A stretch of DNA of 64,000 nt from a virus. Under the pieces are notes generated by a model. The model searched no databases and had not been told where the DNA came from. It was given only the letters and a program-made list of their open reading frames with translations. The DNA is taken from IMG/VR virus record IMGVR_UViG_3300032235_000387, positions 1 to 64,000 of that record; one strand, written 5' to 3'. A program made the position numbers and the translations under genes. Positions within the stretch are counted from its first letter, which is position 1. Every line of letters starts with the position of its first letter. This document shows positions 1 through 64,000 of this stretch, piece after piece.

Positions 1-3000
1 CATCAATCGTTGTAGTTCCACCAGCAGAATCAATTGTTAAGTTTCCTGTAGAAGTATCAATTTCATTATCACCAGCAATTCCTATTCTAATATTATCAAT
101 CGTGGCACCAGCATTTGCATCTAATAGACCATTAACTGTGGCAATACCACTTACATTTAATGTTGTACCAACATCAAGTTTTCCACCAATATAAACATCT
201 TTTTCAATTCCAACACCACCATCAACAATTAATGATCCAGTATCTTTGGATGTTGATTGAGTTGTGTTTGTGATTGTAACTTGACCATTTATTGTCAAAG
301 TATCGTTAATAATGGTAGTTCCACCAGAAGAATCTAAAGTAAGATTTCCTGAGAATGTATCGATTGTACCATCCGCTGCACTTCCAATTCTAATGTTTCC
401 GATATATGCTTCACCAAATGGTAAAGTACTGGATCCAACATAAGCACCTTGATATGAGTCTGGTACAATTCCAATATTTACAGTTATTAACTCTGCACTA
501 AAGTTTCCTCCAATATTCAAGTTTCCTAAAATACCAACACCACCATTAACAGTTAATGCTCCAGTGAACTTACTTGTTGACTGTTGGGTGCTAGTAAGTT
601 TTACTAAGTTGCTAAATGATGCTTTTGCTTTAATCCTAAGTTGTCTGTTAAATGTAACTGGTCCATCAAATTGTGAAAGAACTTGTCCTGAAGTACCACC
701 TTCAACTAAAAGTCTTTCTTTAATAGTAACTTCATCAAAAACAACACTTAGTTTTGTAGGATCTTGTCCAGTTACAGTTGGATTTGGAATATCATAGGAA
801 ACTGTTTCACCACTGGATGCAACAGTTTTAGTGTTTCCACTAAAAACATCTCCTCTGCTATTCATTCCAGTGTAAATTACAGCACCACAAGATCTTTCTT
901 GCGCTTGTACAAGAAAATCTTCTCTTTCTGTTAATGATCTAATTTGAACTTGTGGTAGTGCAGTTGAATAATTTCCTGGTCCATATCCAAGATATTCAAA
1001 TGTATGACCAGAAGCGCGAAGAATTGAAGGTCTTCTGAATTCTACAGCAAATGGTTCAATTTTACGAAGAATGGCATTTTGATCATGATTTTCCTGAATA
1101 GTACCTAAAGAACCACGAATTACGCCAATTTGTGTATCATTGGCACTCGTAGTAATTCTCATGATCTCATTGTCAACTTGGACATAAGATCCTAATGGGA
1201 ACCTTCTGGAGGTATGTGCTAAACCTGGATTTGCTAGAGAAATATCAAGTGTTGTCTCATCTTCTATAGCAGTTGTAAGTTTTAAAGTCTCACCTTTATA
1301 AATTGGAACTCCTCTAGCACCTAAACTCTCATCTCTTTTATCGGAAACACCCTCATTAGAAGATAAACCATGTTTTAAAATAAAACCATTTGAAGCACTA
1401 ATAGATGTATTAGATTTTGCTGTAAATGAAGTTAAACTAACTCTTTCATCTACAACATAATCTCCCAAGTTATTATTAGTAGAATCTATAACTCTAAATT
1501 TATTACCAGCAATTAATCCATGTGCGGAACTGCAAGTAAATGTTAATATGCTGCTTGTAGAATTATATGATGTTGATGAAATTCTTACAGATGGTCCAAT
1601 TATGAATGCATATTGACCAACTGCAGGGGTAGGATCACCTGATGTTTTTGCAATTGAAATTTGAGTGGGACTTCCTATGGAAGCAATTCTATAAAGACCG
1701 TCTTCATTAGTAGAGGATCCAGTAACTTGTACAACATCTCCAATGTAAGTAGTAATTCCAGATGTTGAAACTGACATGAAAGCATTTGCACTTCCACCAA
1801 TTCTAGTAATATCAAAATAAAGAGTATTACCATTTGCATAACCAGAACCCGAATTAATGATTTCTGCAGATGTAACTGCTCCACCAGAAACGGTTACCTT
1901 TGCTGTAGCTCCATACCAATTTGTTAGTGTATTTTCATTATAAAGTCTTACATTATAGAAAGTTCCATTATTGTGTCCACTTCCTCCGGTCAATCCACTA
2001 TATCCAACTACACCTCCTAACTGGTGATTTAAATCAAAAACCAGAGATGAAGATGTGGCAGTGCTTGAAGTTGATGAAATTTCAAGACCTTTTCCAAATG
2101 TTTTCAGTAACTTATCTGTGGTTTCTCTGGTAATACTTTTTTTAAGATCACTAGTAATAACATCACCTAGAGGGGCTCTCTTTGCAAAACTCTTTGATGA
2201 TAATGGGTTTGAATTATAATTATCTCTGTCTAATTGTGGATATAAATTGACAGAATTTTGACTATATTTTAAATTAGTAAATTCTGTAGAAACTGCATTA
2301 CTTGCATTTAACAAATACAAGTGATAAATTCCATCCTGCGTGTCTTGAATATAATCTGATATTACTTCATTTCTATAAATGAATAGATTAGATTGTAAAT
2401 CGTTTCTTTCGAATCTTGGTAAAAGTGTGTTTCTACTATCTGTATTATTAGTACATGAACCTGGATTGTGAAGTCTTCCAAGAATATCTGTTGTACTATA
2501 TGTAAATGACATGTCATTTACAACAGATAATACAGTAAATGATCCATTATAACCAAGATTATTGTCTCCAACGGTATTGATAGTATCAACTACATTCTTA
2601 ACAATAACAATATCACCAACTTTTAAGTTATGAGGTAATTCAGAAATAACTGTAACTGTACCTGAACTTTCTGTACAAGTAGTAATAAATCTGGTATTTT
2701 TATTATATTCATAATCATCAATAGTAATTGTTGTTAATCCAAAATCAGAATTAGATCTTGCTCCAGTTGTGCTTGATTCTTGAAGGACAAATCCACTTTC
2801 TGGGTTTTTAGAATTTGCTAATTCTTTAGGAATTACAACTCTAACTTTATAAAGTTTTTCATCCAAACTTCTTTCATCAGAAACACGTTTTACATATGTT
2901 AAATCAGTTGTTTCTGATAATGTAGAAACACCATATGTGTTCAATAAATTATAAATTTGATTAGATGCGTTAACTTTTATATACCAATTACTATTAGTTT

Positions 3001-5203
3001 CATCATATTGAATTGGGGAACCGATATCACCAGCATTTTTATCAGATACTCGTGTATAAATTACGAGATCTGATCCACCATACACAGTAATTCCTTGCCC
3101 AAGAATAGCGTTAGTATATGATGATGCAAGTTTAATTTTTTCATTATCTGGGGAAGTAAGTCTAATTGCATAATAAACAATATGCTCGGTAATATTTTCT
3201 GGTAAATCTCCAGTTTCACTATTGATAATTATCTTTTCACCAGTTTGAATTCCATGAGAACCAATTTGGAATTTGCTGTTAGAAGGTGACCCAGTTACAT
3301 CATATTTTTTAAATGCTGAGGTTGAACCATCAGACATGTAAATATTTGCCTGATATTCTGTACCTTCATAAGATAAGTATAGAATATCATTAAGTTTTGC
3401 ACCAATTCTATATCCTTGTGTTAAACTTACAGGAGCACTATCTTCTGCAGTTGCACCATATAGATATAATCTTGTAGTATCTGATGTTGATGTTCCGTAT
3501 GATGTTGTTAAACCAACATCTAAAGATAACCATTCAATATCATCTTCATTAAATGGGTCAATATGTCTTGGTGGAATAATAGAAGTAACATATGCTTTGT
3601 TATCTTTAGCAAATGCTGCCTTTTTAAATCCTTCCGCTGTTAATGATATTTGACCAAAGTTAGAGTTTGAGTTTGTAATTGATGCGTCACTACCAGATTG
3701 AACATCAAAGTGTTTGTTAAAACCAATTGCAAAAACTGAAACTATTTGTATAAATCCATCATTTGAAATTTTAATATGACTTGGTTCCCATCCTGTTCTA
3801 TAAATGGCATTCTGATCTAAGTGATAAACTTGAGATGTATTTGTAGAAGAAGCTTCCGCAGGTAAATTTGCACCCCATACTGGACTATAATTAATTCCTT
3901 GATACGTTCTTGTTTGTTGATTATATTTTACAAAAGCACGATCATCTTTTTGCAATGATACCGCAGTAAATTGGGCAACAACCATTGAACGGAATCCAGA
4001 TGCTTTTCCACCATCTGCGTGCATTCCATTCATACCCCATACTGATCTTAAAGAACAGTTGAAAATATATGGAGATGCTCCAGAAACAGTATCTGTTTCG
4101 ACTGTTGCTGTTGCACCAGAAGAAATTGGATTTGCTGATAAATTTACTGGAAATGAAGGTAAGAGATAAGTAAATTGAGTAGAACTTAAAATTTCTTGAA
4201 CTTTAGTTGAAATATTGTAAGTATCTTCAGAAACTCCTCTAATTTTAATTGGAGTACCTGCATTTAATCCATGCTCCTGATTAGTTGTTACAGTAACCCT
4301 AGAACCAGCGGTAGTTCCATTTCCAGAATAAATGTTAGAAATATTGATAGGATCTGTTGCAAATGCACCAACAATTTCCCACTCTGGTGCTCTTTTAGCA
4401 AATCCTAAATCGTTTTCTGGATATTTTGCATCAATATCTCTATAAGTATTGTATGCGTTTGAAACTTTACTGTAGTAAATATCAAGATCTGTTAAATTAC
4501 TATAATTTGATAAAGTATTAACACCATCACAATATTCAAAACAAGTTAATTTATGGTGTGAGAATGTTGGTGTTGATTGGTACTGTTCAGTAAAATAACT
4601 AGGATTAGTATAAACTAATCCCGTTTCATCTGCATCAAATATAGAAAATTGCCAAAAATAACAAGCTCCAGTAATTCTAAAAATTGCAGATCTATCAATA
4701 CTGTCTACAGTTGGATTTGGAACATATTTTGGTCTAATTTTTGTCTTTCTTAAATCTAATCCAACAATTGAAGTTCCTCTAGGTACTATCGCTCCACCAT
4801 AAATGCTATTAAATTTATAAAGAATATTATCATTTTGGGTAAGATCAAAATTGGAATCTAGTTCCAAAGATAAAGATTGTCTTGCATTTAATGTTGTTCC
4901 ATCCGGAGCAACTGCAATTGCAACACCAGATTCATCTTTTATTGCATAACCAGGTCTATTATCAACTAAATGTTCACCTGGAAATAAAAGTATTGTTGTC
5001 TTTTCAGTTATATCATTATTATTGCCTCTTAAATATGAGAATCTAGCAGATTCTAAGAGTGCTCTTTGTATTGTTTTAAATGGTTGTGCTAATGAATTAC
5101 CCTGATTGGTAATTGAATCGGTAGAATCAAGGTCATTTGGATTTACATAAAGAATACGACCTTCTGTATTCTTAATAAAATTTTCTAATTTATTAAGAGG
5201 CAT
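1..5203 (-). CDS. Very large virion structural protein, beta-helix type, 3' end outside window
   Basis: An open frame runs from an ATG at 5203 to the left edge with no stop, so at least 1,734 residues are present and the C-terminus is missing. The N-terminus reads MPLNKLENFIKNTEGRILYV, followed by a QPFKTIQRAL segment. That segment resembles the entry of phage right-handed beta-helix (pectin-lyase-like) fibres and the KTIYVSQTGNDNNTG segment of the 2020-aa protein at 10872-16934. The last ~250 residues seen carry a repeated pattern of the form TGSLIVDGGVGIEKDVYIGGKLDV, as in cyanophage tail-fibre-like proteins. No enzyme motif was recognised. An ATAAATA late-promoter-like site lies ~34 bases upstream. 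The protein is probably a tail or baseplate-attached fibre. The class is fairly sure; the exact role is not. Confidence 0.85.
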   Translation of the reverse strand, partial: MPLNKLENFIKNTEGRILYVNPNDLDSTDSITNQGNSLAQPFKTIQRALLESARFSYLRGNNNDITEKTTILLFPGEHLVDNRPGYAIKDESGVAIAVAPDGTTLNARQSLSLELDSNFDLTQNDNILYKFNSIYGGAIVPRGTSIVGLDLRKTKIRPKYVPNPTVDSIDRSAIFRITGACYFWQFSIFDADETGLVYTNPSYFTEQYQSTPTFSHHKLTCFEYCDGVNTLSNYSNLTDLDIYYSKVSNAYNTYRDIDAKYPENDLGFAKRAPEWEIVGAFATDPINISNIYSGNGTTAGSRVTVTTNQEHGLNAGTPIKIRGVSEDTYNISTKVQEILSSTQFTYLLPSFPVNLSANPISSGATATVETDTVSGASPYIFNCSLRSVWGMNGMHADGGKASGFRSMVVAQFTAVSLQKDDRAFVKYNQQTRTYQGINYSPVWGANLPAEASSTNTSQVYHLDQNAIYRTGWEPSHIKISNDGFIQIVSVFAIGFNKHFDVQSGSDASITNSNSNFGQISLTAEGFKKAAFAKDNKAYVTSIIPPRHIDPFNEDDIEWLSLDVGLTTSYGTSTSDTTRLYLYGATAEDSAPVSLTQGYRIGAKLNDILYLSYEGTEYQANIYMSDGSTSAFKKYDVTGSPSNSKFQIGSHGIQTGEKIIINSETGDLPENITEHIVYYAIRLTSPDNEKIKLASSYTNAILGQGITVYGGSDLVIYTRVSDKNAGDIGSPIQYDETNSNWYIKVNASNQIYNLLNTYGVSTLSETTDLTYVKRVSDERSLDEKLYKVRVVIPKELANSKNPESGFVLQESSTTGARSNSDFGLTTITIDDYEYNKNTRFITTCTESSGTVTVISELPHNLKVGDIVIVKNVVDTINTVGDNNLGYNGSFTVLSVVNDMSFTYSTTDILGRLHNPGSCTNNTDSRNTLLPRFERNDLQSNLFIYRNEVISDYIQDTQDGIYHLYLLNASNAVSTEFTNLKYSQNSVNLYPQLDRDNYNSNPLSSKSFAKRAPLGDVITSDLKKSITRETTDKLLKTFGKGLEISSTSSTATSSSLVFDLNHQLGGVVGYSGLTGGSGHNNGTFYNVRLYNENTLTNWYGATAKVTVSGGAVTSAEIINSGSGYANGNTLYFDITRIGGSANAFMSVSTSGITTYIGDVVQVTGSSTNEDGLYRIASIGSPTQISIAKTSGDPTPAVGQYAFIIGPSVRISSTSYNSTSSILTFTCSSAHGLIAGNKFRVIDSTNNNLGDYVVDERVSLTSFTAKSNTSISASNGFILKHGLSSNEGVSDKRDESLGARGVPIYKGETLKLTTAIEDETTLDISLANPGLAHTSRRFPLGSYVQVDNEIMRITTSANDTQIGVIRGSLGTIQENHDQNAILRKIEPFAVEFRRPSILRASGHTFEYLGYGPGNYSTALPQVQIRSLTEREDFLVQAQERSCGAVIYTGMNSRGDVFSGNTKTVASSGETVSYDIPNPTVTGQDPTKLSVVFDEVTIKERLLVEGGTSGQVLSQFDGPVTFNRQLRIKAKASFSNLVKLTSTQQSTSKFTGALTVNGGVGILGNLNIGGNFSAELITVNIGIVPDSYQGAYVGSSTLPFGEAYIGNIRIGSAADGTIDTFSGNLTLDSSGGTTIINDTLTINGQVTITNTTQSTSKDTGSLIVDGGVGIEKDVYIGGKLDVGTTLNVSGIATVNGLLDANAGATIDNIRIGIAGDNEIDTSTGNLTIDSAGGTTTID

Positions 5204-5236
5204 TGGATTATAATGACTGTATTAATTTCTATGTTT

Positions 5237-5243
5237 TATTTAT
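5237..5243 (-). promoter_or_regulatory. T4-type late promoter candidate (ATAAATA)
   Basis: The minus strand reads GATAAATAAA about 34 bases before the ATG at 5203. T4-like phages transcribe structural genes from a TATAAATA -10 box read by the gp55 sigma factor with gp33, and gp33 is encoded in this window. The match is 7 of 8 bases. In AT-rich DNA such a match can arise by chance. Confidence 0.4.
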
Positions 5244-5545
5244 CCCAATAAATCCTCCCCATCATATTCAAATTCAATATCATCTGGCATATCTTCAGGA
5301 TTTTCCAACTCAACTGGAAAAAAACATGGATGTGCCTCTTCATCTATTAAATAAAAGGAATTTTTGTACAAATCATCTGGTTCAAAAGTACGATTTTTAT
5401 CTGCTTCTCTACAAAGATCTAAATCATATAAATGACCATCTGGCATTTCATCAAAAGTAAATGGTATATGATTAATAAAATACATTTTTACAATCATAGT
5501 TCCATTGTCATACCAACAATAAGCATGATCGATACGATAAGACAT
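5240..5545 (-). CDS. Conserved small acidic protein, unknown function
   Basis: Encodes 101 residues, rich in Asp, Glu and aromatic residues, with an acidic C-terminal half (ENPEDMPDDIEFEYDGEDLLG region). No signal peptide or membrane segment is visible. The start is an ATG at 5545, preceded by GGAG about 9 bases upstream and by an ATAAATA late-promoter-like box at 5567-5573. The gene lies between the giant fibre gene and a tRNA-like gene, in the same direction. No family is recognised. The ribosome-binding site and the absence of a competing frame support it as real. Confidence 0.7.
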   Translation of the reverse strand: MSYRIDHAYCWYDNGTMIVKMYFINHIPFTFDEMPDGHLYDLDLCREADKNRTFEPDDLYKNSFYLIDEEAHPCFFPVELENPEDMPDDIEFEYDGEDLLG

Positions 5546-5566
5546 AGGAGTTACTCCCGTATCTTG

Positions 5567-5573
5567 TATTTAT
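5567..5573 (-). promoter_or_regulatory. T4-type late promoter candidate (ATAAATA)
   Basis: The minus strand reads AAAATAAATACAAG between the 3' end of the tRNA-like gene and the 101-aa gene, 22-28 bases before its ATG. Spacing and sequence fit a T4-type late -10 element, with 7 of 8 bases matching TATAAATA. Confidence 0.4.
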
Positions 5574-5581
5574 TTTAAGAA

Positions 5582-5669
5582 TACGAGTGCCTGGATTCGA
5601 ACCAGGTCAAAGCCGCTAATCTGGCGGAAAAGGTTTATAAGACCTCTCTGACTACCAAGTCTCACTCGC
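5582..5669 (-). tRNA. tRNA-like gene, class II (long variable arm), isotype unclear
   Basis: The minus strand shows an acceptor stem GCGAGTG/CACTCGT (last pair G-U), a canonical T arm CCTGG-TTCGAAT-CCAGG, and an anticodon arm AGGT-CTTATAA-ACCT. A variable-arm hairpin CCGC-CAGATTA-GCGG completes it, for about 88 nt in total. The long variable arm is typical of Leu, Ser or Tyr tRNAs. A plain reading of the 7-base loop gives anticodon UAU (Ile AUA), which does not fit that class. The D arm is unusually short: GACT-TGGT-AGTC with only a four-base loop. No CCA is encoded. It could be a divergent tRNA-Leu, a decayed tRNA or a tRNA-like RNA. The T arm and acceptor make a tRNA origin likely. Confidence 0.7.
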
Positions 5670-5674
5670 TTTAA

Positions 5675-5692
5675 CCAGACTTTAAAGTCTGG
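5675..5692 (-). repeat. Perfect 18-bp palindrome between antitoxin-like gene and tRNA
   Basis: CCAGACTTTAAAGTCTGG is perfectly self-complementary. It starts ten bases downstream of the Phd-like gene stop and ends five bases before the 5' end of the tRNA-like gene. No U-run follows, so it is not a classical terminator. It could serve as an RNA processing hairpin at the tRNA 5' side, a weak terminator or a protein-binding site. Confidence 0.5.
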
Positions 5693-5701
5693 AATTAATT
5701 A

Positions 5702-5884
5702 TTAAGAACCCTCTTCGTGATTCGTATATATTCTCATAAAATCGTCATCTTCTTTATATTCCCCATAGGGAACTAACATGACATTACCATTTTCACTTTT
5801 GATCAAAAATGTTTCTCCATTTTCAACAGAATTCATAACTTGATCAAAATTTTGTTGTAATTCTTCTATTGTAAGTTGCTTCAT
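5702..5884 (-). CDS. Phd/YefM-family antitoxin-like protein
   Basis: Encodes 60 residues starting MKQLTIEELQQNFDQVMNSV, followed by GETFLIKSENGNVMLVPYGEY. This matches the compact Phd/YefM fold: an N-terminal ELxxNFxxVM helix, then a GE.xLI...G..MLVP.xEY beta-hairpin. Family members bind their own promoter and neutralise a RelE/YoeB or Doc toxin through the C-terminal tail. Here the tail is short and acidic (EYKEDDDFMRIYTNHEEGS). No RelE, YoeB or Doc toxin lies beside it. It follows a 63-aa gene by five bases, so the two are probably co-transcribed. It may act as an orphan antitoxin against a host toxin or as a small transcriptional regulator; that role is inferred. Confidence 0.75.
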   Translation of the reverse strand: MKQLTIEELQQNFDQVMNSVENGETFLIKSENGNVMLVPYGEYKEDDDFMRIYTNHEEGS

Positions 5885-5889
5885 GAACT

Positions 5890-6081
5890 CTAAAATGGAT
5901 TGCAGTACACTAAAGTTTTTTCATCAAGTTGATTTCTGACAACTTCAAGAACACTCATAAATTGCTCTACAGTTTCACAATCTACTACTTTTTCATTACC
6001 TTCACTAGAATAAAGATAAAATTTTCTAGAAAGAGTATCAACCACACATTTGGTTAAAAATTCTCCAGTTTCGAGATGCAT
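5890..6081 (-). CDS. Small protein of unknown function upstream of Phd-like gene
   Basis: Encodes 63 residues from an ATG at 6081 (MHLETGEFLTKCVVDTLSRK) and ends five bases before the Phd-like gene. Alternating beta-like segments (KFYLYSSEGNEKVVDC) and a central helix (VEQFMSVLEVVRNQL) suggest a small folded domain. It lacks the Arg/Lys/Tyr/His-rich core of RelE or YoeB toxins and the HxFx motif of Doc, so I do not call it the cognate toxin. The spacing suggests an operon. Confidence 0.65.
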   Translation of the reverse strand: MHLETGEFLTKCVVDTLSRKFYLYSSEGNEKVVDCETVEQFMSVLEVVRNQLDEKTLVYCNPF

Positions 6082-6154
6082 TTGAGGTTTGATTCAATAC
6101 CTACGTAGTATACCACATCACCAGTGACGTGTCAAGGGATCTCAAAAATATTAA

Positions 6155-6925
6155 TTAGTATCCAAAATAAAGTTTTATCCTATTCACCATATTAGATACT
6201 ACTGTAGCAATATCAGAACCTGAAATAGAGCCAAGTCCCCCGCCTTTTGATAGTAATGTAACAATTGCTAAAGTATTTGTTGAATTATTAGCAAGAAAAT
6301 AACCAGATTGAGCATTAGTATTAAAATCGGAATATTGTGACCTACTTCCAATTACACTTCCCCAATTTGGATGACCTATTAACATATAAACATCGCAAAC
6401 TGCAGGATCAGAAGAAGCTCCAAAAGTTTGTCTATAAAAATAATAAACTGTAAATCCACTAATAATTACTGTCGATGATGAAGTTGTAAGACTTCCGGAA
6501 CCATCAGCACCAACATTTCCACCTTTTTGCCACCCTATTGGTTGTAATGGACCAAAACGTGTTCCCATAACAGTTAATGGGAGACGTGAACCAGAATATC
6601 CAAGTGATGCATATTTAAAATCTCCATCTACTATAACAGATGAAGTATTACTATACGAAATTGCATATGGAAAAGGTCCAAATATTGATGTATAACTTGT
6701 TCCGGAAATTAATACTGGTGTTGTATAGTTTCCACCATCAAACATGTCATTACCACCATCATTAATAAAAGTTGAATCTCCATCTAAAGCATAAAAATAA
6801 AAAGATGGATTTCTATATTCACTCATAAACCCTGCCATGTATGATGCTAATCCATCAATACTATCCCATAAAATACTTTCTGGAGGAATACCACCACCCA
6901 TAAGCATTTGTTGAATTGCAGTCAT
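6155..6925 (-). CDS. Probable fibre tip or adhesin partner of the collagen-like protein
   Basis: Encodes 256 residues and starts inside the stop of the upstream collagen-like gene (ATGA-type 4-base overlap), so the two are translationally coupled. After a short helical N-terminus the protein is Gly/Ser/Tyr-rich and beta-like. It has a conspicuous DGDSTFINDGGNDMFDGGN segment near residues 50-66, and later GSGSLTTSSSTVIISGFTVYYFYR. No signal peptide, transmembrane segment or catalytic motif is seen. By position (last gene of a fibre operon, directly after the fibre shaft) it may be a tip adhesin or fibre chaperone analogous in place to T4 gp38. That role is inferred from position only. Confidence 0.7.
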   Translation of the reverse strand: MTAIQQMLMGGGIPPESILWDSIDGLASYMAGFMSEYRNPSFYFYALDGDSTFINDGGNDMFDGGNYTTPVLISGTSYTSIFGPFPYAISYSNTSSVIVDGDFKYASLGYSGSRLPLTVMGTRFGPLQPIGWQKGGNVGADGSGSLTTSSSTVIISGFTVYYFYRQTFGASSDPAVCDVYMLIGHPNWGSVIGSRSQYSDFNTNAQSGYFLANNSTNTLAIVTLLSKGGGLGSISGSDIATVVSNMVNRIKLYFGY

Positions 6926-9900
6926 AATAATCCAGCTCCAGTAATTACAAACTCATTTAATGCTACACATAATACTGTACAAACTCCTCTTTGTGAGAGA
7001 GTTCTATTTCCTGAAGTTGATGAACCTGCAAGATACATTGTTACTGAAGATCCTTGAGTAATAGTTTGATTTCCAGATGAGTTGTTATATATTGTTATCG
7101 CATCTCCAGGTCCAAAAGTTAGGGAAGGAACTGTTACACCTCCTGTGGTAATATTTACCAATTTTCCAATATCAGATGATTGTAAAGTGTATGGGCCTGC
7201 TTTTGCAAGATTTACAATTTTTCTTACATCTCCAGCAGCGTCATAAACTGTTGCTGCTGCAGAAACAAATCGAGTGGAAAAAGATCCTATTCCTGGATTA
7301 AATCTTAAATCACTTGATGAAGTAAAAATTGATGATATTGATCCCGTGGTATTTTCAACAAAACCAATATATCTTGTAGTATTTGTAGAATCTGAAGCAA
7401 GTGAAACTGCTTCTGTATTTGCAATTAATGATGTTATTGCCCAGTTGTCTCCTGTTGGAAAATCTAAAGTGGGTTGTGCAAATCTTAAATAAACACCATT
7501 TAAATTTTTTGCATCTGAAGGAACACTAACATCTCTTAATGTCCAAATATTACCAGAAATAGAAACAGGTATAGTCTCTATATCATACCATGTACTATTA
7601 TCAACTGAATATTGTAATATTAACTCTTCTCCAGAATCAGGAGATTCTCCCCATACTCCATTTGCCCTATTAACATAATAACTTAATCTTTCGATATTTG
7701 TTAAATAAACTTTATATGTAGTTCTAAGGTATCTTGGTGAAGATATTGAAGATACAGATAAACTACTAACTGGGCCAAAGACACATATAGGTGTACTTGA
7801 CGGTACTGTGGATGAAGATGAAGTCATCCCAGTCATTGCAAATGGTGTTGTCAAAAATGAAGTTTGACGATATGAATAATCATCTAAAGATAGACCAGTT
7901 TGAGAATTTAAATCTATGACTGCAAATGAAGTACTTCTTTCTCTTTGAAAATTGGCTGGAACGACTGATGTTACTGCCCAGTTGTCTCCTGTTGGAAAAT
8001 CTAAAGTGGGTTGAGAAAATCTTAAATAAACACCATCATAAGATTTTGCATCATTAGGAATAGTTACTTGTCTAAGAGACCACGTATTACCTCTTATTTG
8101 GGTTGTAACCATATAATCAAGAGTTGACCAACTGCTCAAATCATGAGAATACTGTAAATATAAATCTTCTCCACTATCTGGTTGTTCACCCCAAGTTCCA
8201 TCCGCTTTATTAACATAAAATTTTACTTCATCAAAACTGGTTAAGTAAACTTTAGACAAAGTTCTAATATTTCTTTCAGAAGTAGACTCATCAAATAAAC
8301 ATATTGGAGTATTTGTGGGAATAAATCCACTGGTTGTCATTCCAGAAATTGAACCTGGTGTTGTAAAAAGAGTACCTTCATTTAAAAAACTTGTATTGGA
8401 ACTAAAATCCATTACAGACATTGAAGATGATCCACCTCCACTGATTCCACCAGAATCTGTTTTAATAATAACTGTTGTTACTGCCCAGTTATCGCCACTT
8501 GTAAAGTCTGTATCTAATTGTCTAAATCTTAAATAAACACCAGCATATGATTGGGCAGTTGCATCTGATAAAATTACAGTTCTAAGAGTCCAAGTATTTC
8601 CTGCAACATCCCCAGAATCAATGGTATCAAGAGCAGTCCATCCCGATACTCCATTTATAGAATATTCTAATGCAATTCCTTCACCAGTGTCTGGTGTTTC
8701 TCCCCATACCCCATTTGCTTTATTAACGTAATAATAAATTACTGATATTGTATTTAAATAAACTCTATAATTATTGGTTATTTTTCTAGTTGATGCTACT
8801 GTATTTCCAAAAACACAAATTGTTGTAGAAGATGGAACAGTGGTTGTAGATGTCATTCCAGAAACATTAAGCACAGATTTAATTTCTGCGCCTGCTTCGA
8901 TAGTGTAACTTCCAGCAGCGTTTAAATCTATAATTGCGTATGAAGTATTTCCAACTCTACCATATGGTCCCTGAAGTCCCTGAAGTCCTTGTCTACCTTG
9001 AGATCCTTCAACTCCAGTTCCTCCAGTAAACCCTTGAAGTCCTTGAGTACCTTGTAATCCTTGTCTACCTTGTGTTCCTTGACTATTTTGAATTCCTTGA
9101 GGACCTTGTGCACCTTGTGCACCTTGTCCACCGGTTCCCTGAATACCTTGAATACCTTGACGACCTTGTGTTCCTTGTAATCCTTGTAATCCTTGTCTAC
9201 CTTGAGTTCCTTGTGATCCTTGACTACCTTGAGATCCTTCAACTCCAGTTCCTCCAGTAAACCCTTGAAGTCCTTGAAGTCCTTGTAATCCTTGTCTACC
9301 TTGAAGTCCCTGAAGGCCCTGAGAATTTTGAATACCTTGAGATCCTTGAGTACCTTGAGTACCTTGAGTACCTTGATTATTACTAAGAGCTCCTTGAGTA
9401 CCTTGACGACCTTGTAGTCCTTGTGTTCCTTGTAATCCCTGAGTTCCTTGAAAATTACTTAAAGGTCCTTGAATTCCTTGAGTTCCCTGTAAACCTTGAA
9501 GTCCTTGAAGTCCTTGAAGTCCCTGAGAACCCTGACTACCTTGAGTTCCCTGTGTTCCTTGAGTTCCTTGAAGACCTTGATTCCCCTGAAGTCCCTGAGT
9601 ACCCTGGAAATTACTTAAAGGTCCTTGAATTCCTTGAGTTCCCTGTGTTCCTTGAGTACCTTGAGTACCTTGAATTCCCTGAAGTCCTTGAGTTCCCTGA
9701 AGTCCTTGAAGACCTTGATTACCCTGAAGTCCTTGAAGACCCTGAAGACCTTGAGAATTTTGAATACCTTGAGATCCTTGAATTCCTTGTATTCCTTGTA
9801 TTCCCTGGATACCTTGAATTCCTTGAGTTCCTTGTATTCCCTGGATACCTTGAATTCCTTGAGAACCTTGGCGTCCTTGGAGTCCTTGAGTACCTTGGAA

Positions 9901-10497
9901 ATTACTTAAAGGTCCTTGAATACCTTGTCCTCCTTGAAGTCCCTGAAGACCTTGAGTACCTTGAGTACCTTGAGTTCCCTGAAGTCCTTGAGTTCCCTGA
10001 AGTCCTTGAAGACCTTGATTACCCTGAAGTCCTTGAATACCTTGTCTTCCTTGAAGACCTTGAGTACCTTGATCTCCTTGAAGACCTTGATTTCCCTGAA
10101 GACCTTGAATACCTTGAGTTCCTTGGAAATTACTTAAAGGTCCTTGAATACCTTGCCTTCCTTGAAGTCCCTGAAGACCTTGAAGACCTTGAAGACCTTG
10201 ACGACCTTGAGTACCTTGAAAATTGCTTAAAGGTCCCTGAATACCTTGAGCACCTTGAGCAGAAACACCTTCTAAATCAACAGTTTTAATCCAATATCTT
10301 TTACCTACTTGACCATGAACTGCTATCAAAGCATACTGTTCTCCATTTGGAACAGGATTTGATAGTGTAGATGCGATTCCAACTTTTGGGTCCCCAAGAT
10401 CAGGTTCTGCTTGTTCTAATCCCAGAAATTCATATCTATCTGAGGTTATTCCCGTTTGTTCAAATCTTCTTACTCTTCCAGAATTATATTTTACCAT
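6922..10497 (-). CDS. Collagen-like tail fibre protein (Gly-X-Gln repeats) with beta-rich C-terminus
   Basis: Encodes 1191 residues. Residues 1-80 form a globular head (MVKYNSGRVRRFEQTGITS..., VGKRYWIKTVD). Residues ~80-510 are an almost uninterrupted collagen-like Gly-X-Y region in which Y is mostly Gln. It is broken at intervals by GPLSNFQG or IQNSQG. Residues ~510-1090 contain three copies of a ~130-residue beta domain (motifs TVPSSTPICVFG, YYVNKANGVWGE, DTGEGIALEYS, GVYLRF.Q...F.TGDNWAVTSV). The last ~100 residues (LQSSDIGKLVNITTGGVTVP ... FGPGDAITIYNN) form a terminal domain common in phage fibres. The protein should be trimeric and act as a side fibre or adhesin. The gene follows a 120-aa virion gene and overlaps the 256-aa gene. 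Confidence 0.9.
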   Translation of the reverse strand: MVKYNSGRVRRFEQTGITSDRYEFLGLEQAEPDLGDPKVGIASTLSNPVPNGEQYALIAVHGQVGKRYWIKTVDLEGVSAQGAQGIQGPLSNFQGTQGRQGLQGLQGLQGLQGRQGIQGPLSNFQGTQGIQGLQGNQGLQGDQGTQGLQGRQGIQGLQGNQGLQGLQGTQGLQGTQGTQGTQGLQGLQGGQGIQGPLSNFQGTQGLQGRQGSQGIQGIQGIQGTQGIQGIQGIQGIQGIQGSQGIQNSQGLQGLQGLQGNQGLQGLQGTQGLQGIQGTQGTQGTQGTQGIQGPLSNFQGTQGLQGNQGLQGTQGTQGTQGSQGSQGLQGLQGLQGLQGTQGIQGPLSNFQGTQGLQGTQGLQGRQGTQGALSNNQGTQGTQGTQGSQGIQNSQGLQGLQGRQGLQGLQGLQGFTGGTGVEGSQGSQGSQGTQGRQGLQGLQGTQGRQGIQGIQGTGGQGAQGAQGPQGIQNSQGTQGRQGLQGTQGLQGFTGGTGVEGSQGRQGLQGLQGPYGRVGNTSYAIIDLNAAGSYTIEAGAEIKSVLNVSGMTSTTTVPSSTTICVFGNTVASTRKITNNYRVYLNTISVIYYYVNKANGVWGETPDTGEGIALEYSINGVSGWTALDTIDSGDVAGNTWTLRTVILSDATAQSYAGVYLRFRQLDTDFTSGDNWAVTTVIIKTDSGGISGGGSSSMSVMDFSSNTSFLNEGTLFTTPGSISGMTTSGFIPTNTPICLFDESTSERNIRTLSKVYLTSFDEVKFYVNKADGTWGEQPDSGEDLYLQYSHDLSSWSTLDYMVTTQIRGNTWSLRQVTIPNDAKSYDGVYLRFSQPTLDFPTGDNWAVTSVVPANFQRERSTSFAVIDLNSQTGLSLDDYSYRQTSFLTTPFAMTGMTSSSSTVPSSTPICVFGPVSSLSVSSISSPRYLRTTYKVYLTNIERLSYYVNRANGVWGESPDSGEELILQYSVDNSTWYDIETIPVSISGNIWTLRDVSVPSDAKNLNGVYLRFAQPTLDFPTGDNWAITSLIANTEAVSLASDSTNTTRYIGFVENTTGSISSIFTSSSDLRFNPGIGSFSTRFVSAAATVYDAAGDVRKIVNLAKAGPYTLQSSDIGKLVNITTGGVTVPSLTFGPGDAITIYNNSSGNQTITQGSSVTMYLAGSSTSGNRTLSQRGVCTVLCVALNEFVITGAGLL
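8965..10260 (-). repeat. Collagen-like tandem DNA repeat (9-bp units) in the 1191-aa gene
   Basis: The coding strand repeats 9-base units of the type GG(N)(N)(N)CAAGG, encoding Gly-X-Gln, for about 1.3 kb. Units such as CTTCAAGGT and ACTCAAGGT recur with synonymous changes. Open frames read on the other strand or in other frames here (LEYLEFPE- or SLSTLKSL-type) are shadows of the repeat. Confidence 0.9.
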
Positions 10498-10506
10498 GAA
10501 TCTTAA

Positions 10507-10869
10507 TTATTGTTTTGCTGTTTCTAAAACACTTAAAATTAAAGTTAAAACATTATTTTCATTACTTTGTACTTTAATTACATCATTAGTTTCTAGTGCT
10601 AGTCTACCGTCAGAAACTAATGTGTAACTATCATTTGGAGGAATTGGTACTTCATTTGCAAATCTATAATCTATATTTGGTGCCTCTTTTGATCTTGAAT
10701 GATTTGCCGTAACTGTGTATGTACTTCTTGCTGATCCAGTAGAAATATTTGTAACTTGTGATAAGATAACAATAGAAGCAACTCCAATAGGGCAAGTGTA
10801 TATACCAACATTATTGGTAGTAATTCCAACACGAATTGTTCTAAATTTATTAAGTGCAACTGCCGCCAT
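10507..10869 (-). CDS. Small conserved virion-type protein
   Basis: Encodes 120 residues beginning MAAVALNKFRTIRVGITTNN. It is beta-rich and soluble (VGIYTCPIGVASIVILSQV, STYTVTANHS, YTLVSDGRLALETNDVIKV). The look is that of a compact beta-sandwich or tail-accessory domain that binds or decorates fibres. It lies nine bases before the 1191-aa fibre gene and starts two bases after the stop of the 2020-aa fibre gene, so it belongs to the same late operon. No catalytic motif is visible. The annotation as a structural protein rests on context. Confidence 0.75.
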   Translation of the reverse strand: MAAVALNKFRTIRVGITTNNVGIYTCPIGVASIVILSQVTNISTGSARSTYTVTANHSRSKEAPNIDYRFANEVPIPPNDSYTLVSDGRLALETNDVIKVQSNENNVLTLILSVLETAKQ

Positions 10870-10871
10870 TT

Positions 10872-13800
10872 TTATCTACCCAATGCAATAATTAAAGGTG
10901 TTACTGTATTTAACAAACTTTGACTAAATGCTCTTCCACTAATTGTTCCAGTAAGTTGATTTATAACAATTCCTTCACCAATTTGGAAGTTACCAGATTG
11001 ATTAGTACTGGTATAAACAACCTGACCACCGTTTCTTTTATCAACTTCATTTTCTTGAATTGATACTCCACCTAAAGCTGGTTTAGCAGTATTAATATTT
11101 GTACCAGATCCCACCCATTCAAGAGAAATTGAAGTAGCAATTTGAAGACTTAATCTTGAAAAGTAAACTGTTGTTCCTGCGCTCACTACATTATTTAGAT
11201 TTTGTGTTAGAACTATTGTTGAAATTCCAGATATTGGTAATGTAGCACTTTCAATATTATAATATAGAGGATACATAATTGCTTCTGCTACTGCACTACC
11301 AGATTCAAAGGAAATATTTGGAGTAGTTAAATATTGACTTCCATTACTGATTACATCAATGGATATAACTCTTCCAAATTCATCTACGTTTGCTGATGCT
11401 TCTGCAGAAATTCCATTTGGACCTTGTGGCGAATCAATAGTTACAATTGGGGGATCATCTGGATTATATCCACTTCCACCATCTATTACTCTTATAGTAT
11501 TAACTTGATAGTATAATTCTCCAAAATATATTGCTTGACCATCATAAGGTCTATTTTTTCCAACTCCAGAAACTACAACTGAAGCACCCTCTTCTTGAGT
11601 ATCTTGAATAACTTCTCCAGTATAACGATATATTGATTTTGTTTCGTAATCGCCAACACCATCAGAAACTAGTCCATAGTTTCCGAATGAACAGTTTGAG
11701 TTTGTAATATCACATTGTCCACCAGATTTTGTGAAGATTCCAATATCATCACAAATTGTAAATATCGAAACTAACTGGGAATATGCACCATTTGTAATTG
11801 AAACACCAATACCACCTTGATTATACTGAGTATAAGAGTCAACTGACATGGTTCCAGTAACACCAATATCTTCTTGATCTCCAGGTTCAGCTTCAAAACC
11901 ATCAACTTTCATTCCAATACTATCTGCAATAAAATTAGTGCAATTTCGTATGTATGGACCTTGAGTAATTGGACCGACACCTTTTGAATATGGAGGTTTG
12001 ACCACACCACCAGAAACATAATTATGTGCCATCGGTGCAGTTCCTACATTTACAGTAAATGTGTTACCTGTACCAACTACACTTAAAACTCTAAAATTAT
12101 AACCATTATTTCCTGTTGGATAAATTGTAGTTGTTCCTGATCCACTAGAACAAGAAAACTCTAGGTCTCTTAAAGAAACTACATCGTTAACTTTAACATT
12201 TAACCCAGGAGCAGTTATAGTAGTGATACCTGTTATATTATCATATGATGCTGTAGTAATACCAACAGCACGATTAATTACATATCCTCCAGAAACATAA
12301 TTGTGAGGAATTGTCGAAACTCCAGTATAAACATCGAAAGAATTATCATCATATACTTTATTAACATAAAATTCATAACCATAGTATCCAGATGGGAATC
12401 TTTGTGTAGATATTGAACCTCCAGAAGAGCAAGAGAACGATAAGTCGCGGATTTCTACCATATCACCTTTTTTAACTGAAAATCCAGGTGCTTTTAATGT
12501 AGTTTTACCTGAAGTTTCAGTATATACTGCACTTGTAATACCTACAATTGATGTAAATCCAGATCCACGATTTCCTGGGTATGATGTGGTAATTCCTGAT
12601 TGAGAACCTAAACCAACAATTGTTGTTACAACACCAACACATGAGCGAATTGCCGATACAACATTTGCACATCCATTGATTGCATTATTAAATCCAGTAT
12701 CTGGATCTATTTGCATTGAAATATCTTTTATTTGTGTATACTCATTTTGGAAATTTGTATATTTTTGTATTGTTCCACCAGAAACATAAGTGTGTGGTAA
12801 AGTTGATTGACCAACCACAACTTCAAAAGTATTAACACCAACAATTCTATTGACATTGAAAATATATCCATAAGAACCAGTTGGATATATTACTGTTGAT
12901 GGACCCGATGGACACGTAAATCCTAATCCAACAATCTTTACCGAATCATTTTTTATTAATCCATGATTTATTGCAGTAATTGTTGTAACTCCACTGATGT
13001 TATTATATTCTGCGTTTATAACCGTTGTGCCCAGTCCTACTGGATATCCTCCCCATGTGACGTTGTTAATTACCGCTCTTGCAATTTGATATGAATAATC
13101 TAAAGTTGATATTGTTTGTTGAACTTCTTGTGGGTTTTTTAATATTCCTGGTATTAAATTCCAATTATCGTCATAATACGATTTACCTGCACCAACACAC
13201 TTCGAATTTCCACCTCTAGTAATATCATGAATAACACATTTCCATATATCCCTTACATCATCTGCACAATCTTTACTTTCTAATGTAACTCCATATCTAA
13301 CTGATGGAGCATTTAATGTTGTCCCTGCACCAATCATATTGGTTACAATACCAACTAATTGTCTAATGGTTGTTCCTACGCCTACACACCCACCTTCAAC
13401 TTGAATGACTGAAAGATTCTTAACTTGAGTTATGCTATTACCAACTCCCTGATAAGAAATAGGAGGAGTTAAGTTATTAATAACATGAGTTGCAATTCCA
13501 GCAGCATAATCAAGAGCAGCGATAGTTGCTTGTGAAACACCAACTCCAGTAATATGAATTAAACCACCAGAACTATTAAAATATGAATATCCAGCACCTA
13601 TAGATTTACGATTACTATTTGCTTTTAAATCATAAGAAATAGCATTCATAATACTAACAACATCTTCTTTGCAATTGATATAACTGCTAATACCAAGAGT
13701 AAAGTTATATCCAGATGGCGAAGTTAAGAAACCAACTGCTTCTGCGGCAATATAATTTAAGTTTGAATCAATTAATTTTGCAGCATCTTGCTCTCTATGT

Positions 13801-16800
13801 CCACCAGCAAATCCACTAAATCCACTTGTTAAGAAACCAACAGATTCTCTAGCAATATAATCAAGGTTAAAACGAATCATTCTTGCACCATCAAAAAATC
13901 TATCAGAAGAAACACCTTCTAATGGTTGAAGAGCAACAACTGCAGCACCATTAGTCATAGGTGCTCCAATAAAACTTACATCAGTAATATGACATCCATT
14001 ATTAACATAAAATAGATCTCTATCACGATTTAATGGAGTGATGACACAATTTCTAAGTTCTGTACCTTCTACAGAAACAGTTCTTGCAAGAACAATCGGA
14101 TTATCTTCAACATAAGATCCAGGGAATACTTTAATCGTATCTCCAAAAAGTGCTACTGATGCTGCAGATTTAATAGTTCTTTTTGGATAATTTTCAGCCA
14201 ATCCTGTATTATTATCATTACCAGTCTGAGAGACATAAATTGTTTTACCAATTGGTCTATAAGCATCTACAGTTACAACACCTTTACCTGGATTTTGTGT
14301 TGATGTTATGTCAATACCAATTCCAGGAACTAATTGTGTTACGATTCCAACTAAATTAACTCCTCCACCATAATAATCAGTAGCAGTTGCTGTACCAACA
14401 ACAGTCAGTGTATTTGTGATGACACTTGTTCCAATACCAATACTTCCAGATGATGGATTAAAGACTAACTTTTCGGGTGAACTAAAAACTGTAGATATTT
14501 GACCACTTGCTGTTGTTGAAAATGCTGGATATGTAATTCTATTATTAGTATCTGGAGATACTGTAATATCATTTCTTCCTGGAGTTCCTTGTAGTCCTTG
14601 TAATCCTTGGCGACCTTGTAGTCCTTGTAATCCTTGTAATCCTTGATTACCTTGAAGACCTTGCCTACCTTGATTACCTTGAAGTCCTTGAAGTCCTTGA
14701 ATTCCTTGACGACCTTGAAGACCTTGGTTACCTTGAATACCCTGGACACCCTGGGATCCTTGAATACCTTGGATACCTTGGGATCCTTGTGTACCTTGGA
14801 AATTACTTAAAGGTCCCTGTAATCCTTGTATTCCTTGACGACCTTGTAATCCTTGGAGACCTTGAAGTCCTTGATTTCCCTGAAGACCTTGAGAACCTTG
14901 AGATGACTGCGTTCCTTGAGTTCCTTGGTTACCTTGAAGTCCTTGAGTACCTTGAAGTCCTTGAGTACCTTGAAGTCCTTGAAGACCTTGAAGTCCTTGA
15001 GTACCTTGGAAATTACTTAATGGACCTTGAACACCTTGATTACCTTGAAGACCTTGAAGTCCTTGTAGACCTTGAAGTCCTTGTAGACCTTGAAGTCCTT
15101 GAGTACCTTGGAAATTACTTAGAGGTCCCTGTAATCCTTGCGTTCCTTGTAGACCTTGATGACCTTGTAGACCTTGGTTTCCTTGAAGACCTTGTGTTCC
15201 TTGAAAACCTTGAAGACCTTGATTACCTTGAAGACCCTGTGTTCCCTGTGTTCCTTGAAGTCCTTGAAGACCTTGACGACCTTGGTTGCCTTGAAGTCCT
15301 TGAGTTCCTTGGAAATTACTTAGAGGTCCCTGTAATCCCTGTGTTCCTTGAAGTCCTTGAGTTCCCTGAAGTCCCTGAAGACCTTGATTACCCTGAAGTC
15401 CTTGAAGACCTTGATTTCCTTGAAGACCTTGAGTACCTTGATCTCCTTGAAGACCTTGATTTCCCTGAAGACCTTGGAAACCTTGAAGACCCTGTGTTCC
15501 CTGAAGTCCCTGAAGACCTTGACGACCTTGGTTGCCTTGAAGTCCTTGAATACCCTGGGATCCTTGAAAACCTTGAAGACCTTGATGACCTTGTGTACCT
15601 TGTGTACTTTGACGACCTTGAAGACCTTGAATACCTTGTCTTCCTTGAAGACCTTGACGACCTTGAAGACCTTGTGTACCTTGACGACCTTGAGTACCTT
15701 GAGTACCTTGGAAATTACTTAATGGACCTTGAGCACCTTGGCGGCCTTGTACACCTTGAACTTGAAGACCTTGAGTACCTTGAGTACCTTGAAAATTACT
15801 TAAAGGACCTTGAATGCCTTGGCGACCTTGTGCGCCTTGATTTCCAGTTCGATTGACATTTACTGTTATTTTTTGTGTATTTGATGGAATAGAACTTCCA
15901 CCAACATAAGTAACATTAATTTCATAATATGGAGCAGTTTCAAAAAAACCATTTACTACTCTGGAGAAAACTGAATCTATATTAAAAATATTTACTGCAG
16001 TACCAGATGAAGACTGTGTACTAATTATCAAGTATCCTTTATGTGAATTTATTGTATCATCCCAAGTAGAATACCAATTTGTTTGATCATTACCAAAAAT
16101 ATCATAATTACTTACATTAATTTGCGATACATTTGAAATAGATGAACTATTATATCTTATTTCTCCATTAGAAAATACATTGATAATTGGTGAAAATGAA
16201 CCTGGATAAGATGGTATTACCGTAGTTGTACTAAAGTAATATGGTGCACCACCAAGTGGACCAATTAATCCCTGGGTTCCTTGGAAATTACTTAAAGGTC
16301 CCTGTAATCCTTGTCTTCCTTGAAGTCCTTGTAATCCTTGGAGACCTTGAAGTCCTTGATTACCTTGAGTACCTTGAAAATTACTTAATGGACCTTGAAC
16401 TCCTTGGCGACCTTGAAGTCCCTGACTATTTTGAACTCCTTGAGGACCTTGAGTACCTTGAAAATTACTTAATGGACCTTGAACTCCTTGGCGACCTTGA
16501 AGTCCCTGACTATTTTGAACTCCTTGGGATCCTAAGCGGCCCTGCAATCCTTGTAATCCTTGTCTACCTTGAGTTCCTTGACTATTTTGAATTCCTTGAA
16601 GACCTTGATTACCTTGAAGTCCTTGAAGACCTTGATTACCTTGAAGTCCTTGAAGACCTTGAGTGCCTTGAAAATTACTTAAAGGTCCTTGGATACCTTG
16701 AGTGCCGGCACCTTGAAGACCTTGCAATCCTTGAAGACCTTGAGTACCTTGAAAATTACTTAAAGGTCCTTGGATACCTTGTGTTCCTTGACCAAATCCT

Positions 16801-16934
16801 CCACCCCCAGTTCCTCCAGATATGACAGATTGATTTTCACCTAATTGAATGTCACCATAAACAGTTATGCCCTTGAAAAAAGTGGCTTTTTCATTAAAAT
16901 AAGATTCATTACCAGTTACTGTTATGTCTGACAT
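10872..16934 (-). CDS. Giant collagen-like fibre protein with C-terminal beta-helix
   Basis: Encodes 2020 residues. Residues 1-48 form a short head (MSDITVTGNESYFNEKATFF...). A first Gly-X-Gln collagen-like region covers ~49-230. A globular beta domain (~231-365, with APYYFSTTTVIPSYPG) is inserted, then a second collagen-like region covers ~366-785. The TPGRNDITV junction and GSIGIGTSVITNTLTVVG-type segments come next. From ~890 a right-handed beta-helix-like domain begins (GKTIYVSQTGNDNNTGL, VFPGSYVEDNPIVL, VNNGCHITDVSFIG). Repeats of the form YPTGSYGYIFNVNRIVGVNTFEVVVG follow. The ALGR C-terminus abuts the 120-aa gene. This is a virion fibre, probably a trimer, that carries receptor-binding or sugar-cleaving surfaces. 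No active site could be assigned by eye. Confidence 0.9.
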   Translation of the reverse strand: MSDITVTGNESYFNEKATFFKGITVYGDIQLGENQSVISGGTGGGGFGQGTQGIQGPLSNFQGTQGLQGLQGLQGAGTQGIQGPLSNFQGTQGLQGLQGNQGLQGLQGNQGLQGIQNSQGTQGRQGLQGLQGRLGSQGVQNSQGLQGRQGVQGPLSNFQGTQGPQGVQNSQGLQGRQGVQGPLSNFQGTQGNQGLQGLQGLQGLQGRQGLQGPLSNFQGTQGLIGPLGGAPYYFSTTTVIPSYPGSFSPIINVFSNGEIRYNSSSISNVSQINVSNYDIFGNDQTNWYSTWDDTINSHKGYLIISTQSSSGTAVNIFNIDSVFSRVVNGFFETAPYYEINVTYVGGSSIPSNTQKITVNVNRTGNQGAQGRQGIQGPLSNFQGTQGTQGLQVQGVQGRQGAQGPLSNFQGTQGTQGRQGTQGLQGRQGLQGRQGIQGLQGRQSTQGTQGHQGLQGFQGSQGIQGLQGNQGRQGLQGLQGTQGLQGFQGLQGNQGLQGDQGTQGLQGNQGLQGLQGNQGLQGLQGTQGLQGTQGLQGPLSNFQGTQGLQGNQGRQGLQGLQGTQGTQGLQGNQGLQGFQGTQGLQGNQGLQGHQGLQGTQGLQGPLSNFQGTQGLQGLQGLQGLQGLQGLQGNQGVQGPLSNFQGTQGLQGLQGLQGTQGLQGTQGLQGNQGTQGTQSSQGSQGLQGNQGLQGLQGLQGRQGIQGLQGPLSNFQGTQGSQGIQGIQGSQGVQGIQGNQGLQGRQGIQGLQGLQGNQGRQGLQGNQGLQGLQGLQGRQGLQGLQGTPGRNDITVSPDTNNRITYPAFSTTASGQISTVFSSPEKLVFNPSSGSIGIGTSVITNTLTVVGTATATDYYGGGVNLVGIVTQLVPGIGIDITSTQNPGKGVVTVDAYRPIGKTIYVSQTGNDNNTGLAENYPKRTIKSAASVALFGDTIKVFPGSYVEDNPIVLARTVSVEGTELRNCVITPLNRDRDLFYVNNGCHITDVSFIGAPMTNGAAVVALQPLEGVSSDRFFDGARMIRFNLDYIARESVGFLTSGFSGFAGGHREQDAAKLIDSNLNYIAAEAVGFLTSPSGYNFTLGISSYINCKEDVVSIMNAISYDLKANSNRKSIGAGYSYFNSSGGLIHITGVGVSQATIAALDYAAGIATHVINNLTPPISYQGVGNSITQVKNLSVIQVEGGCVGVGTTIRQLVGIVTNMIGAGTTLNAPSVRYGVTLESKDCADDVRDIWKCVIHDITRGGNSKCVGAGKSYYDDNWNLIPGILKNPQEVQQTISTLDYSYQIARAVINNVTWGGYPVGLGTTVINAEYNNISGVTTITAINHGLIKNDSVKIVGLGFTCPSGPSTVIYPTGSYGYIFNVNRIVGVNTFEVVVGQSTLPHTYVSGGTIQKYTNFQNEYTQIKDISMQIDPDTGFNNAINGCANVVSAIRSCVGVVTTIVGLGSQSGITTSYPGNRGSGFTSIVGITSAVYTETSGKTTLKAPGFSVKKGDMVEIRDLSFSCSSGGSISTQRFPSGYYGYEFYVNKVYDDNSFDVYTGVSTIPHNYVSGGYVINRAVGITTASYDNITGITTITAPGLNVKVNDVVSLRDLEFSCSSGSGTTTIYPTGNNGYNFRVLSVVGTGNTFTVNVGTAPMAHNYVSGGVVKPPYSKGVGPITQGPYIRNCTNFIADSIGMKVDGFEAEPGDQEDIGVTGTMSVDSYTQYNQGGIGVSITNGAYSQLVSIFTICDDIGIFTKSGGQCDITNSNCSFGNYGLVSDGVGDYETKSIYRYTGEVIQDTQEEGASVVVSGVGKNRPYDGQAIYFGELYYQVNTIRVIDGGSGYNPDDPPIVTIDSPQGPNGISAEASANVDEFGRVISIDVISNGSQYLTTPNISFESGSAVAEAIMYPLYYNIESATLPISGISTIVLTQNLNNVVSAGTTVYFSRLSLQIATSISLEWVGSGTNINTAKPALGGVSIQENEVDKRNGGQVVYTSTNQSGNFQIGEGIVINQLTGTISGRAFSQSLLNTVTPLIIALGR
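14578..15844 (-). repeat. Collagen-like tandem DNA repeat, second block of the 2020-aa gene
   Basis: About 1.27 kb of 9-base Gly-X-Gln units, punctuated by recurring copies of a GPLSNFQGTQG-encoding element. That element is also found in the genes at 6922-10497 and 61886-64000. Confidence 0.9.
16262..16800 (-). repeat. Collagen-like tandem DNA repeat, first block of the 2020-aa gene
   Basis: About 540 bases of 9-base Gly-X-Gln units. Two adjacent stretches at ~16380-16450 and ~16451-16520 are nearly identical copies that run from a PLSNFQ element to an IQNSQG or VQNSQG element, indicating recent local duplication. Confidence 0.85.
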
Positions 16935-16945
16935 TTTTTATAGAG

Positions 16946-17602
16946 TTAATTACTTTCTTTTTTTTCTGCCGAAAACATTTTTTCTTCCATATCACTAAGA
17001 ACATTGGATGGGAAATTTGCAATTCCACCAGCAAGGTTACTTAAAGTTCCTGAGATATTAGGAACAATACCTTCAAAAGCACCAGAAACAATGTCTGCAC
17101 CAACAAAACTACCTTCAAAAACTTTCATTCCAAACGTGGGTGTAATTGCATTACCTGTTAATGCACTCTCATCAATTTTATTACCTTTTAATAAAATTCT
17201 TCCAGATCCAGAATTAAGATTTATATTTCTTCCTGCCTTTATATCAACATCTTCATCTGCCTCAATCATAACATTTTTTCCACGTATTCTAATTTTACCA
17301 TTTCTCATGGCAGTTATGGTAACATCACCATTCATTCCGGCAATAACAATATCTACACCATCACTAGATTCTTTATTTCCCGCGATGAATTCTATAGCCC
17401 TATCATTCCATATCCTATAAGTTCCAGATTCTGCTAAACCCGTAAAACAAACATCCTTATCATCAGTAACACCATACATTGCATAAACATTGGTTCCATT
17501 ACCCCCCATTTGGGGATTATTGAAATCAATCCTGAATTTTGGACCCATTCCAAAAATATCTCTAGATTCCCAATTTTGATTTTTTTTAGGTCTTTCTGCC
17601 AT
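16946..17602 (-). CDS. Baseplate spike-like beta-helix protein
   Basis: Encodes 218 residues. A charged N-terminus (MAERPKKNQNWESRDIFGMG) is followed by a run of alternating short beta strands (GVDIVIAGMNGDVTITAMRNGKIRIRGKNVMIEADEDVDIKAGRNINLNSGSGRILLKG region, ~residues 80-145). This VxIxAxxxIxIxG pattern is characteristic of the triple-stranded beta-helix needle of T4 gp5 C-terminus and VgrG-type spikes. The C-terminal ~70 residues are amphipathic. It lies one base after the gp5 gene, so the spike needle may be supplied here as a separate subunit that trimerises under gp5. Homology is inferred from pattern; position supports it strongly. Confidence 0.75.
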   Translation of the reverse strand: MAERPKKNQNWESRDIFGMGPKFRIDFNNPQMGGNGTNVYAMYGVTDDKDVCFTGLAESGTYRIWNDRAIEFIAGNKESSDGVDIVIAGMNGDVTITAMRNGKIRIRGKNVMIEADEDVDIKAGRNINLNSGSGRILLKGNKIDESALTGNAITPTFGMKVFEGSFVGADIVSGAFEGIVPNISGTLSNLAGGIANFPSNVLSDMEEKMFSAEKKESN

Positions 17603-17603
17603 T

Positions 17604-20066
17604 TTAATCCGGACAATCTCTTACTGTTGCGATTTCCCCTTGTGGAATTGTTGAAAGTGCTCTAATAATTGGTTTTAATATTGCACCAGAACCAGTATTA
17701 CTAATAATATTAATAATTGGAAGATCGCTTATAACTTTAGTATTTATTGGTTGATCTGGACGATCTGGATAGATTAATTGTGATGTAATAGTTTGTTGTT
17801 GAGGTGCACCAGTTATTGCATTATCCGTTAATGTAACATTTGCACCTATAATATTTCCATTTTCATTTATAGTGAGATTATAAGTATTGTCGAAATTATC
17901 AATAGCATAATCACCAATTTCATATCCGATTCCTGAGTTTTCAATCACAACTTCTGTAACTCCATAAGGAACGTATGGTGGATTATCCTCCGCAACTATT
18001 ACTGAAGATTCTATAGTAACGTTTCCTACTGGATAATTTTCACCTTCAGACACCATATAAATTTGTATTATTTTACCAGTATCATCAATTACTGATCTAG
18101 CCACTGCACCATATCCTTGACCACAATTATCCACAAATTCAACGAATGGTGGATATCTGTAACCAAATCCAGGATTATCAATTCTAACTCCTATTATACT
18201 TGATGTTGTTTTTTCATTAATTAAATTATTTTCAGAAATATTATTAGATGAAAAAGACCCAAGAATTGCAGTTGCTGTTGCTTCATATCCACCTCCACCA
18301 AAAATTTTTACTCTAGGTGGACCACATACTGGAGGTTTTCCTGTGTAACAACCACCAAATGGTGAAATGTAGTTAATGGATTTTGTAGATGATTTAAAAA
18401 TATCCCAAGATCCTACAGTTTTTTCAAAAGAAGATTTTTCAACTTCTTTCCTCATTTTAGAATCTGGTATTTTATCAATAATTGTAAATATGTCATTTAT
18501 AGTATAATTAGTTGCAATTCCACTATATTTTCTAACGACCGTTACTCTGTTATCATTTACTTTTTGAATTTTCATAATTTCAGCATTAGTAGAAATAAAT
18601 CCATCTACATTAACACCCTCAATATTTCTAAGAGTAATGATGTTATCACTCTTAGATACTGGTAAAATTGGTGAAGTAATTGATACTGTATTTTCTGAAA
18701 TTATTGAATCTTCAGAATTAACTTTTTCAAAACTAGCAATTTTTCCAATTTTATCAGCAATGTTCATTCCATTTAAAACAGTTTTAAATATTTTATTTTC
18801 ATTGTCACTAGATTTTCCACCATATCCTATTTTCCATTCTTTTATATTTCCAGAGCATTTTGATGCTGATTGATTTACATCAAATAACCCACCAATAGAT
18901 TTAATTGAACTTATTCCACTACGGAGAAAATCTGCGACACTAAAAGCTGCAGAAAGTATTTTTGAAACTCCATTTAAAGCCCCAGATAAACCGCTTACAA
19001 TTTTACTAATAATCGAATTCAAAAATGCTCCTGTAAATTGAGTTCCTACACAACTTGCAAAATTATCAACGTTATCAATAGTAGATCTAAGTAGATCTTT
19101 AATTGTTCCTTTTAAACCATCGACTATTTTATTTGCTATGGTAGAAATAGAGGTTTCTAAAAATTTTACAGGAGGAACCATAGCAGTTTGCGCTGCTACT
19201 CCAGCTAAATGTGCAATTGCATAATTTTGAGTTGCCGCATAAACTTTTGCAAATACTGTTTTGTATAATAATTCTAATCCTTTCTGGAGCAATCCAATTA
19301 ATTTATTGAACAATGAATTAAACATTTGCCCAACAAACCCATTTGAAATTCCTTGAATTTTTTCTGCTGATCTATCAATTTCTAAAGAAACTTTACTAGC
19401 AAATGAAGTTATATTTTGAACTTTTTGTAATAAATTATTAACTTCTGCACCAACACCTTTTACCAAGGTATCGTCACAACTATTTGAAAAAACTATTTCT
19501 TGACCAACACCAGTAAAATATGGTTTTTCATCTTTTACTTCTTTAGTATTATTAAGTTTTCCAATTTGAGAAGGTGAAAGATCTCTTGGAGATTTTTGAG
19601 ATTGTGAATTTTGTTCATTTGATTGATCTGCTTTTACTTTAGATCCATCATTTTTAATTCGATTAGTATATCCAGTAAATGGAACAAACGGAGAAGTAAA
19701 TTCATTACTTGGAACTTGAGATGTTCTACCAAAACAACCAATAATTACTGGTATTTGTCCATTATCACCATCTAAAAAGAAACCAAATACTGTGTCTCCA
19801 GGTTGAATTTTTGGATTTTCTGCATAATTTGCCCCACCACTTCCAGAAGTTGTTGGTAGTAATATTTGAGCCCATGGCAAATCTTCATTGGAAAGTTCAG
19901 TTGTATTATAAGGATGATACCCCAGAATTCTAACCTTACATCTATTTCCCCATCCACCACCATTTGATTGTTCACCTTGAGATGAAATTGGTGGTATTTG
20001 ACCAATCCACCATCTAAATCCATCTCTTCCTAAAAAATTACTTTTGAGTAATGATTCATCAATCAT
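17604..20066 (-). CDS. gp5: Baseplate hub subunit gp5-like, no lysozyme domain
   Basis: Encodes 820 residues. Residues 1-130 match the OB-fold of T4 gp5/VgrG (FRWWIGQIPP, GNRCKVRILGYHPYN, DLPWAQILLP, PGDTVFGFFLDGDNGQIPVIIG). In T4 the next domain is a T4-lysozyme-type muramidase. Here residues ~150-450 are instead helical and partly hydrophobic, with no E-D-T catalytic pattern. Residues ~560-820 contain repeated beta units (GFGYRYPPFVEF, GENYPVGNVTIES, GIGYEIGDYAID). The start overlaps the stop of the upstream gp27-like gene by four bases. The protein should cap the tail tube and carry the spike. Loss of the lysozyme is notable because the next-but-one upstream gene encodes wall hydrolases. 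Confidence 0.85.
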   Translation of the reverse strand: MIDESLLKSNFLGRDGFRWWIGQIPPISSQGEQSNGGGWGNRCKVRILGYHPYNTTELSNEDLPWAQILLPTTSGSGGANYAENPKIQPGDTVFGFFLDGDNGQIPVIIGCFGRTSQVPSNEFTSPFVPFTGYTNRIKNDGSKVKADQSNEQNSQSQKSPRDLSPSQIGKLNNTKEVKDEKPYFTGVGQEIVFSNSCDDTLVKGVGAEVNNLLQKVQNITSFASKVSLEIDRSAEKIQGISNGFVGQMFNSLFNKLIGLLQKGLELLYKTVFAKVYAATQNYAIAHLAGVAAQTAMVPPVKFLETSISTIANKIVDGLKGTIKDLLRSTIDNVDNFASCVGTQFTGAFLNSIISKIVSGLSGALNGVSKILSAAFSVADFLRSGISSIKSIGGLFDVNQSASKCSGNIKEWKIGYGGKSSDNENKIFKTVLNGMNIADKIGKIASFEKVNSEDSIISENTVSITSPILPVSKSDNIITLRNIEGVNVDGFISTNAEIMKIQKVNDNRVTVVRKYSGIATNYTINDIFTIIDKIPDSKMRKEVEKSSFEKTVGSWDIFKSSTKSINYISPFGGCYTGKPPVCGPPRVKIFGGGGYEATATAILGSFSSNNISENNLINEKTTSSIIGVRIDNPGFGYRYPPFVEFVDNCGQGYGAVARSVIDDTGKIIQIYMVSEGENYPVGNVTIESSVIVAEDNPPYVPYGVTEVVIENSGIGYEIGDYAIDNFDNTYNLTINENGNIIGANVTLTDNAITGAPQQQTITSQLIYPDRPDQPINTKVISDLPIINIISNTGSGAILKPIIRALSTIPQGEIATVRDCPD

Positions 20067-21391
20067 TTTTTCTGTCCGAAGGTGTCTCTTATTAGTTTCA
20101 TTGAAGTATACGAATTTTCAACGTTAAAATGATGACAAATTTCCTTTATCATATATAGACCACTTGTTTCGGGATCATATTCTTCAGAAGATGAATTACT
20201 AATTTTTGGGAAATTACATTCTATAATATCTCCCGCTTTTAAATTAGTATTTGATGGAACTACAATACTGAGTGTTTGAATAAACAAAAGATTATATCTT
20301 GTTATTGATTGTGATTGATACTTAGATGGATCTGAGTTTTGTTCAACAGAAACACCTTTTTCCATTGTACCAACATCAAGAACTTGTGTAATAATTCTAG
20401 TAGGAATATCACCAAGAGTTAATTCGGATGTATTGGATATTTTTGGTAGTTTTAATTTTTTACCAAGATTTTTTGATTTTTTAATATAATCTTTTGATTT
20501 AAAAACATTTTGCTCATAATCCGAAAATGTAAAATTTAAAGGATTAAAAAACATACGATGACTTGCATATGCACCAAGTTTTAATTTTTCTACTAAATTT
20601 TGATTTCTATCAACTACGTAATTTAAAATTTTAAAATCATTATCTATTTTTCTTTCAGTATTATCATAAGAAACATTTGCCTGAGTATAAGTATAAGATG
20701 CTTTTGGCGTTTGATTTATTAATGAATCTATTGATCTAAATTGAAATCCATCTTTAGTTTGATAAAATAAAAATCCTGCTGTAGCATCTCCAGAACTTTC
20801 TGGAACTCCTTTTGATGCTAACCATATCAATATTGTAAATGGTTTTCTTAAGTTTCCAATAAAACCATATTTGTTTGATGTTTTATCTATTGTTCCTATT
20901 TTAGAAGTTTTTAAATAATCTTTTAAAATACTTCTTACAGAATTACTTATTGGTGAACTAGTTGGATATTTTTTTCCTACTCTGATAGTTTCATTAGTAA
21001 TTGCTTCTCTTGAAACTAAATGTAAAGTAAAACTCTCTCTTTGAGTTTCAGATATAACATCAGTAATACTAGAAACATAAAAATAATCCTCGGGTTTTTT
21101 AGAAAAATCTAATCCTGGATTTTTTTCCGAATTTCCAGCAATTTTTACTAATAATCTTTCTCCTCCTCGAAGAGGTAAACCATTGTAAATTGATTCTTTA
21201 TTTCCATCTTGATTTTTAAATGATGTAATAGTATCACCAGTATTAACTACTTTAACTCTAGCAGTAATTGTTGGTGAAAAAATATCTTCAAAATATTCAA
21301 ATGCAATTGTTCCATTGCTAATATCAACAGTTCTACTTTGGTCGTTAGATTGTAAAATTAATTCTTCGTATATTGATTTTTTTGTTGACAT
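20063..21391 (-). CDS. gp27: Baseplate hub protein, gp27-like
   Basis: Encodes 442 residues with an N-terminus MSTKKSIYEELILQSNDQSR. Tube-fold segments follow (TIAFEYFEDIFSPTITARVKV; RESFTLHLVSREAITNE; KYGFIGNLRKPFTILIWLASKG). Length and position directly before gp5 match T4 gp27, the trimeric hub ring that joins tube to gp5. The ESFTLHLVS and ITNET segments resemble gp27/GpD-family hub proteins. It overlaps the 637-aa gene by one base and gp5 by four, so the three are translationally coupled. The gp27 identity is by context plus weak motif similarity. Confidence 0.75.
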   Translation of the reverse strand: MSTKKSIYEELILQSNDQSRTVDISNGTIAFEYFEDIFSPTITARVKVVNTGDTITSFKNQDGNKESIYNGLPLRGGERLLVKIAGNSEKNPGLDFSKKPEDYFYVSSITDVISETQRESFTLHLVSREAITNETIRVGKKYPTSSPISNSVRSILKDYLKTSKIGTIDKTSNKYGFIGNLRKPFTILIWLASKGVPESSGDATAGFLFYQTKDGFQFRSIDSLINQTPKASYTYTQANVSYDNTERKIDNDFKILNYVVDRNQNLVEKLKLGAYASHRMFFNPLNFTFSDYEQNVFKSKDYIKKSKNLGKKLKLPKISNTSELTLGDIPTRIITQVLDVGTMEKGVSVEQNSDPSKYQSQSITRYNLLFIQTLSIVVPSNTNLKAGDIIECNFPKISNSSSEEYDPETSGLYMIKEICHHFNVENSYTSMKLIRDTFGQKK

Positions 21392-23304
21392 TATAGATAC
21401 GCCAAATCTAAAAGAAGTTTTTGTTTAATAAAGTTATTTAACAAAGCAAAGTCAGATATTTGGGATTTTATAAGATTATTATCTTTTGTTTGTTGTGAAA
21501 TTTGTACTTTAGTTTCTTTAGTATTTCTATCATCAATAAAAAGAATTTGTTGTGCCTTTCTTTCTGTTGTAATTGAATCATAAGCAGTCTTAAAATTTTC
21601 TGTTTTTTTACTAGAAATTGCTGGTTGTGGTAAAACAGAAGATTGTGAAGAAATTGGTTTTGAAACTAAGTTTTCTGTAGGAGTTATTCCACCTCTATAT
21701 TCGAAGTGATAAGGATCTCCTGGTATATTTGCATAATACCATCCATATTTTGGACCATGTTGTTTCATCCAATTATAAGGTGCAGTATTAGGTTCCAAAT
21801 CAATTGCTAATCCTAATCCATGTTTTGAATAACCAGGTGTCGCTTTTACTGGTCCACTTACACGTTTCTGATGTTCATAACTTCTATAAGCACTATTAAT
21901 TGGAATATCTTTTCCATATGCTTTTTGTGCAGCAACAAATGATCTACCTGCAGAAGGATTTAACATAGCATTTCCACCATACCAATCTTGATAATCTGGT
22001 GGATAAGATAAAGGTTTAACCTTCATTAATTCTGAAGAAGTTAAGAATCCATTTTTATTTTTTGATGGTTGGGGAGGAGGTGGAGCAGTTGGTTTTGATT
22101 GAGGTGCTGGTGATGTTGATGTTGTTGTTGATACTGGTGTTCTTCTTGCTTGTTCAACAATTTGCCTTTCTCTTGAAGAATATTTTGAACCACCAACTGT
22201 CCATGCACCTATTCCTTTGTCTCTTAATACTGCAAGTCCAAGTAAATCTTGATTTTGGGGACTAAACATATCACTTGGAGTTAATCCAGCAGATTTTACG
22301 GCACCAGGTAAAGTATTTCCAATTATTTGATATTTTCCTGCTGCATGGATACCTCTATCAGGTCTTGCAGTTCTTGGATATTTTCTTTCATTTTGCCTAT
22401 CCATCACTTCACCAATCGTCATACTTGTAAGTGGTTTTCCAATTACTTTATTAGAATCTCCAGAACCAACGATTCTTCCATTCGCATCAGTTCCTTGATT
22501 CATTGCATTATAATTACCACCACTTTCTGGACCTGCAATAATATCAAGTGCTTGTTTATGAATACCAGTTAATCTACTTGGTGCAGTTTGTTGACCAGGT
22601 ACTGGTATTTGAGGATAAAACTTTTCTTCTGATGGTTGCCCTGTTGGCGGCGCTTCTTCTCCACCAGCAAGACCTTCAGATAAAGGTGTAGTTAATAATT
22701 TATATGCATCAAAAATTTGATCATTTATAGATTCGAACGAATTTGTTAATAGATCAAAAGAAGAATTAATTGTGTCTGGAATTTCGGAAAATTTAAATGA
22801 AACAACTTTTTGGAAAAGGTCTGATAATACATATCCAAATGTTTTTAATATATTCCCAACATTCCCTACAAATTTTGAAATTATTTCACCACCTCTTTGC
22901 ATTCTCGCAATAAATTCTTTACCCATCACTATCCAAGTTGGAATATTTTGAACCATCCATCCTGCAGTCATATATCCAAGAAATCCAAAAAGTCTACTTA
23001 ATATTCCTCCATTACCATAACTTGATGAAATATTAAATGTTTTGGATGGTGTCAATTTTAACGATGAAGATTCAATTTGATCTTCTATTTCCATTCTTCT
23101 TGTAAATTCTCTTCTTCTTGCTTCCAATAAAGAAGATTGATATGATAATTGAGTTCTTGCTTTTGTTTTATTTTGTATTATTTTAGCAACATTATCAATT
23201 GATCTATTTGCAATAGATAACTCTCTTTTAGTATAAAAAACTGATTTGCTGATATTTTTTACACCAATAGACGATTGTTTTATAGTTTCTGTAATTGTCG
23301 CCAT
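21391..23304 (-). CDS. Tail-associated double cell-wall hydrolase (muramidase-like plus M15 peptidase)
   Basis: Encodes 637 residues. Residues 1-110 are charged and helical; ~110-190 are hydrophobic or amphipathic. Residues ~245-385 resemble a lysozyme/transglycosylase domain: GPESGGNYNAMNQ with likely catalytic Glu ~260, then AAGKYQIIGNTL. After a Pro/Ser linker, residues ~430-540 match a VanY/M15 D,D-peptidase: AYRSYEHQKR, SKHGLGLAIDLEP (Zn ligands His ~495 and Asp ~502) and PYHFEY (His ~532, Glu ~534). The two activities would cut glycan strands and stem-peptide bonds in peptidoglycan during DNA entry. The gene is coupled to the gp27-like gene. It probably supplies the hydrolase that gp5 lacks, carried in the tail tube or hub. 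The M15 call is strong; the muramidase subtype is uncertain. Confidence 0.85.
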   Translation of the reverse strand: MATITETIKQSSIGVKNISKSVFYTKRELSIANRSIDNVAKIIQNKTKARTQLSYQSSLLEARRREFTRRMEIEDQIESSSLKLTPSKTFNISSSYGNGGILSRLFGFLGYMTAGWMVQNIPTWIVMGKEFIARMQRGGEIISKFVGNVGNILKTFGYVLSDLFQKVVSFKFSEIPDTINSSFDLLTNSFESINDQIFDAYKLLTTPLSEGLAGGEEAPPTGQPSEEKFYPQIPVPGQQTAPSRLTGIHKQALDIIAGPESGGNYNAMNQGTDANGRIVGSGDSNKVIGKPLTSMTIGEVMDRQNERKYPRTARPDRGIHAAGKYQIIGNTLPGAVKSAGLTPSDMFSPQNQDLLGLAVLRDKGIGAWTVGGSKYSSRERQIVEQARRTPVSTTTSTSPAPQSKPTAPPPPQPSKNKNGFLTSSELMKVKPLSYPPDYQDWYGGNAMLNPSAGRSFVAAQKAYGKDIPINSAYRSYEHQKRVSGPVKATPGYSKHGLGLAIDLEPNTAPYNWMKQHGPKYGWYYANIPGDPYHFEYRGGITPTENLVSKPISSQSSVLPQPAISSKKTENFKTAYDSITTERKAQQILFIDDRNTKETKVQISQQTKDNNLIKSQISDFALLNNFIKQKLLLDLAYL

Positions 23305-23305
23305 T

Positions 23306-25036
23306 TTACGTTACCACATTATACTGAAGTTTTGAATATAAAACATAAAAATTATCAGGATTGGAAGAATTTATTAGTGGCACATCAGTAATTGGTTCGG
23401 ATATAACTGGTGAAGATTGTGGTGTTTGATTATTTGAAGATGTGGTGGCAACTATAATATTTGGTTTAATTTCTGGAAGAACACCGACATTAGATGCTTG
23501 CTTTGGTGGACTTGTAATTTGAGGTTGTTCTTTTATAGGTTGTTGAATATTATTTTCATTCTGTATCTGTGAAACTTTTTGTACAGAATCTTTTAGTTTC
23601 ATTTCATTCCAATCATACCCTTTCATTTTTGCCCAATCTTTTGCACTTTGTTGATCTTCTGGACTCATTTGATTCCATGCAGTTTCAATTTTTCCTCTGG
23701 CAAATGGATTATTTCTATATTGCCATGCCATTTCATATTCCTTACTTCTATCAGACTTTGGTGGAGGAGGGGTAGATGTATTATTATTTGTATTTTCTTT
23801 CTGATTGACGTTTTCACCCATAACAGTTTGTTGTGGTGCTATAACTGGTGTTGGTGTTGAAGTTGGTGGAATTGATGTGGATGATGCTTCTTCAGGTTTT
23901 TTAGAAAAAATACTTGTTAAATTTGGAAAATTATAATTTTGAACAACATCATATGTACTTTTACCAATAGGACCTCCTACAACAGATCCAGTCGCACCAC
24001 CAATAAAAGATCCAATAGGTCCAAGTGGAGATCCCATAATTGCACCAGCAGTACCCAATACTGCTGCACCTGTTCCACCAGCAAATGCCCTTCCATAATT
24101 TTTTTCACCAGATGCAATATCAGCAGCAGTAGTAACTGCTCCTGTCAGAACTGGCATACTTTTTAAAGTATTGAATGCTGCACCAGCACCACTTTTTAAA
24201 ATATTGCCAATAGAGGTTAAAGGTGCGGATGGTTTAATTGATGGTAATTTTGGAATAATTGTAGTTTTTCCTTTTAAAAGTCCTGTCAATCCACCAATAA
24301 CTGATCCAGCGGCTTTAAAAGGTACTTTTATGATATTTCCAATTAATGCTGTTAACTTTAAAGGTAATGATATGATAGTTGAAATAATCCTATTAAATCC
24401 AATTTTAATTGCAGCTAACGCAGCAATAGAAAATCCTACGTTCTTTAAAATATTTGTTTTAATATCTGTTAATTTGTCAGTATCATTTTTTTCTTGTGCA
24501 TTAATATAATCTATTACTTGATTTGTTAACCAACCACCAAAAAGATATGTCAAAGATGTTCCTATTCTTTCAAAAATATTTTGAACTTGTGGTTGAAGTC
24601 TTTGAACAGGAGCAACCAATGCTGCTTGTATCTTCTGTTCTATTTTGTTTTCTCTTCCAAATCTTACTTGCTGTTCCGATAATCTTCTTTCTTTTTCTTG
24701 ATCTTCTCTTATCCTTGAAATTTCCGCATCACTATCTCTTTGTAAAGATGTGGAAATTCTTGTTAATCCAGAATTAAAATTTACTATTTCATCACGCAAT
24801 CCCTGTATTTGCCCTTCAATAGAAATTAAGGATTCTTGATTTGTTTTTGATGCTTCTAAATTTTTTGTATTATCTTCTTGAATTTTTGATATTAAAATAT
24901 CATCACGGTTAAATACCGAACTAGAAATATTTGTACTCTTTAAGTATACTTGACGAGAAGTTAAATCCAAAGGAGATTTTGTAAGAGGTACTATGGCACC
25001 TCCTTTAGCATTAGATTCTGTATCAAGTTCCGCCAT
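23306..25036 (-). CDS. Tape-measure or hub protein candidate
   Basis: Encodes 576 residues. Residues ~20-150 look coiled-coil (IQEDNTKNLEASKTNQESL, RIREDQEKERRLSEQQVRF). Several hydrophobic segments follow (TSLTYLFGGWLTNQVIDYI; GFSIAALAAIKIGFNRIIS; a Gly/Ala-rich AVLGTAGAIMGSPLGPIGSFIGGATGSVVGG stretch near 330). The C-terminus is rich in Pro, Ser, Gln and Asn (PPTSTPTPVIAPQQTV, QQPIKEQPQITSPPKQ). This matches the composition of tape-measure proteins and the length of T4 gp29 (590 aa, tape measure and hub). It lies directly downstream of the gp26 and gp51-like genes, the position expected for a tape measure after its assembly factors. Direct similarity to gp29 is not evident. Confidence 0.6.
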   Translation of the reverse strand: MAELDTESNAKGGAIVPLTKSPLDLTSRQVYLKSTNISSSVFNRDDILISKIQEDNTKNLEASKTNQESLISIEGQIQGLRDEIVNFNSGLTRISTSLQRDSDAEISRIREDQEKERRLSEQQVRFGRENKIEQKIQAALVAPVQRLQPQVQNIFERIGTSLTYLFGGWLTNQVIDYINAQEKNDTDKLTDIKTNILKNVGFSIAALAAIKIGFNRIISTIISLPLKLTALIGNIIKVPFKAAGSVIGGLTGLLKGKTTIIPKLPSIKPSAPLTSIGNILKSGAGAAFNTLKSMPVLTGAVTTAADIASGEKNYGRAFAGGTGAAVLGTAGAIMGSPLGPIGSFIGGATGSVVGGPIGKSTYDVVQNYNFPNLTSIFSKKPEEASSTSIPPTSTPTPVIAPQQTVMGENVNQKENTNNNTSTPPPPKSDRSKEYEMAWQYRNNPFARGKIETAWNQMSPEDQQSAKDWAKMKGYDWNEMKLKDSVQKVSQIQNENNIQQPIKEQPQITSPPKQASNVGVLPEIKPNIIVATTSSNNQTPQSSPVISEPITDVPLINSSNPDNFYVLYSKLQYNVVT

Positions 25037-25202
25037 TGGTACTATTTTTTAAGTTTTCTTCTTCAATAAACTGTTGTAGAAGAGTAAGATAAACTTCTCT
25101 TTCCCAAGGTATCATATTCTCTAACTCTGTCAAAGAATATTTATGATGTTGGATTAAAGCAAAATTTGTTTTATAATATGACGCAAGATCTTCATGCGCC
25201 AT
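25023..25202 (-). CDS. gp51: Small hub assembly factor, gp51-like
   Basis: Encodes 59 residues: begins MAHEDLASYYKTNFALIQHH, then KYSLTELENMIPWEREVYLT. The ATG at 25202 overlaps the end of gp26, and the stop lies 14 bases inside the next gene, so it sits in a fully coupled series. The helical pattern with MPWxxxxYxxLL is like the short tail-assembly chaperones encoded just before tape-measure genes. By position it corresponds to T4 gp51, the catalyst of hub assembly. The T4 protein is longer, so gp51 naming is tentative. Coding potential is well supported by the tight overlaps. Confidence 0.75.
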   Translation of the reverse strand: MAHEDLASYYKTNFALIQHHKYSLTELENMIPWEREVYLTLLQQFIEEENLKNSTNGGT

Positions 25203-25204
25203 TG

Positions 25205-25924
25205 CTAAGCGAAAAAACTTGTTAATCCCTCCAAAACAATTTCATTTTCAACTTTTGTATTTGGATTTAATATTTTTATAGTATGAGTTAACTTAGGCAT
25301 AGTTTCAAAAAACTTTTCAATTTGTTTAAATTGATTAGAAGTCAACTGCTCAATAAATTCAATTAATTCTTTTTTAGTAAAATCACTTGCAGCCCAAGAC
25401 TCTTCTTCACTATAAATTTGTTCTACACAATTGCAAATAAGATCAAAAGTTTCATCAACACTAATTTGCCCATCTCTAATAAAATTATTTTTTATAAATT
25501 CATTCATTGATGGATATTTCATTCTCATTGTTAAATTATCATCTAATTTAATATCCTTACTATGATTTTCTGGTATTCTTACTTTAATTTCATCAAGATT
25601 AATACTTACTGGAACTTGAGTTACCCCATCATCCGGGCAAGTAATTAAAACATCAACTTCTTCCCCTACAGATTTTCCACGAATATTTAAAAACAAATAT
25701 TCAATATCAAAAGTAGATAAGTTATCTACTTTAATACCTTTTGTTAAAATACAGTTTGATAATGTAGATTTAACAGAGTCTGTTATTTGTTTATTATCAT
25801 CACTCTCAAGTGCAATTATTAAAATCTTTTCTTCTTTTACCAAAAATGGTCTATATTTAATTGACTTTTTTAAAGAAGGAATTTCCAACTCATATGTTGG
25901 TGATGAAATAGATGGTAATGGCAT
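25205..25924 (-). CDS. gp26: Baseplate hub subunit gp26
   Basis: Encodes 239 residues: MPLPSISSPTYELEIPSLKK, then a region typical of gp26 (IKYRPFLVKEEKILIIALES, LTKGIKVDNLSTFDIEYLFLNIR, ISLDEIKV-like strands). The C-terminal half is helical (SVDETFDLICNCVEQIYSEEE, KELIEFIEQLTSNQFKQIEKFF). In T4, gp26 takes part in hub assembly. The PFLVKEEKILL and FDIEYLFLNIRxKS patterns are conserved across T4-like gp26 proteins. Cys-Asn-Cys in the C-terminal half is noted but without a known role. The gene is followed immediately by the gp51-like gene and the tape-measure candidate. Confidence 0.85.
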   Translation of the reverse strand: MPLPSISSPTYELEIPSLKKSIKYRPFLVKEEKILIIALESDDNKQITDSVKSTLSNCILTKGIKVDNLSTFDIEYLFLNIRGKSVGEEVDVLITCPDDGVTQVPVSINLDEIKVRIPENHSKDIKLDDNLTMRMKYPSMNEFIKNNFIRDGQISVDETFDLICNCVEQIYSEEESWAASDFTKKELIEFIEQLTSNQFKQIEKFFETMPKLTHTIKILNPNTKVENEIVLEGLTSFFA

Positions 25925-25947
25925 AATATTTTATTCTTTACAAATAT

Positions 25948-26745
25948 TTAGTTGAGAATTGGTTGTCCAGAAGAGTTAAAAAATCTTCTATTAACTTCTG
26001 CAGTGGTTCTTGTATCTATGTTCGAATCATAAAATACAACTCCACTAGAACCACGAATTGGAACCAGGGTTTTTTGAGTTTGATTTGACTGTTTATTATT
26101 GTCAAAATTCAAGTAAATTGGTAAACTTTGAGATCTTCCTGCGATGTACCTATCGTATTGGAAAGTTGCAGATACCTTTAAAATGTCAGAACTAGTATAA
26201 GAAACTGGAAGGGAAGATATACTTGAAGGAAATAATCCAATAAAATTATACTCTATTTCTGCATTGTAATCACGGTCAAATTTTACAATTTTAGTAGAAT
26301 TTGACTTATAATATTCTGGATATTGCATTCTAATGAAATAAGCTTGTGATGCCTGACTAACTGGTGCAGATACACCATTAATTGGATTATGAGATCCACT
26401 AGCAATAAATTCCATCCAATGCTCTAAAAATTTTAATGTATTGTAATTTTTATCCACATAAAAATCAAGAGTAATAGTATCAAAAATTCTTGTATGGGCA
26501 AATTTTTCTTGTATTCCCATATGATTACCGAGAATTTGTGCGGTTCCCAGTTGCGTTGTTGGTAAAGAAGCAGAAAAACACAATAGTCCAACTTCTTCCG
26601 CAATAAATCTTTGATTAATTCCTCTTTGCAATAAGTAATTTGTTAATTGAAATGGAAGAGCATTAAATCTCACTTCATAATGAGAAGTTTGTGCTAAATT
26701 AGTTAATAATGGTTTTATGCTAGATATGCTGCGTGGTAATGCCAC
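25948..26745 (-). CDS. gp54: Baseplate tail-tube initiator, gp54/gp19-like
   Basis: Encodes 265 residues and starts with GTG at 26745 (translated MALPRSISSIKP); no in-frame ATG lies near the beginning. The core looks like the tail-tube fold: ASLPTTQLGTAQI, a DTITLDFYVDKNYNTLKFLEHWME segment, NAEIEYNFIGLFPSSIS and LKVSATFQYDRY. The FYVDxxxxxLKFLExW and YNFxGLFPxSIS motifs are shared by T4-like tube and tube-initiator proteins (gp19, gp48, gp54). Since gp48 is found separately at 27809, gp54 is the best assignment. The gene diverges from gp4 across a 40-bp intergenic region. Confidence 0.65.
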   Translation of the reverse strand: MALPRSISSIKPLLTNLAQTSHYEVRFNALPFQLTNYLLQRGINQRFIAEEVGLLCFSASLPTTQLGTAQILGNHMGIQEKFAHTRIFDTITLDFYVDKNYNTLKFLEHWMEFIASGSHNPINGVSAPVSQASQAYFIRMQYPEYYKSNSTKIVKFDRDYNAEIEYNFIGLFPSSISSLPVSYTSSDILKVSATFQYDRYIAGRSQSLPIYLNFDNNKQSNQTQKTLVPIRGSSGVVFYDSNIDTRTTAEVNRRFFNSSGQPILN

Positions 26746-26785
26746 TCTAAATACCTATTATGATTCTTTTATTGTAAATATTTAG
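26746..26785. promoter_or_regulatory. Divergent promoter region between gp54-like and gp4
   Basis: Forty bases separate the only divergent gene pair in the window. The region is almost pure A/T and contains TAAATA-like elements on both strands (TGTAAATATTTAG on plus, ATAATAGGTATTTAG on minus). Promoters for both operons must lie here or inside the flanking genes. No clear -35/-10 pair is visible. Confidence 0.45.
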
Positions 26786-27232
26786 ATGGCATACAAAGGG
26801 AAATATTCACCATCATATCCAGAAAAATACAAAGGTGATCCCACAAATATCATCTATAGATCTTTGTGGGAAAGAAAGTTCATGAAATATTGTGATACTA
26901 ATGAAAAAATTTTAGAATGGGGAAGTGAAGAAATTGCCTTACCTTATAGATCTCCTATTGATGGGAAAGTACATAGATATTTTCCAGATTTTTATATTAA
27001 AGTCTTAGGAAATGATGGTAAAATTCAAAAATGTATAGTAGAAATTAAACCTAAAAAGCAAACTATTGAACCAAAAATTCAAAAAAAGAAAACAAAAGGA
27101 TATATTTTTGAAGTAACTGAGTGGGCAAAAAATCAAGCAAAGTGGAAAGTTGCTGAAGAATTTTGTGAAGATCGTCAATGGAAATTTATTATTATGACCG
27201 AAGATGAACTAGGTATCAGATATGGCAAGTAA
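26786..27232 (+). CDS. gp4: Head completion protein gp4
   Basis: Encodes 148 residues: MAYKGKYSPSYPEKYKGDPT, then IIYRSLWERKFMKYCDTNEKILEWGSEEIALPYRSP and YFPDFYIKV...KCIVEIKPKKQT. The WERKFM, E.I.IPY, PDF and VEIKPKKQ series is the gp4/gp50 family signature, a restriction-endonuclease-like (TnsA-like) fold with PD...E.K catalytic-type residues (PD near 74-75, EIK near 91-93). T4 gp4 is needed to finish DNA-filled heads before tail joining. It is the first gene of the plus-strand operon and overlaps the next gene by 11 bases. Confidence 0.9.
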   Translation: MAYKGKYSPSYPEKYKGDPTNIIYRSLWERKFMKYCDTNEKILEWGSEEIALPYRSPIDGKVHRYFPDFYIKVLGNDGKIQKCIVEIKPKKQTIEPKIQKKKTKGYIFEVTEWAKNQAKWKVAEEFCEDRQWKFIIMTEDELGIRYGK

Positions 27233-27785
27233 TATAACTGGTTACGAAAAACCGCTTAATCAATATACAAAAGAAGAATTAGTTCAAATTGCTGAAAAAT
27301 ATACAATATATTACATTGGTGAATCTGGAAGAGGAAAAACTAGTGGTTATAGGCAATTAACAAAAGATAAACTCATTCTCATTATACAAAATGATGATGA
27401 TTATAAAAATGCAAATCCAAAAATCCAAAATAAACCAGAAAATAGGATTCAAAGATTGACTAATAGTTTGTATGGGAATGAAAGTCCAGAAGAATTAATG
27501 GATGCAATTATAGAAGCTTTATCTGGAAATGAAGAATATTCTGTTTCAACTGGAAAATATTACACATTTTTGTATTATGCAAAAACACCAAATATTGTTT
27601 ATGATCAACATCCACTAATATTAGCAGGGGATTTAACTGAATCTGGATTTTATGGATTTAATTATCATTGGGGTAAAATAAGAAGATATACTTACCCAGA
27701 AGTTGTCAGTCCTCTTTTTCCAATTTCTTTAAGAGAATTTAATTCTTTACGTCAATTGCCTTATGCAAAATTTATTAAAAAGTAA
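27222..27785 (+). CDS. Conserved cyanophage protein between gp4 and gp48
   Basis: Encodes 187 residues. The N-terminal ~50 residues look like a SAP-type helix-turn-helix (YTKEELVQIAEKYTIYYIGE...RQLTKDKLILIIQ). The C-terminal half is aromatic and beta-like (YYTFLYYAKTPNIVYDQHPL, GFYGFNYHWGKIRRYTYPEV). No catalytic motif is visible. It overlaps gp4 by 11 bases and precedes gp48 by 23. The neighbours suggest a role in neck, tail completion or baseplate assembly. T4 gp3 (tail completion, 176 aa) is an alternative of similar length, but I see no motif to support it. Confidence 0.75.
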   Translation: MASNITGYEKPLNQYTKEELVQIAEKYTIYYIGESGRGKTSGYRQLTKDKLILIIQNDDDYKNANPKIQNKPENRIQRLTNSLYGNESPEELMDAIIEALSGNEEYSVSTGKYYTFLYYAKTPNIVYDQHPLILAGDLTESGFYGFNYHWGKIRRYTYPEVVSPLFPISLREFNSLRQLPYAKFIKK

Positions 27786-27787
27786 TA

Positions 27788-27794
27788 ATAAATA
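27788..27794 (+). promoter_or_regulatory. T4-type late promoter candidate (ATAAATA)
   Basis: AATAATAAATAG lies just after the stop of the 187-aa gene and 15 bases before the gp48 ATG. It matches 7 of 8 bases of the T4 late -10 element. The 5' leader would be very short, so confidence is moderate. Confidence 0.35.
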
Positions 27795-27808
27795 GTTCAA
27801 AAAAATAA

Positions 27809-28729
27809 ATGGCAGGAACTGTTACGCCACAATTACGATATCCTCTAAAAAATATTGGAGTTAATGACGATTATTTAAAAATAGAAGTAGTTGAATATGT
27901 TCCACCAGGATTGTCTGGACAAACTGGAAATAGATCTTTTGCACTTGGAACTACAGAACAAGCATTAAGTAGAAATAAAAATATAAGATCTACGATTATT
28001 TTACCAATTCCACAATCAATACAAGATAGTAATAGTGCAAATTGGGGTCCAAATTCGTTAAATTCTCTTGCTGGAGCAGGAGTTGCTGGAGTAGAACAAG
28101 CAATCAAAAGTAGTAGTTTAATTTCTGGTGCTTCTGGATCAATCATGCAAATTTTTAATAAATTTAATGAAGGTGTTACAGAAGGTACAGGACAACAAGC
28201 TGCATCTGCAGCTTTTTCTGGAATGGCAGTTCAAGCATTATTGGGTCAAGGTGCACCAGATTTTAACGCATTAATTTCAAGGTCTTCTGGTGCAGTAGTA
28301 AATCAAAACGTTGAATTATTATTCAATGGTGTAGATTTAAGACAACCATTTACTTTTGTATATGATATTGTTCCAAGATCAGAACAAGAGTCTTTAGTTG
28401 CGAAAAATATTATTAGAACTTTTAAGCAAGAAATGACACCAAGAAAAGGAACAACTGGAGAGACTGGTTCTGGATTTTTTGTAAAATCTCCAAATGTTTT
28501 TATTCTTGAGTATATGAGTGGTGGAAAACCACATCCATTTTTACATAAATTTAAACCATGTGCACTCACAAATATGAGTGTTAATTATACTGGGTCTGGA
28601 ACATATGCAACCTATTCTGATGCGACACCAGTTCATATGAATTTAACTTTAGCATTTCAAGAATTATCTGTTGTTTATGCAGAAGATTATACTGATAATG
28701 AAAAAGGACAGCAAGGAGTTGGGTACTAA
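27809..28729 (+). CDS. gp48: Baseplate tail-tube cap protein gp48
   Basis: Encodes 306 residues. The N-terminal YLKIEVVEYVPPGL and IILPIPQSIQDSNSANWG segments and a Gly/Ala/Ser helix-rich middle are followed by NQNVELLFNGVDLRQPFTF. The C-terminal VYDIVPRSEQESLVAKNIIR, FKQEMTP and PHPFLHKFKPCALTNMSVNY segments match the tube-fold part of gp48/gp54 family proteins (LRxFxFxYxxxPRxxxE, IIxxFKxxMxP, F.L.FQEL). In T4, gp48 sits on the baseplate and nucleates the tail tube. The stop codon shares bases with the gp53 start (TAATG), so translation is coupled. Confidence 0.9.
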   Translation: MAGTVTPQLRYPLKNIGVNDDYLKIEVVEYVPPGLSGQTGNRSFALGTTEQALSRNKNIRSTIILPIPQSIQDSNSANWGPNSLNSLAGAGVAGVEQAIKSSSLISGASGSIMQIFNKFNEGVTEGTGQQAASAAFSGMAVQALLGQGAPDFNALISRSSGAVVNQNVELLFNGVDLRQPFTFVYDIVPRSEQESLVAKNIIRTFKQEMTPRKGTTGETGSGFFVKSPNVFILEYMSGGKPHPFLHKFKPCALTNMSVNYTGSGTYATYSDATPVHMNLTLAFQELSVVYAEDYTDNEKGQQGVGY

Positions 28730-29382
28730 TGTCTTATTTTAGAGAACTTCCAGATCTAGAATATCAAACTCAATTATCGGATAGAGTTTCTTCTGATCAA
28801 TATACACTTGTTAAAAATTTGTTCAGAAGAGTAAAACTTCGTGATGATTTGCAGAATGTCTTTACAATATTTAACAAATATCAGATACCAGATGGATCAA
28901 GACCTGATTTAGTTTCTCAAGAATTATATGGAAGTTCGGAATATGATTGGGTAGTTTTAATATCTGCAGGAATAATTAATATTAGAGATCAATGGCCTTT
29001 ATCAGACAAAGACATTTATGATTATGCCTTAGAAGTTTATGGAAGTGATTTAAATTCAATACATCATTATGAAACAATAGAAGTTAAAGATTCTAAGGGA
29101 AGATTAATTCTTCCTGCAGGAAAAATAGTTGATGCATCATTTACTATACCAGATCCAGAAATTTTAATTACTAATATATCTCCAAACCCAGTAATTGGAA
29201 TAACAAATTATGAATATGAAATTAAAAAAAATAATGAAAAGAGAACAATCTATGTTCTAAAACCAATTTATTTACAACAAGTTTTAAAAGATACTAGAAA
29301 AAGTTTACTTTATGATGAATCTTCTGAGTATGTTAGTGAAAGAATAATTAGAACTGAAAATACTAGAAATACATTACCATAA
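28729..29382 (+). CDS. gp53: Baseplate wedge protein gp53
   Basis: Encodes 217 residues: MSYFRELPDLEYQTQLSDR, then VKNLFRRVKLRDDLQNVFT, YQIPDGSRPDLVSQELYGSSEYDWVVLI and INIRDQWPLSDKDI. The DGxRPDxVSxxxYGxxxYDWVVL and QWPLS motifs are diagnostic for gp53, a wedge component. The C-terminal ~90 residues (beta, then EKRTIYVLKPIYLQQVLKD) fit a LysM-like tail seen in cyanophage gp53. The 3' end overlaps the end of the converging Mom-like gene by nine bases. Confidence 0.92.
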   Translation: MSYFRELPDLEYQTQLSDRVSSDQYTLVKNLFRRVKLRDDLQNVFTIFNKYQIPDGSRPDLVSQELYGSSEYDWVVLISAGIINIRDQWPLSDKDIYDYALEVYGSDLNSIHHYETIEVKDSKGRLILPAGKIVDASFTIPDPEILITNISPNPVIGITNYEYEIKKNNEKRTIYVLKPIYLQQVLKDTRKSLLYDESSEYVSERIIRTENTRNTLP

Positions 29383-29961
29383 GAGTTCTAAACTCTTATC
29401 AAACATCATCACATATCGGTGTTTGCGGGAGCGGTCTTTCCATTCTCCTGCAGCACCTTTAATTTTGCCTCTAGAGTGTTTAGTTCCATCTGCAAAGTAG
29501 AAATCTTTTTTTGGGTTTGTGAGTCCGCAATATTTAAAGTTACAAGCGCGATAGATTGTACCATTATGGAAATCACTATCAGCGTAAGAGATGATTGCTT
29601 TAACTTCAGTATCCTTCCGTAACTGTCTAATCGCTCTTGAAACAAACCAAGAAGTGATATTATGCTCGTCAGATTGTGTGTCTGGGTGAATGCAGAGGCG
29701 CGAAAGTTCAAATAGTCCTTGTTGTTCATTTCGTTCTAATCCAAAAGCACCTTTGGCGATTTCTGGAACAGGAAGTCCAGTAAAAATACAAACTCCTAAA
29801 AGACCACCAACATTCAAAGGACTGAAATCATTCTTTTTAAAAAGTCCGTAATTATATCCAGACTTAAATCCCTTTGAAATATCTTTAAGATAGTGGTATT
29901 CTAGGAGTAGTTCTTCTGCCTGTTTTTTAGAAATCTTATCAATATAATAATCAGATTTCAT
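29374..29961 (-). CDS. Mom-like DNA-modification enzyme (GNAT-like fold)
   Basis: Encodes 195 residues. Motifs include EELLLEYHYLKDISKG, YNYGLFKKNDFSPLNVGGLL, FELSRLCIHPDTQSDEHNIT, SWFVSRAIRQLRKDTEVKA, IISYADSDFHNGTIYRACNF and FYFADG near the end. The ELSRLCIHP, NxTSWFVSRAIRxL, ISYADxxxxHxGxIYxAxNF order matches the Mom family. Phage Mu Mom converts adenine in DNA to N6-carbamoylmethyladenine and so blocks restriction enzymes; a GNAT-like fold is proposed. Placed alone between a terminator and gp53, it may be expressed with gp32 by read-through. Family assignment is fairly confident; activity is inferred. Confidence 0.8.
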   Translation of the reverse strand: MKSDYYIDKISKKQAEELLLEYHYLKDISKGFKSGYNYGLFKKNDFSPLNVGGLLGVCIFTGLPVPEIAKGAFGLERNEQQGLFELSRLCIHPDTQSDEHNITSWFVSRAIRQLRKDTEVKAIISYADSDFHNGTIYRACNFKYCGLTNPKKDFYFADGTKHSRGKIKGAAGEWKDRSRKHRYVMMFDKSLELLW

Positions 29962-29991
29962 AAAAAAAGAGGGGGAGGTCTCACTCCCCCC
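29962..29991 (-). terminator. Rho-independent terminator after gp32
   Basis: The minus strand forms GGGGGAG-(6-nt loop)-CTCCCCC followed within two bases by a run of seven T. It begins just downstream of the gp32 stop and ends one base before the Mom-like ATG. It fits attenuated transcription from the strong gp32 unit into the Mom-like gene. Confidence 0.85.
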
Positions 29992-30005
29992 ATTATAGCA
30001 CCTAA

Positions 30006-30929
30006 TCAGTCCTCTGCAAGACGGGCAAAATACGAAAGTGCATCATCATCTTCATCTTCTACTGGCGCTACAGCACGACGTGTGGGTTGAAGATTGTTGA
30101 GTTCAGAACGTAGATCATCGTCAAGATCCTTTACAGGACCACGAGAATAGGTCTCTTCTTCTTCAACTTCTTCATCAAGGCGAGCAGAAGATTTAGAACC
30201 AAGAACAGAATGAAGTCGAGTTTTTAATTCTTCATAAGTCTTGAATTGATCGGGAGAAACAAATTCTGCAAGAGAGTACTGCTTTTTCCAAATTGCTTCC
30301 ATAGCATCATCATCATTTAGAAGGGCACCCTGAGAGGCAAATTCGCTGGAATCATAGTTACGATAACCAGCAACGTTCTTTGCTTTCAGTTTGAAGTTAG
30401 CACCCTGCCAGAAGTCAAACGGATCAATCGGAGTCTCATCTTCAAACTCAGGTTGCATTGCTTCAGTGAGTTTGTCAAAGATCTTCTTACCGTACTTGAA
30501 CAGGAAGACCTTACCTTCATTTTCGGGATTTGCAGGATCTTTTACCACATAGATGTTAGAAACATAAGTCAGTTTACGCTTCTGTTTGCGAGCAACTTCT
30601 TTACCTGCATCAGTTCCATTGTTCCACAAACCAGAGTTGTGTTCGCAAACTGGGCATTTTTGATTAATAGTGGTCAAGCACTGGTCGATTAACCAACCAC
30701 CAGAACCCTGAAAAGCATGAGAATAAACCTTCACGAAGGGAAGATCTTCTCCATCTGGTGCAGGAAGGAAACGAATTACAGCGTATCCATTACCGCTTTT
30801 GTCTACGTCCAGTTTCCATACACGATCATCACCGGAATTACCAGTGGAATTCATTTTTTCTACTTCTTTGACTAGTTTTGCAGTCAGAGAACCAAGTTTA
30901 GATTGTTTTTTAAGATCGGCAAATGCCAT
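30006..30929 (-). CDS. gp32: Single-stranded DNA-binding protein gp32
   Basis: Encodes 307 residues. The N-terminal basic region (MAFADLKKQSKLGSLTAKLV) contains the LAST-like cooperativity element. The core OB-fold contains a zinc site with His71, Cys84, Cys92 and Cys95 (HAFQ...DQC..., KCPVC), equivalent to T4 gp32 His64-Cys77-Cys87-Cys90. The last ~60 residues are acidic (RLDEEVEEEETY, DEDDDALSYFARLAED), as expected for the tail that binds replication partners such as gp59. It coats single-stranded DNA in replication, recombination and repair. A good sigma70-type promoter precedes it, and a repetitive leader may be an autoregulatory operator. Confidence 0.95.
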   Translation of the reverse strand: MAFADLKKQSKLGSLTAKLVKEVEKMNSTGNSGDDRVWKLDVDKSGNGYAVIRFLPAPDGEDLPFVKVYSHAFQGSGGWLIDQCLTTINQKCPVCEHNSGLWNNGTDAGKEVARKQKRKLTYVSNIYVVKDPANPENEGKVFLFKYGKKIFDKLTEAMQPEFEDETPIDPFDFWQGANFKLKAKNVAGYRNYDSSEFASQGALLNDDDAMEAIWKKQYSLAEFVSPDQFKTYEELKTRLHSVLGSKSSARLDEEVEEEETYSRGPVKDLDDDLRSELNNLQPTRRAVAPVEDEDDDALSYFARLAED

Positions 30930-30965
30930 TTAGATACCTCGGATAATTTGGATTTTTTGGATTAC
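30930..30965 (-). promoter_or_regulatory. gp32 leader with repeated ATCC motifs, possible translational operator
   Basis: Between the predicted transcription start and the ATG, the minus strand contains four spaced ATCC units (ATCCGAG, AATCCAAA, AATCCAAA, ATCCGAGG). The last overlaps the GAGG ribosome-binding site. In T4, gp32 represses its own translation by binding an unstructured leader plus pseudoknot. An analogous role here is inference. Confidence 0.4.
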
Positions 30966-30971
30966 TCGGAT

Positions 30972-31000
30972 AGTATAACAGAAATTTCCTCAGCGGTCAA
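30972..31000 (-). promoter_or_regulatory. Sigma70-type promoter for gp32
   Basis: The minus strand reads TTGACC, 17 bases, TATACT. This is near consensus for both boxes with ideal spacing. It overlaps the 3' end of the DUF1825 gene and would start transcription ~36 bases before the gp32 ATG. It suggests expression by unmodified host polymerase, in line with early or middle timing. Confidence 0.65.
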
Positions 31001-31322
31001 TGTATTGCTTGAGGGACTCGATGGTTTTGTTCATACTACTGAATAATAAGTTCATATCAGTCTCTGGTGAGAAACCCATCAGGGCAACTGATTTGCGCAG
31101 GTTCTCTTTCATCTCAACCGCTTGCGGGTCGTCTGAAAGGGATAACCTAGTATACATCACTCTTTGCTTTTCTAGCAAGAGTTCCAGTTTTTCAATGTGC
31201 TCAAGTTTTGTTTCGCGGTCCATCATACCAAAAGTAAGAATACTTCCATATATCTGTTCTTGTAACTTGTTTATTTCTTTCAATTCTTCTTGAATAATAT
31301 CGGAGTCAAAAAAGTTACTCAT
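30990..31322 (-). CDS. DUF1825 family protein (cyanobacterial/cyanophage)
   Basis: Encodes 110 mostly helical residues: MSNFFDSDIIQEELKEINKLQ, EKLEHIEKLELLLEKQRVMY, TRLSLSDDPQAVEMKENLRK and MGFSPETDMNLLFSSM. These match DUF1825, a family found in cyanobacteria and their phages, with the conserved YTRLSLSDDPxAxxMK core. The function is unknown. It is a host-type gene placed between gp59 and gp32, overlapping gp59 by eight bases. Its location in the replication operon is typical of T4-like cyanophages. Confidence 0.85.
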   Translation of the reverse strand: MSNFFDSDIIQEELKEINKLQEQIYGSILTFGMMDRETKLEHIEKLELLLEKQRVMYTRLSLSDDPQAVEMKENLRKSVALMGFSPETDMNLLFSSMNKTIESLKQYIDR

Positions 31323-31905
31323 CTATGATTTCCCTTAAAATTTTTTTAAATTGAAACACATCAGTATTTAGAAATGGTGAATATTTTTTGATTTTTAAAC
31401 TTACGGTTTCCCACACAGGGTCCAAAAGTTTTTTATCAAAAGTTTTTGAAAAACCAAATATTTTGTCGTAAATTACGAATGTTTCTAGTGACAATTTCCC
31501 GCTTAGAAATCTTTTGAAAACTATTGGATGACCTTTGGAACAATTGAACACAGTTTCTAATTCGTTCTCTGAGAACAATTCCATTGATTGTTCTTTGAAC
31601 AAGTAGGTTAAACTCTGCTGTCTCCGCATCCAATCTGCGTATGTTCTTTCGCCAGAATTTATAATTTCTCCAATCCATAAGTTACCTGGGGAATCTGCTG
31701 CTACAAAGTTTGAAAGTAAAAAATCTACGATTTCTTTATCTGAATATTTTCTAGAACTTTTTTCAAACCAATATTTATCTTTACGTTTATTAAATGAAGA
31801 AACTGTTGCTCTTGATTTTCCTCCATACTTAAAAAAGTCATATTTACTATTTGTAAAATGACTTTTCATAGAAAGATAAGTTTGGTATGTCTCAAAAGGA
31901 CTCAT
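31315..31905 (-). CDS. gp59: Replicative helicase loader gp59
   Basis: Encodes 196 residues: MSPFETYQTYLSMKSHFTNS, DFFKYGGKSRATVSSFNKRK, DKEIVDFLLSNFVAADSPG, WIGEI, ADWMRRQQSLTYLFKEQ. The FETYxxYLSxKxHFTxxxYDFFKYGGKxR and FLLSNFV motifs are diagnostic of gp59. It loads gp41 helicase at forks coated with gp32. The C-terminal half is less conserved but of the expected length. It starts four bases inside the gp33 stop and overlaps DUF1825. Confidence 0.92.
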   Translation of the reverse strand: MSPFETYQTYLSMKSHFTNSKYDFFKYGGKSRATVSSFNKRKDKYWFEKSSRKYSDKEIVDFLLSNFVAADSPGNLWIGEIINSGERTYADWMRRQQSLTYLFKEQSMELFSENELETVFNCSKGHPIVFKRFLSGKLSLETFVIYDKIFGFSKTFDKKLLDPVWETVSLKIKKYSPFLNTDVFQFKKILREIIDE

Positions 31906-32162
31906 AAAGGAAGTTTTGCTCTCGAAGTTCGTTTCATAAAGTTAAGACGAGTTGCGTCCCACTTTAATTTCTCTTTCAAAGGTTTTGAAATGAGTTTCGT
32001 AACAGATTCTACCTCAAGACTATTGATTTCGCAATAGTGACAAATAGCATCAATATAATTAATATTTTCTTCTGCTACAATCTTTTCAATCTCAAGAGCA
32101 AACTTGGAGGGTGTTAAAAACTTATTTTCTATTGCCTGTTCTAGTTCTTTATTTGGTTCCAT
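31902..32162 (-). CDS. gp33: Late promoter transcription accessory protein gp33
   Basis: Encodes 86 residues from an ATG at 32162 with TTGGAG just upstream. The stop of the exonuclease gene overlaps the start by 14 bases. A longer frame reaches 32267, but that adds out-of-frame overlap and no gp33 similarity, so I chose the shorter start. The core LTPSKFALEIEKIVAEENIN, YIDAICHYCEINSLEVESVT, KLISKPLKEKLKWDATRLN is gp33-like. In T4, gp33 bridges RNA polymerase and the sliding clamp at late promoters together with gp55. No gp55 gene is in this window. Confidence 0.85.
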   Translation of the reverse strand: MEPNKELEQAIENKFLTPSKFALEIEKIVAEENINYIDAICHYCEINSLEVESVTKLISKPLKEKLKWDATRLNFMKRTSRAKLPL

Positions 32163-32829
32163 AGAGCTCCAATTTATCTCTAACAAACTTTCTAATGTAT
32201 TCTGAGAGAAGTTTGATGTATTTTGCTTTGTTGTATTCTTCATAGACGATGCATTCTCCATTTTCACAGGCCATTATAATTACAAGTTTTTTAACAGACA
32301 ATCCTGTTAGTTCGTATAGCATACAACCATATGCCATACATTGAACAAAATAGTGTTCAATCCACTCTCGTGGTTTTGGTTTTTTAGAAGTTTTGAAATC
32401 AATTATCGCTAATTCGCCATTGTATTCTGCAATACAATCAACTGTTCCCGCAATACCTAATTGCTTACTATATAGGGAACCTTCAAGAGAGTAAATATTA
32501 TTTATACAGTTAAGTTCTGTTTTCGCAATCTTAAAAAGAAAGTCTGAAAGAGGTTGAACTTCTGGAAGGTTTTCATTTTTGAGATGATGTTCTACAAGAG
32601 TGTGCATATCAGTTCCACGACTTGTTGCCGCTCTTGTAATACGATCTGCTTCTACATCTCCAACTTTTTTACGCCATTTAACAAATATTTCTTTATTAAA
32701 ATGACTGGTCACCGAAGTAATGGAGACCAGTCGGAGAAGTTCTTCTTCTTCAGGAACTTTATAGTACCTTACACCATCAATTGTCTCACGCTCCAACTGT
32801 GGGAGTTCAATATCAATATGATTAAACAT
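32149..32829 (-). CDS. PD-(D/E)XK exonuclease, MGME1/Cas4-like
   Basis: Encodes 226 residues. RLVSITSVTSHF and the SRGTDMHTLVEHHL helix (His76) are typical of the RecB-like nuclease N-terminus. The catalytic core GIAGTVDCIAEYNGELAIIDFKTSKK gives Asp131 and Asp144-Phe-Lys146. The QCMAYGCML motif (Gln ~163) completes motif III. It should cut single-stranded DNA and resembles the mitochondrial MGME1-type exonucleases found in cyanophages beside phoH. It shares one base with phoH (ATG overlapping its TAA) and overlaps gp33. Confidence 0.85.
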   Translation of the reverse strand: MFNHIDIELPQLERETIDGVRYYKVPEEEELLRLVSITSVTSHFNKEIFVKWRKKVGDVEADRITRAATSRGTDMHTLVEHHLKNENLPEVQPLSDFLFKIAKTELNCINNIYSLEGSLYSKQLGIAGTVDCIAEYNGELAIIDFKTSKKPKPREWIEHYFVQCMAYGCMLYELTGLSVKKLVIIMACENGECIVYEEYNKAKYIKLLSEYIRKFVRDKLELYGTK

Positions 32830-33587
32830 TAAAAACCAGCATCCATTTTTGCAACAATGTATTCTTTAACAAGTCCAGAACGAACAATATCGTCTACACC
32901 AAACTCAATTATATCAAATGATGGCATTTTACGCAACACTGACATAAAATCTACAATACCATTGCGTTCATTTGTTTTTTGTAAGTCTGACTGAGAGGCA
33001 TCACCACAAAAACAAATTTTAGTATTTTCACCAACACGAGTAATAATAGAATCTAATTCATGAAAATTTAAATTTTGGAATTCATCTACAATAATAATTG
33101 CATTATCAAGAGTAGTTCCACGAAGGAATGAAGTGGACCAGAATTTAATTGTCTCTTGCGATTTTAAGTTACCATAAAGCATCTCAAAGTCGGCATCAGA
33201 AGGCATCTGGAACATATACTTGACCATATTCTTATAAGGAATCTGGTAAATATCTGCCTTGTCTTCGTGAGATCCAGGAAGGAAACCAATCTCACGAGTT
33301 GCTACAAGAGAACGAACCAAATAGATTCTTTCATAAGGAGATTGTTCATCCAGAACATCTGCAAGAGCATTATAAAGTGTAATGAAGGTCTTACCTGTTC
33401 CAGCACATCCATAAGCAACGATATGCTTACCATCTGTATAAGAATCGAAGAGTTTTCTTTGATTTTCTGTAAGAGGATCAATATCAATTAAATATTCGGA
33501 ACTTAATGGTTTTCTCCTTTTCATTTGTTTTGCAGTCATTCCAACACCAATTGGTTGGTCATTGTTGCTTCTTTTTCTTCTTGCCAT
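32829..33587 (-). CDS. phoH: PhoH-like P-loop ATPase
   Basis: Encodes 252 residues. Walker A is GCAGTGKT at ~60-67 after the LTENQRKLFDSYTDGKHIVA lead. Walker B is NAIIIVDEFQN (~residue 145-155) and the sensor-like CFCGDASQSD comes near 185. This is the PhoH core; host PhoH proteins are longer because of an N-terminal PIN-like or KH region, and the shorter form is usual in cyanophages. PhoH is often listed as a phosphate-stress gene, though phage function is unproven; helicase-like ATPase activity on nucleic acid is likely. Confidence 0.92.
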   Translation of the reverse strand: MARRKRSNNDQPIGVGMTAKQMKRRKPLSSEYLIDIDPLTENQRKLFDSYTDGKHIVAYGCAGTGKTFITLYNALADVLDEQSPYERIYLVRSLVATREIGFLPGSHEDKADIYQIPYKNMVKYMFQMPSDADFEMLYGNLKSQETIKFWSTSFLRGTTLDNAIIIVDEFQNLNFHELDSIITRVGENTKICFCGDASQSDLQKTNERNGIVDFMSVLRKMPSFDIIEFGVDDIVRSGLVKEYIVAKMDAGF

Positions 33588-33594
33588 AAATTAA

Positions 33595-33837
33595 TTAAAG
33601 TTTTTTTACAGTTGAACCAGGCATTTTTGCCGCACGATCTAATACATCATTCCATCCAGGATTACGGTTAATGAGTTTATCTTTCCACTCACCAACTTCT
33701 CCTGGTGTGGCACATCCTTGTGACCAATCCCTTTGCCATTCGGGATTATCCTTGTACCACTGTGTGATGTCATGAACACTCATTTCAATCACTTTTGTCT
33801 CACCAGTTTCTTTGTGAATAATTGGATATATTGCCAT
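33595..33837 (-). CDS. Small conserved cyanophage protein (FmdB-like pattern without cysteines)
   Basis: Encodes 80 residues: MAIYPIIHKETGETKVIEMS, VHDITQWYKDNPEWQRDWSQ, WKDKLINRNPGWNDVLDRA. The first half follows the pattern of cyanophage FmdB-type proteins (ETGE..., M S...D...Y...NP) but lacks the CxxC zinc-ribbon cysteines of cellular FmdB. It lies seven bases before phoH in the same direction. Function is unknown. Confidence 0.75.
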   Translation of the reverse strand: MAIYPIIHKETGETKVIEMSVHDITQWYKDNPEWQRDWSQGCATPGEVGEWKDKLINRNPGWNDVLDRAAKMPGSTVKKL

Positions 33838-33862
33838 AAGTTACGAATTCAAGATAATTTAT

Positions 33863-34498
33863 TTAGACCCATTCAAGGGCTTCTGCAACCGTTGGAAATT
33901 GTTCGGAAAACACTTTCTTACATTCCAGAGCAATGTCCATATGTTCTTTCTGAGTTCCGTTTGCCGAACGGAGATTGATATAATGTATCCATGACCTGCA
34001 AGAACCGGTCATATAGATGCGTGTGGGCGTCGCTAAGGGCAGTACAAACCTTGCACACTCTTTTGCTACACCTGCATCCAACATCCGCTTGTAGAGGTTA
34101 TTAGAGTGCGCAAAGAGTTGAGCAATTTCAGATTGAAACTTCAATTTTACATAGTCACCAAGATCGTCAGTAGAGTTCTGACGGTTCTTTGTATCTTGCT
34201 TACGGAGTTCTGGAATGGGAATATTCTCAGTGATCAGATTCGTATCGGCATACCGTTGCGAAAATTCCTGGAATGTAAAGGACCTATGCCGGAGCACTTG
34301 GGCAGCAATACCACGATTGGTTTCAATTTCAAGAGTCATAGAAGACTGTTCAAAAACAGACCAATGATTATGCTTAATACAATAAGCAAGCAACTTGGCA
34401 TAGTTCTCGTTGTCCTGATTAGCAGGATTAGAGACTCGTGCAATGTATGCCATTGTTTTTTCTGCATCGGGAGTTACCGAAATAAGTTTAACTGTCAT
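33863..34498 (-). CDS. thyX: FAD-dependent thymidylate synthase ThyX
   Basis: Encodes 211 residues. The ThyX signature RHRX7S is seen as RHRSFTFQEFS with Arg70, His71, Arg72 and Ser80. Other conserved pieces are HWSVFEQSSMTLEIE, SQRYADT, VAKECARFVLPLATPTRIYM and SWIHYINLRSANGTQKEH. The enzyme makes dTMP from dUMP using methylenetetrahydrofolate and FAD. It helps supply nucleotides for phage DNA synthesis. The gene overlaps the preceding small gene by four bases (ATGA). Confidence 0.95.
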   Translation of the reverse strand: MTVKLISVTPDAEKTMAYIARVSNPANQDNENYAKLLAYCIKHNHWSVFEQSSMTLEIETNRGIAAQVLRHRSFTFQEFSQRYADTNLITENIPIPELRKQDTKNRQNSTDDLGDYVKLKFQSEIAQLFAHSNNLYKRMLDAGVAKECARFVLPLATPTRIYMTGSCRSWIHYINLRSANGTQKEHMDIALECKKVFSEQFPTVAEALEWV

Positions 34499-34665
34499 TT
34501 TTTTCCAAATCCTTTTGAGGTTTTTGCTTCAATTTGTGCCAATTCTTTTTCTAATACTCTTAACTGAGTTTTCATTTCAATTAACTTATCAGCAGAATAT
34601 AAGTGTTCTTGTTTAACTAATCTGCGAAATAATTTCATCATTTCTCTTGCTTTATTAGTTTTCAT
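34495..34665 (-). CDS. Small helical protein upstream of ThyX
   Basis: Encodes 56 residues if started at the ATG at 34665 (MKTNKAREMMKLFRRLVKQE); earlier ATGs at 34671-34680 are the GATGATGATGA tail of the upstream acidic gene. It is charged and helical (KLIEMKTQLRVLEKELAQIE, coiled-coil-like) with a basic end. It overlaps ThyX by four bases and the upstream gene by 11. Function is unknown; coupling to its neighbours suggests a real gene. Confidence 0.65.
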   Translation of the reverse strand: MKTNKAREMMKLFRRLVKQEHLYSADKLIEMKTQLRVLEKELAQIEAKTSKGFGKK

Positions 34666-34825
34666 ACTCATCATCATCAAAAATTTCGTCGTAATCTAAA
34701 ATTGGTCTTTTTTTCATTTCCACTCCTGTATAAGAAGAAGAACTATCAGAGTATATTTCCGATTTTAAAGAATCAACCAAGAGTTCAAGATTACGGACAA
34801 TTAGTTTTAACTTTTCTTTGTCCAT
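34655..34825 (-). CDS. Small acidic protein of unknown function
   Basis: Encodes 56 residues from an ATG at 34825 (MDKEKLKLIVRNLELLVDSL), then a Ser-rich linker and an acidic tail (DYDEIFDDDEYEN). A longer frame starts at 34897 but would have to begin upstream of and read through a clear terminator hairpin at 34858-34883, so the shorter start is preferred. The helix-linker-acid layout suggests a protein-binding factor. It is coupled to the next gene. Confidence 0.65.
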   Translation of the reverse strand: MDKEKLKLIVRNLELLVDSLKSEIYSDSSSSYTGVEMKKRPILDYDEIFDDDEYEN

Positions 34826-34857
34826 GAAAAATATTCTCTCTGCATCTATCATATCAT

Positions 34858-34883
34858 AAAAAAAGGAGGGAATCAACCCTCCT
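34858..34883 (-). terminator. Rho-independent terminator
   Basis: The minus strand reads AGGAGGG-(6-nt loop)-CCCTCCT followed by a run of six more T (seven counting the last stem base). It lies directly after the 33-aa gene and before the ATG at 34825. It ends the transcript that carries the DUF4278-like and 33-aa genes. Confidence 0.85.
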
Positions 34884-34889
34884 CCGTAT

Positions 34890-34991
34890 TTAAGCAATTT
34901 GAGATTGCTTTGCCATATTCAATTGTGCAATATAAAGAAGTTTTTCTTTTTTTGCTTTTTTCTTAAGATAACGAACAAAATAAGTGTTCAT
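34890..34991 (-). CDS. Very small basic protein (33 aa)
   Basis: Encodes 33 residues: MNTYFVRYLKKKAKKEKLLY, then IAQLNMAKQSQIA. The ATG overlaps the stop of the DUF4278-like gene (ATGA), and a very strong AGGAGGTGGCAAA ribosome-binding site precedes it. It is followed two codons later by a terminator. Such a placement strongly suggests expression. The basic first half could bind nucleic acid; this is only inference. Confidence 0.65.
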   Translation of the reverse strand: MNTYFVRYLKKKAKKEKLLYIAQLNMAKQSQIA

Positions 34992-35146
34992 TTTGCCACC
35001 TCCTGATTTTTACAAGGACGGTATGCTACTCCACGATACGTATTTTGTGGATGAGCAGGTGAATGAGTCTTATTATACCAAGAGACATATTCTTTCTTTG
35101 CATCTTCGGTGTCGTATTGACAACCTCTATAAACGACTTTAGACAT
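34988..35146 (-). CDS. Small DUF4278-like protein
   Basis: Encodes 52 residues: MSKVVYRGCQYDTEDAKKEY, NTYRGVAYRP. The repeated YRG(C/V)xY motif (residues 6-11 and 37-42) is typical of DUF4278, small proteins of cyanobacteria and cyanophages. AAGGAG lies nine bases before the ATG at 35146. Function is unknown. It overlaps the next gene by four bases. Confidence 0.75.
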   Translation of the reverse strand: MSKVVYRGCQYDTEDAKKEYVSWYNKTHSPAHPQNTYRGVAYRPCKNQEVAK

Positions 35147-35185
35147 TAGGTTTTCTCCTTAGTTTTTAAGTTAAAGAGCGTTCCT

Positions 35186-35341
35186 TCAGTCAACTTTTGC
35201 GTCTAGTTTGCACTCTTTAGGAGATATTTGTTTAATCTCCCACATTAAATCATTTTTGATTTTTGGTGTTAAATTAGGATAATTATTTACCCTAGAAATA
35301 ATCAATTGTGCCTGTAAGCAATTTAGAATGAGTGCTTCCAT
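35186..35341 (-). CDS. Small protein of unknown function (51 aa)
   Basis: Encodes 51 residues: MEALILNCLQAQLIISRVNN, YPNLTPKIKNDLMWEIKQI. The helical N-terminal half followed by a charged second half has amphipathic spacing consistent with a folded peptide. It precedes the DUF4278-like gene by 39 bases in the same direction and follows a promoter-like region. No family is recognised. No clear ribosome-binding site precedes the ATG (CGTTCATC). Confidence 0.5.
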   Translation of the reverse strand: MEALILNCLQAQLIISRVNNYPNLTPKIKNDLMWEIKQISPKECKLDAKVD

Positions 35342-35485
35342 AGATGAACGATCCGTTCCGAGTCGGCTTACTTCCGTTCGCTATTCGCGAATAGCGAATG
35401 AACGTAGAGGAATTATACCTCATTAATTAAATTTATAAAAGTTTTTTTGTAATTTATGATACAATTTTATAAAATCTTAGGGACC
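35342..35485 (-). promoter_or_regulatory. Intergenic regulatory region with -10-like box and long palindrome
   Basis: This 144-base gap between the terminator of the 116-aa gene and the 51-aa gene holds a TATAAT box (minus strand, 35412-35417), TATAAATT and TTTATAAAA elements upstream, and a 22-bp palindrome downstream of the -10 box. The likely transcription start is just before the palindrome, placing it in the 5' leader or operator position. No -35 match is convincing. Confidence 0.45.
35377..35398. repeat. Perfect 22-bp palindrome (operator-like)
   Basis: The half-site TTCGCTATTCG is followed directly by its exact reverse complement. Flanking CGTTC (35375-35379) and GAACG (35400-35404) extend the dyad with a one-base offset. 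It sits between the TATAAT box and the 51-aa gene. The high GC of the centre contrasts with the AT-rich flanks. It could be an operator for a dimeric repressor or form an RNA hairpin. Confidence 0.7.
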
Positions 35486-35516
35486 AAAAAAAATCCTGGA
35501 AAATTTTTTCCAGGAT
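35486..35516 (-). terminator. Rho-independent terminator
   Basis: The minus strand has an 11-bp stem ATCCTGGAAAA / TTTTCCAGGAT with a 2-base loop (in practice a larger loop with fewer A-T pairs), followed by eight T. It lies eight bases after the stop of the 116-aa gene. Confidence 0.85.
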
Positions 35517-35524
35517 CTGGGAAA

Positions 35525-35875
35525 TTACTTTCTCTTTTTCTTTTCTGGGGTTTTATATCCCCACAGTTTAGGATTTACTCTACCATATCCCCAGTCTATT
35601 TTAGTTACTACATTTGGTCCAAATTTATCATAATAAAGATCAAAAATTTTAATTTTTGTTCCTCTACAAATATCAACGTAAGATGTATCTTTGATATTGT
35701 AAAATACTAAGTATGCATCACTAGGAAAAGATGTATCTTTTTGTTGTTGTAAAGATGCTTTCTCTACAAGTATTTGACATCCATATTTGGGAGGTAAACT
35801 TTCCTTTTCTTCTTGTGTCCATTCCACAGTAATAATTTCCTCTCCCACTATCATTTTATTACTAATATCATTCAC
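35525..35875 (-). CDS. Conserved cyanophage protein of unknown function
   Basis: Encodes 116 residues from a GTG at 35875, which overlaps the upstream TGA (GTGA) and has GGAAG in front. An upstream TTG at 35890 would add five residues that overlap more. It contains beta-like segments (EEIITVEWTQEEKE, YGCQILVEKASLQQQ, AYLVFYNIKDTSYVDICRGTK) and a basic C-terminus (TPEKKKRK). No motif links it to a known enzyme. It is terminated by a strong hairpin. Confidence 0.7.
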   Translation of the reverse strand: MNDISNKMIVGEEIITVEWTQEEKESLPPKYGCQILVEKASLQQQKDTSFPSDAYLVFYNIKDTSYVDICRGTKIKIFDLYYDKFGPNVVTKIDWGYGRVNPKLWGYKTPEKKKRK

Positions 35876-36480
35876 GATCTTCCACCCCAAATAATATCGG
35901 GGAAGGAATCTGAGACGATTTGTTTAGTAATTTTATATCTTGTTTCTAATTTTTTATCTTTTACAAGACAAATAATTTCTGCTTCCAAAGGGTGTAATCC
36001 TTGAAGCATATTAATGAACATAGTTTCTCTACGAATAGAACTTAAACTATCATTACCACCTTTAACAAAATTATAAAATTTAGAATATTCTTTTCTTATA
36101 GAAGACTTTCCTTGATCTTGAGAACCAAGAGAATTTGACTCCATTTCTTTCATTTTATAAACAGCATCTTCAATTTTTTCAGATATTGTTCCACTAAAAG
36201 AATTTTGCTCACCAACACTTGCGTATGGAACTTCTCCAGGTGGAAGTATTGATATGATACTATCATCAAAATTCCAAATAAGTAAAGTTTTTATTGAAGG
36301 ATGCTCGTATCTTTTAAGAAGTTCAATTTTTTTGGAATTTGACCTTTGTTTTGATACAAGATTAAAAACTTCAAATGCAAAAGGATTTGAAGGTAGATTT
36401 TCATTTACAGTTTCTACTTTTTTTACTGTAGAAACACTTGATCTATTCGATGTCGTTTTCTTCTTCGTCTGTGTATTCAT
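35872..36480 (-). CDS. Conserved cyanophage protein (DUF6433-like)
   Basis: Encodes 202 residues from the ATG at 36480 (MNTQTKKKTTSNRSSVSTVK); a TTG at 36495 is less likely. After a basic low-complexity N-terminus come PFAFEVFNLVSKQRSNSKKIELLKRYEHPSIKTLLIWNFDDSI-type segments and a C-terminal FVKGGNDSLSSIRRETMFINML, LHPLEAEIICLVKDKKLETR. The pattern is one repeatedly seen in T4-like cyanophages and I believe it is the family catalogued as DUF6433. Function is unknown. Overlap with the upstream membrane-protein gene suggests coupling. Confidence 0.75.
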   Translation of the reverse strand: MNTQTKKKTTSNRSSVSTVKKVETVNENLPSNPFAFEVFNLVSKQRSNSKKIELLKRYEHPSIKTLLIWNFDDSIISILPPGEVPYASVGEQNSFSGTISEKIEDAVYKMKEMESNSLGSQDQGKSSIRKEYSKFYNFVKGGNDSLSSIRRETMFINMLQGLHPLEAEIICLVKDKKLETRYKITKQIVSDSFPDIIWGGRS

Positions 36481-36676
36481 AATCGCTATTTTCAAAACGG
36501 AATGCTATGACCTCATCTGGTATTAAATTACCTTGGGAATCGAACATTTCGGGGTGAGGTCTTGGTATTTCCCGATAGTTCATCATATACTCTCTGGCGA
36601 CCCAACCACCAATTAACCCTACTATAAGAAACAATACGGTTAAAAAAGAACCGAATACTAGACTAATTGCTAACAT
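36443..36676 (-). CDS. Small single-pass membrane protein
   Basis: Encodes 77 residues. One hydrophobic segment spans ~2-26 (LAISLVFGSFLTVLFLIVGL), followed by REYMMNYREIPRPHPEMFDS, GNLIPDEVIAFRFEN and an acidic tail (DYEYTDEEENDIE). The likely topology is an N-terminal anchor with a cytoplasmic tail. GAGGCAAAAGAA is the ribosome-binding site before the ATG at 36676. It overlaps the next gene by 38 bases. Function is unknown; small anchors of this type are common in cyanophages. Confidence 0.75.
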   Translation of the reverse strand: MLAISLVFGSFLTVLFLIVGLIGGWVAREYMMNYREIPRPHPEMFDSQGNLIPDEVIAFRFENSDYEYTDEEENDIE

Positions 36677-36871
36677 TTCTTTTGCCTCGGGAAATTACTC
36701 TTATTCCTAAACATTAAGGAAAATTCAAAATTGATGGTAGTTTCCCATTTAAGAAAGCAAACCATCTTTTTAAAGATAATATGAAAGGGTTTGGTTTGCT
36801 TTCTTTTGCCTCCATTGAGTATAAAGTCAACACCACGATTAAAGTCGTGGTTGTTACTTTTATTTATTTCG
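36677..36871 (-). promoter_or_regulatory. Hairpin-rich spacer with late-promoter-like site
   Basis: This 195-base spacer holds ATAAATA on minus at 36861-36867, a 7-bp hairpin at 36832-36851 (ACCACGA/TCGTGGT), and a long inverted repeat GAAAGCAAACCA (36753-36764) / TGGTTTGCTTTC (36792-36803). The loop of that repeat itself contains TCTTT-TT-AAAGA. A GAGGCAAAAGAAA sequence occurs twice, once as the ribosome-binding site of the 36676 gene. The region is probably transcribed; the inverted repeat may be a regulatory RNA fold. Confidence 0.45.
36714..36815 (-). CDS. Possible 33-aa ORF in the hairpin-rich spacer
   Basis: The frame reads MEAKESKPNPFILSLKRWFA, then FLNGKLPSILNFP and a stop. The composition (amphipathic, aromatic) looks protein-like, but no ribosome-binding site precedes the ATG. 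The frame also spans the inverted repeat described for this spacer. It could equally be non-coding. Confidence 0.25.
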   Translation of the reverse strand: MEAKESKPNPFILSLKRWFAFLNGKLPSILNFP

Positions 36872-37111
36872 TTAGTCAATGATTTTTTGTTCCTTGAGAA
36901 ATTTGATTGTGTCAACACAACCTCCTAATTTTATATCATTGAAAACTATTTGGGGAAATGTAGATCCTTCACCAAACTCTGCATAAAATTCTTCTTTTGT
37001 AAAGTCTACATCGAGATTATAAACTACATGCCTTTGTTTTGTCAACTCTAAAACTTTTTTAATTTTATCGCAATATGGGCAACCATCTTTGGTATAAACT
37101 GTAAAGTTCAT
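36872..37111 (-). CDS. Glutaredoxin
   Basis: Encodes 79 residues: MNFTVYTKDGCPYCDKIKKV with the CPYC active site at residues 11-14. The TFPQIVFNDIKLGGCVDTIKF segment carries the cis-Pro and the GG(C)xD glutathione-binding motif. It is a full-length small glutaredoxin that would reduce ribonucleotide reductase or host proteins using glutathione. An ATAAATA site and hairpins follow it. It precedes the sugar island, whose first gene ends one base upstream. Confidence 0.92.
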   Translation of the reverse strand: MNFTVYTKDGCPYCDKIKKVLELTKQRHVVYNLDVDFTKEEFYAEFGEGSTFPQIVFNDIKLGGCVDTIKFLKEQKIID

Positions 37112-37112
37112 T

Positions 37113-39392
37113 TTAAATTTCTACTCCTATTTTTTTTAAAAAATGATTGATTTTTTCGTTATACTCATTAGAAATTTCATAATTTTCTTTGATTTCAAAT
37201 AAAATATTTTTAGACTCTTCTACTTTTCCCCACCACCATCCAGAAACTGCTTTTTCATATAGAAGAGCGTATTTACCAGGATAATCAACATCAGTTAAAA
37301 GATTTGATAACGAAAAGTCTGAGAAAATTAATCCCATATCTGCAAAATTATAACAGTCTGTCCACCATTCTCTAACTTCAGAAAATTTACTTAGTAGGTA
37401 ATATGCTTCTGGTCTTTGTGGATAAAGACTTAATGCTTGTTGTAAAAGACATTTTGCACTAAGATCTCTTGTTCCTTGCTTAGAATAGCAATGGGATGCT
37501 CTAATTAAAGACTCATATGCTAAGTTTTTATCTTCTGACCTTTCAGCACATCGTAAAAAATAAGATACTGCTGGTGCAGTATGTCCTTCTTTCTCATACC
37601 AGAACCCAAGATTAAAATTATGATTTGGATTTTCAGTATCTAAAGAATACTTTGTAAGTAATTCTTCAATCTCATTTGTAATTTTTATTTCAATTAAATT
37701 TTCATTTGTTTTGGGCAATAAAAATTCCTTTATAATTTCAGATTCAAAAATTTCTTTTGGAAGATTTTCTATTGGGTAATATTTAAGTATTGTATTTTTA
37801 TCTCCAGATGGGGAAATTTCACCTTCTTTGATTTTTAGATTATCTTGAAATTCCTCCATATCACTATTCGAATATTTAGAAGTTGTAAGATAATTAAATT
37901 TATCATCATAATGTGTAAATGCTTTACACTTTATTTTTCTAGTTTCAGACTTGCCCATCCAAGAAAAATGCCACCCTAAATCTTGAAGCATTTGACCATT
38001 TTCAGTTAAGAAAACTATTTCAAATGGATTAAAAACATTTGATCTAATTTGTGTTGGTGTTGCCTTTGTCAGATGTTTTTTAGTTGTAACGAACATTCCA
38101 GTCCATTCTTTTGGTTTATTATTATCTCTCATATAAACCCTCATATCTGCCCTTCCTTCTAAATGAACTAAAGGAACTCTAATTACAACATCAGGATTAT
38201 TTTTGACAACATTTGAAATATATTCAATTATAGATGGTAAAATAATTTCATCAATATCACTATGAATAAAAACAGTGTCATCAGAATATTCATGGATAAC
38301 CTTCAATAAGGCATCTTTTTGCATTCTTTCTCTTGATCGAGCATGAACAGAATTTGTGTTTATACTATTTCCATCATAGCAATTATGATAATCAATATCC
38401 TGTACTTCAAGATTATTATTAGGTATGTCTAACTCAATAATTCTAATTTTATCTTTGGGGAGATTTAATTCTTCAATAATATTTTTAAGTTCATATTGAA
38501 TTGGAACACCACTTTGAGTTTTATTAGATTCGCAAATTATAAATTCATCAACATAATTTTTAAGCATGTTAATTCTTAACTCCAACATTTCTCTTCCAGT
38601 TGGAGCAAAGAATGGAAAATAATCTACAATCTTTTTATTTACTCGATTAGTTTCAAAAAATTCTATTATTTTTTGTTCCTTTCCAATAGTTTTCCACCAT
38701 TCAATTGTTGTCTCATAAGATTTAATATGAGTATTCTCATGCAATTCACGATTGTGCCCTTCAGAAGAAATAAAAGTAGTTTCAAATTTAATATCTTCTA
38801 CAAACAAAGGAATGGTATAAGTAACACCATGGTTAAAAATAATATATTCAATTAATGGCATAACATCTTGATTTTTTATTTCAAGATGAAATTCATCACC
38901 AATACAATATTCATCAATTATTTTTTTAGCATAATCTCTAGTAAGAATATATGCAGTTACTGACCAATCATCATTTTGCTTTTTACGAAAATTAAAATCA
39001 TTGCTGATACCACCTTCTTTTAATCTCAATAATTGGACACAATCAGCATCTTCTGGAATTGATTCTATAAATTCTTCCCAAGTAAAATTCCAATAATTTA
39101 CTGTTTCTAAACTTAAATCATCTTCACAGAAAAACGCATAAAGTTCATCCGTTTCTTGATACCATTTTTTAATCGCTTTAAGATGAGAAACTGCACAACC
39201 AATTGTTCCAGGATTCATAGATTCTAAAAATCTTCCTTTTACAACATCAGAACTATCAGAATATCTTTTAGAAACTAATGGTATTGGATTAATTTCATGT
39301 AATTGAAATTGAGTTTCAATATTTTTTTGTCTATCAACACTTTCTTCCAATGTTGTATAATAAGCAGTTGGAAAATTTTTTAGTTTATTCAT
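37113..39392 (-). CDS. Glycosyltransferase fusion: GT25-like + GT17-like + TPR-like
   Basis: Encodes about 759 residues from the ATG at 39392 (MNKLKNFPTAYYTTLEESVD); an ATG at 39419 adds nine residues that overlap the upstream gene. Residues ~1-200 are GT25-like (DRQKNIETQF, GTIGCAVSHLKAIKKWYQE, FFCEDDLSLE, CVQLLRL). Residues ~250-520 are GT17-like (PTGREMLELRINMLKNYVDE, FIICESNKTQSG, HSDIDEIILP, GWHFSWMG). The C-terminal ~170 residues contain helical repeats like TPR (NFNLGFWYEKEGHTAPAVSYFLRCA; SAKCLLQQALSLYPQRPEAY). It would add two sugars in sequence or hold partners through the repeats. Acceptors are unknown. Confidence 0.8.
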   Translation of the reverse strand: MNKLKNFPTAYYTTLEESVDRQKNIETQFQLHEINPIPLVSKRYSDSSDVVKGRFLESMNPGTIGCAVSHLKAIKKWYQETDELYAFFCEDDLSLETVNYWNFTWEEFIESIPEDADCVQLLRLKEGGISNDFNFRKKQNDDWSVTAYILTRDYAKKIIDEYCIGDEFHLEIKNQDVMPLIEYIIFNHGVTYTIPLFVEDIKFETTFISSEGHNRELHENTHIKSYETTIEWWKTIGKEQKIIEFFETNRVNKKIVDYFPFFAPTGREMLELRINMLKNYVDEFIICESNKTQSGVPIQYELKNIIEELNLPKDKIRIIELDIPNNNLEVQDIDYHNCYDGNSINTNSVHARSRERMQKDALLKVIHEYSDDTVFIHSDIDEIILPSIIEYISNVVKNNPDVVIRVPLVHLEGRADMRVYMRDNNKPKEWTGMFVTTKKHLTKATPTQIRSNVFNPFEIVFLTENGQMLQDLGWHFSWMGKSETRKIKCKAFTHYDDKFNYLTTSKYSNSDMEEFQDNLKIKEGEISPSGDKNTILKYYPIENLPKEIFESEIIKEFLLPKTNENLIEIKITNEIEELLTKYSLDTENPNHNFNLGFWYEKEGHTAPAVSYFLRCAERSEDKNLAYESLIRASHCYSKQGTRDLSAKCLLQQALSLYPQRPEAYYLLSKFSEVREWWTDCYNFADMGLIFSDFSLSNLLTDVDYPGKYALLYEKAVSGWWWGKVEESKNILFEIKENYEISNEYNEKINHFLKKIGVEI

Positions 39393-40923
39393 ATTTTTCT
39401 GCAAAGTAATTTTGATCATCTATTTGAATTATATTCCAATTTAGTTTTGATTCAACATGATAATGAGTTGGAGATGGAAATTGTTCCATATTTTTACTTA
39501 TATGATATTGAGAGATTACATATTCAGTCTGCCACTTCAATTCATCACCACTATAATTTTTTGATAATTCACTGATAATTTTATTTTCATAATCTTTATC
39601 ACCTTCAAAATTTTCAAATCTTTTTTTATCAGGATGTGGAATATGAAATACTGTATGATTGTAATTTAAAGATTCAGATTTTAATCCATATAAGTGCAGT
39701 CTTGAAACAAGTTCATCATCTTCCCAAGCATAATATTTTCCAAGATTTTCATTGTATCCACCAACTTCCTTAAAGTGTTGTCTTCTAATGTAAAGAAGTC
39801 CTCTAAGATATTTGAAATATGGATTACTTTCAATATTTTTATCTTCTATATTTGTTGGTCCATAAACAAATTTATTTTCACTTATATTATAAGTATCAAA
39901 AAATTTATAATAAGGATTTAAAATATAGTCAGTATCCATTTTAAGCAGAAATTCTTGAGTGCATAAACTTGCAGCAAGATTTAATGGTTGAGGTTGATTG
40001 AAATACTGTTCATTTAAAACTCTTACTATTTTAATTCTCGAATCAAGTTTTGTCAAATGATTGAGAGGAATTGTAGAATTCCAATCGACAATTACAATCT
40101 CTTTAATTTCTTCAAAATTTAACCAAGAATTTAAAGAAATTTTTAAAGGTTCATATCTATTTTTACAAGCACAAATTACAGAAACGTTATTTTGATTTGA
40201 TACATTTTGATATTGAATATGTTTTTTATTAATTTCATTATCAAAATATTTGTCTACAAATATCGTATTAATTTTATCAGAATAAATTTCAATATAATCT
40301 TTAGAGTTTATAAAATCTCTTAATTCTTTATTAGTTTGAATAATATCAGCATATTCTTGAAATGAAGGATGCTTATCGATTAATTCTACGATTAACATCT
40401 TTGGTCTCCATTCATCAATATTAAAGGATTCGAAAACTTCTTTTTCCTTTCCTTCAACATCAACTACAAGAATTTCAAAATTTTTATGTATTTTTAAATC
40501 AGTTAATAATGTTTCTAATCTAATTTGATTACAAGTACTTGGTAAAAACTGAAGATTGCAATTTTTAAAGTCTTCAATTTCTTTAAATCTATCTGAGTAT
40601 TCATCCAACATTGTGGATAAACATTCAGATACATAAATTTTTTTAGTTGTTTCTTCTAACCCTATTGCATAATTTTGAACTGAAATATTTTGATTATTTT
40701 TATGTCTCTCAACACATTTTAGATAGTATTCTTGAATTGGTTCAACATAGACACCATTCCAACCATGATCTGCTAAACATGATGTATTAGAAACAAAATC
40801 TCCATCAAATGCTCCAATTTCAACAAAAGTACCTTTAGATGGATATCCAAAATATTTTTCATATATTTTTGAAAGACCATTTATTTGGCAATCATGCGCA
40901 ACATTATAAGTATTAATATTCAT
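39385..40923 (-). CDS. FkbM-type methyltransferase fused to GT2-like glycosyltransferase
   Basis: Encodes 512 residues. The N-terminal half is FkbM-like: GTFVEIGAFDGDFVSNTSCL (SAM-binding), NGVYVEPIQEYY, LVVDVEGKEKEVFESFN. The C-terminal half is GT-A/GT2: NVSVICACKNRYEPL, EIVIVDWNS, LKMDTDYILNP (DxD) and YYAWEDDELVSRL (catalytic ED). This would add and methylate a sugar; which step is first is not clear. It shares four bases with the GT11 gene upstream (ATGA) and slightly overlaps the next gene. A SAM-dependent O-methyl cap on a glycan is a plausible product. Confidence 0.85.
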   Translation of the reverse strand: MNINTYNVAHDCQINGLSKIYEKYFGYPSKGTFVEIGAFDGDFVSNTSCLADHGWNGVYVEPIQEYYLKCVERHKNNQNISVQNYAIGLEETTKKIYVSECLSTMLDEYSDRFKEIEDFKNCNLQFLPSTCNQIRLETLLTDLKIHKNFEILVVDVEGKEKEVFESFNIDEWRPKMLIVELIDKHPSFQEYADIIQTNKELRDFINSKDYIEIYSDKINTIFVDKYFDNEINKKHIQYQNVSNQNNVSVICACKNRYEPLKISLNSWLNFEEIKEIVIVDWNSTIPLNHLTKLDSRIKIVRVLNEQYFNQPQPLNLAASLCTQEFLLKMDTDYILNPYYKFFDTYNISENKFVYGPTNIEDKNIESNPYFKYLRGLLYIRRQHFKEVGGYNENLGKYYAWEDDELVSRLHLYGLKSESLNYNHTVFHIPHPDKKRFENFEGDKDYENKIISELSKNYSGDELKWQTEYVISQYHISKNMEQFPSPTHYHVESKLNWNIIQIDDQNYFAEKYE

Positions 40924-41714
40924 ACTCTAATCCATTCAGAACAATACAAGTCTTCAGTATCCCAGGTTGAATCATTTCTAAACCATTTTTTAGGAGAAAC
41001 TACTTTTTTACTTTCAGATAACCATGCACCCCACCAACTAAAAGAACTATTTGCAATTATATGATAATTACACAATGTCATCATACAAAGATCTACAAAA
41101 GGATTATTAGATTTTATAATTTTAAATCTTTTATTTGAAAATATTTCTTGTTCTTCGCACCATTTATAATCATCTGAAATAACAAATACTGGTAAGTTAC
41201 TATCAAAAAATTTTAAAGAATCAATATAATAATCAAATGGTAAAGGATAGAGACTTTCATCTGTTATGTAATCTGTTCTCCTAACATGTAGAGAAATTAT
41301 TTCAGTACTAGGGTATAATTCTGAAATAAAACTTTTACAAGAATTAATGATAAATTCATCAAAAGAAAAATCTTCCTTTATTTCATTTCTAATGTGCTTA
41401 AAATATTTTTCGGTTTGGAAATAATGCAATATATTTTTATTGGGAGGACAGTTAGTAAACATATCCACATCAAATTCAAATCCTTTAGGATAAATTGTTT
41501 CAAACTCAGGTAATGGTTTAGAATATTTTAAAGTATTTTTAAAACATTTATATAAAGTAATATCATCTTTAGGTAGAGGAACAGCATAATTAAAATTGTT
41601 ATAATTTGCAATTCCTTTTAATGAAGCGTACTGAAACATTTGGTTTCCGAGTCTACCAAATCCCAAATCTTTAAAAGTAATTAACGGTTTATAATTAAAA
41701 AATTTATTCGGCAT
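40920..41714 (-). CDS. GT11 alpha-1,2-fucosyltransferase-like
   Basis: Encodes 264 residues from the ATG at 41714; an earlier TTG at 41729 is unlikely. It contains the GT11 signature GRLGNQMFQYASLKGIA, HVRRTDYITD (HxRRxDY), LPVFVISDDYKWCEEQ and a SSFSWWGAWLS motif. GT11 enzymes transfer fucose from GDP-fucose to the 2-OH of galactose or related sugars. No GDP-fucose synthesis gene is in this window, so the donor would come from the host. It overlaps the propeller gene upstream by 11 bases. Confidence 0.9.
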   Translation of the reverse strand: MPNKFFNYKPLITFKDLGFGRLGNQMFQYASLKGIANYNNFNYAVPLPKDDITLYKCFKNTLKYSKPLPEFETIYPKGFEFDVDMFTNCPPNKNILHYFQTEKYFKHIRNEIKEDFSFDEFIINSCKSFISELYPSTEIISLHVRRTDYITDESLYPLPFDYYIDSLKFFDSNLPVFVISDDYKWCEEQEIFSNKRFKIIKSNNPFVDLCMMTLCNYHIIANSSFSWWGAWLSESKKVVSPKKWFRNDSTWDTEDLYCSEWIRV

Positions 41715-42684
41715 TAATGTATTCCTCAATAAATCCTTTAGATGCTCTCAATAAATATGCAGCATTATCCTGAAATCCAAATGTTATAAGATAATCATTC
41801 TTATATTCACACATACCTACAGCAAACTCAATTTCAGCATTCATAAAAGAAAATCTTTTTGAAACTTTTACAATATTCCAATCTTTATCCCATACAATAA
41901 ATCTATGCTTATAATCACCATCCTTTCTACCAGCAGGACTTTGATATAAAAAAGTTTCGTGAGTTAAACAAATTCGATATTGACCGTATGGAATTACTTG
42001 AGAACCTCCCCTAAGATCAATACATCCTAAATCTTTCCATTCCTTTTGAATTAAAGATTCTGTTGTATTATTTTCAATATCATAATAAACAATATTAGTT
42101 CCATTTGTCCACTTAACAAAGTGATATGGCATGTCTAATACTGGCATCCAATTTTTATTACAATATTCTTTATCATCTCCAGGAGCAGGAATTCTATGTC
42201 TTGATATTTCCTTTATACCTGTATCTGATATTTCAATTTCAGATAATTCCATACGACCTGTTCCAATCGTATCAAGATCTCTCCTAACACCACAAATATA
42301 AAGTTTTCCATTCCAACGAACAATACGAGCATCTTCAAGTCCCACAAACTCCCATTGGGGAACATAGTTATCAAATGAAGAGGTATCTACTTTATGATAC
42401 CTTTTAATTCTCATATTATCATCCATCTCACACATAATATTCCATGTGCGAAGATGCATATCATTTTCAGGGTGTATATAAACTAATGGACCCCACTGAT
42501 GCTCAAATTTTTTCTTTTCAGAATGATATAATGTATAGTTAATATTTCTCAAATTAGTTAAAATTTTCCCATCATCATTATAAATTGATGGGTTAGTTAT
42601 AGATGGACCATTTAAATATGAAGATGGTGTTAATAATGGATGAATGCTCCCACCATTTTCCAAAGCAAGTTTTACAAAATTCAT
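41704..42684 (-). CDS. Beta-propeller glycoside enzyme-like protein (GH130/GH43 type)
   Basis: Encodes 326 residues. GLEDARIVRWNGKLYICGVR and SYLNGPSITNPSIY resemble the blade motifs of five-bladed glycoside hydrolase/phosphorylase families GH130 and GH43 (the GxEDxRI motif is conserved there). Further blade-like pieces are KNWMPVLDMPYHFVKWTN, GGSQVIPYGQYRICLTHET and EIEFAVGMCEYKNDYLITFG. GH130 enzymes phosphorolyse beta-mannosides. A phage-encoded sugar phosphorylase or carbohydrate-binding protein would be unusual. Family is inferred from these motifs; catalytic acid assignment was not possible. Confidence 0.65.
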   Translation of the reverse strand: MNFVKLALENGGSIHPLLTPSSYLNGPSITNPSIYNDDGKILTNLRNINYTLYHSEKKKFEHQWGPLVYIHPENDMHLRTWNIMCEMDDNMRIKRYHKVDTSSFDNYVPQWEFVGLEDARIVRWNGKLYICGVRRDLDTIGTGRMELSEIEISDTGIKEISRHRIPAPGDDKEYCNKNWMPVLDMPYHFVKWTNGTNIVYYDIENNTTESLIQKEWKDLGCIDLRGGSQVIPYGQYRICLTHETFLYQSPAGRKDGDYKHRFIVWDKDWNIVKVSKRFSFMNAEIEFAVGMCEYKNDYLITFGFQDNAAYLLRASKGFIEEYINAE

Positions 42685-42701
42685 AATGATTAAAAAATTT
42701 A

Positions 42702-42917
42702 TTATTCGGTTACTTCTTCGGCAGTTGTTTCTACAACTTCAGGTTGTGGTTCTGGGACAGGAGTAGTAACAGTAATCTCGATCTTATGATCTGCACCATG
42801 CTCCTCAATCAATGCTGCTACTTGCTCAATCGTATAACCAGTATCATTTGCTGGGTCAGCAGTCAAATGATAGACATGCATCAAAGGCATAGTTAGAGTT
42901 TCAGTTTTTGTTGCCAT
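42702..42917 (-). CDS. Small acidic-tailed protein of unknown function
   Basis: Encodes 71 residues: MATKTETLTMPLMHVYHLTA, EQVAALIEEHGADHKIEITV, with a Pro/Glu-rich tail (PVPEPQPEVVETTAEEVTE). GGAGGAAATTTTAA precedes the ATG. It sits between glycosyltransferase genes in one operon. No family is recognised. Confidence 0.65.
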   Translation of the reverse strand: MATKTETLTMPLMHVYHLTADPANDTGYTIEQVAALIEEHGADHKIEITVTTPVPEPQPEVVETTAEEVTE

Positions 42918-44771
42918 TTAAAATTTCCTCCAAAGTTCTTTTGAAAATTTAACCCAGTCTTGGATTCTTGTGTCCCAACTGTAATAATTATTTATTACCT
43001 GCACTTGAGTGGTACTATCAAATTGCCCATTTCGGTATTCCGTAATAGTTTTTTTGAGTTCTCCTGCAAAACGCTCAATATGTTTTTGACGATCAGGAAT
43101 ATACCCATAAAGACGAGCAAATCCCAGAGAAGTTTCAGGAAGTGCAGCAAGATTAGATGCTACTACAGAGCATCCAGCGGCAAGTGCTTCAATCAAACAA
43201 ATACAAGATGTCTCCTGGAAATATGATGGATAAGCAAAGATGTGAGTCTTCATCAGTTGCTCACGAATTTTAGAGTTATTTGTTCGTGTATGACGGACAA
43301 CTCTCTTATCAGCATTCGCAAGTGCTAAACAATAGCGAAGAAACTTTTCTTCTTGCTCACAAACATGAGAATACTCATACGTTTGTAATCCTTGAGTATA
43401 TTGTTTTTTGCGCTCATCAGGATCAAGTTCATGGAAAATATGAAGTTCAAAGTCTTCTTCTGGAATTAGTTTAATGCCTTCCAAAAGAAGATCCAATCCA
43501 CGAATTGGATTAGGATGGAACATCAGTTGAAGTTTTCCTTCTGGTTTTTTATGTGGTTCAAAAGGATGAATGGCATTCTTAAGAACAAAACATTTCTCCA
43601 TGGGAAGATTAAACTTCTCACCAAACCTTTCATACTGCCAATCAGAAACAAATACATATGCCTTAAAATGTTTCTGGAATTGCTTGTCCATCAACTGCTC
43701 AAGACCAACCTCATTATGGTGAGGGTGCAACCAAACAATATTAGAGTTATCTGGAGCAATAATATTGTCACCAGGAATTACACACCAGTGCCAATCAGCA
43801 AGATCTGGTGCTGCGGGAAGAACAAGATCTTGCCAGGCACGACCCATAATCTCCGTACCACCAGTTCCATCAGGATTCAGTGATGCCTCAAGAAGTGGTG
43901 GCATATTGTTATGAAGAAACTCTGGTCTTGTTACAACTTCGGGTTCTGGCATCTTATAGTATTCTTCTGCGAATGTTTTAATTATAGCACTTTTAAAGTC
44001 TTCTGGAAAGTTTGAAAAATCATACTTGATGAACTGTTTATGTTCATGCTTACGATCTAGAAGATCGGTTCCAGTTTTAATTGCTTCAAGAATGTGCTGT
44101 TCGTTTTTGATTTCATCTTTATTAAACTCTTGATGAGCATAAGATTCAATCTTTGTTTTGATTTGTTCAATACCACCAAAGAATGTAAGATGCCATCCAG
44201 ACTTTTCTGCAAAAGGAAAAGAAAAACAGTTTGCTCTCAAATAGTTACATCCTTTCTCTAGAGCATTACCAACTGTAGTGAATACAGTTCCTGCCCATGT
44301 ATCATTCTCATAAGTATTGAAGTTATAATAAAAGTTCTCACAGATTGCAGTTGCAAATGGTTCCTCAGAAACTTTATCTTTCATGTAAAGAATAAGTTCC
44401 TTTTTAGGAATTTCATCAGCATCACTTAACATGAAAAGATCTTCAAAAGCAAACTGAAATAAACCTTTACTAATATGATCTCTCTGACCTTGCTCTAGTT
44501 TCCAAAATCCAGAATCAAAGTTACATTCTTCCTTATTGCTGAAATCATACTTACTAATGTCTGGTTCATATTTCAGTCTGACAATTTTATCCCTAAGTTC
44601 CTCATCAAACTGATCAATCACTTGATCCAAATAATAAGGTTTAGGTTTTCCAGAGTGAGTATAGTTACATTCAGAAATGACAAAGTAATCTACAACATCG
44701 CGGAGATATTCTAATCTTAACTTAAGAATATCAAACTCATTAAAAAATGAAAATCCATCAATAACTTTCAT
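42918..44771 (-). CDS. GT17-like plus GT4-like bifunctional glycosyltransferase
   Basis: Encodes 617 residues from the ATG at 44771 with AAGGAGG eight bases upstream; a GTG at 44774 would add one residue. Residues ~1-290 are GT17-like (SFFNEFDILKLRLEYLRDVV, CNYTHSGKPKPYYLD, MLSDADEIPKKE, WHLTFFGG). Residues ~300-617 are GT4/GT-B-like (GGTEIMGRA, VSDWQYERFGEKF, KNAIHPF, HPNPIRGLDLLLEG, FAYPSYFQETSCICLIEALA, SNLAALPET). It would add two different sugars to one acceptor. It overlaps the next gene by one base. Substrates are unknown. Confidence 0.85.
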   Translation of the reverse strand: MKVIDGFSFFNEFDILKLRLEYLRDVVDYFVISECNYTHSGKPKPYYLDQVIDQFDEELRDKIVRLKYEPDISKYDFSNKEECNFDSGFWKLEQGQRDHISKGLFQFAFEDLFMLSDADEIPKKELILYMKDKVSEEPFATAICENFYYNFNTYENDTWAGTVFTTVGNALEKGCNYLRANCFSFPFAEKSGWHLTFFGGIEQIKTKIESYAHQEFNKDEIKNEQHILEAIKTGTDLLDRKHEHKQFIKYDFSNFPEDFKSAIIKTFAEEYYKMPEPEVVTRPEFLHNNMPPLLEASLNPDGTGGTEIMGRAWQDLVLPAAPDLADWHWCVIPGDNIIAPDNSNIVWLHPHHNEVGLEQLMDKQFQKHFKAYVFVSDWQYERFGEKFNLPMEKCFVLKNAIHPFEPHKKPEGKLQLMFHPNPIRGLDLLLEGIKLIPEEDFELHIFHELDPDERKKQYTQGLQTYEYSHVCEQEEKFLRYCLALANADKRVVRHTRTNNSKIREQLMKTHIFAYPSYFQETSCICLIEALAAGCSVVASNLAALPETSLGFARLYGYIPDRQKHIERFAGELKKTITEYRNGQFDSTTQVQVINNYYSWDTRIQDWVKFSKELWRKF

Positions 44772-45613
44772 CACAATACCTCCTTCAGAAAGTTTTCCAT
44801 AGGAGATTTCTTGAATATTTCTAATGCATTTTCAGCATCTCTATCCATTTTTGCTGGATCTTTAAGAAGTTCATATGCAGTCTTTACAAACTCATGATAA
44901 GGTGTGGTATAAACTGTTCCTTCCATGTAAGATGGAAAGTCAGTATCCGAATTTCTTTCAGAAATAACTGGAACCTTATTTTGAATCAAATGAGTTACAC
45001 GAACCATTTCAAAGATCTTATTATCATTATTATGCAAATTAATCACTAATTTTGCTCTCTTAATATAATCATCTCTATCATTACCATAAACACTATTAAT
45101 AGATACAAAATTAATGTTTGGATCCTTTTCAAAAATATCCATGACTGCGGTTCTTCTGGGAGAAGGATTCATATATGCAAGAATATCAATATCCCTTTCC
45201 TCAGGTTTGTTCCTTTCAAAATAAGTGATTTCAGGAACATAACCAATCTTACAGTGCTTAATGTTCTCAACTCCTGCCTTACGAAGAACTTCAACATTCC
45301 TCATCGAATAGTCCCATACTTCAAGACCACGATATTTACGACACCACCTCAAACATTCAGGAGAATCTCTCATTTGCTCCAAAGAATAAACAATCGTATC
45401 CTTTGGAATATCGTGACGAACTACATCCACAGGGCAGTGATGCATACCAAACACAATGTTCCGTGCATCTGTCTTAAACTCATTCACACTATTCGTAACT
45501 TCATATCCCATTCGCTGAAGAGTGAAGAACATAGCCGCTTCAATCTCATGAAAAACTTGAGAATGAACATAAAACCCATTATCAGGTACAATACGACACA
45601 GATTAAATTTCAC
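44771..45613 (-). CDS. Glycosyltransferase-like protein (GT-B type)
   Basis: Encodes 280 residues from a GTG at 45613 (VKFNLCRIVPDNG) with GGAGA upstream; a TTG at 45628 gives a longer version overlapping the neighbour by 26 bases. It contains segments like CgeB/DUF3880-type transferases: YSLEQMRDSPECLRWCRKYR, WDYSMRNVEVLRKAG, IGYVPEITYF, DIDILAYMNPSPRR, INLHNNDNKIFEMVRVTHLI, VPVISE. The pattern of a donor domain ending in FExxRxxxLI is typical of GT-B sugar transferases. It starts 11 bases inside the upstream gene. Confidence 0.7.
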   Translation of the reverse strand: MKFNLCRIVPDNGFYVHSQVFHEIEAAMFFTLQRMGYEVTNSVNEFKTDARNIVFGMHHCPVDVVRHDIPKDTIVYSLEQMRDSPECLRWCRKYRGLEVWDYSMRNVEVLRKAGVENIKHCKIGYVPEITYFERNKPEERDIDILAYMNPSPRRTAVMDIFEKDPNINFVSINSVYGNDRDDYIKRAKLVINLHNNDNKIFEMVRVTHLIQNKVPVISERNSDTDFPSYMEGTVYTTPYHEFVKTAYELLKDPAKMDRDAENALEIFKKSPMENFLKEVL

Positions 45614-47036
45614 GAATAAACTCTCCAAAATTATTTTTGATTTCGTTAATAAGATTTATATCTTTACTCACAACACCCAGTCCATTACAATGTCCAAAGT
45701 TAGTTTTAGGAAGATTGATTTCTTTAAAGAATCTACTCACACCAAACTTTGGATCTTCAACCATCGTATCATGCATTAGTATTATACCATTTTCTTTCAC
45801 AAATGGCGACCACTTCTCAAAATCATTCTTGACTGCTTCATAGGTATGAAGACCATCAATATGGAGAACATCAATCTGCTTATCCCAAGTTTTTACAATA
45901 TCATCAAAGAATCCTTTAATGATTGTAATGTTGTTTAAGTCAAGTTCTTTAATCTTATCATTCACATACTCATAAGTATCTCTTTCTCCCGCACAAATAT
46001 CCCCCTCAAAACTATCAATACCATAAACATGTCCAATCTCAGGAATCGCAAAACAGAATGTTGAGTATCCATAATCGACCCCAAGATCCACAATTGTTTC
46101 AGGTTGCTTACGACGAACAATCCAATCAGCAAACCGACGATGATCTCTCCAGTTGAATAGATTCTTACTACCAACTTCCATCAATACATCAAGTTTGTTT
46201 CTTGTGTATTTGGTTTCATCAGTTTCAACATCTTCACGATACATTTCGGGTGGGAAGTATGTAAAGTATCTTTCCAGTCCTTGATTATCATACTGATGAT
46301 GACGACGATAATGAAAGCAGTGTTGTTTTGGATTACCAGTTGCCATCCAAAGTTCAAAACAATAACGATAGTTTTGCAGTTCTCGCATCATCGCTTCTAC
46401 ATCCATGTACTCCTCAATCTTGATTGGATGCTTTAAAGTACGGATGTAATCGTTTCGTGCCCACCAGAAGTTTCCAGCATAGTGCTGAACCACAAAGTCA
46501 AGTTTAATATCATGGCGTTCAACCCAATCAACTCCACAGCACTGATATCCTTCTTCAAGTTTGGCAACACAATCTTCCCACTTTTCAATATTATAATACT
46601 GCATGTAGTGTCGCCAATCTTTAATCGCACCAGGGATATGAGTTGAATAAGAACTCATTCCTTTGTTATGGAAGTAGAAAACAAACCCGTCATCTTCTTG
46701 GCAGTGCTCATAAATCTTCGCAAGTGTTTGACCCTCATAAAGATTTGGTTGTTCTCCTGTTGGACGAATATCAATAATATTCACAAAAGGATAACGGTCT
46801 TTAATATAACCAATAACCATTTCATCATAAGAATGCCCAGTCTTGGAGTTATACAATCCAAGAGGAAGAGTCATACACATATTAATCTTTGCCTTATCAG
46901 CAAGTCCTGAAGATTTCAACAAATCCATCTGCTCATCAATCCACCATACCCACATGTTATTAGTATCGGGAATGAATAGGTGATAAAAAACTGTGATTGA
47001 TTTTGGTTTTTCTACTTGATTTCTATACTGTAACAT
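45603..47036 (-). CDS. Glycan-modifying fusion: N-terminal transferase-like + SAM methyltransferase
   Basis: Encodes 477 residues from the ATG at 47036. Residues ~1-250 match the next upstream gene closely: FYFHNKGMSSYS, DWRHYMQYYNIEKWEDCVAK, HYAGNFWWARNDYI, CFELWMATGNPK. Residues ~290-470 are a class I methyltransferase (DLGVDYGYSTFCFA, GIDSFEGDICAGERDTYEYV, IIKGFFDDI, VLHIDGLHTYEAVKNDFEKW, GIILMHDT). The N-terminal domain resembles glycosyltransferase-like proteins in cyanophages and LPS loci. The ATG lies 14 bases inside the end of the upstream gene. The product would be a modified glycan, probably methylated. Confidence 0.75.
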   Translation of the reverse strand: MLQYRNQVEKPKSITVFYHLFIPDTNNMWVWWIDEQMDLLKSSGLADKAKINMCMTLPLGLYNSKTGHSYDEMVIGYIKDRYPFVNIIDIRPTGEQPNLYEGQTLAKIYEHCQEDDGFVFYFHNKGMSSYSTHIPGAIKDWRHYMQYYNIEKWEDCVAKLEEGYQCCGVDWVERHDIKLDFVVQHYAGNFWWARNDYIRTLKHPIKIEEYMDVEAMMRELQNYRYCFELWMATGNPKQHCFHYRRHHQYDNQGLERYFTYFPPEMYREDVETDETKYTRNKLDVLMEVGSKNLFNWRDHRRFADWIVRRKQPETIVDLGVDYGYSTFCFAIPEIGHVYGIDSFEGDICAGERDTYEYVNDKIKELDLNNITIIKGFFDDIVKTWDKQIDVLHIDGLHTYEAVKNDFEKWSPFVKENGIILMHDTMVEDPKFGVSRFFKEINLPKTNFGHCNGLGVVSKDINLINEIKNNFGEFIREI

Positions 47037-47736
47037 AACGCTCTCTTGGATAAGGTGCATAGTAATGATCAATCGCACTATAATGAATCGATCTTACCTT
47101 TGGACTATTGGTTGCCATCCATACTTCATAACAGAATCGATGACCCTCAAACTTTTCTGTAAACTTCTCATCATAATATAAACTTCTGTCCAGAACATTT
47201 GGAAGAGTTTTAATATAATCAGTCGTTGCCCACCAGAAATTTCCAGCAAAATGAGGATATGGATCACGAGTCCAGTTTGTCGAAACTGCATCTACCTGAT
47301 CATCTTCTAATTTTTGAATGCAGTCTTTCCATCTTTCGATGCACCAATAGTTCATATAATGACGCCAATCTCTTGTTGGGATGGTTTGGTATGAGTTTAC
47401 GGCATGAAGCATTCCTTTAGAATGAATATAAAGAACATATCCATCGTTTGTTTTTGAATATGTTTGAAGTTCTTTTAATGTTTGCCCTTCAAATAAGTTC
47501 TCCTGTTCTCCTTTACCTTCAAGGATTCTGGAAGAAAGAATATTTACAAAAGGATACTTCTGACGAACATAGATCTTGATTTCATTCACAGCATGATCTG
47601 GGCAAGCATAGCACATGTTTATGGTTGCCACATCTGCAAGACCAGATGATTTAATTAGACCAAGTTGTTCATCCAAAAACTTATCCCAGAGACTATTGAT
47701 TGCCCCTAGATGATAAAAGACTGCAAGTTTTTTCAT
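47023..47736 (-). CDS. Glycosyltransferase-like protein, paralogue of the next gene's N-terminus
   Basis: Encodes 237 residues: KKLAVFYHLGAINSLWDKFL, GLIKSSGLADVATINMCYAC, VNILSSRILEGKGEQENLFE, YVLYIHSKGMLHAV, RDWRHYMNYWCIERWKDCIQ, HFAGNFWWATTDYIKTL, CYEVWMATNSPK. It aligns with residues ~10-250 of the 477-aa neighbour (SSGLADxAxINMC, GNFWWAxxDYIxTL, ExWMATxxPK), showing a tandem duplication followed by fusion to a methyltransferase. It is probably a glycosyltransferase; no DxD is obvious. Coupled by four-base overlap to the gene upstream. Confidence 0.75.
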   Translation of the reverse strand: MKKLAVFYHLGAINSLWDKFLDEQLGLIKSSGLADVATINMCYACPDHAVNEIKIYVRQKYPFVNILSSRILEGKGEQENLFEGQTLKELQTYSKTNDGYVLYIHSKGMLHAVNSYQTIPTRDWRHYMNYWCIERWKDCIQKLEDDQVDAVSTNWTRDPYPHFAGNFWWATTDYIKTLPNVLDRSLYYDEKFTEKFEGHRFCYEVWMATNSPKVRSIHYSAIDHYYAPYPRERYVTV

Positions 47737-48392
47737 AATATCATATTAGTTTTCATATGTCCAACTACTATAGTTGGATCGACATAAACATCATGTCCCT
47801 TTTCTGCAACTCGTTCACACCAATCTAGATCTTCACCAAGAGGAAGTTCATAAACGACACCATCAACTTGTTGAATAATTTTTCCAAGGCGATACCAAGG
47901 ACGTTGCAGATCTTCAAAAACTCCTTGCTTTATACAAACAAATCCAAGTCCAACTCCCCATACTTTAAAAGGATCTCCCATTTGAGCAAGAGAGAAAACT
48001 TCATCTCTAGTCATAGGGCGATGACTTTCTTTGTTTTGATGAACCATCGCATCAGCACCTTGTGCCTCAAAATAAACACCAGAAATAACATTTTTATCTG
48101 ATGAATACAATTTAAGAAAATGTTCAGGTGACCATACAATATCACTATCAATACAGAAAATTTTATCGTAAGTGTATTGTCCTTTGCCAGGTGATTTATT
48201 AAAAACTTCTAACTGACGACTTCCAGTGATTGTCGCTTCTCTTGCATTTGTAACTAAAGAAGCATATTCATTTTGAAAATGCCAAGAAATATTATTTGCC
48301 TGAAGAACTTGAATTGTTCCAAGTAATGACTTTACATACTCTGCAGTAAGTTTATTACCTGGAGTTGCAATAACAACATTAAAATGCATCAT
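47733..48392 (-). CDS. GT2-like glycosyltransferase (paralogue 2)
   Basis: Encodes 219 residues from the ATG at 48392 (ATGATG overlapping the upstream TGA); a longer frame to 48440 would overlap more. GT-A motifs: FNVVIATPGNKLTAEYVKSL, FQNEYASLVTNAREATITGS, YDKIFCIDSDIVWSPEHFLK (DSD) and GEDLDWCERV. It resembles the next upstream gene. The DSD motif binds a metal-nucleotide sugar. Substrate unknown. Confidence 0.8.
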   Translation of the reverse strand: MMHFNVVIATPGNKLTAEYVKSLLGTIQVLQANNISWHFQNEYASLVTNAREATITGSRQLEVFNKSPGKGQYTYDKIFCIDSDIVWSPEHFLKLYSSDKNVISGVYFEAQGADAMVHQNKESHRPMTRDEVFSLAQMGDPFKVWGVGLGFVCIKQGVFEDLQRPWYRLGKIIQQVDGVVYELPLGEDLDWCERVAEKGHDVYVDPTIVVGHMKTNMIL

Positions 48393-49105
48393 AGGATTAC
48401 CATTTTTTGATGACCGACACGAACTTTTGGATTGCACCAAATCTCAAAACCATGCTCACGAATATCTTCGCACATTGCCACATCTTCAGAACACATATCT
48501 TCAAGAACAATTCCGTCCTCACGAATGAGTTGAACTTTCTTTGGTGCAAACCAAGGATAAGGAATTTTTTCAAAAATACCTTTCTTCATCAGAACCCAAC
48601 CAAATCCACAATATTCAATCTTGAATGGTTCTGAACGGCGTTGCATATCTTCAATAGTTTCAAAATAATAAGAACCCTTCTCTAAAAGAAGTTTCTTATC
48701 CATATCCACAACTACTGTTGATTGATTGGATACTGGAGTTCCATTCGACTGAACATACCATCCAGTCGAAATGTCCTTATCCATCTTCAGAAGTTCTAGA
48801 AGATCTTCCGTCTTGAAGATAATATCACTATCGATCCACATGATGTAATCATAAGGAACTTGACCCCTCCAAGGAGTCAGCATGGTCCCTGCAAAGTTAT
48901 CTGCCTGCAAACAATCAGTTCTGGCAAAGTTAACCATCGAACTGTATTTTTGTGAAATATAAAAGTTGATCCCCATTTGATTCAGATCAAACAAAAGGCG
49001 GATCATCTGAGTCATAAAGGTTCCTGAATATGAAAATCCAGGAAGACAGAATGCGATTGTTTTTCCTTTGAAATCAGTCTTCGGTTGATTCGAATAATTT
49101 AGCAT
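48389..49105 (-). CDS. GT2-like glycosyltransferase (paralogue 1)
   Basis: Encodes 238 residues: KTIAFCLPGFSYSGTFMTQM, KYSSMVNFARTDCLQADNFA, YDYIMWIDSDIIFKTEDLLE, FGWVLMKKGIFEKIPYPWFA, EDVAMCEDIREHGFEIWCNP. The same layout as paralogue 2, with a DSD at the equivalent place and a C-terminal ED(V/L)xxCE motif. The pair is likely a tandem duplication. It is the first gene of the sugar island; a TATAAT box lies 23 bases before its ATG. Confidence 0.82.
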   Translation of the reverse strand: MLNYSNQPKTDFKGKTIAFCLPGFSYSGTFMTQMIRLLFDLNQMGINFYISQKYSSMVNFARTDCLQADNFAGTMLTPWRGQVPYDYIMWIDSDIIFKTEDLLELLKMDKDISTGWYVQSNGTPVSNQSTVVVDMDKKLLLEKGSYYFETIEDMQRRSEPFKIEYCGFGWVLMKKGIFEKIPYPWFAPKKVQLIREDGIVLEDMCSEDVAMCEDIREHGFEIWCNPKVRVGHQKMVIL

Positions 49106-49127
49106 AAACTAAAGTCAGATACGAATG

Positions 49128-49133
49128 ATTATA
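49128..49133 (-). promoter_or_regulatory. -10 promoter element of the sugar island
   Basis: TATAAT on the minus strand, 23 bases before the ATG at 49105, within the only gap (45 bases) before the island genes. No good -35 box is visible 17 bases upstream (GTGCCT). It could be a host-type early/middle promoter. Confidence 0.4.
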
Positions 49134-49150
49134 ACATATCTAGGCACGTT

Positions 49151-52100
49151 TTACCACCAGGTTATTTTAACATATCCATTTCCACCGTCACCACCACTTC
49201 CAACTTTATTTTGTTCTTGAGAATATCCTCCACCACCTCCACCACCTCCACGAGTTCCAACACCACCATTTCCTACCACAGATTGTGTTGTAAGTGATGC
49301 GGAAGTAAGAGTCCCTGCAAGACCACCAGCAACAAAATCGGTTCCATAAATTAATGAATTAATATTAGTTGTTCCAAATCCAGAAGATCTTACAGTCCAA
49401 GCAATTGCATCTGTTGATGTTCTGATTGATCCACTTACACCAGCAGCAACATAAATGTTACTAGTATAAGCAAGAGCATTAATCGCAGATGTACCGAATC
49501 CTGATGTTCTTAATGACCAAACAATCGTATCTGTAGAAGTAGAGATGGTTCCACTGTTACCGCCAGCAACATAAAAATTGCCATAAGTAAAGGCATTAAT
49601 CGCAGTCGTACCAAATCCAGAAGTTCTTAAAACCCAGTTAATATTATCCGTAGAGACCATAATATTATATTCATTCAAAATGTTTGTTGTTGATGCTATT
49701 GAATAAGAACTCTCAGCATCTAAAGCAGTGATTGATATAGTATTATTTGCAACTGTTCTAGTTGTCCATGCTATTGTATCTGTAGATGCTTGTAATAATG
49801 CACCAGTACCATAAGAACTTAGAAGAGTTTGAGTCGAGGTTGCTAAAGTACCAACAGGACCAACAATTACATAATTATTATTACCATAAGCAATAGAATT
49901 AATTGATGTAGATCCAAATCCAGAGGTTCTTAAAACCCAAGTAATACCATCAGTTGATGTTCTTTGTTGTGAAGATATAGTTGCAGTATAAAGACCATCA
50001 TTATAGGTTAATCCAAATGAGTTTATGCTAATTGATCCAAATCCAGTTGTTCTTAATACCCACTGAACAGCATTAGTAGAAGTTGCAAGATACCCAGAAG
50101 ATCCAGCAACTATAAATGTATTAGTTGGCAATGATCCATATACCGAAGATAATAATGCAATGGCAGAAGATCCAGGAGCAGTTCTTAAAGTCCAAACAAT
50201 TGTATCTGTAGAAGTTACAACAGCACCAGAACCACCAGTTGCATACAAATAAATTCCATTTCCATATGTAAATGTATAAGCACTTATTGTGGATGCAGCA
50301 GTTCTTAATTCCCAAACAATATTATCAGTAGATGCTATTAAGAAACCATTAGAACTTAAGTCAGTTCCCCATGCTAGTGTATAAGAACCGGCAGAAGAAA
50401 ATCCACCACTTGTACCAGTATTTAAAGTTCCTATTGGTGCAGTTCTTGTGATCCAAGATATACTATCAGTTGATGCTCTTAAGAATGCTCCGCTACCAGT
50501 AGAAGTTAAAATCTGTTGTGTAGAAGTTGCTAAAGTTCCTGTTCTACCACCAATAACCCAGACTGTTCCATTATTTGTTACTCCACCAATTTGACTAGTT
50601 CCAAATCCCGAAGTTCGTATTTGCCAAACAATTGTATCAGTAGATATTGCCGTATTTGCATCATTAGCATCAACAGAAACTACATATAAGTTATTATTAT
50701 AAGATATTTTTTGCATCAAGTTTCCTGGAACAGTTCTTATTCTCCATGATATTCCATCTGTCGATGCCAATAAAGATGTGCCAGTAGTTGTAACAAACTG
50801 ATTACCATAAATCATCCACGATGGCGACGCAGTAGCAGTCCTTATTGTCCAAGAAATACTATCAGTTGATGTAGAAACACCACCATTAACACCTAGAGCA
50901 TATGTGCTTGCACCAAAAGCAGTTGTATAGTGTATAACATTTCCTCTTCCAGAAGTTCTGAATGTCCAGTTAATATTATCGGTAGATGCTATTATTCCAT
51001 AATTATTTAAAGAATCTTGAGTCATTCCAAACACATAAGATCCAGAAGAATTTAAAGTCTTAATACCATTAAAATTATAAAAAGAAAGTGTATTGAGAGG
51101 AGCAGTTCTTGATATCCATGATATTGTATCTGTTGATGCTCTTATAAGTGCTCCAGCACCACCAATTAAATGTTCACCATTAAAATAAGTAGCATTAATA
51201 ATTTGAGAAGTACCAAATCCTGATGTTCTTAAAGCCCAAGAAACTCCATCTGTTGATGCAGTTAGAGTTCCAGATACTCCATGAGCAATGAAATGAGATC
51301 CGCCAAAATTTACACTAAAAATATTAGTAGTTCCAAATCCTGAAGTTCTTAAAGTCCAAGTTGTAAATGCCGAGTTACCTCCAATCAAATATTCACCATT
51401 AAAATAAGAATAAAAATTAATTCCGGTAGATCCAAATCCAGAAGTTCTAGTTATCCATGATACACCATCAGTTGATGCTCTTATAAATCCAGTTACAAAA
51501 GGAGTACCAATCAAAAAAGAATCTCCACCATATATCACGCTAGAAATTTGACTAGTGCCAAATCCAGAAGTTCTTAAAGTCCAAGTGACATTATTTGCAG
51601 ATCCTCCAATCAGAAACTCATTGTTTCCATATCCAACTGCAGAAATACTAGTAGTACCAAATCCAGTAGTTCTTGAAAACCAATTGATATTATCAGTAGA
51701 AGAAATCAGTGCTGGTTCCGAAATATAATTTAATCCCGTCGCAACATAATAACTATTACTTGCAGATAATAACGTGATTGTCTGAATATTAGAGTTTGTT
51801 CTTAAAGTCCAAGTTATTCCATCAGTTGAAGCAGTTAGTAATCCACCATTTCCAAGATTACTTAAAGTGCTTTGAGTTGATGTTGCTACATAACCACTAC
51901 CACCTACAACAACATAGTTGGTTCCATCAGATACTATTTCATTTAAAACAACATTTGTTCCAGAAGTTCTAGTAATCCATGTAATCGTATCTGTAGAGGT
52001 TACGATCCTACCTGTTCCGTCTCCTGCATAATAAAGATTATTATTATATAATAAAGCATGTACTGCACTTCCAGCAACTCCTAAAGATGAAGTTCTTAAA

Positions 52101-55100
52101 GTCCATTCAATACCATTTGTTGAGGAAATTACTGAACCACTAGAACCAGAAGCAACATAAGTGTTTAATCCGTAAATCATATTTACATAATATCCACTCA
52201 TAGGTGCTGTTCTTGTCACCCAAGAAATTCCGTCCGTGGATGCTCTTAAAAATGGTCCTTGACCGCCAGCATAATAACTAGAACCATCATACATACCGGA
52301 CATAATACTAGATGTTCCAAATCCAGAAGTTCTTGAAACCCAAGCAATAGAATTGGTAGAAGATCTTAAAGTTCCAGAATTACCAACAGCAATATATTTT
52401 TCCGTTTCACCAGATCCATAAGAAATAGATCCAATCCATAAAGAACCAAACCCAGAAGTTCTTAAGGTCCAAGAGATTGTATCTGTTGAAGTAAGAAGAC
52501 CACCAGCTGTTACAGCACCACCCGTGATAAAGTAATTAGTTCCATCATAAATTCCACCCATAGTATCATTAAAAGGTGCTATAGCAGGAGATGTTCTTGC
52601 TGTCCAGGTCACACCATCAGTTGATGCTCTTAAGAAACCACTAGAGTTTACGGAAGCAACATAAAGACCATTTCCATAAATTAATCCTTGTATTGAGGAA
52701 CTACCAAATCCAGAAGTTCTCAAAATCCAAGAAATCGTTGGTGAAAATCCACCAGCAACGTAGTTCCCATTACCATATGCAAGAGAACCAATCGCGGTTG
52801 AACCAAATCCAGAAGTTCTCAAATACCAACTATTAATTCCAGTCGAAAGTGCTCCACCTCCACCTCCACCAGATCCATAAGATCCAGTATGAGATACTGG
52901 AATACCATTTGAACCTGCACCACCAGAAGCACTTCCTGCAGTATTATAAGTATTTCCGTAATAATATGTGAGAGAGTTTCCACCTTCTCTTGTATTATAT
53001 GCACCTCCAGCACCACCAGTAACTTGAAATGCATTTACTTGCGTTACATTATTTGCATTTGTCCATCCAGTTAATCCAGCACCACCAGCAAGACCAGCAG
53101 TTGTATAAAGTGGATTTAAAGTCGCAGCTGCCGCCGCACCCGCACTACCTGCAGTTACAGCAGATGGGGATGCTCCAGTTCCACCAGAAGATGTGAGTGT
53201 ATAAGTTGCGGTCCCTGTTGGTGTATTTCCAGTCCAAGTCACGGTTGTATTTGCACCAGATGTAGGAGAATTTGATAATCCTACTCCACCAGCAAGAAAA
53301 ACAGTTCCATAGGTAAGTCCATGAAGAGCAGATAATCTACTGTTATTATTTGTTCTTAAAGACCAAGTAATTGCATCAGTTGATGTCCAAGTATTAGTTC
53401 CGTATTGATTAACAAAAATTCCATAATCAGAATTGTAAATTACACGGTAAGATCCATTTTGCCCACAAGTTCTAATTGTCCATCTAATTGTATCTGTGGA
53501 ACTTGAAATTTTATTAAATGACGCCGCAACATGAATTCCATTACCATATGCCAAATTATTAAGTTGCTCTGCACCAATTCCAGATGTTCTTGCAGTCCAA
53601 CGGATTGCATCTGTTGATACAAAAATATTACCATTGAGATCTCCAACAACATATTGAGTTGAAGTAGAAGATCCATAATTTGAAGAAAGTATTGAACTTG
53701 ATCCACCAACGGTTCTAATTGTCCAGGTTATAGCATCTGGACTTGTCATTATTGCCCCATTGAGACCAGTCATAACATATGTTCCACTTGGTTCAGTACC
53801 ATACATTAAAGAATATGCGGTGCTATTTGGAATTCCGCTAACTCTTATGGACCAAACAATTGCATCAGTAGATGTTCCATAATAAGACGGAAATGCCCCA
53901 GCATCGGATGCAAAAACATATAATGATCCACCATAAATTAAGTTTATACCACTTCCCAAATTTCTACCAATATTCGTTGTTCCAAATCCCGAAGTTCTTA
54001 AAATCCATGTTTCCGTATCAGCGGATGTTGCAATCGTTCCAGAATTTCCAACTGCAACATAAAGAGAGTTCCCATATACAAGGTGGTTGATTGCCGTTGT
54101 TCCAAAAGCACTATTTGTTTTTGTCCAAACAATTGCATCAGTACTAGCAATCATAGTTTGAATAGTACCACCTGTTCCCCCAGCACCTGGAGTTACTGTA
54201 ATAGATGAAGCACTTCCAAGTTCTGGGCGGCGAATCAACCAAGAGTTATAAGCACCAGATCCTCCACCACCTCCAGATCCAATAGTTCCACTATTTCTTC
54301 CAGATGCTCCACCACCACCACCACCGATTGCTTCAATATAAAACTGTGTTGCAGTTGGAGGAATATTAAATGTTTGTGCTCCAGAAGTTGTAAATTCTTG
54401 ATAACCTTTATAAGTTACAGGAGCATATGATGTTACTACTGAATTAATTGGTTGCCAAATCTTTTGATTGATCTGAGATAGTCCAATAAATCCAGAAGAT
54501 GCTCCATAAAGAAACTGACTATTTGTTACATAAAGAGAAGCATTAACTGCATTTGTAGTATTTGATGTTCTTAAAGTCCAAGTAATCGCATCCGTAGAAT
54601 AAGTAATCGTTCCTGATGCACCAAAGGCAAAATAAACATTATTACCATAAACTAGAGTATTGATTGCAGAAGTACCAAATCCTGATGTCCTTAAAGTCCA
54701 TGTAATACTATCAGTTGAAGTATTTAAGATTCCAGTATTTCCACCAGCAACATAAACAGAACCATAAGTAAAGGCATTAATCACAGTTACACCAAATCCA
54801 GAAGTTCTTAAAACCCAGTTAATATTATCTGTAGAAACATTTAAGAAACTAACTCCGCCACTATAATCAGTTCCATGTGCAAAAGCATAAGAACCTTCAT
54901 AATCTAATAGTGTTATTGTTTGTGTACCAAGTGATGCAGTTCTTGTAATCCACGTTATAGTATCTGTTGATGCTCTTAAGAGTGCTCCATCACCTAAATT
55001 AGATAATGTTTGTTGTGTTGCTGTTGATACATATCCAGAATTACCTACAACAACATAATTGGTTCCATCAGATTCTATTTTAGATATATAATTTGATGTT

Positions 55101-56380
55101 CCAGAAGTTCTTGTAATCCAAGTAATAGTATCAGTGGAAGTTGCAATTCTACCCCCATCGGATCCAGCAACATAAAGATTACTTACATATGTTAAAGCAT
55201 ATATTGATGACGATCCAAATCCAGAAGTTCTTAAGATCCATTCAATACCATTAGTTGAGGTTACTATTGAACCACCTGTTCCAGCAACAACATAAGTACT
55301 TGAAGTATAAATCATATTAATATATGTTACACTCGTGGGTGTTGTTCTTGTCACCCAAGCAATACCATCAGTAGATGCTCTTAAAACTGATGTACCACCT
55401 CCAACATAATAATTAGAACCATCATAAGCAGAACAAAAAATACTATTTGCCCCACCAAATCCAGAAGTTCTGATTGTCCAGGCAATAGAATTGGTAGAAG
55501 AACTTAAACGACCACTTTGACCAGTGATAATATATTGGTGTGTTTGATTAGAGGCATAAGAAATAGATCCAATCCAAGATGTTCCAAATCCAGAGGTTCT
55601 TAAAAACCAATGTATAGTATCTGTAGAAGTAAGAAGACCTCCGGTAGTTATAGCACCACCAACAATAAAGTAATTAGTTCCGTCATAAGTTCCAGATTCT
55701 GTATCATAAAAAGGTGCTATAACAGGAGATGTTCTTGCGGCCCAGTTTATACCATCGGTTGATGCTCTTAAGAAACCACTAGAGTTTACGGAAGCAACAT
55801 AAAGACCATTTCCATAAATCAATCCTTGTATCGCGGAACTACCAAATCCTGCAGTTCTTAAAGTCCATGTAATCGTTTCTGATCTTCCACCAATCAAATA
55901 TTCATTATTAGAATAAGTTAATCCTCCAATTGCAGTTGTACCAAATCCAGAAGTTCTTAAAGTCCAAGAAACTCCATCCGTAGAAGCAGTTAAAGTTCCA
56001 GAAGCACCAGAAGCAACAAAAGTAGTTCCATAAACTGTTCTTGTAATATTACTTGTACCAAATCCAGAAGTTCTTAAAGACCAAGAAACAGAATCTGTTG
56101 AAGATACTATTCTTCCAGTATCTCCAGACGCAACATAAACACTTCCATAAGAGACTGCATTTATATTAGTTGAACCAAATTCAGAAGTTCTTAAGGTCCA
56201 ATACTGACCCGAAGATCCTGGATAAACACTTAAGAAGTCACCATCATTTCCAGTTGTACTTGGATATGCGGATCCTCCACCACCACCCAAAACAGAATCG
56301 GCATACGACTTATTTGCAGCATCAGTCGCATTTACTACAGTACTAACACCAGTAACTCGATTGCTGTCTAATATTGCCAT
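49151..56380 (-). CDS. Giant adhesin: Gly-rich fibre scaffold with three inserted propeller-like repeat blocks
   Basis: Encodes 2409 residues. The N-terminus MAILDSNRVTGVSTVVNATDAANKSYADS is of T4-fibre type. The Gly-rich scaffold appears in pieces: ~1-55, ~655-735 (YQEFTTSGAQTFNIP, IEAIGGGGGGASG), ~1030-1177 (TTVTWTGNTPTGT, GGAGGAYNTREGGN, GSYGSGGGGGG) and ~2366-2409 (GTRGGGGGGGGY, GGDGGNGYVKITWW). Between them are runs of a ~40-residue repeat, (S/T)TDxIxWxLRTSGFGxxxIxxLxYGxxxYVAGGxxGxL, resembling sialidase/BNR or Ycf48 propeller blades: block A ~60-640, block B ~740-1030, block C ~1177-2363. No Asp-box catalytic residues could be assigned. It probably forms propellers on a fibre tip that bind host glycans or phage-modified sugars. 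Confidence 0.88.
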   Translation of the reverse strand: MAILDSNRVTGVSTVVNATDAANKSYADSVLGGGGGSAYPSTTGNDGDFLSVYPGSSGQYWTLRTSEFGSTNINAVSYGSVYVASGDTGRIVSSTDSVSWSLRTSGFGTSNITRTVYGTTFVASGASGTLTASTDGVSWTLRTSGFGTTAIGGLTYSNNEYLIGGRSETITWTLRTAGFGSSAIQGLIYGNGLYVASVNSSGFLRASTDGINWAARTSPVIAPFYDTESGTYDGTNYFIVGGAITTGGLLTSTDTIHWFLRTSGFGTSWIGSISYASNQTHQYIITGQSGRLSSSTNSIAWTIRTSGFGGANSIFCSAYDGSNYYVGGGTSVLRASTDGIAWVTRTTPTSVTYINMIYTSSTYVVAGTGGSIVTSTNGIEWILRTSGFGSSSIYALTYVSNLYVAGSDGGRIATSTDTITWITRTSGTSNYISKIESDGTNYVVVGNSGYVSTATQQTLSNLGDGALLRASTDTITWITRTASLGTQTITLLDYEGSYAFAHGTDYSGGVSFLNVSTDNINWVLRTSGFGVTVINAFTYGSVYVAGGNTGILNTSTDSITWTLRTSGFGTSAINTLVYGNNVYFAFGASGTITYSTDAITWTLRTSNTTNAVNASLYVTNSQFLYGASSGFIGLSQINQKIWQPINSVVTSYAPVTYKGYQEFTTSGAQTFNIPPTATQFYIEAIGGGGGGASGRNSGTIGSGGGGGSGAYNSWLIRRPELGSASSITVTPGAGGTGGTIQTMIASTDAIVWTKTNSAFGTTAINHLVYGNSLYVAVGNSGTIATSADTETWILRTSGFGTTNIGRNLGSGINLIYGGSLYVFASDAGAFPSYYGTSTDAIVWSIRVSGIPNSTAYSLMYGTEPSGTYVMTGLNGAIMTSPDAITWTIRTVGGSSSILSSNYGSSTSTQYVVGDLNGNIFVSTDAIRWTARTSGIGAEQLNNLAYGNGIHVAASFNKISSSTDTIRWTIRTCGQNGSYRVIYNSDYGIFVNQYGTNTWTSTDAITWSLRTNNNSRLSALHGLTYGTVFLAGGVGLSNSPTSGANTTVTWTGNTPTGTATYTLTSSGGTGASPSAVTAGSAGAAAAATLNPLYTTAGLAGGAGLTGWTNANNVTQVNAFQVTGGAGGAYNTREGGNSLTYYYGNTYNTAGSASGGAGSNGIPVSHTGSYGSGGGGGGALSTGINSWYLRTSGFGSTAIGSLAYGNGNYVAGGFSPTISWILRTSGFGSSSIQGLIYGNGLYVASVNSSGFLRASTDGVTWTARTSPAIAPFNDTMGGIYDGTNYFITGGAVTAGGLLTSTDTISWTLRTSGFGSLWIGSISYGSGETEKYIAVGNSGTLRSSTNSIAWVSRTSGFGTSSIMSGMYDGSSYYAGGQGPFLRASTDGISWVTRTAPMSGYYVNMIYGLNTYVASGSSGSVISSTNGIEWTLRTSSLGVAGSAVHALLYNNNLYYAGDGTGRIVTSTDTITWITRTSGTNVVLNEIVSDGTNYVVVGGSGYVATSTQSTLSNLGNGGLLTASTDGITWTLRTNSNIQTITLLSASNSYYVATGLNYISEPALISSTDNINWFSRTTGFGTTSISAVGYGNNEFLIGGSANNVTWTLRTSGFGTSQISSVIYGGDSFLIGTPFVTGFIRASTDGVSWITRTSGFGSTGINFYSYFNGEYLIGGNSAFTTWTLRTSGFGTTNIFSVNFGGSHFIAHGVSGTLTASTDGVSWALRTSGFGTSQIINATYFNGEHLIGGAGALIRASTDTISWISRTAPLNTLSFYNFNGIKTLNSSGSYVFGMTQDSLNNYGIIASTDNINWTFRTSGRGNVIHYTTAFGASTYALGVNGGVSTSTDSISWTIRTATASPSWMIYGNQFVTTTGTSLLASTDGISWRIRTVPGNLMQKISYNNNLYVVSVDANDANTAISTDTIVWQIRTSGFGTSQIGGVTNNGTVWVIGGRTGTLATSTQQILTSTGSGAFLRASTDSISWITRTAPIGTLNTGTSGGFSSAGSYTLAWGTDLSSNGFLIASTDNIVWELRTAASTISAYTFTYGNGIYLYATGGSGAVVTSTDTIVWTLRTAPGSSAIALLSSVYGSLPTNTFIVAGSSGYLATSTNAVQWVLRTTGFGSISINSFGLTYNDGLYTATISSQQRTSTDGITWVLRTSGFGSTSINSIAYGNNNYVIVGPVGTLATSTQTLLSSYGTGALLQASTDTIAWTTRTVANNTISITALDAESSYSIASTTNILNEYNIMVSTDNINWVLRTSGFGTTAINAFTYGNFYVAGGNSGTISTSTDTIVWSLRTSGFGTSAINALAYTSNIYVAAGVSGSIRTSTDAIAWTVRSSGFGTTNINSLIYGTDFVAGGLAGTLTSASLTTQSVVGNGGVGTRGGGGGGGGYSQEQNKVGSGGDGGNGYVKITWW
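49290..52850 (-). repeat. Repeat block C of the 2409-aa adhesin
   Basis: About 3.5 kb of tandem 'STDxIxWxLRTSGFG' repeats, inserted in the GGGGGG loop near the scaffold C-terminus. It contains a long copy of block A sequence (51625-52745). Its end (about 49300-49850) resembles the end of block A. Confidence 0.85.
51625..52745 (-). repeat. Long internal duplication, copy 2 (about 1.1 kb)
   Basis: This stretch matches 54750-55885 in order, blade by blade: a shared DNA tract at 52640-52690, IQGLIYGNGLYVASVNSSGF, RASTDGxxWxxRTSP(A/V)IAPF, YDGTNYFIxGGAxTxGGLLTSTD, STNGIEW, SDGTNYVVVG, TLSNLG. Identity is high over its whole length by eye. Confidence 0.8.
53290..54160 (-). repeat. Repeat block B of the 2409-aa adhesin
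   Basis: About 0.9 kb of 'STDxIxW(T/V)xRTxGFG' repeats, inserted in the VTPGAGGTGGT loop of the scaffold, between SITVTPGAGG and TTVTWTGNTP. The equivalent loop in the other two paralogues is uninterrupted. Confidence 0.8.
54470..56200 (-). repeat. Repeat block A of the 2409-aa adhesin
   Basis: About 1.7 kb of 'STDxIxWxLRTSGFG' repeats, inserted near the N-terminus between FLSVYPGSSGQYW and IWQPINSVV...YQEF. The corresponding segment in the paralogues runs without interruption (FLTTTDGINVSWDYVSNYQEF and FLFTDGSTASWEPIQGYQEY). Confidence 0.85.
54750..55885 (-). repeat. Long internal duplication, copy 1 (about 1.1 kb)
   Basis: Partner of 51625-52745. The same order of blades and spacer motifs (NSSGFLRASTDG, TGGLLTSTDT, STNGIEW, SDGTNYVVVG, TLSNLG) is kept. 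Differences are scattered substitutions, which suggests an older duplication with later divergence or gene conversion. Confidence 0.8.
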
Positions 56381-56402
56381 TTAATCGACTTTTATATAAG
56401 AT

Positions 56403-56409
56403 TATTTAT
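56403..56409 (-). promoter_or_regulatory. T4-type late promoter candidate (ATAAATA)
   Basis: TAATAAATAATC on the minus strand lies across the stop of the 898-aa gene and 23-29 bases before the ATG of the 2409-aa gene. It fits a late -10 element with 7 of 8 matches. Confidence 0.4.
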
Positions 56410-59105
56410 TACCACCAGGTGATCCTCACGAATCCATCACCACCATTTCCACCATTACCAGAAGTAGATCCAATGGCTGCACCGCCACCTCCACCACCTC
56501 CACGAACACCATTACCACCAGATCCAGCACTTGATGCTCCTGCCCCGCCTCCACCACCTCCATATCCATAAGGTAATGAAGTAATCGCAATACCAACGGC
56601 ACCATTTGTTCCCGTATTATCACCGCCAGCAGAGAAAATAGTATTTCCATAGAAAGTAATCGAACCACCAGCACCACCTATAGAAGATGGTATTGCTGTT
56701 CCACCACCACCCCCTGTTGATTGATATTGATTTATCTGTGCAGTTGCAGTAACTCCAATTCCACTAGTTGTAATACCACCAGATCCACCAGCAGTTGTAT
56801 AAAAATAACTCGTAATATTAGTTTGAGCAATTCCAGCAACTCCACCAGCACCACCACCATTTGCAACTAGTGTGTAAGTTCCTCCAGGTCCAGTCCATGA
56901 TATTGTTGTTCCTGCACCAGCAGATCCAGAAGTACTTTCAGTTGTTGCTCCAGGTCCACCAGATCCAACATTGACTGTAATATTAGAGGATATTATCGAA
57001 TCTGGAATGTACCAAGAGGTATAAGATCCACCAGAACCACCAGTTCCAGAAAGTTGAGCATCTGCTTCCACCAAAGTTCCAGATACTCCAGCAACCAAAT
57101 AAGTATTATTTGTATGAACTGAAGTTAAAAGATTTGCAGTCGTAAGAGAAGTATTCATTCTCCATACGATTGCATCAGTAGAAGTAAATATGTCGCCAAA
57201 ATCTCCAGCAAAAATAAAGTTATTTGCAGTATTTGAATATGATAAAGAGTTTATAGTATCTGTTCCACTACTAGTAGTTCTCAAAGACCAAACTATAGTA
57301 TCTGTAGAAGATGTCAAAGTGCCAGATAAACCTCCAGCAACGTATACTCCATTTCCATAAGTTAATGCATCGATTAAGGTTGTTCCGAATCCAGAAGTTC
57401 TTAAGATCCAAGTAATCGTATCAGTTGAAACAGTTAATGTTCCAGAAGCACCACCTGCAAGATAAGAAGTACCATCATATCCAAATGAAGTGATTTGATT
57501 TATCCCAAATCCAGATGTTCTTAATTCCCAATTTATATTATTTGTAGAAACATTTAGAAAATCATATTCTGCAAAATAATTTGTTCCGTGAGCAAGGGAA
57601 TAAGAACCAAATGAATTCAATAATGTGATTGTTTGGGAACCTGTATTAAAAGTTCTTAAAGACCACGATACTGCATCAGTAGATGAACTTAATGTAGCAC
57701 TAATAATAGTTGAAAATGTTGAAAGAGTATTTGAAGAAATAGATGACTGTACAAAAGTATTAGTACCATCAAACAATAATGAGTTGATAGAAGTGGTTCC
57801 AAATCCTGAAGTTCTTAAAGTCCATACAATCGCATCAGTGGAAAATGTATTAGTTCCTGATGCACCACCAGCAATATAAAAATTATTACCGTATGTAAGG
57901 AAATTAATTGCAGAAGTTCCAAATCCTGATGTTCTTAAAGTCCAAACAATTGTATCTGTTGAAGATAATAAAGTTCCAGAAACTCCAGCAACAACATAAA
58001 CACTCCCATAAACAAGAGCACTAATTGAAGATGTACCAAATCCAGATGTTCTTAAAGTCCAAGAAATTGCATCAGTTGAAGTTCTTATTATTCCACCAAT
58101 ACTACCGGCAATATAACTACTAATTCCGTAAATAAGACTATTAATAGAAGAAGTACCAAATCCTGTTGTTCTTAAAGTCCACTGAATAGCATTTGTAGAA
58201 GATATTACTCCTCCTCCACTTTTGCCCCCAACATATTTTTCTGTTGGCGTTTCACTGTAAGCAAATGTATTAATTACTCCAGAACCAAGAGGTCCACCAG
58301 TTCTTAAAGACCAGTTAATCGTATCTGTTGAAGTTCTTATCTGTGGCCAAGAGTCTCCAACAACATAAATACCTCCACCAAAGACCATCGTTTGCATTAC
58401 TGATGCTCCAGCAGAGTTTGCAGAGGTTCTTAAAACCCACTGAATAGTATTTGTAGAAACCTGAACATGAGCGTTTGTTCCATAACCTCCAGCAAGATAA
58501 AATCCATTACCATATGCAAGAGCGCCAAGACCCGTTGAAGTTCCAACAACTGTTCTTTGAGTCCAAATTTGCGGATTACCAGTACCAATCAAATATTCGT
58601 TATTAAAATAAGTCAATCCATTAATACTTGAAGTTCCAAATCCTGATGTTCTTGAGATCCAGGTAATATTATCTGTAGATGATGCAAGATATGAGGCACC
58701 ACTTGCGACATAAGTTGATCCACCTAATAGAATATTTGAGATTGAAGAAGAACCAAATCCAGAAGTTCTTAATGACCAAGTAAGTCCATTCTTTGCAAAT
58801 GTTGATCCAGTTGTTCCAGTACTTCCACCACCGCCTGCTCCAGTTGCTTCAATATATAAAAGATTTGCTTGAAAAGGAACTGTAAATGTTTGTGATCCTG
58901 GAGTTGTAAATTCTTGATAGTTTGAAACATAATCCCAAGAAACATTAATACCATCAGTTGTAGTTAAAAACTTTCCACCATTTCCTGTCTGGGATGGTAA
59001 AGAATTGCCAGAAAGATTATCAACATAAGATTTATTAACTACATCAGTATTCTGAAATGTTGCTGTAGTAATACCAGAAATATAATTAGGTCCTGCGGTT
59101 GTCAT
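56409..59105 (-). CDS. Adhesin paralogue: Gly-rich scaffold with one repeat block
   Basis: Encodes 898 residues. The N-terminus (NYISGITTATFQNTDVVNKS) and a first scaffold part (YQEFTTPGSQTFTVP, LLYIEATGAGGGGSTG) lead to repeat block ~100-680. The scaffold continues after it without interruption (SGTGGSGGSYTSWYIPD, SNITVNVGSGGPG, TTISWTGPGGTYTLVANGG, GGAGGSITFYGNT, YGGGGGGAGASS, GGDGFVRITWW). This is the clearest view of the parent scaffold. Repeats are of the same 'STDxIxWxLRTSGFGTSSI' type. AGGAGG lies just before the ATG. Probable trimeric receptor-binding fibre; the ligand is unknown. Confidence 0.87.
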   Translation of the reverse strand: MTTAGPNYISGITTATFQNTDVVNKSYVDNLSGNSLPSQTGNGGKFLTTTDGINVSWDYVSNYQEFTTPGSQTFTVPFQANLLYIEATGAGGGGSTGTTGSTFAKNGLTWSLRTSGFGSSSISNILLGGSTYVASGASYLASSTDNITWISRTSGFGTSSINGLTYFNNEYLIGTGNPQIWTQRTVVGTSTGLGALAYGNGFYLAGGYGTNAHVQVSTNTIQWVLRTSANSAGASVMQTMVFGGGIYVVGDSWPQIRTSTDTINWSLRTGGPLGSGVINTFAYSETPTEKYVGGKSGGGVISSTNAIQWTLRTTGFGTSSINSLIYGISSYIAGSIGGIIRTSTDAISWTLRTSGFGTSSISALVYGSVYVVAGVSGTLLSSTDTIVWTLRTSGFGTSAINFLTYGNNFYIAGGASGTNTFSTDAIVWTLRTSGFGTTSINSLLFDGTNTFVQSSISSNTLSTFSTIISATLSSSTDAVSWSLRTFNTGSQTITLLNSFGSYSLAHGTNYFAEYDFLNVSTNNINWELRTSGFGINQITSFGYDGTSYLAGGASGTLTVSTDTITWILRTSGFGTTLIDALTYGNGVYVAGGLSGTLTSSTDTIVWSLRTTSSGTDTINSLSYSNTANNFIFAGDFGDIFTSTDAIVWRMNTSLTTANLLTSVHTNNTYLVAGVSGTLVEADAQLSGTGGSGGSYTSWYIPDSIISSNITVNVGSGGPGATTESTSGSAGAGTTISWTGPGGTYTLVANGGGAGGVAGIAQTNITSYFYTTAGGSGGITTSGIGVTATAQINQYQSTGGGGGTAIPSSIGGAGGSITFYGNTIFSAGGDNTGTNGAVGIAITSLPYGYGGGGGGAGASSAGSGGNGVRGGGGGGGAAIGSTSGNGGNGGDGFVRITWW
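57060..58805 (-). repeat. Repeat block of the 898-aa adhesin
   Basis: About 1.75 kb of 'STDxIxWxLRTSGFG' repeats, inserted in the first Gly loop between GAGGGGSTGTTGS and LSGTGGSGGS. It ends with an element like the ends of blocks A and C (SQTITLLNSFGSYSLAHGTN, STNNINWELRTSGFG). Confidence 0.85.
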
Positions 59106-59118
59106 TTATAGTTCCTCC

Positions 59119-61884
59119 TTATTGCCAACTAATACGAACATAACCATCACCACCAGTTCCACCAGTTCCAACAGTATTTGTTGCTAAATTATATCCTCCA
59201 CCACCTCCACCACCACCTTTAGTTCCAGCACCACCATTTCCACCATTTATATTTGAATTTGCAACAATTACTTGAGCACCTGCACCATAAGTTGCTAAAA
59301 ATAATCCATCACCATAAGCACAAGAGAATGCATTCACTGCACCAACTCCAGAAGTTCTTAATACCCAAGAAATACCATCAGTTGATGAAGTAAGTGCTCC
59401 CGAAGCTCCTCCAATAATTAGAGAATCAGATGAAACTGCAGACACATACTGTGTGCCAGTATTAAATCTAGTAACCCAATTTATCGTATCTGTTGAAGTA
59501 ACAAATAAACCACCAGTAGTAATAAAATAATAAACTGAATTTAAATATTGCAAAGTATTAAGAGTTACAGCTCCAGTACCAGCAGTTCTTAAAGTCCAAT
59601 TAATAGTGTCCGTAGACGCAACTAAAGTTCCAGATCCTCCAGATAGCAAATATATAGAATTTCCAAATCCAACAGAATTAAAAGAAATAGTACTACCAAC
59701 AGTTCTTAATGTCCATGCTATTGAATCAGTAGACACTAAAAATCTTCCACTACTTCCAGAAACAAGATATAAATTATTTGCATAAATTGCACTAGGACCT
59801 TGATTAGTAGCACCTAAATTAATATTACCAACACCAGTAGTTCTAACAGTCCACGCGATAGCATTTGTAGATACACTTATTGAACCTCCAGCACCTGCAA
59901 TAACATGAAGATTTCCATCATACATTTGTCCAAAAATATTAGAAGTTCCAAATCCCGAAGTTCTTGCGATCCAGGTTATGGTATCAGTAGAAGTAGATAA
60001 TCTTCCAGAATCTCCAGCAATAACATAAAGACCTGCGCCATAATTTATTGTATAAGCAGTCACACCAAATCCAGAAGTTCTTAAAACCCATACAACTGCA
60101 CCATGTTGTGCTCCACCACCATTTCCACCATTTCCATAAGAAAGACCACTTATCGGTAATGAACTTGTGCCATTCATTAAAGCAGGTATAGTTTTTGAGT
60201 TTTGATAGGTATTTCCATAATAGTTTATTGTTCCACCAAAAGTTCCAAATTGTCCATCAAATAAAGAAGATGCTCCACCCCCACCACCAGTCGTTTGATA
60301 TAGACTAGTTGCAGTAGATGCATCTGTTCCAGTATAACCTTGCCTATTATTCGTTGATGATTCAAAATATCCTCCATTACCACCAGCAGTTCCTGCAGAA
60401 GAATAAACATAATTATTTGAAATTGATGCTGCTGTTCCGCCCGTACCACCAGGAACAATATTACTTGTACTTAAAAATGTATTCACTCCTGCAGATCCAC
60501 CGTTTGCAGTAATTGAAAAATTTCCTCCAGGACTTGTCCAAGATACTGTTGATGCAGCACCAGCAGTTCCCGAAGTTCCACCAGATCCAACATTTACATT
60601 AAGAGTTGATCCAGAAATATTTGATCTTGAGATTATAGATCCTAAAGATGCTCCTCCACCACCCCCAGATCCAGCAGTACCTGATGGTATAGTAGATGCT
60701 ATTATACGACCAGTTTCAGAACCATAAACAAATATTGAATTTCCAAAAATACCTGCACGGTAGTTAGTTGATACTGCAGGAGAAGTTCTTACAATCCATA
60801 CTATAGAATCTGTTGAAGTAATTAAATACCTATTGCTAAACTGATTAACAATATAGATATTATTTCCAAAAATTACATCAGACATTTGATTAGCAGATCC
60901 GCTAGGATAATTCCTAGAAGTCCAAACAATTGTATCAGTAGAAGCAATTAAAGTTCCACCACTAGTTCCAAAAAGATATATGCCATTTCCATACGTTCCA
61001 CAATAAAATGTAGTAGAACCTTGTCCAGAAGTTCTTAAAGTCCATACTATTCCATCTGTTGATGCAACAATTCCCGTATTTCCTGCAAATAAATAATTAG
61101 TACTCGGAGAAGCAGAGTATGCACGAGAGTACATGGAAAATGAACCTGAAGTTGGTGTTGTTCTGGTATTCCAGGTTATTCCATCTGTGGAAGAAGCAAT
61201 CCTTCCACCTTCATCAGCAATTAAATGAAAATTATTGTCAGTCGATATAGTTGTAACTATTGCCGAAATAGCACCACTTGTTCTTAAAATCCAGTGTATA
61301 GTATCAGTTGAAGTTCTTATGGCACTCGAAACTGTAGATATAAAAATATTTGATCCATAATTTACACTAAAAATCACAGAACTTCCAAATCCAGAAGTTC
61401 TTGCAACCCAAGTGATTGAGTCTGTAGACGCATGTATTGTTCCAGAACCTGTTCCGATTACATAAAAACCAAGTCCATAGGACCCAAGTGGATTTCCAAC
61501 ATTACCATTTCCAGTAAAGTTGTTTGTTGTTCCAGAAGTTCTTAAAAACCAAAATTCTCCACGACTTACATAATTTGTTGGTGTAGTTGCCGAACCTGGT
61601 GCTCCACCTCCTCCAGCACCTGTTGCTTCTATGAACAGTTCTTTTGCTTGTGTCGGTACAGTAAATGTATAATTTCCAGGCGTTGTATATTCTTGATAAC
61701 CTTGTATAGGTTCCCATGATGCTGTAGAACCATCGGTGAATAAAAATTCATTTTCATTACCATCGATAGATGGTAATCCACCACCACTAACAGCAGAATC
61801 TACATAACTTTTTGAGGCGGCATCTGTTGGATTAGCAACTACGCTGATTCCAGTAATCTGAGTAGACCCTATTCCTACTGGCAT
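59119..61884 (-). CDS. Adhesin paralogue: Gly-rich scaffold with two repeat blocks
   Basis: Encodes 921 residues. The N-terminus (MPVGIGSTQITGISVVANPT, DAASKSYVDS) is the best match to T4-type fibre starts. Scaffold pieces: YQEYTTPGNYTFTVP and IEATGAGGGGAPG (~70-105), block 1 (~105-398), then GGGGGASLGS, LNVNVGSGGTSG, STVSWTSPGGNFSITANGG, GTINYYGNTYQNS, GNGGNGGGAQHG (~400-595), block 2 (~595-878) and GGNGGAGTKGGGGGGGGYN ... GGDGYVRISWQ. The two insert positions match the 898-aa gene (block 1) and block C of the 2409-aa gene (block 2). AGAGGAAAAATA lies before the ATG. Confidence 0.87.
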   Translation of the reverse strand: MPVGIGSTQITGISVVANPTDAASKSYVDSAVSGGGLPSIDGNENEFLFTDGSTASWEPIQGYQEYTTPGNYTFTVPTQAKELFIEATGAGGGGAPGSATTPTNYVSRGEFWFLRTSGTTNNFTGNGNVGNPLGSYGLGFYVIGTGSGTIHASTDSITWVARTSGFGSSVIFSVNYGSNIFISTVSSAIRTSTDTIHWILRTSGAISAIVTTISTDNNFHLIADEGGRIASSTDGITWNTRTTPTSGSFSMYSRAYSASPSTNYLFAGNTGIVASTDGIVWTLRTSGQGSTTFYCGTYGNGIYLFGTSGGTLIASTDTIVWTSRNYPSGSANQMSDVIFGNNIYIVNQFSNRYLITSTDSIVWIVRTSPAVSTNYRAGIFGNSIFVYGSETGRIIASTIPSGTAGSGGGGGASLGSIISRSNISGSTLNVNVGSGGTSGTAGAASTVSWTSPGGNFSITANGGSAGVNTFLSTSNIVPGGTGGTAASISNNYVYSSAGTAGGNGGYFESSTNNRQGYTGTDASTATSLYQTTGGGGGASSLFDGQFGTFGGTINYYGNTYQNSKTIPALMNGTSSLPISGLSYGNGGNGGGAQHGAVVWVLRTSGFGVTAYTINYGAGLYVIAGDSGRLSTSTDTITWIARTSGFGTSNIFGQMYDGNLHVIAGAGGSISVSTNAIAWTVRTTGVGNINLGATNQGPSAIYANNLYLVSGSSGRFLVSTDSIAWTLRTVGSTISFNSVGFGNSIYLLSGGSGTLVASTDTINWTLRTAGTGAVTLNTLQYLNSVYYFITTGGLFVTSTDTINWVTRFNTGTQYVSAVSSDSLIIGGASGALTSSTDGISWVLRTSGVGAVNAFSCAYGDGLFLATYGAGAQVIVANSNINGGNGGAGTKGGGGGGGGYNLATNTVGTGGTGGDGYVRISWQ
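59250..60100 (-). repeat. Repeat block 2 of the 921-aa adhesin
   Basis: About 0.85 kb of 'STDxIxWxLRTSGFG' repeats in the GNGGNGGGAQHG / NINGGNGGAGTKGG loop. The loop corresponds to the site of block C in the 2409-aa gene and is uninterrupted in the 898-aa gene. Confidence 0.8.
60690..61570 (-). repeat. Repeat block 1 of the 921-aa adhesin
   Basis: About 0.9 kb of the same repeats, inserted in the first Gly loop (GAGGGGAPGSATT / SGTAGSGGGGG), the same loop used by the only block in the 898-aa gene. Confidence 0.8.
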
Positions 61885-61885
61885 A

Positions 61886-64000
61886 TTATTTTTCCTCTAT
61901 TTTTTGATTCAATTCTTTAACTGCTTCAATTAAAAGACCAATTAAGTTTGCATAAGCAACAGACTTTTTCTCATAATCTGGTGTGGGATGTTTTGGATAA
62001 ACAACATGTGGTATTATTTGCTCAACTTCCTGGGCAATAACACCAATTTGGTGATCTCCATTATCTATACGATCAAATTCTACACCACGAAGTGATAGTA
62101 CTTTATCTAAAGCATTTTCAATTGTTTTGATATTTGTTTTAAGTCTTTCATCAGAGTTTGCCGTTACTGTTCCACCAGCAACAAGATTTCCAGTTGAAGG
62201 ATTAAATGTCAAACCAGTTGTTGAAACATTTAAAGTGGTAAGAGTTCCAGTTGAAGTACTAGCAATTCCAACATAAAAAGTATCATTTGTAGTCGTATCA
62301 TTTGCAATTGCAATTGATCCACCACCACCACCACCTCCAGATCCAGAGGAACCTTGAATACCTTGAACAAATGTTCCTTGTGCCCCTTGAGTATTTTGAA
62401 TACCTTGAGTACCTTGTGTTCCCTGAAGACCTTGAAGACCTTGAGTACCTTGATCACCTTTTAGACCTTGGAGACCTTGTGTTCCTTGATTTCCTTGTAA
62501 TCCTTGAAGACCTTGAAGACCTTGTGTTCCTTGATCTCCTTGTAATCCTTGCAATCCTTGCAATCCTTGAAGACCTTGGAGACCTTGTGTTCCTTGATCA
62601 CCTTTTAGACCTTGAGTACCTTGTGTTCCCTGAAGACCTTGAAGACCTTGAAGACCTTGATCTCCTTGTAATCCTTGCAATCCTTGAAGACCTTGAGTAC
62701 CTTGGTTGCCTTGAAGACCTTGTAATCCTTGGAGACCTTGAGTACCTTGATCACCAATTAATCCCTGAAGACCTTGAGTACCTTGGTTGCCTTGAGTACC
62801 TTGCAATCCTTGGAGACCCTGTAAACCCTGAAGACCTTGTGTACCTTGATCACCAATTAATCCCTGAAGACCTTGGAGACCTTGATCACCTTTTAAACCT
62901 TGAAGTCCTTGAGTTCCTTGTAATCCTTGAAGACCTTGAGTTCCTTGCGATCCAGTAGATCCAATACCTACAATTCCCTGAAGACCTTGTGTTCCCTGTA
63001 ATCCCTGAAGACCTTGAGTACCTTGATCCCCTTGAAGACCTTGCAATCCTTGGAGACCTTGAATCCCTTGTGTTCCTTGAAGACCTTGGAGACCTTGAGT
63101 ACCTTGATCACCTTTTAAACCTTGAAGTCCTTGAGGTCCTCTAATATTGCCGACATTAGACCAAGAAGTAGTAGCTATTCCAACAACAGCAACCCAAAGA
63201 TTTCCTAAATTACTGTCGATTACACCATCTCCAGAGTTTGCAGGATACCAACTGTTTGCCGGATCATTTAACTGAGAAGTTTCAATACCAACAGTTAATG
63301 CTAAAGTACCTACAATAGTAATAGAAGTACCATCATTTCCACGTTGACCAAGAGTTCCTTGAAGTCCTTGAATTCCAAAAGAACCTTGAATTCCCTGAAC
63401 TCCTTGATTGCTAAATCCTTGAAGACCTTGAGTTCCCTGAAGTCCTTGAGTACCTTGAAGTCCTTGAAGACCTTGAAGACCTTGGAGACCTTGGGTTCCC
63501 TGATCACCATTTAATCCTTGGAGTCCTTGTAAACCTTGAGTACCTTGAAGACCTTGAGTACCTTGAAGACCTTGGAGACCTTGGGTTCCCTGATCACCCT
63601 TTAATCCTTGGAGTCCTTGAGTTCCTTGGAGACCTTGGAGACCTTGGAGACCTTGGGTTCCCTGATCACCCTTTAATCCTTGGATTCCTTGTGTTGCTTG
63701 AGTTCCTTGGAGACCTTGGAGACCTTGGAGACCTTGATTACCTTGAGAACCAATATCACCTTGAAGACCTTGAGTACCTTGAGATCCAACTCCTTGAGCA
63801 CCTTGAGATCCAACTCCTTGAGCACCTTGAGATCCTTGATTGCCTTGAGAACCAATATCACCTTGAAGTCCTTGAATACCTTGAGTTCCTTGGAAATTAC
63901 TTAAAGGTCCTTGAATACCTTGCCTTCCTTGAAATCCCTGAAGACCTTGAAGACCTTGAAGACCTTGACGACCTTGAAGTCCTTGAGTTCCTTGACGACC
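61886..64000 (-). CDS. Collagen-like fibre with C-terminal S74 chaperone, 5' end outside window
   Basis: The frame is open from the right edge to 61886, so at least 704 residues are present; an internal TTG at 63046 is not the true start. Gly-X-Gln collagen-like runs cover ~1-215 and ~285-540 of the visible part. A beta domain lies between (RGNDGTSITIVGTLALTVG, SQLNDPANSWYPANSGDGV, GNLWVAVVG). After SSGSGGGGGGGSIAIAND the C-terminal ~110 residues form a Peptidase_S74 chaperone: ANSDERLKTNIKTIENALDK, VLSLRGVEFDRI, QIGVIAQEVEQIIPHVV, YANLIGLLIEAVKELNQKI. S74 domains trimerise fibres and then usually cleave themselves off. Ser-Asp at the SDERLK site is the expected cut. It lies one base upstream of the 921-aa adhesin gene. 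Confidence 0.9.
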   Translation of the reverse strand, partial: GRQGTQGLQGRQGLQGLQGLQGFQGRQGIQGPLSNFQGTQGIQGLQGDIGSQGNQGSQGAQGVGSQGAQGVGSQGTQGLQGDIGSQGNQGLQGLQGLQGTQATQGIQGLKGDQGTQGLQGLQGLQGTQGLQGLKGDQGTQGLQGLQGTQGLQGTQGLQGLQGLNGDQGTQGLQGLQGLQGLQGTQGLQGTQGLQGFSNQGVQGIQGSFGIQGLQGTLGQRGNDGTSITIVGTLALTVGIETSQLNDPANSWYPANSGDGVIDSNLGNLWVAVVGIATTSWSNVGNIRGPQGLQGLKGDQGTQGLQGLQGTQGIQGLQGLQGLQGDQGTQGLQGLQGTQGLQGIVGIGSTGSQGTQGLQGLQGTQGLQGLKGDQGLQGLQGLIGDQGTQGLQGLQGLQGLQGTQGNQGTQGLQGLIGDQGTQGLQGLQGLQGNQGTQGLQGLQGLQGDQGLQGLQGLQGTQGTQGLKGDQGTQGLQGLQGLQGLQGLQGDQGTQGLQGLQGLQGNQGTQGLQGLKGDQGTQGLQGLQGTQGTQGIQNTQGAQGTFVQGIQGSSGSGGGGGGGSIAIANDTTTNDTFYVGIASTSTGTLTTLNVSTTGLTFNPSTGNLVAGGTVTANSDERLKTNIKTIENALDKVLSLRGVEFDRIDNGDHQIGVIAQEVEQIIPHVVYPKHPTPDYEKKSVAYANLIGLLIEAVKELNQKIEEK
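62350..63150 (-). repeat. Collagen-like tandem DNA repeat, block nearer the S74 domain
   Basis: About 0.8 kb of 9-base Gly-X-Gln units. It differs from the two collagen-like genes at 6922-16934 by frequent GDQGTQG and LKGDQG or LIGDQG elements. Confidence 0.85.
63320..64000 (-). repeat. Collagen-like tandem DNA repeat running into the right edge
   Basis: About 0.7 kb of 9-base units, including one GPLSNFQGTQG element at ~63885-63915 identical to those in the genes at 6922-16934, and two near-identical 27-base AQGVGSQG-type units at ~63780-63835. Confidence 0.85.

Follow-up and report, generated by a model that had tools for sequence, protein, structure and literature searches.

T4-like cyanophages abound in natural waters, and phage tails that cut the wall in two ways are already known from A-1(L), diffocin and phi29. 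The tail-tip protein gp13 of phi29 (PDB 3csq) has lysozyme-like and M23 domains. The hub protein gp15 of the Anabaena myophage A-1(L) (PDB 8KEA) carries lysozyme, endoglucanase and peptidase domains, the latter two of which were shown to lyse cells (PMC10966104). In diffocin, the hub-hydrolase CD1368 bears a lytic transglycosylase and a peptidase in tandem on one tail protein (PMC11329794). The tape measure gp17 of mycobacteriophage TM4 contains a wall-cutting motif that is helpful for entry, and loss of 114 residues of the motif makes the tail ~20 nm shorter (PMC1796659).

The 64,000-nt window analysed here belongs to an IMG/VR virus fragment of 71.2 kb. Compared with their counterparts in the freshwater Synechococcus phage S-SRM01, the window's gp26 is 74% and its gp27-like protein 71% identical, which marks the source as a T4-like cyanophage relative; the 71.2-kb fragment showed no psbA-type gene. 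A previous sequence-only reading had pointed to gp5, a 637-aa protein (here B) and a needle gene; these were found where it placed them, on the minus strand, with a gp27-like gene between gp5 and B. The tail locus contains the following features, with the basis of each assignment in brackets:

16946..17602, minus strand: separate spike/needle, 218 aa (PHROG 3363; weak DUF2345/VgrG-like matches)
17604..20066, minus strand: gp5-type spike base, 820 aa, OB domain only (Pfam, PHROG, profile and fold search)
20063..21391, minus strand: gp27-like hub protein, 442 aa, without hydrolase (PHROG 350, E 1.5e-108; T4-GC15 position in P-SSM2)
21391..23304, minus strand: protein B, 637 aa (ORF; domain searches; AF2 model; conserved ends)
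21682..22062, minus strand: M15 (VanY/LdcB-type) zinc peptidase domain of B, residues 415-541 (Pfam; profile against PDB)
22135..22572, minus strand: lambda-lysozyme-like (GH104-like) domain of B, residues 245-390 (profile against PDB; alignment; AF2)
23306..25036, minus strand: protein A, 576 aa, paralogue of the B N-terminus (hhalign; HMMER; PHROG 794)
25023..25202, minus strand: gp51-like small ORF, 59 aa (position and size match annotated gp51 of relatives)
25205..25924, minus strand: gp26-type baseplate hub, T4_baseplate (Pfam PF12322, E 4.4e-72)

The gene order gp26-gp51-A-B-gp27-gp5 is conserved in the T4-like cyanophage isolates examined. In some of them the gp27-gp5 interval holds small genes, e.g. 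CP12, and a single gene replaces the A+B pair in the cluster C phage S-CRM01 and in the Pelagibacter phage HTVC008M. Outside this locus, a 195-aa ORF directly downstream of a gp53-like gene (29374-29961, minus strand) gave zero matches in an NCBIfam search.

Profile and HMM searches bore out the view that the 637-aa protein near gp5 joins a glycan-cutting and a peptide-cutting domain. B consists of a helical N-terminus (residues 1-205), the lambda-lysozyme-like domain, a linker, the M15 domain and a conserved C-terminus whose final residues are NNFIKQKLLLDLAYL. The lysozyme-like domain was missed by Pfam; a profile of 35 sequences matched lambda lysozyme in the PDB (3d3d/1am7, E 2e-6), and the AF2 model had a pLDDT mostly >90 in this domain. 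The presumed catalytic Glu260 was invariant in 35/35 aligned sequences, and an AAGKYQ motif is present at 321-326, with E, A, G and Q invariant in the 35 rows. The M15 domain matched Pfam VanY above the cut-off (E 5.5e-7), and its profile matched PDB 4ox3 (E 3e-13) and carboxypeptidases of the YodJ/LdcB type. It displays the M15 (VanY/LdcB) signature, SxHxxGxAxD plus a second His with an acidic base: the ligands H495, D502 and H533 were invariant in an alignment of 8 relatives, and the base D530 was D or E in 7 of the 8. Given the conservation of E260 and of the M15 ligands, both active sites of B look intact and both activities are predicted. Family profiles were needed because single-sequence PDB searches were uninformative, the whole 637-aa protein returning nothing relevant and the lysozyme-like domain alone borderline matches only. 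A Foldseek search with the whole AF2 model of B gave no significant match, probably because long helices dominate the model and the M15 part was modelled at low confidence, the underlying alignment mixing M23 and M15 in that region.

The gp5 protein (PHROG 1922, E 5e-131) had been described as keeping the OB-fold and lacking the T4 lysozyme domain, and our searches agreed on both points. Residues 56-158 matched Pfam Gp5_OB with an E of 2.5e-4, just under the family cut-off; a profile of 38 relatives matched T4-type gp5 in the PDB over OB columns only (E 7e-6); and Foldseek matched the gp5 model to T4 gp5 (1k28) over ~110 columns. The lysozyme domain was absent by family, profile and fold search. 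In the structure model, long helices and not a lysozyme fold are predicted for residues 200-367. When the Phage_lysozyme family was searched, no cyanophage gp5 gene was matched and T4 gp5, the control, was positive. The claim that wall-cutting had moved out of gp5 as a feature of this phage is not supported: among the T4-like cyanophages examined, a lysozyme-free gp5 is the general rule, and no sign of a relocated T4 lysozyme domain was seen, since the lysozyme of B is lambda-type and not T4-type. The spike-like needle is, as proposed, a separate gene, identified only through PHROG 3363 (E 6.5e-64, labelled unknown function) and weak DUF2345/VgrG-like matches. Beyond it lie two very long minus-strand genes with collagen-like Gly-x-Gln repeats (6922-10497 and 10872-16934), with a 120-aa ORF between them; on the opposite strand, the long plus-strand ORFs at 9423-10289 and 14789-15856 look like repeat by-products.

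B is probably mislabelled as a 'hub protein'. The gp27-like hub is encoded by a gene of its own and has no hydrolase, the N-terminus of B is helical, and at this locus hub barrel and hydrolases do not share a polypeptide. B is paired with its 576-aa paralogue A (hhalign probability 95.9, E 5e-9; HMMER 8e-7), the paralogy spanning the N-terminal ~100 residues. Pairs from S-SSM4 (9e-19), S-PM2 (6e-17) and S-SZBM1 (1e-10) were likewise related, and the B protein of P-SSM2 is clearly homologous to that of the window (E 3e-37). A has a tape-measure-like hydrophobic middle and matches PHROG 794 (tape measure) at 3.5e-5, although the tape-measure PHROG matches of A and B are weak. The gp29 family (phrog_1283), detected in T4, was undetected in the window's record and in 11 complete related phage genomes. 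Neither A nor B showed significant similarity to T4 gp29 by hhalign (probability <1), nor to the tape-measure-like gene of HTVC008M (probability 6.8), the link to which is by position only. In S-PM2, gene A (L037:5357-8860) encodes an ADP-ribosyltransferase-like domain at residues 66-220 (Pfam ART, E 1.3e-5); it is N-terminal, precedes the tape-measure-like part and might enter the host with the tail contents.

Proteins encoded at this slot have been found in virions. Mass spectrometry of purified S-CREM2 virions detected the slot proteins ORF208/209, called endolysins, with 73 and 71 unique peptides (PMC10665884), and ORF213/214 were detected by the same method in purified S-SCSM1 virions (PMC9602691). 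By analogy with A and B of these relatives, the window's own B is presumably a virion protein.

The cutting domains of B differ among relatives. A recognised glycan cutter together with a recognised peptide cutter was present in 37 of the 57 B proteins of the window's clade; 18 had a single recognised cutter (glycan only in 10, peptide only in 8) and two had none. The glycan cutters are lambda-type, Phage_lysozyme2, GH73 or SLT, the peptide cutters M23, M15 or CHAP/amidase, and the domain order is inverted in three proteins. A tree of the B N-terminal backbone requires at least 17 changes of the glycan module, and shuffled labels require 16 on average, so that the identity of the module shows no signal of descent. 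M15 arises amid M23 in at least three separate places of the tree, one of them the window. None of 56 A proteins of this clade has a cutter, and a search of 55 relatives of A likewise found no hydrolase; outside the clade, A can bear cutters as well or instead (S-PM2, S-SCSM1, S-CREM1, S-N03). S-N03, S-H34 and S-CREM2, all of cluster C, have a pair with two or three glycan cutters in which no peptidase was recognised, so that one of each is common, not universal. The slot of the Prochlorococcus phage P-SSM2 and of HTVC008M yielded no recognisable hydrolase, and an unassigned stretch of P-SSM2 may hold one. Universality of both cassettes was accordingly rejected. The lack of a recognisable hydrolase in the slot of these two phages, two genomes only, fits the plausible idea that dual cutting may be an adaptation to the thick cyanobacterial wall.

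We give slightly better than even credence to the explanation that A and B are a lumenal, hub-anchored pair of tail virion proteins that does the job of gp29, with B acting as a two-blade entry cutter with swappable cassettes. A and B would take over from the tape measure gp29 and occupy the lumen of the tail tube, their conserved C-termini anchored at the gp27/gp5 hub. Upon infection the spike would depart and the pair would be freed into the periplasm, where the lambda-type domain of B would cut glycan strands and the M15 domain stem peptides to make a hole for the tube, while A, with its hydrophobic stretch, may aid membrane crossing. The cutting domains would be cassettes in fixed slots, exchanged between phages. 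Domains, catalytic residues, A/B paralogy, the conserved slot, cassette swapping and the undetected gp29 (11 genomes) are shown by the present searches, and virion presence of A and B was shown by others in relatives; lumen location, ruler role, anchoring, order of events and enzyme activity are inferred.

A ruler should leave a trace in tail length. Published tail lengths were compiled for eight isolates, which were measured in different laboratories and are related by descent: S-SRM01 (100 nm), S-SZBM1 (113.6 nm), S-H34 (129 nm), S-N03 (138 nm), S-CRM01 (140-170 nm, a published range), S-CREM1 (165 nm), S-SCSM1 (173 nm) and S-CREM2 (418 nm). S-CRM01 was entered as 155 nm, and the correlation was also computed without it. 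The length of the longer protein of the pair, max(A,B), correlated with tail length (r 0.93, p 7e-4, n=8) in these related and heterogeneous data, in which S-CREM2 has high leverage; without S-CREM2 r was 0.83 (p 0.02). B length alone performed as well as that of A (r 0.91), and gp27 length gave r -0.27. Over 17 phages the lengths of A and B went together (r 0.89, rho 0.93; for comparison, A with gp27, r 0.18). A moderate correlation was seen between gp5 and A (r 0.64), and A and B lengths showed no rank correlation when only the window's own clade was considered (rho 0.10). Tail length per residue of max(A,B) was 0.13-0.18 nm in seven isolates, close to the ~0.15 nm implied by TM4, in which 114 aa were expected to give 17 nm (PMC1796659). 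S-CREM2, with 0.27 nm per residue, falls outside the range of the other seven.

The tail of S-CREM2 is the longest of any isolated myovirus according to its authors, and the main text of that paper names no tape measure (PMC10665884). Its ORF208/209 (L034:3403-12474) are tape-measure candidates. Ser/Thr/Asn-rich repeats account for the enlargement of A, and 27 motifs of a 13-residue repeat, F-x-Q-S/T-x-G, for that of B; the two arrays are unrelated to each other. The tail of S-CREM2 is ~280-290 nm longer than those of its cluster C kin S-N03 and S-H34, and its A and B are each longer by 630-730 residues. The extra tail thus amounts to 0.4-0.5 nm per extra residue, which suggests that the added chain is extended rather than helical. 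Both proteins are also much longer (A 1041 aa, B 932 aa) in a metagenomic contig related to the window's clade (L093, 2076-8001), where they are enlarged by low-complexity Pro/Gln/Ser-rich spacers, partly 39-base tandem repeats.

A more specific form of the favoured explanation, which we hold tentatively and at less than even confidence, is a two-protein ruler, possibly a mixed A/B bundle born by duplication, in which B (elsewhere A) is the exchangeable two-blade cutter and repeat expansion produced the S-CREM2 tail. The contribution of the TM4 tape-measure hydrolase motif to tail length counts for a ruler reading of A and B. Against it count the lack of similarity to gp29 and the weak tape-measure PHROG matches, the prediction of only ~205 residues of B as long helices, the few, related and heterogeneous tail lengths, the absent A/B rank correlation in the window's clade, the correlation between gp5 and A, and the single gene of S-CRM01 and HTVC008M.

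That one gene suffices in those two phages is also what would be expected if A alone were the tape measure and B a duplicated A that has become a hub or baseplate tail lysin, like those of A-1(L) and diffocin, and measures nothing. All cassettes of the window's clade are on B and none on A, and the known dual-activity tail enzymes of contractile systems are hub proteins (PMC10966104, PMC11329794). We regard this division of labour as rather unlikely, because B length tracks tail length as well as A length does, both proteins are lengthened in S-CREM2 and L093, and hydrolases are found on A too, or instead, in S-SCSM1, S-PM2, S-CREM1 and S-N03.

It is improbable that A and B act as internal pilot proteins and are ejected along with the DNA, their length correlation being a by-product of descent and genome size and the ruler being another protein. 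In favour of this view, the tail-length data points are few and related, A and B have no homology to gp29, and their lengths are not rank-correlated within the window's clade; yet gp27 shows no length trend and gp5 only a weaker one, S-N03, S-H34 and S-CREM2 differ by ~280 nm in tail together with 630-730 residues in A and B, and the hub cluster yielded no other ruler candidate.

Free-standing small lysozymes occur elsewhere in the genomes of relatives (158 aa in S-SRM01, 169 aa in S-PM2, 238 aa in S-N03), which indicates that B is not needed for lysis. Thus, although PHROG and GenBank label many such proteins endolysin, endolysins also bear M15 and lysozyme domains, and the S-SCSM1 authors consider endolysin contamination of virions possible (PMC9602691), we rejected as most improbable the view that B is an end-of-infection endolysin and a mere virion contaminant, on the grounds of its fixed place in the baseplate-hub operon, its paralogy with A, its long helical N-terminus, the many peptides in purified virions (PMC10665884) and the separate lysozymes of several relatives.

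Recent papers class the genes of the A/B slot as endolysins or lytic enzymes, and gp29 was undetected in the genomes checked. If the pair does the work of gp29, a single locus would account for both the setting of tail length and wall cutting on entry, repeat expansion in A and B would be a plausible cause of the 418-nm tail of S-CREM2, and the slot would offer a natural set of glycan and peptide cutter combinations.

All in all, the locus resembles several known systems in part. With T4 it shares the operon neighbourhood of gp26, gp51 and gp27 and the OB domain of gp5, whereas A and B have no sequence similarity to gp29 and the window's gp5 has no lysozyme domain. A-1(L) gp15 is likewise a dual-cutting contractile-tail protein of a cyanophage, and the profiles of B match its lysozyme and peptidase parts; in that phage, which is not T4-type, the enzymes are grafted on a gp27-type hub barrel, whereas in the window the hub is separate and the enzymes sit on the tape-measure-like B. 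Diffocin CD1368 has tandem glycan and peptide cutters as B does, but it is a gp27-like hub with an NlpC/P60 peptidase and a Gram-positive target. The profile of B matches phi29 gp13 (3csq) weakly over both domains (E 4e-4), but gp13 belongs to the tail knob of a short-tailed phage and lacks a ruler-like part. TM4 gp17 also holds a wall-cutting motif within a tail protein of the length-setting type, to which B would belong if it is a ruler; there a single gene of a siphophage is involved and one activity was tested, whereas the window has a duplicated pair, two predicted activities and exchangeable slots. New here is the siting of dual cutters, as exchangeable cassettes, on a duplicated tape-measure-like pair with a putative ruler role.
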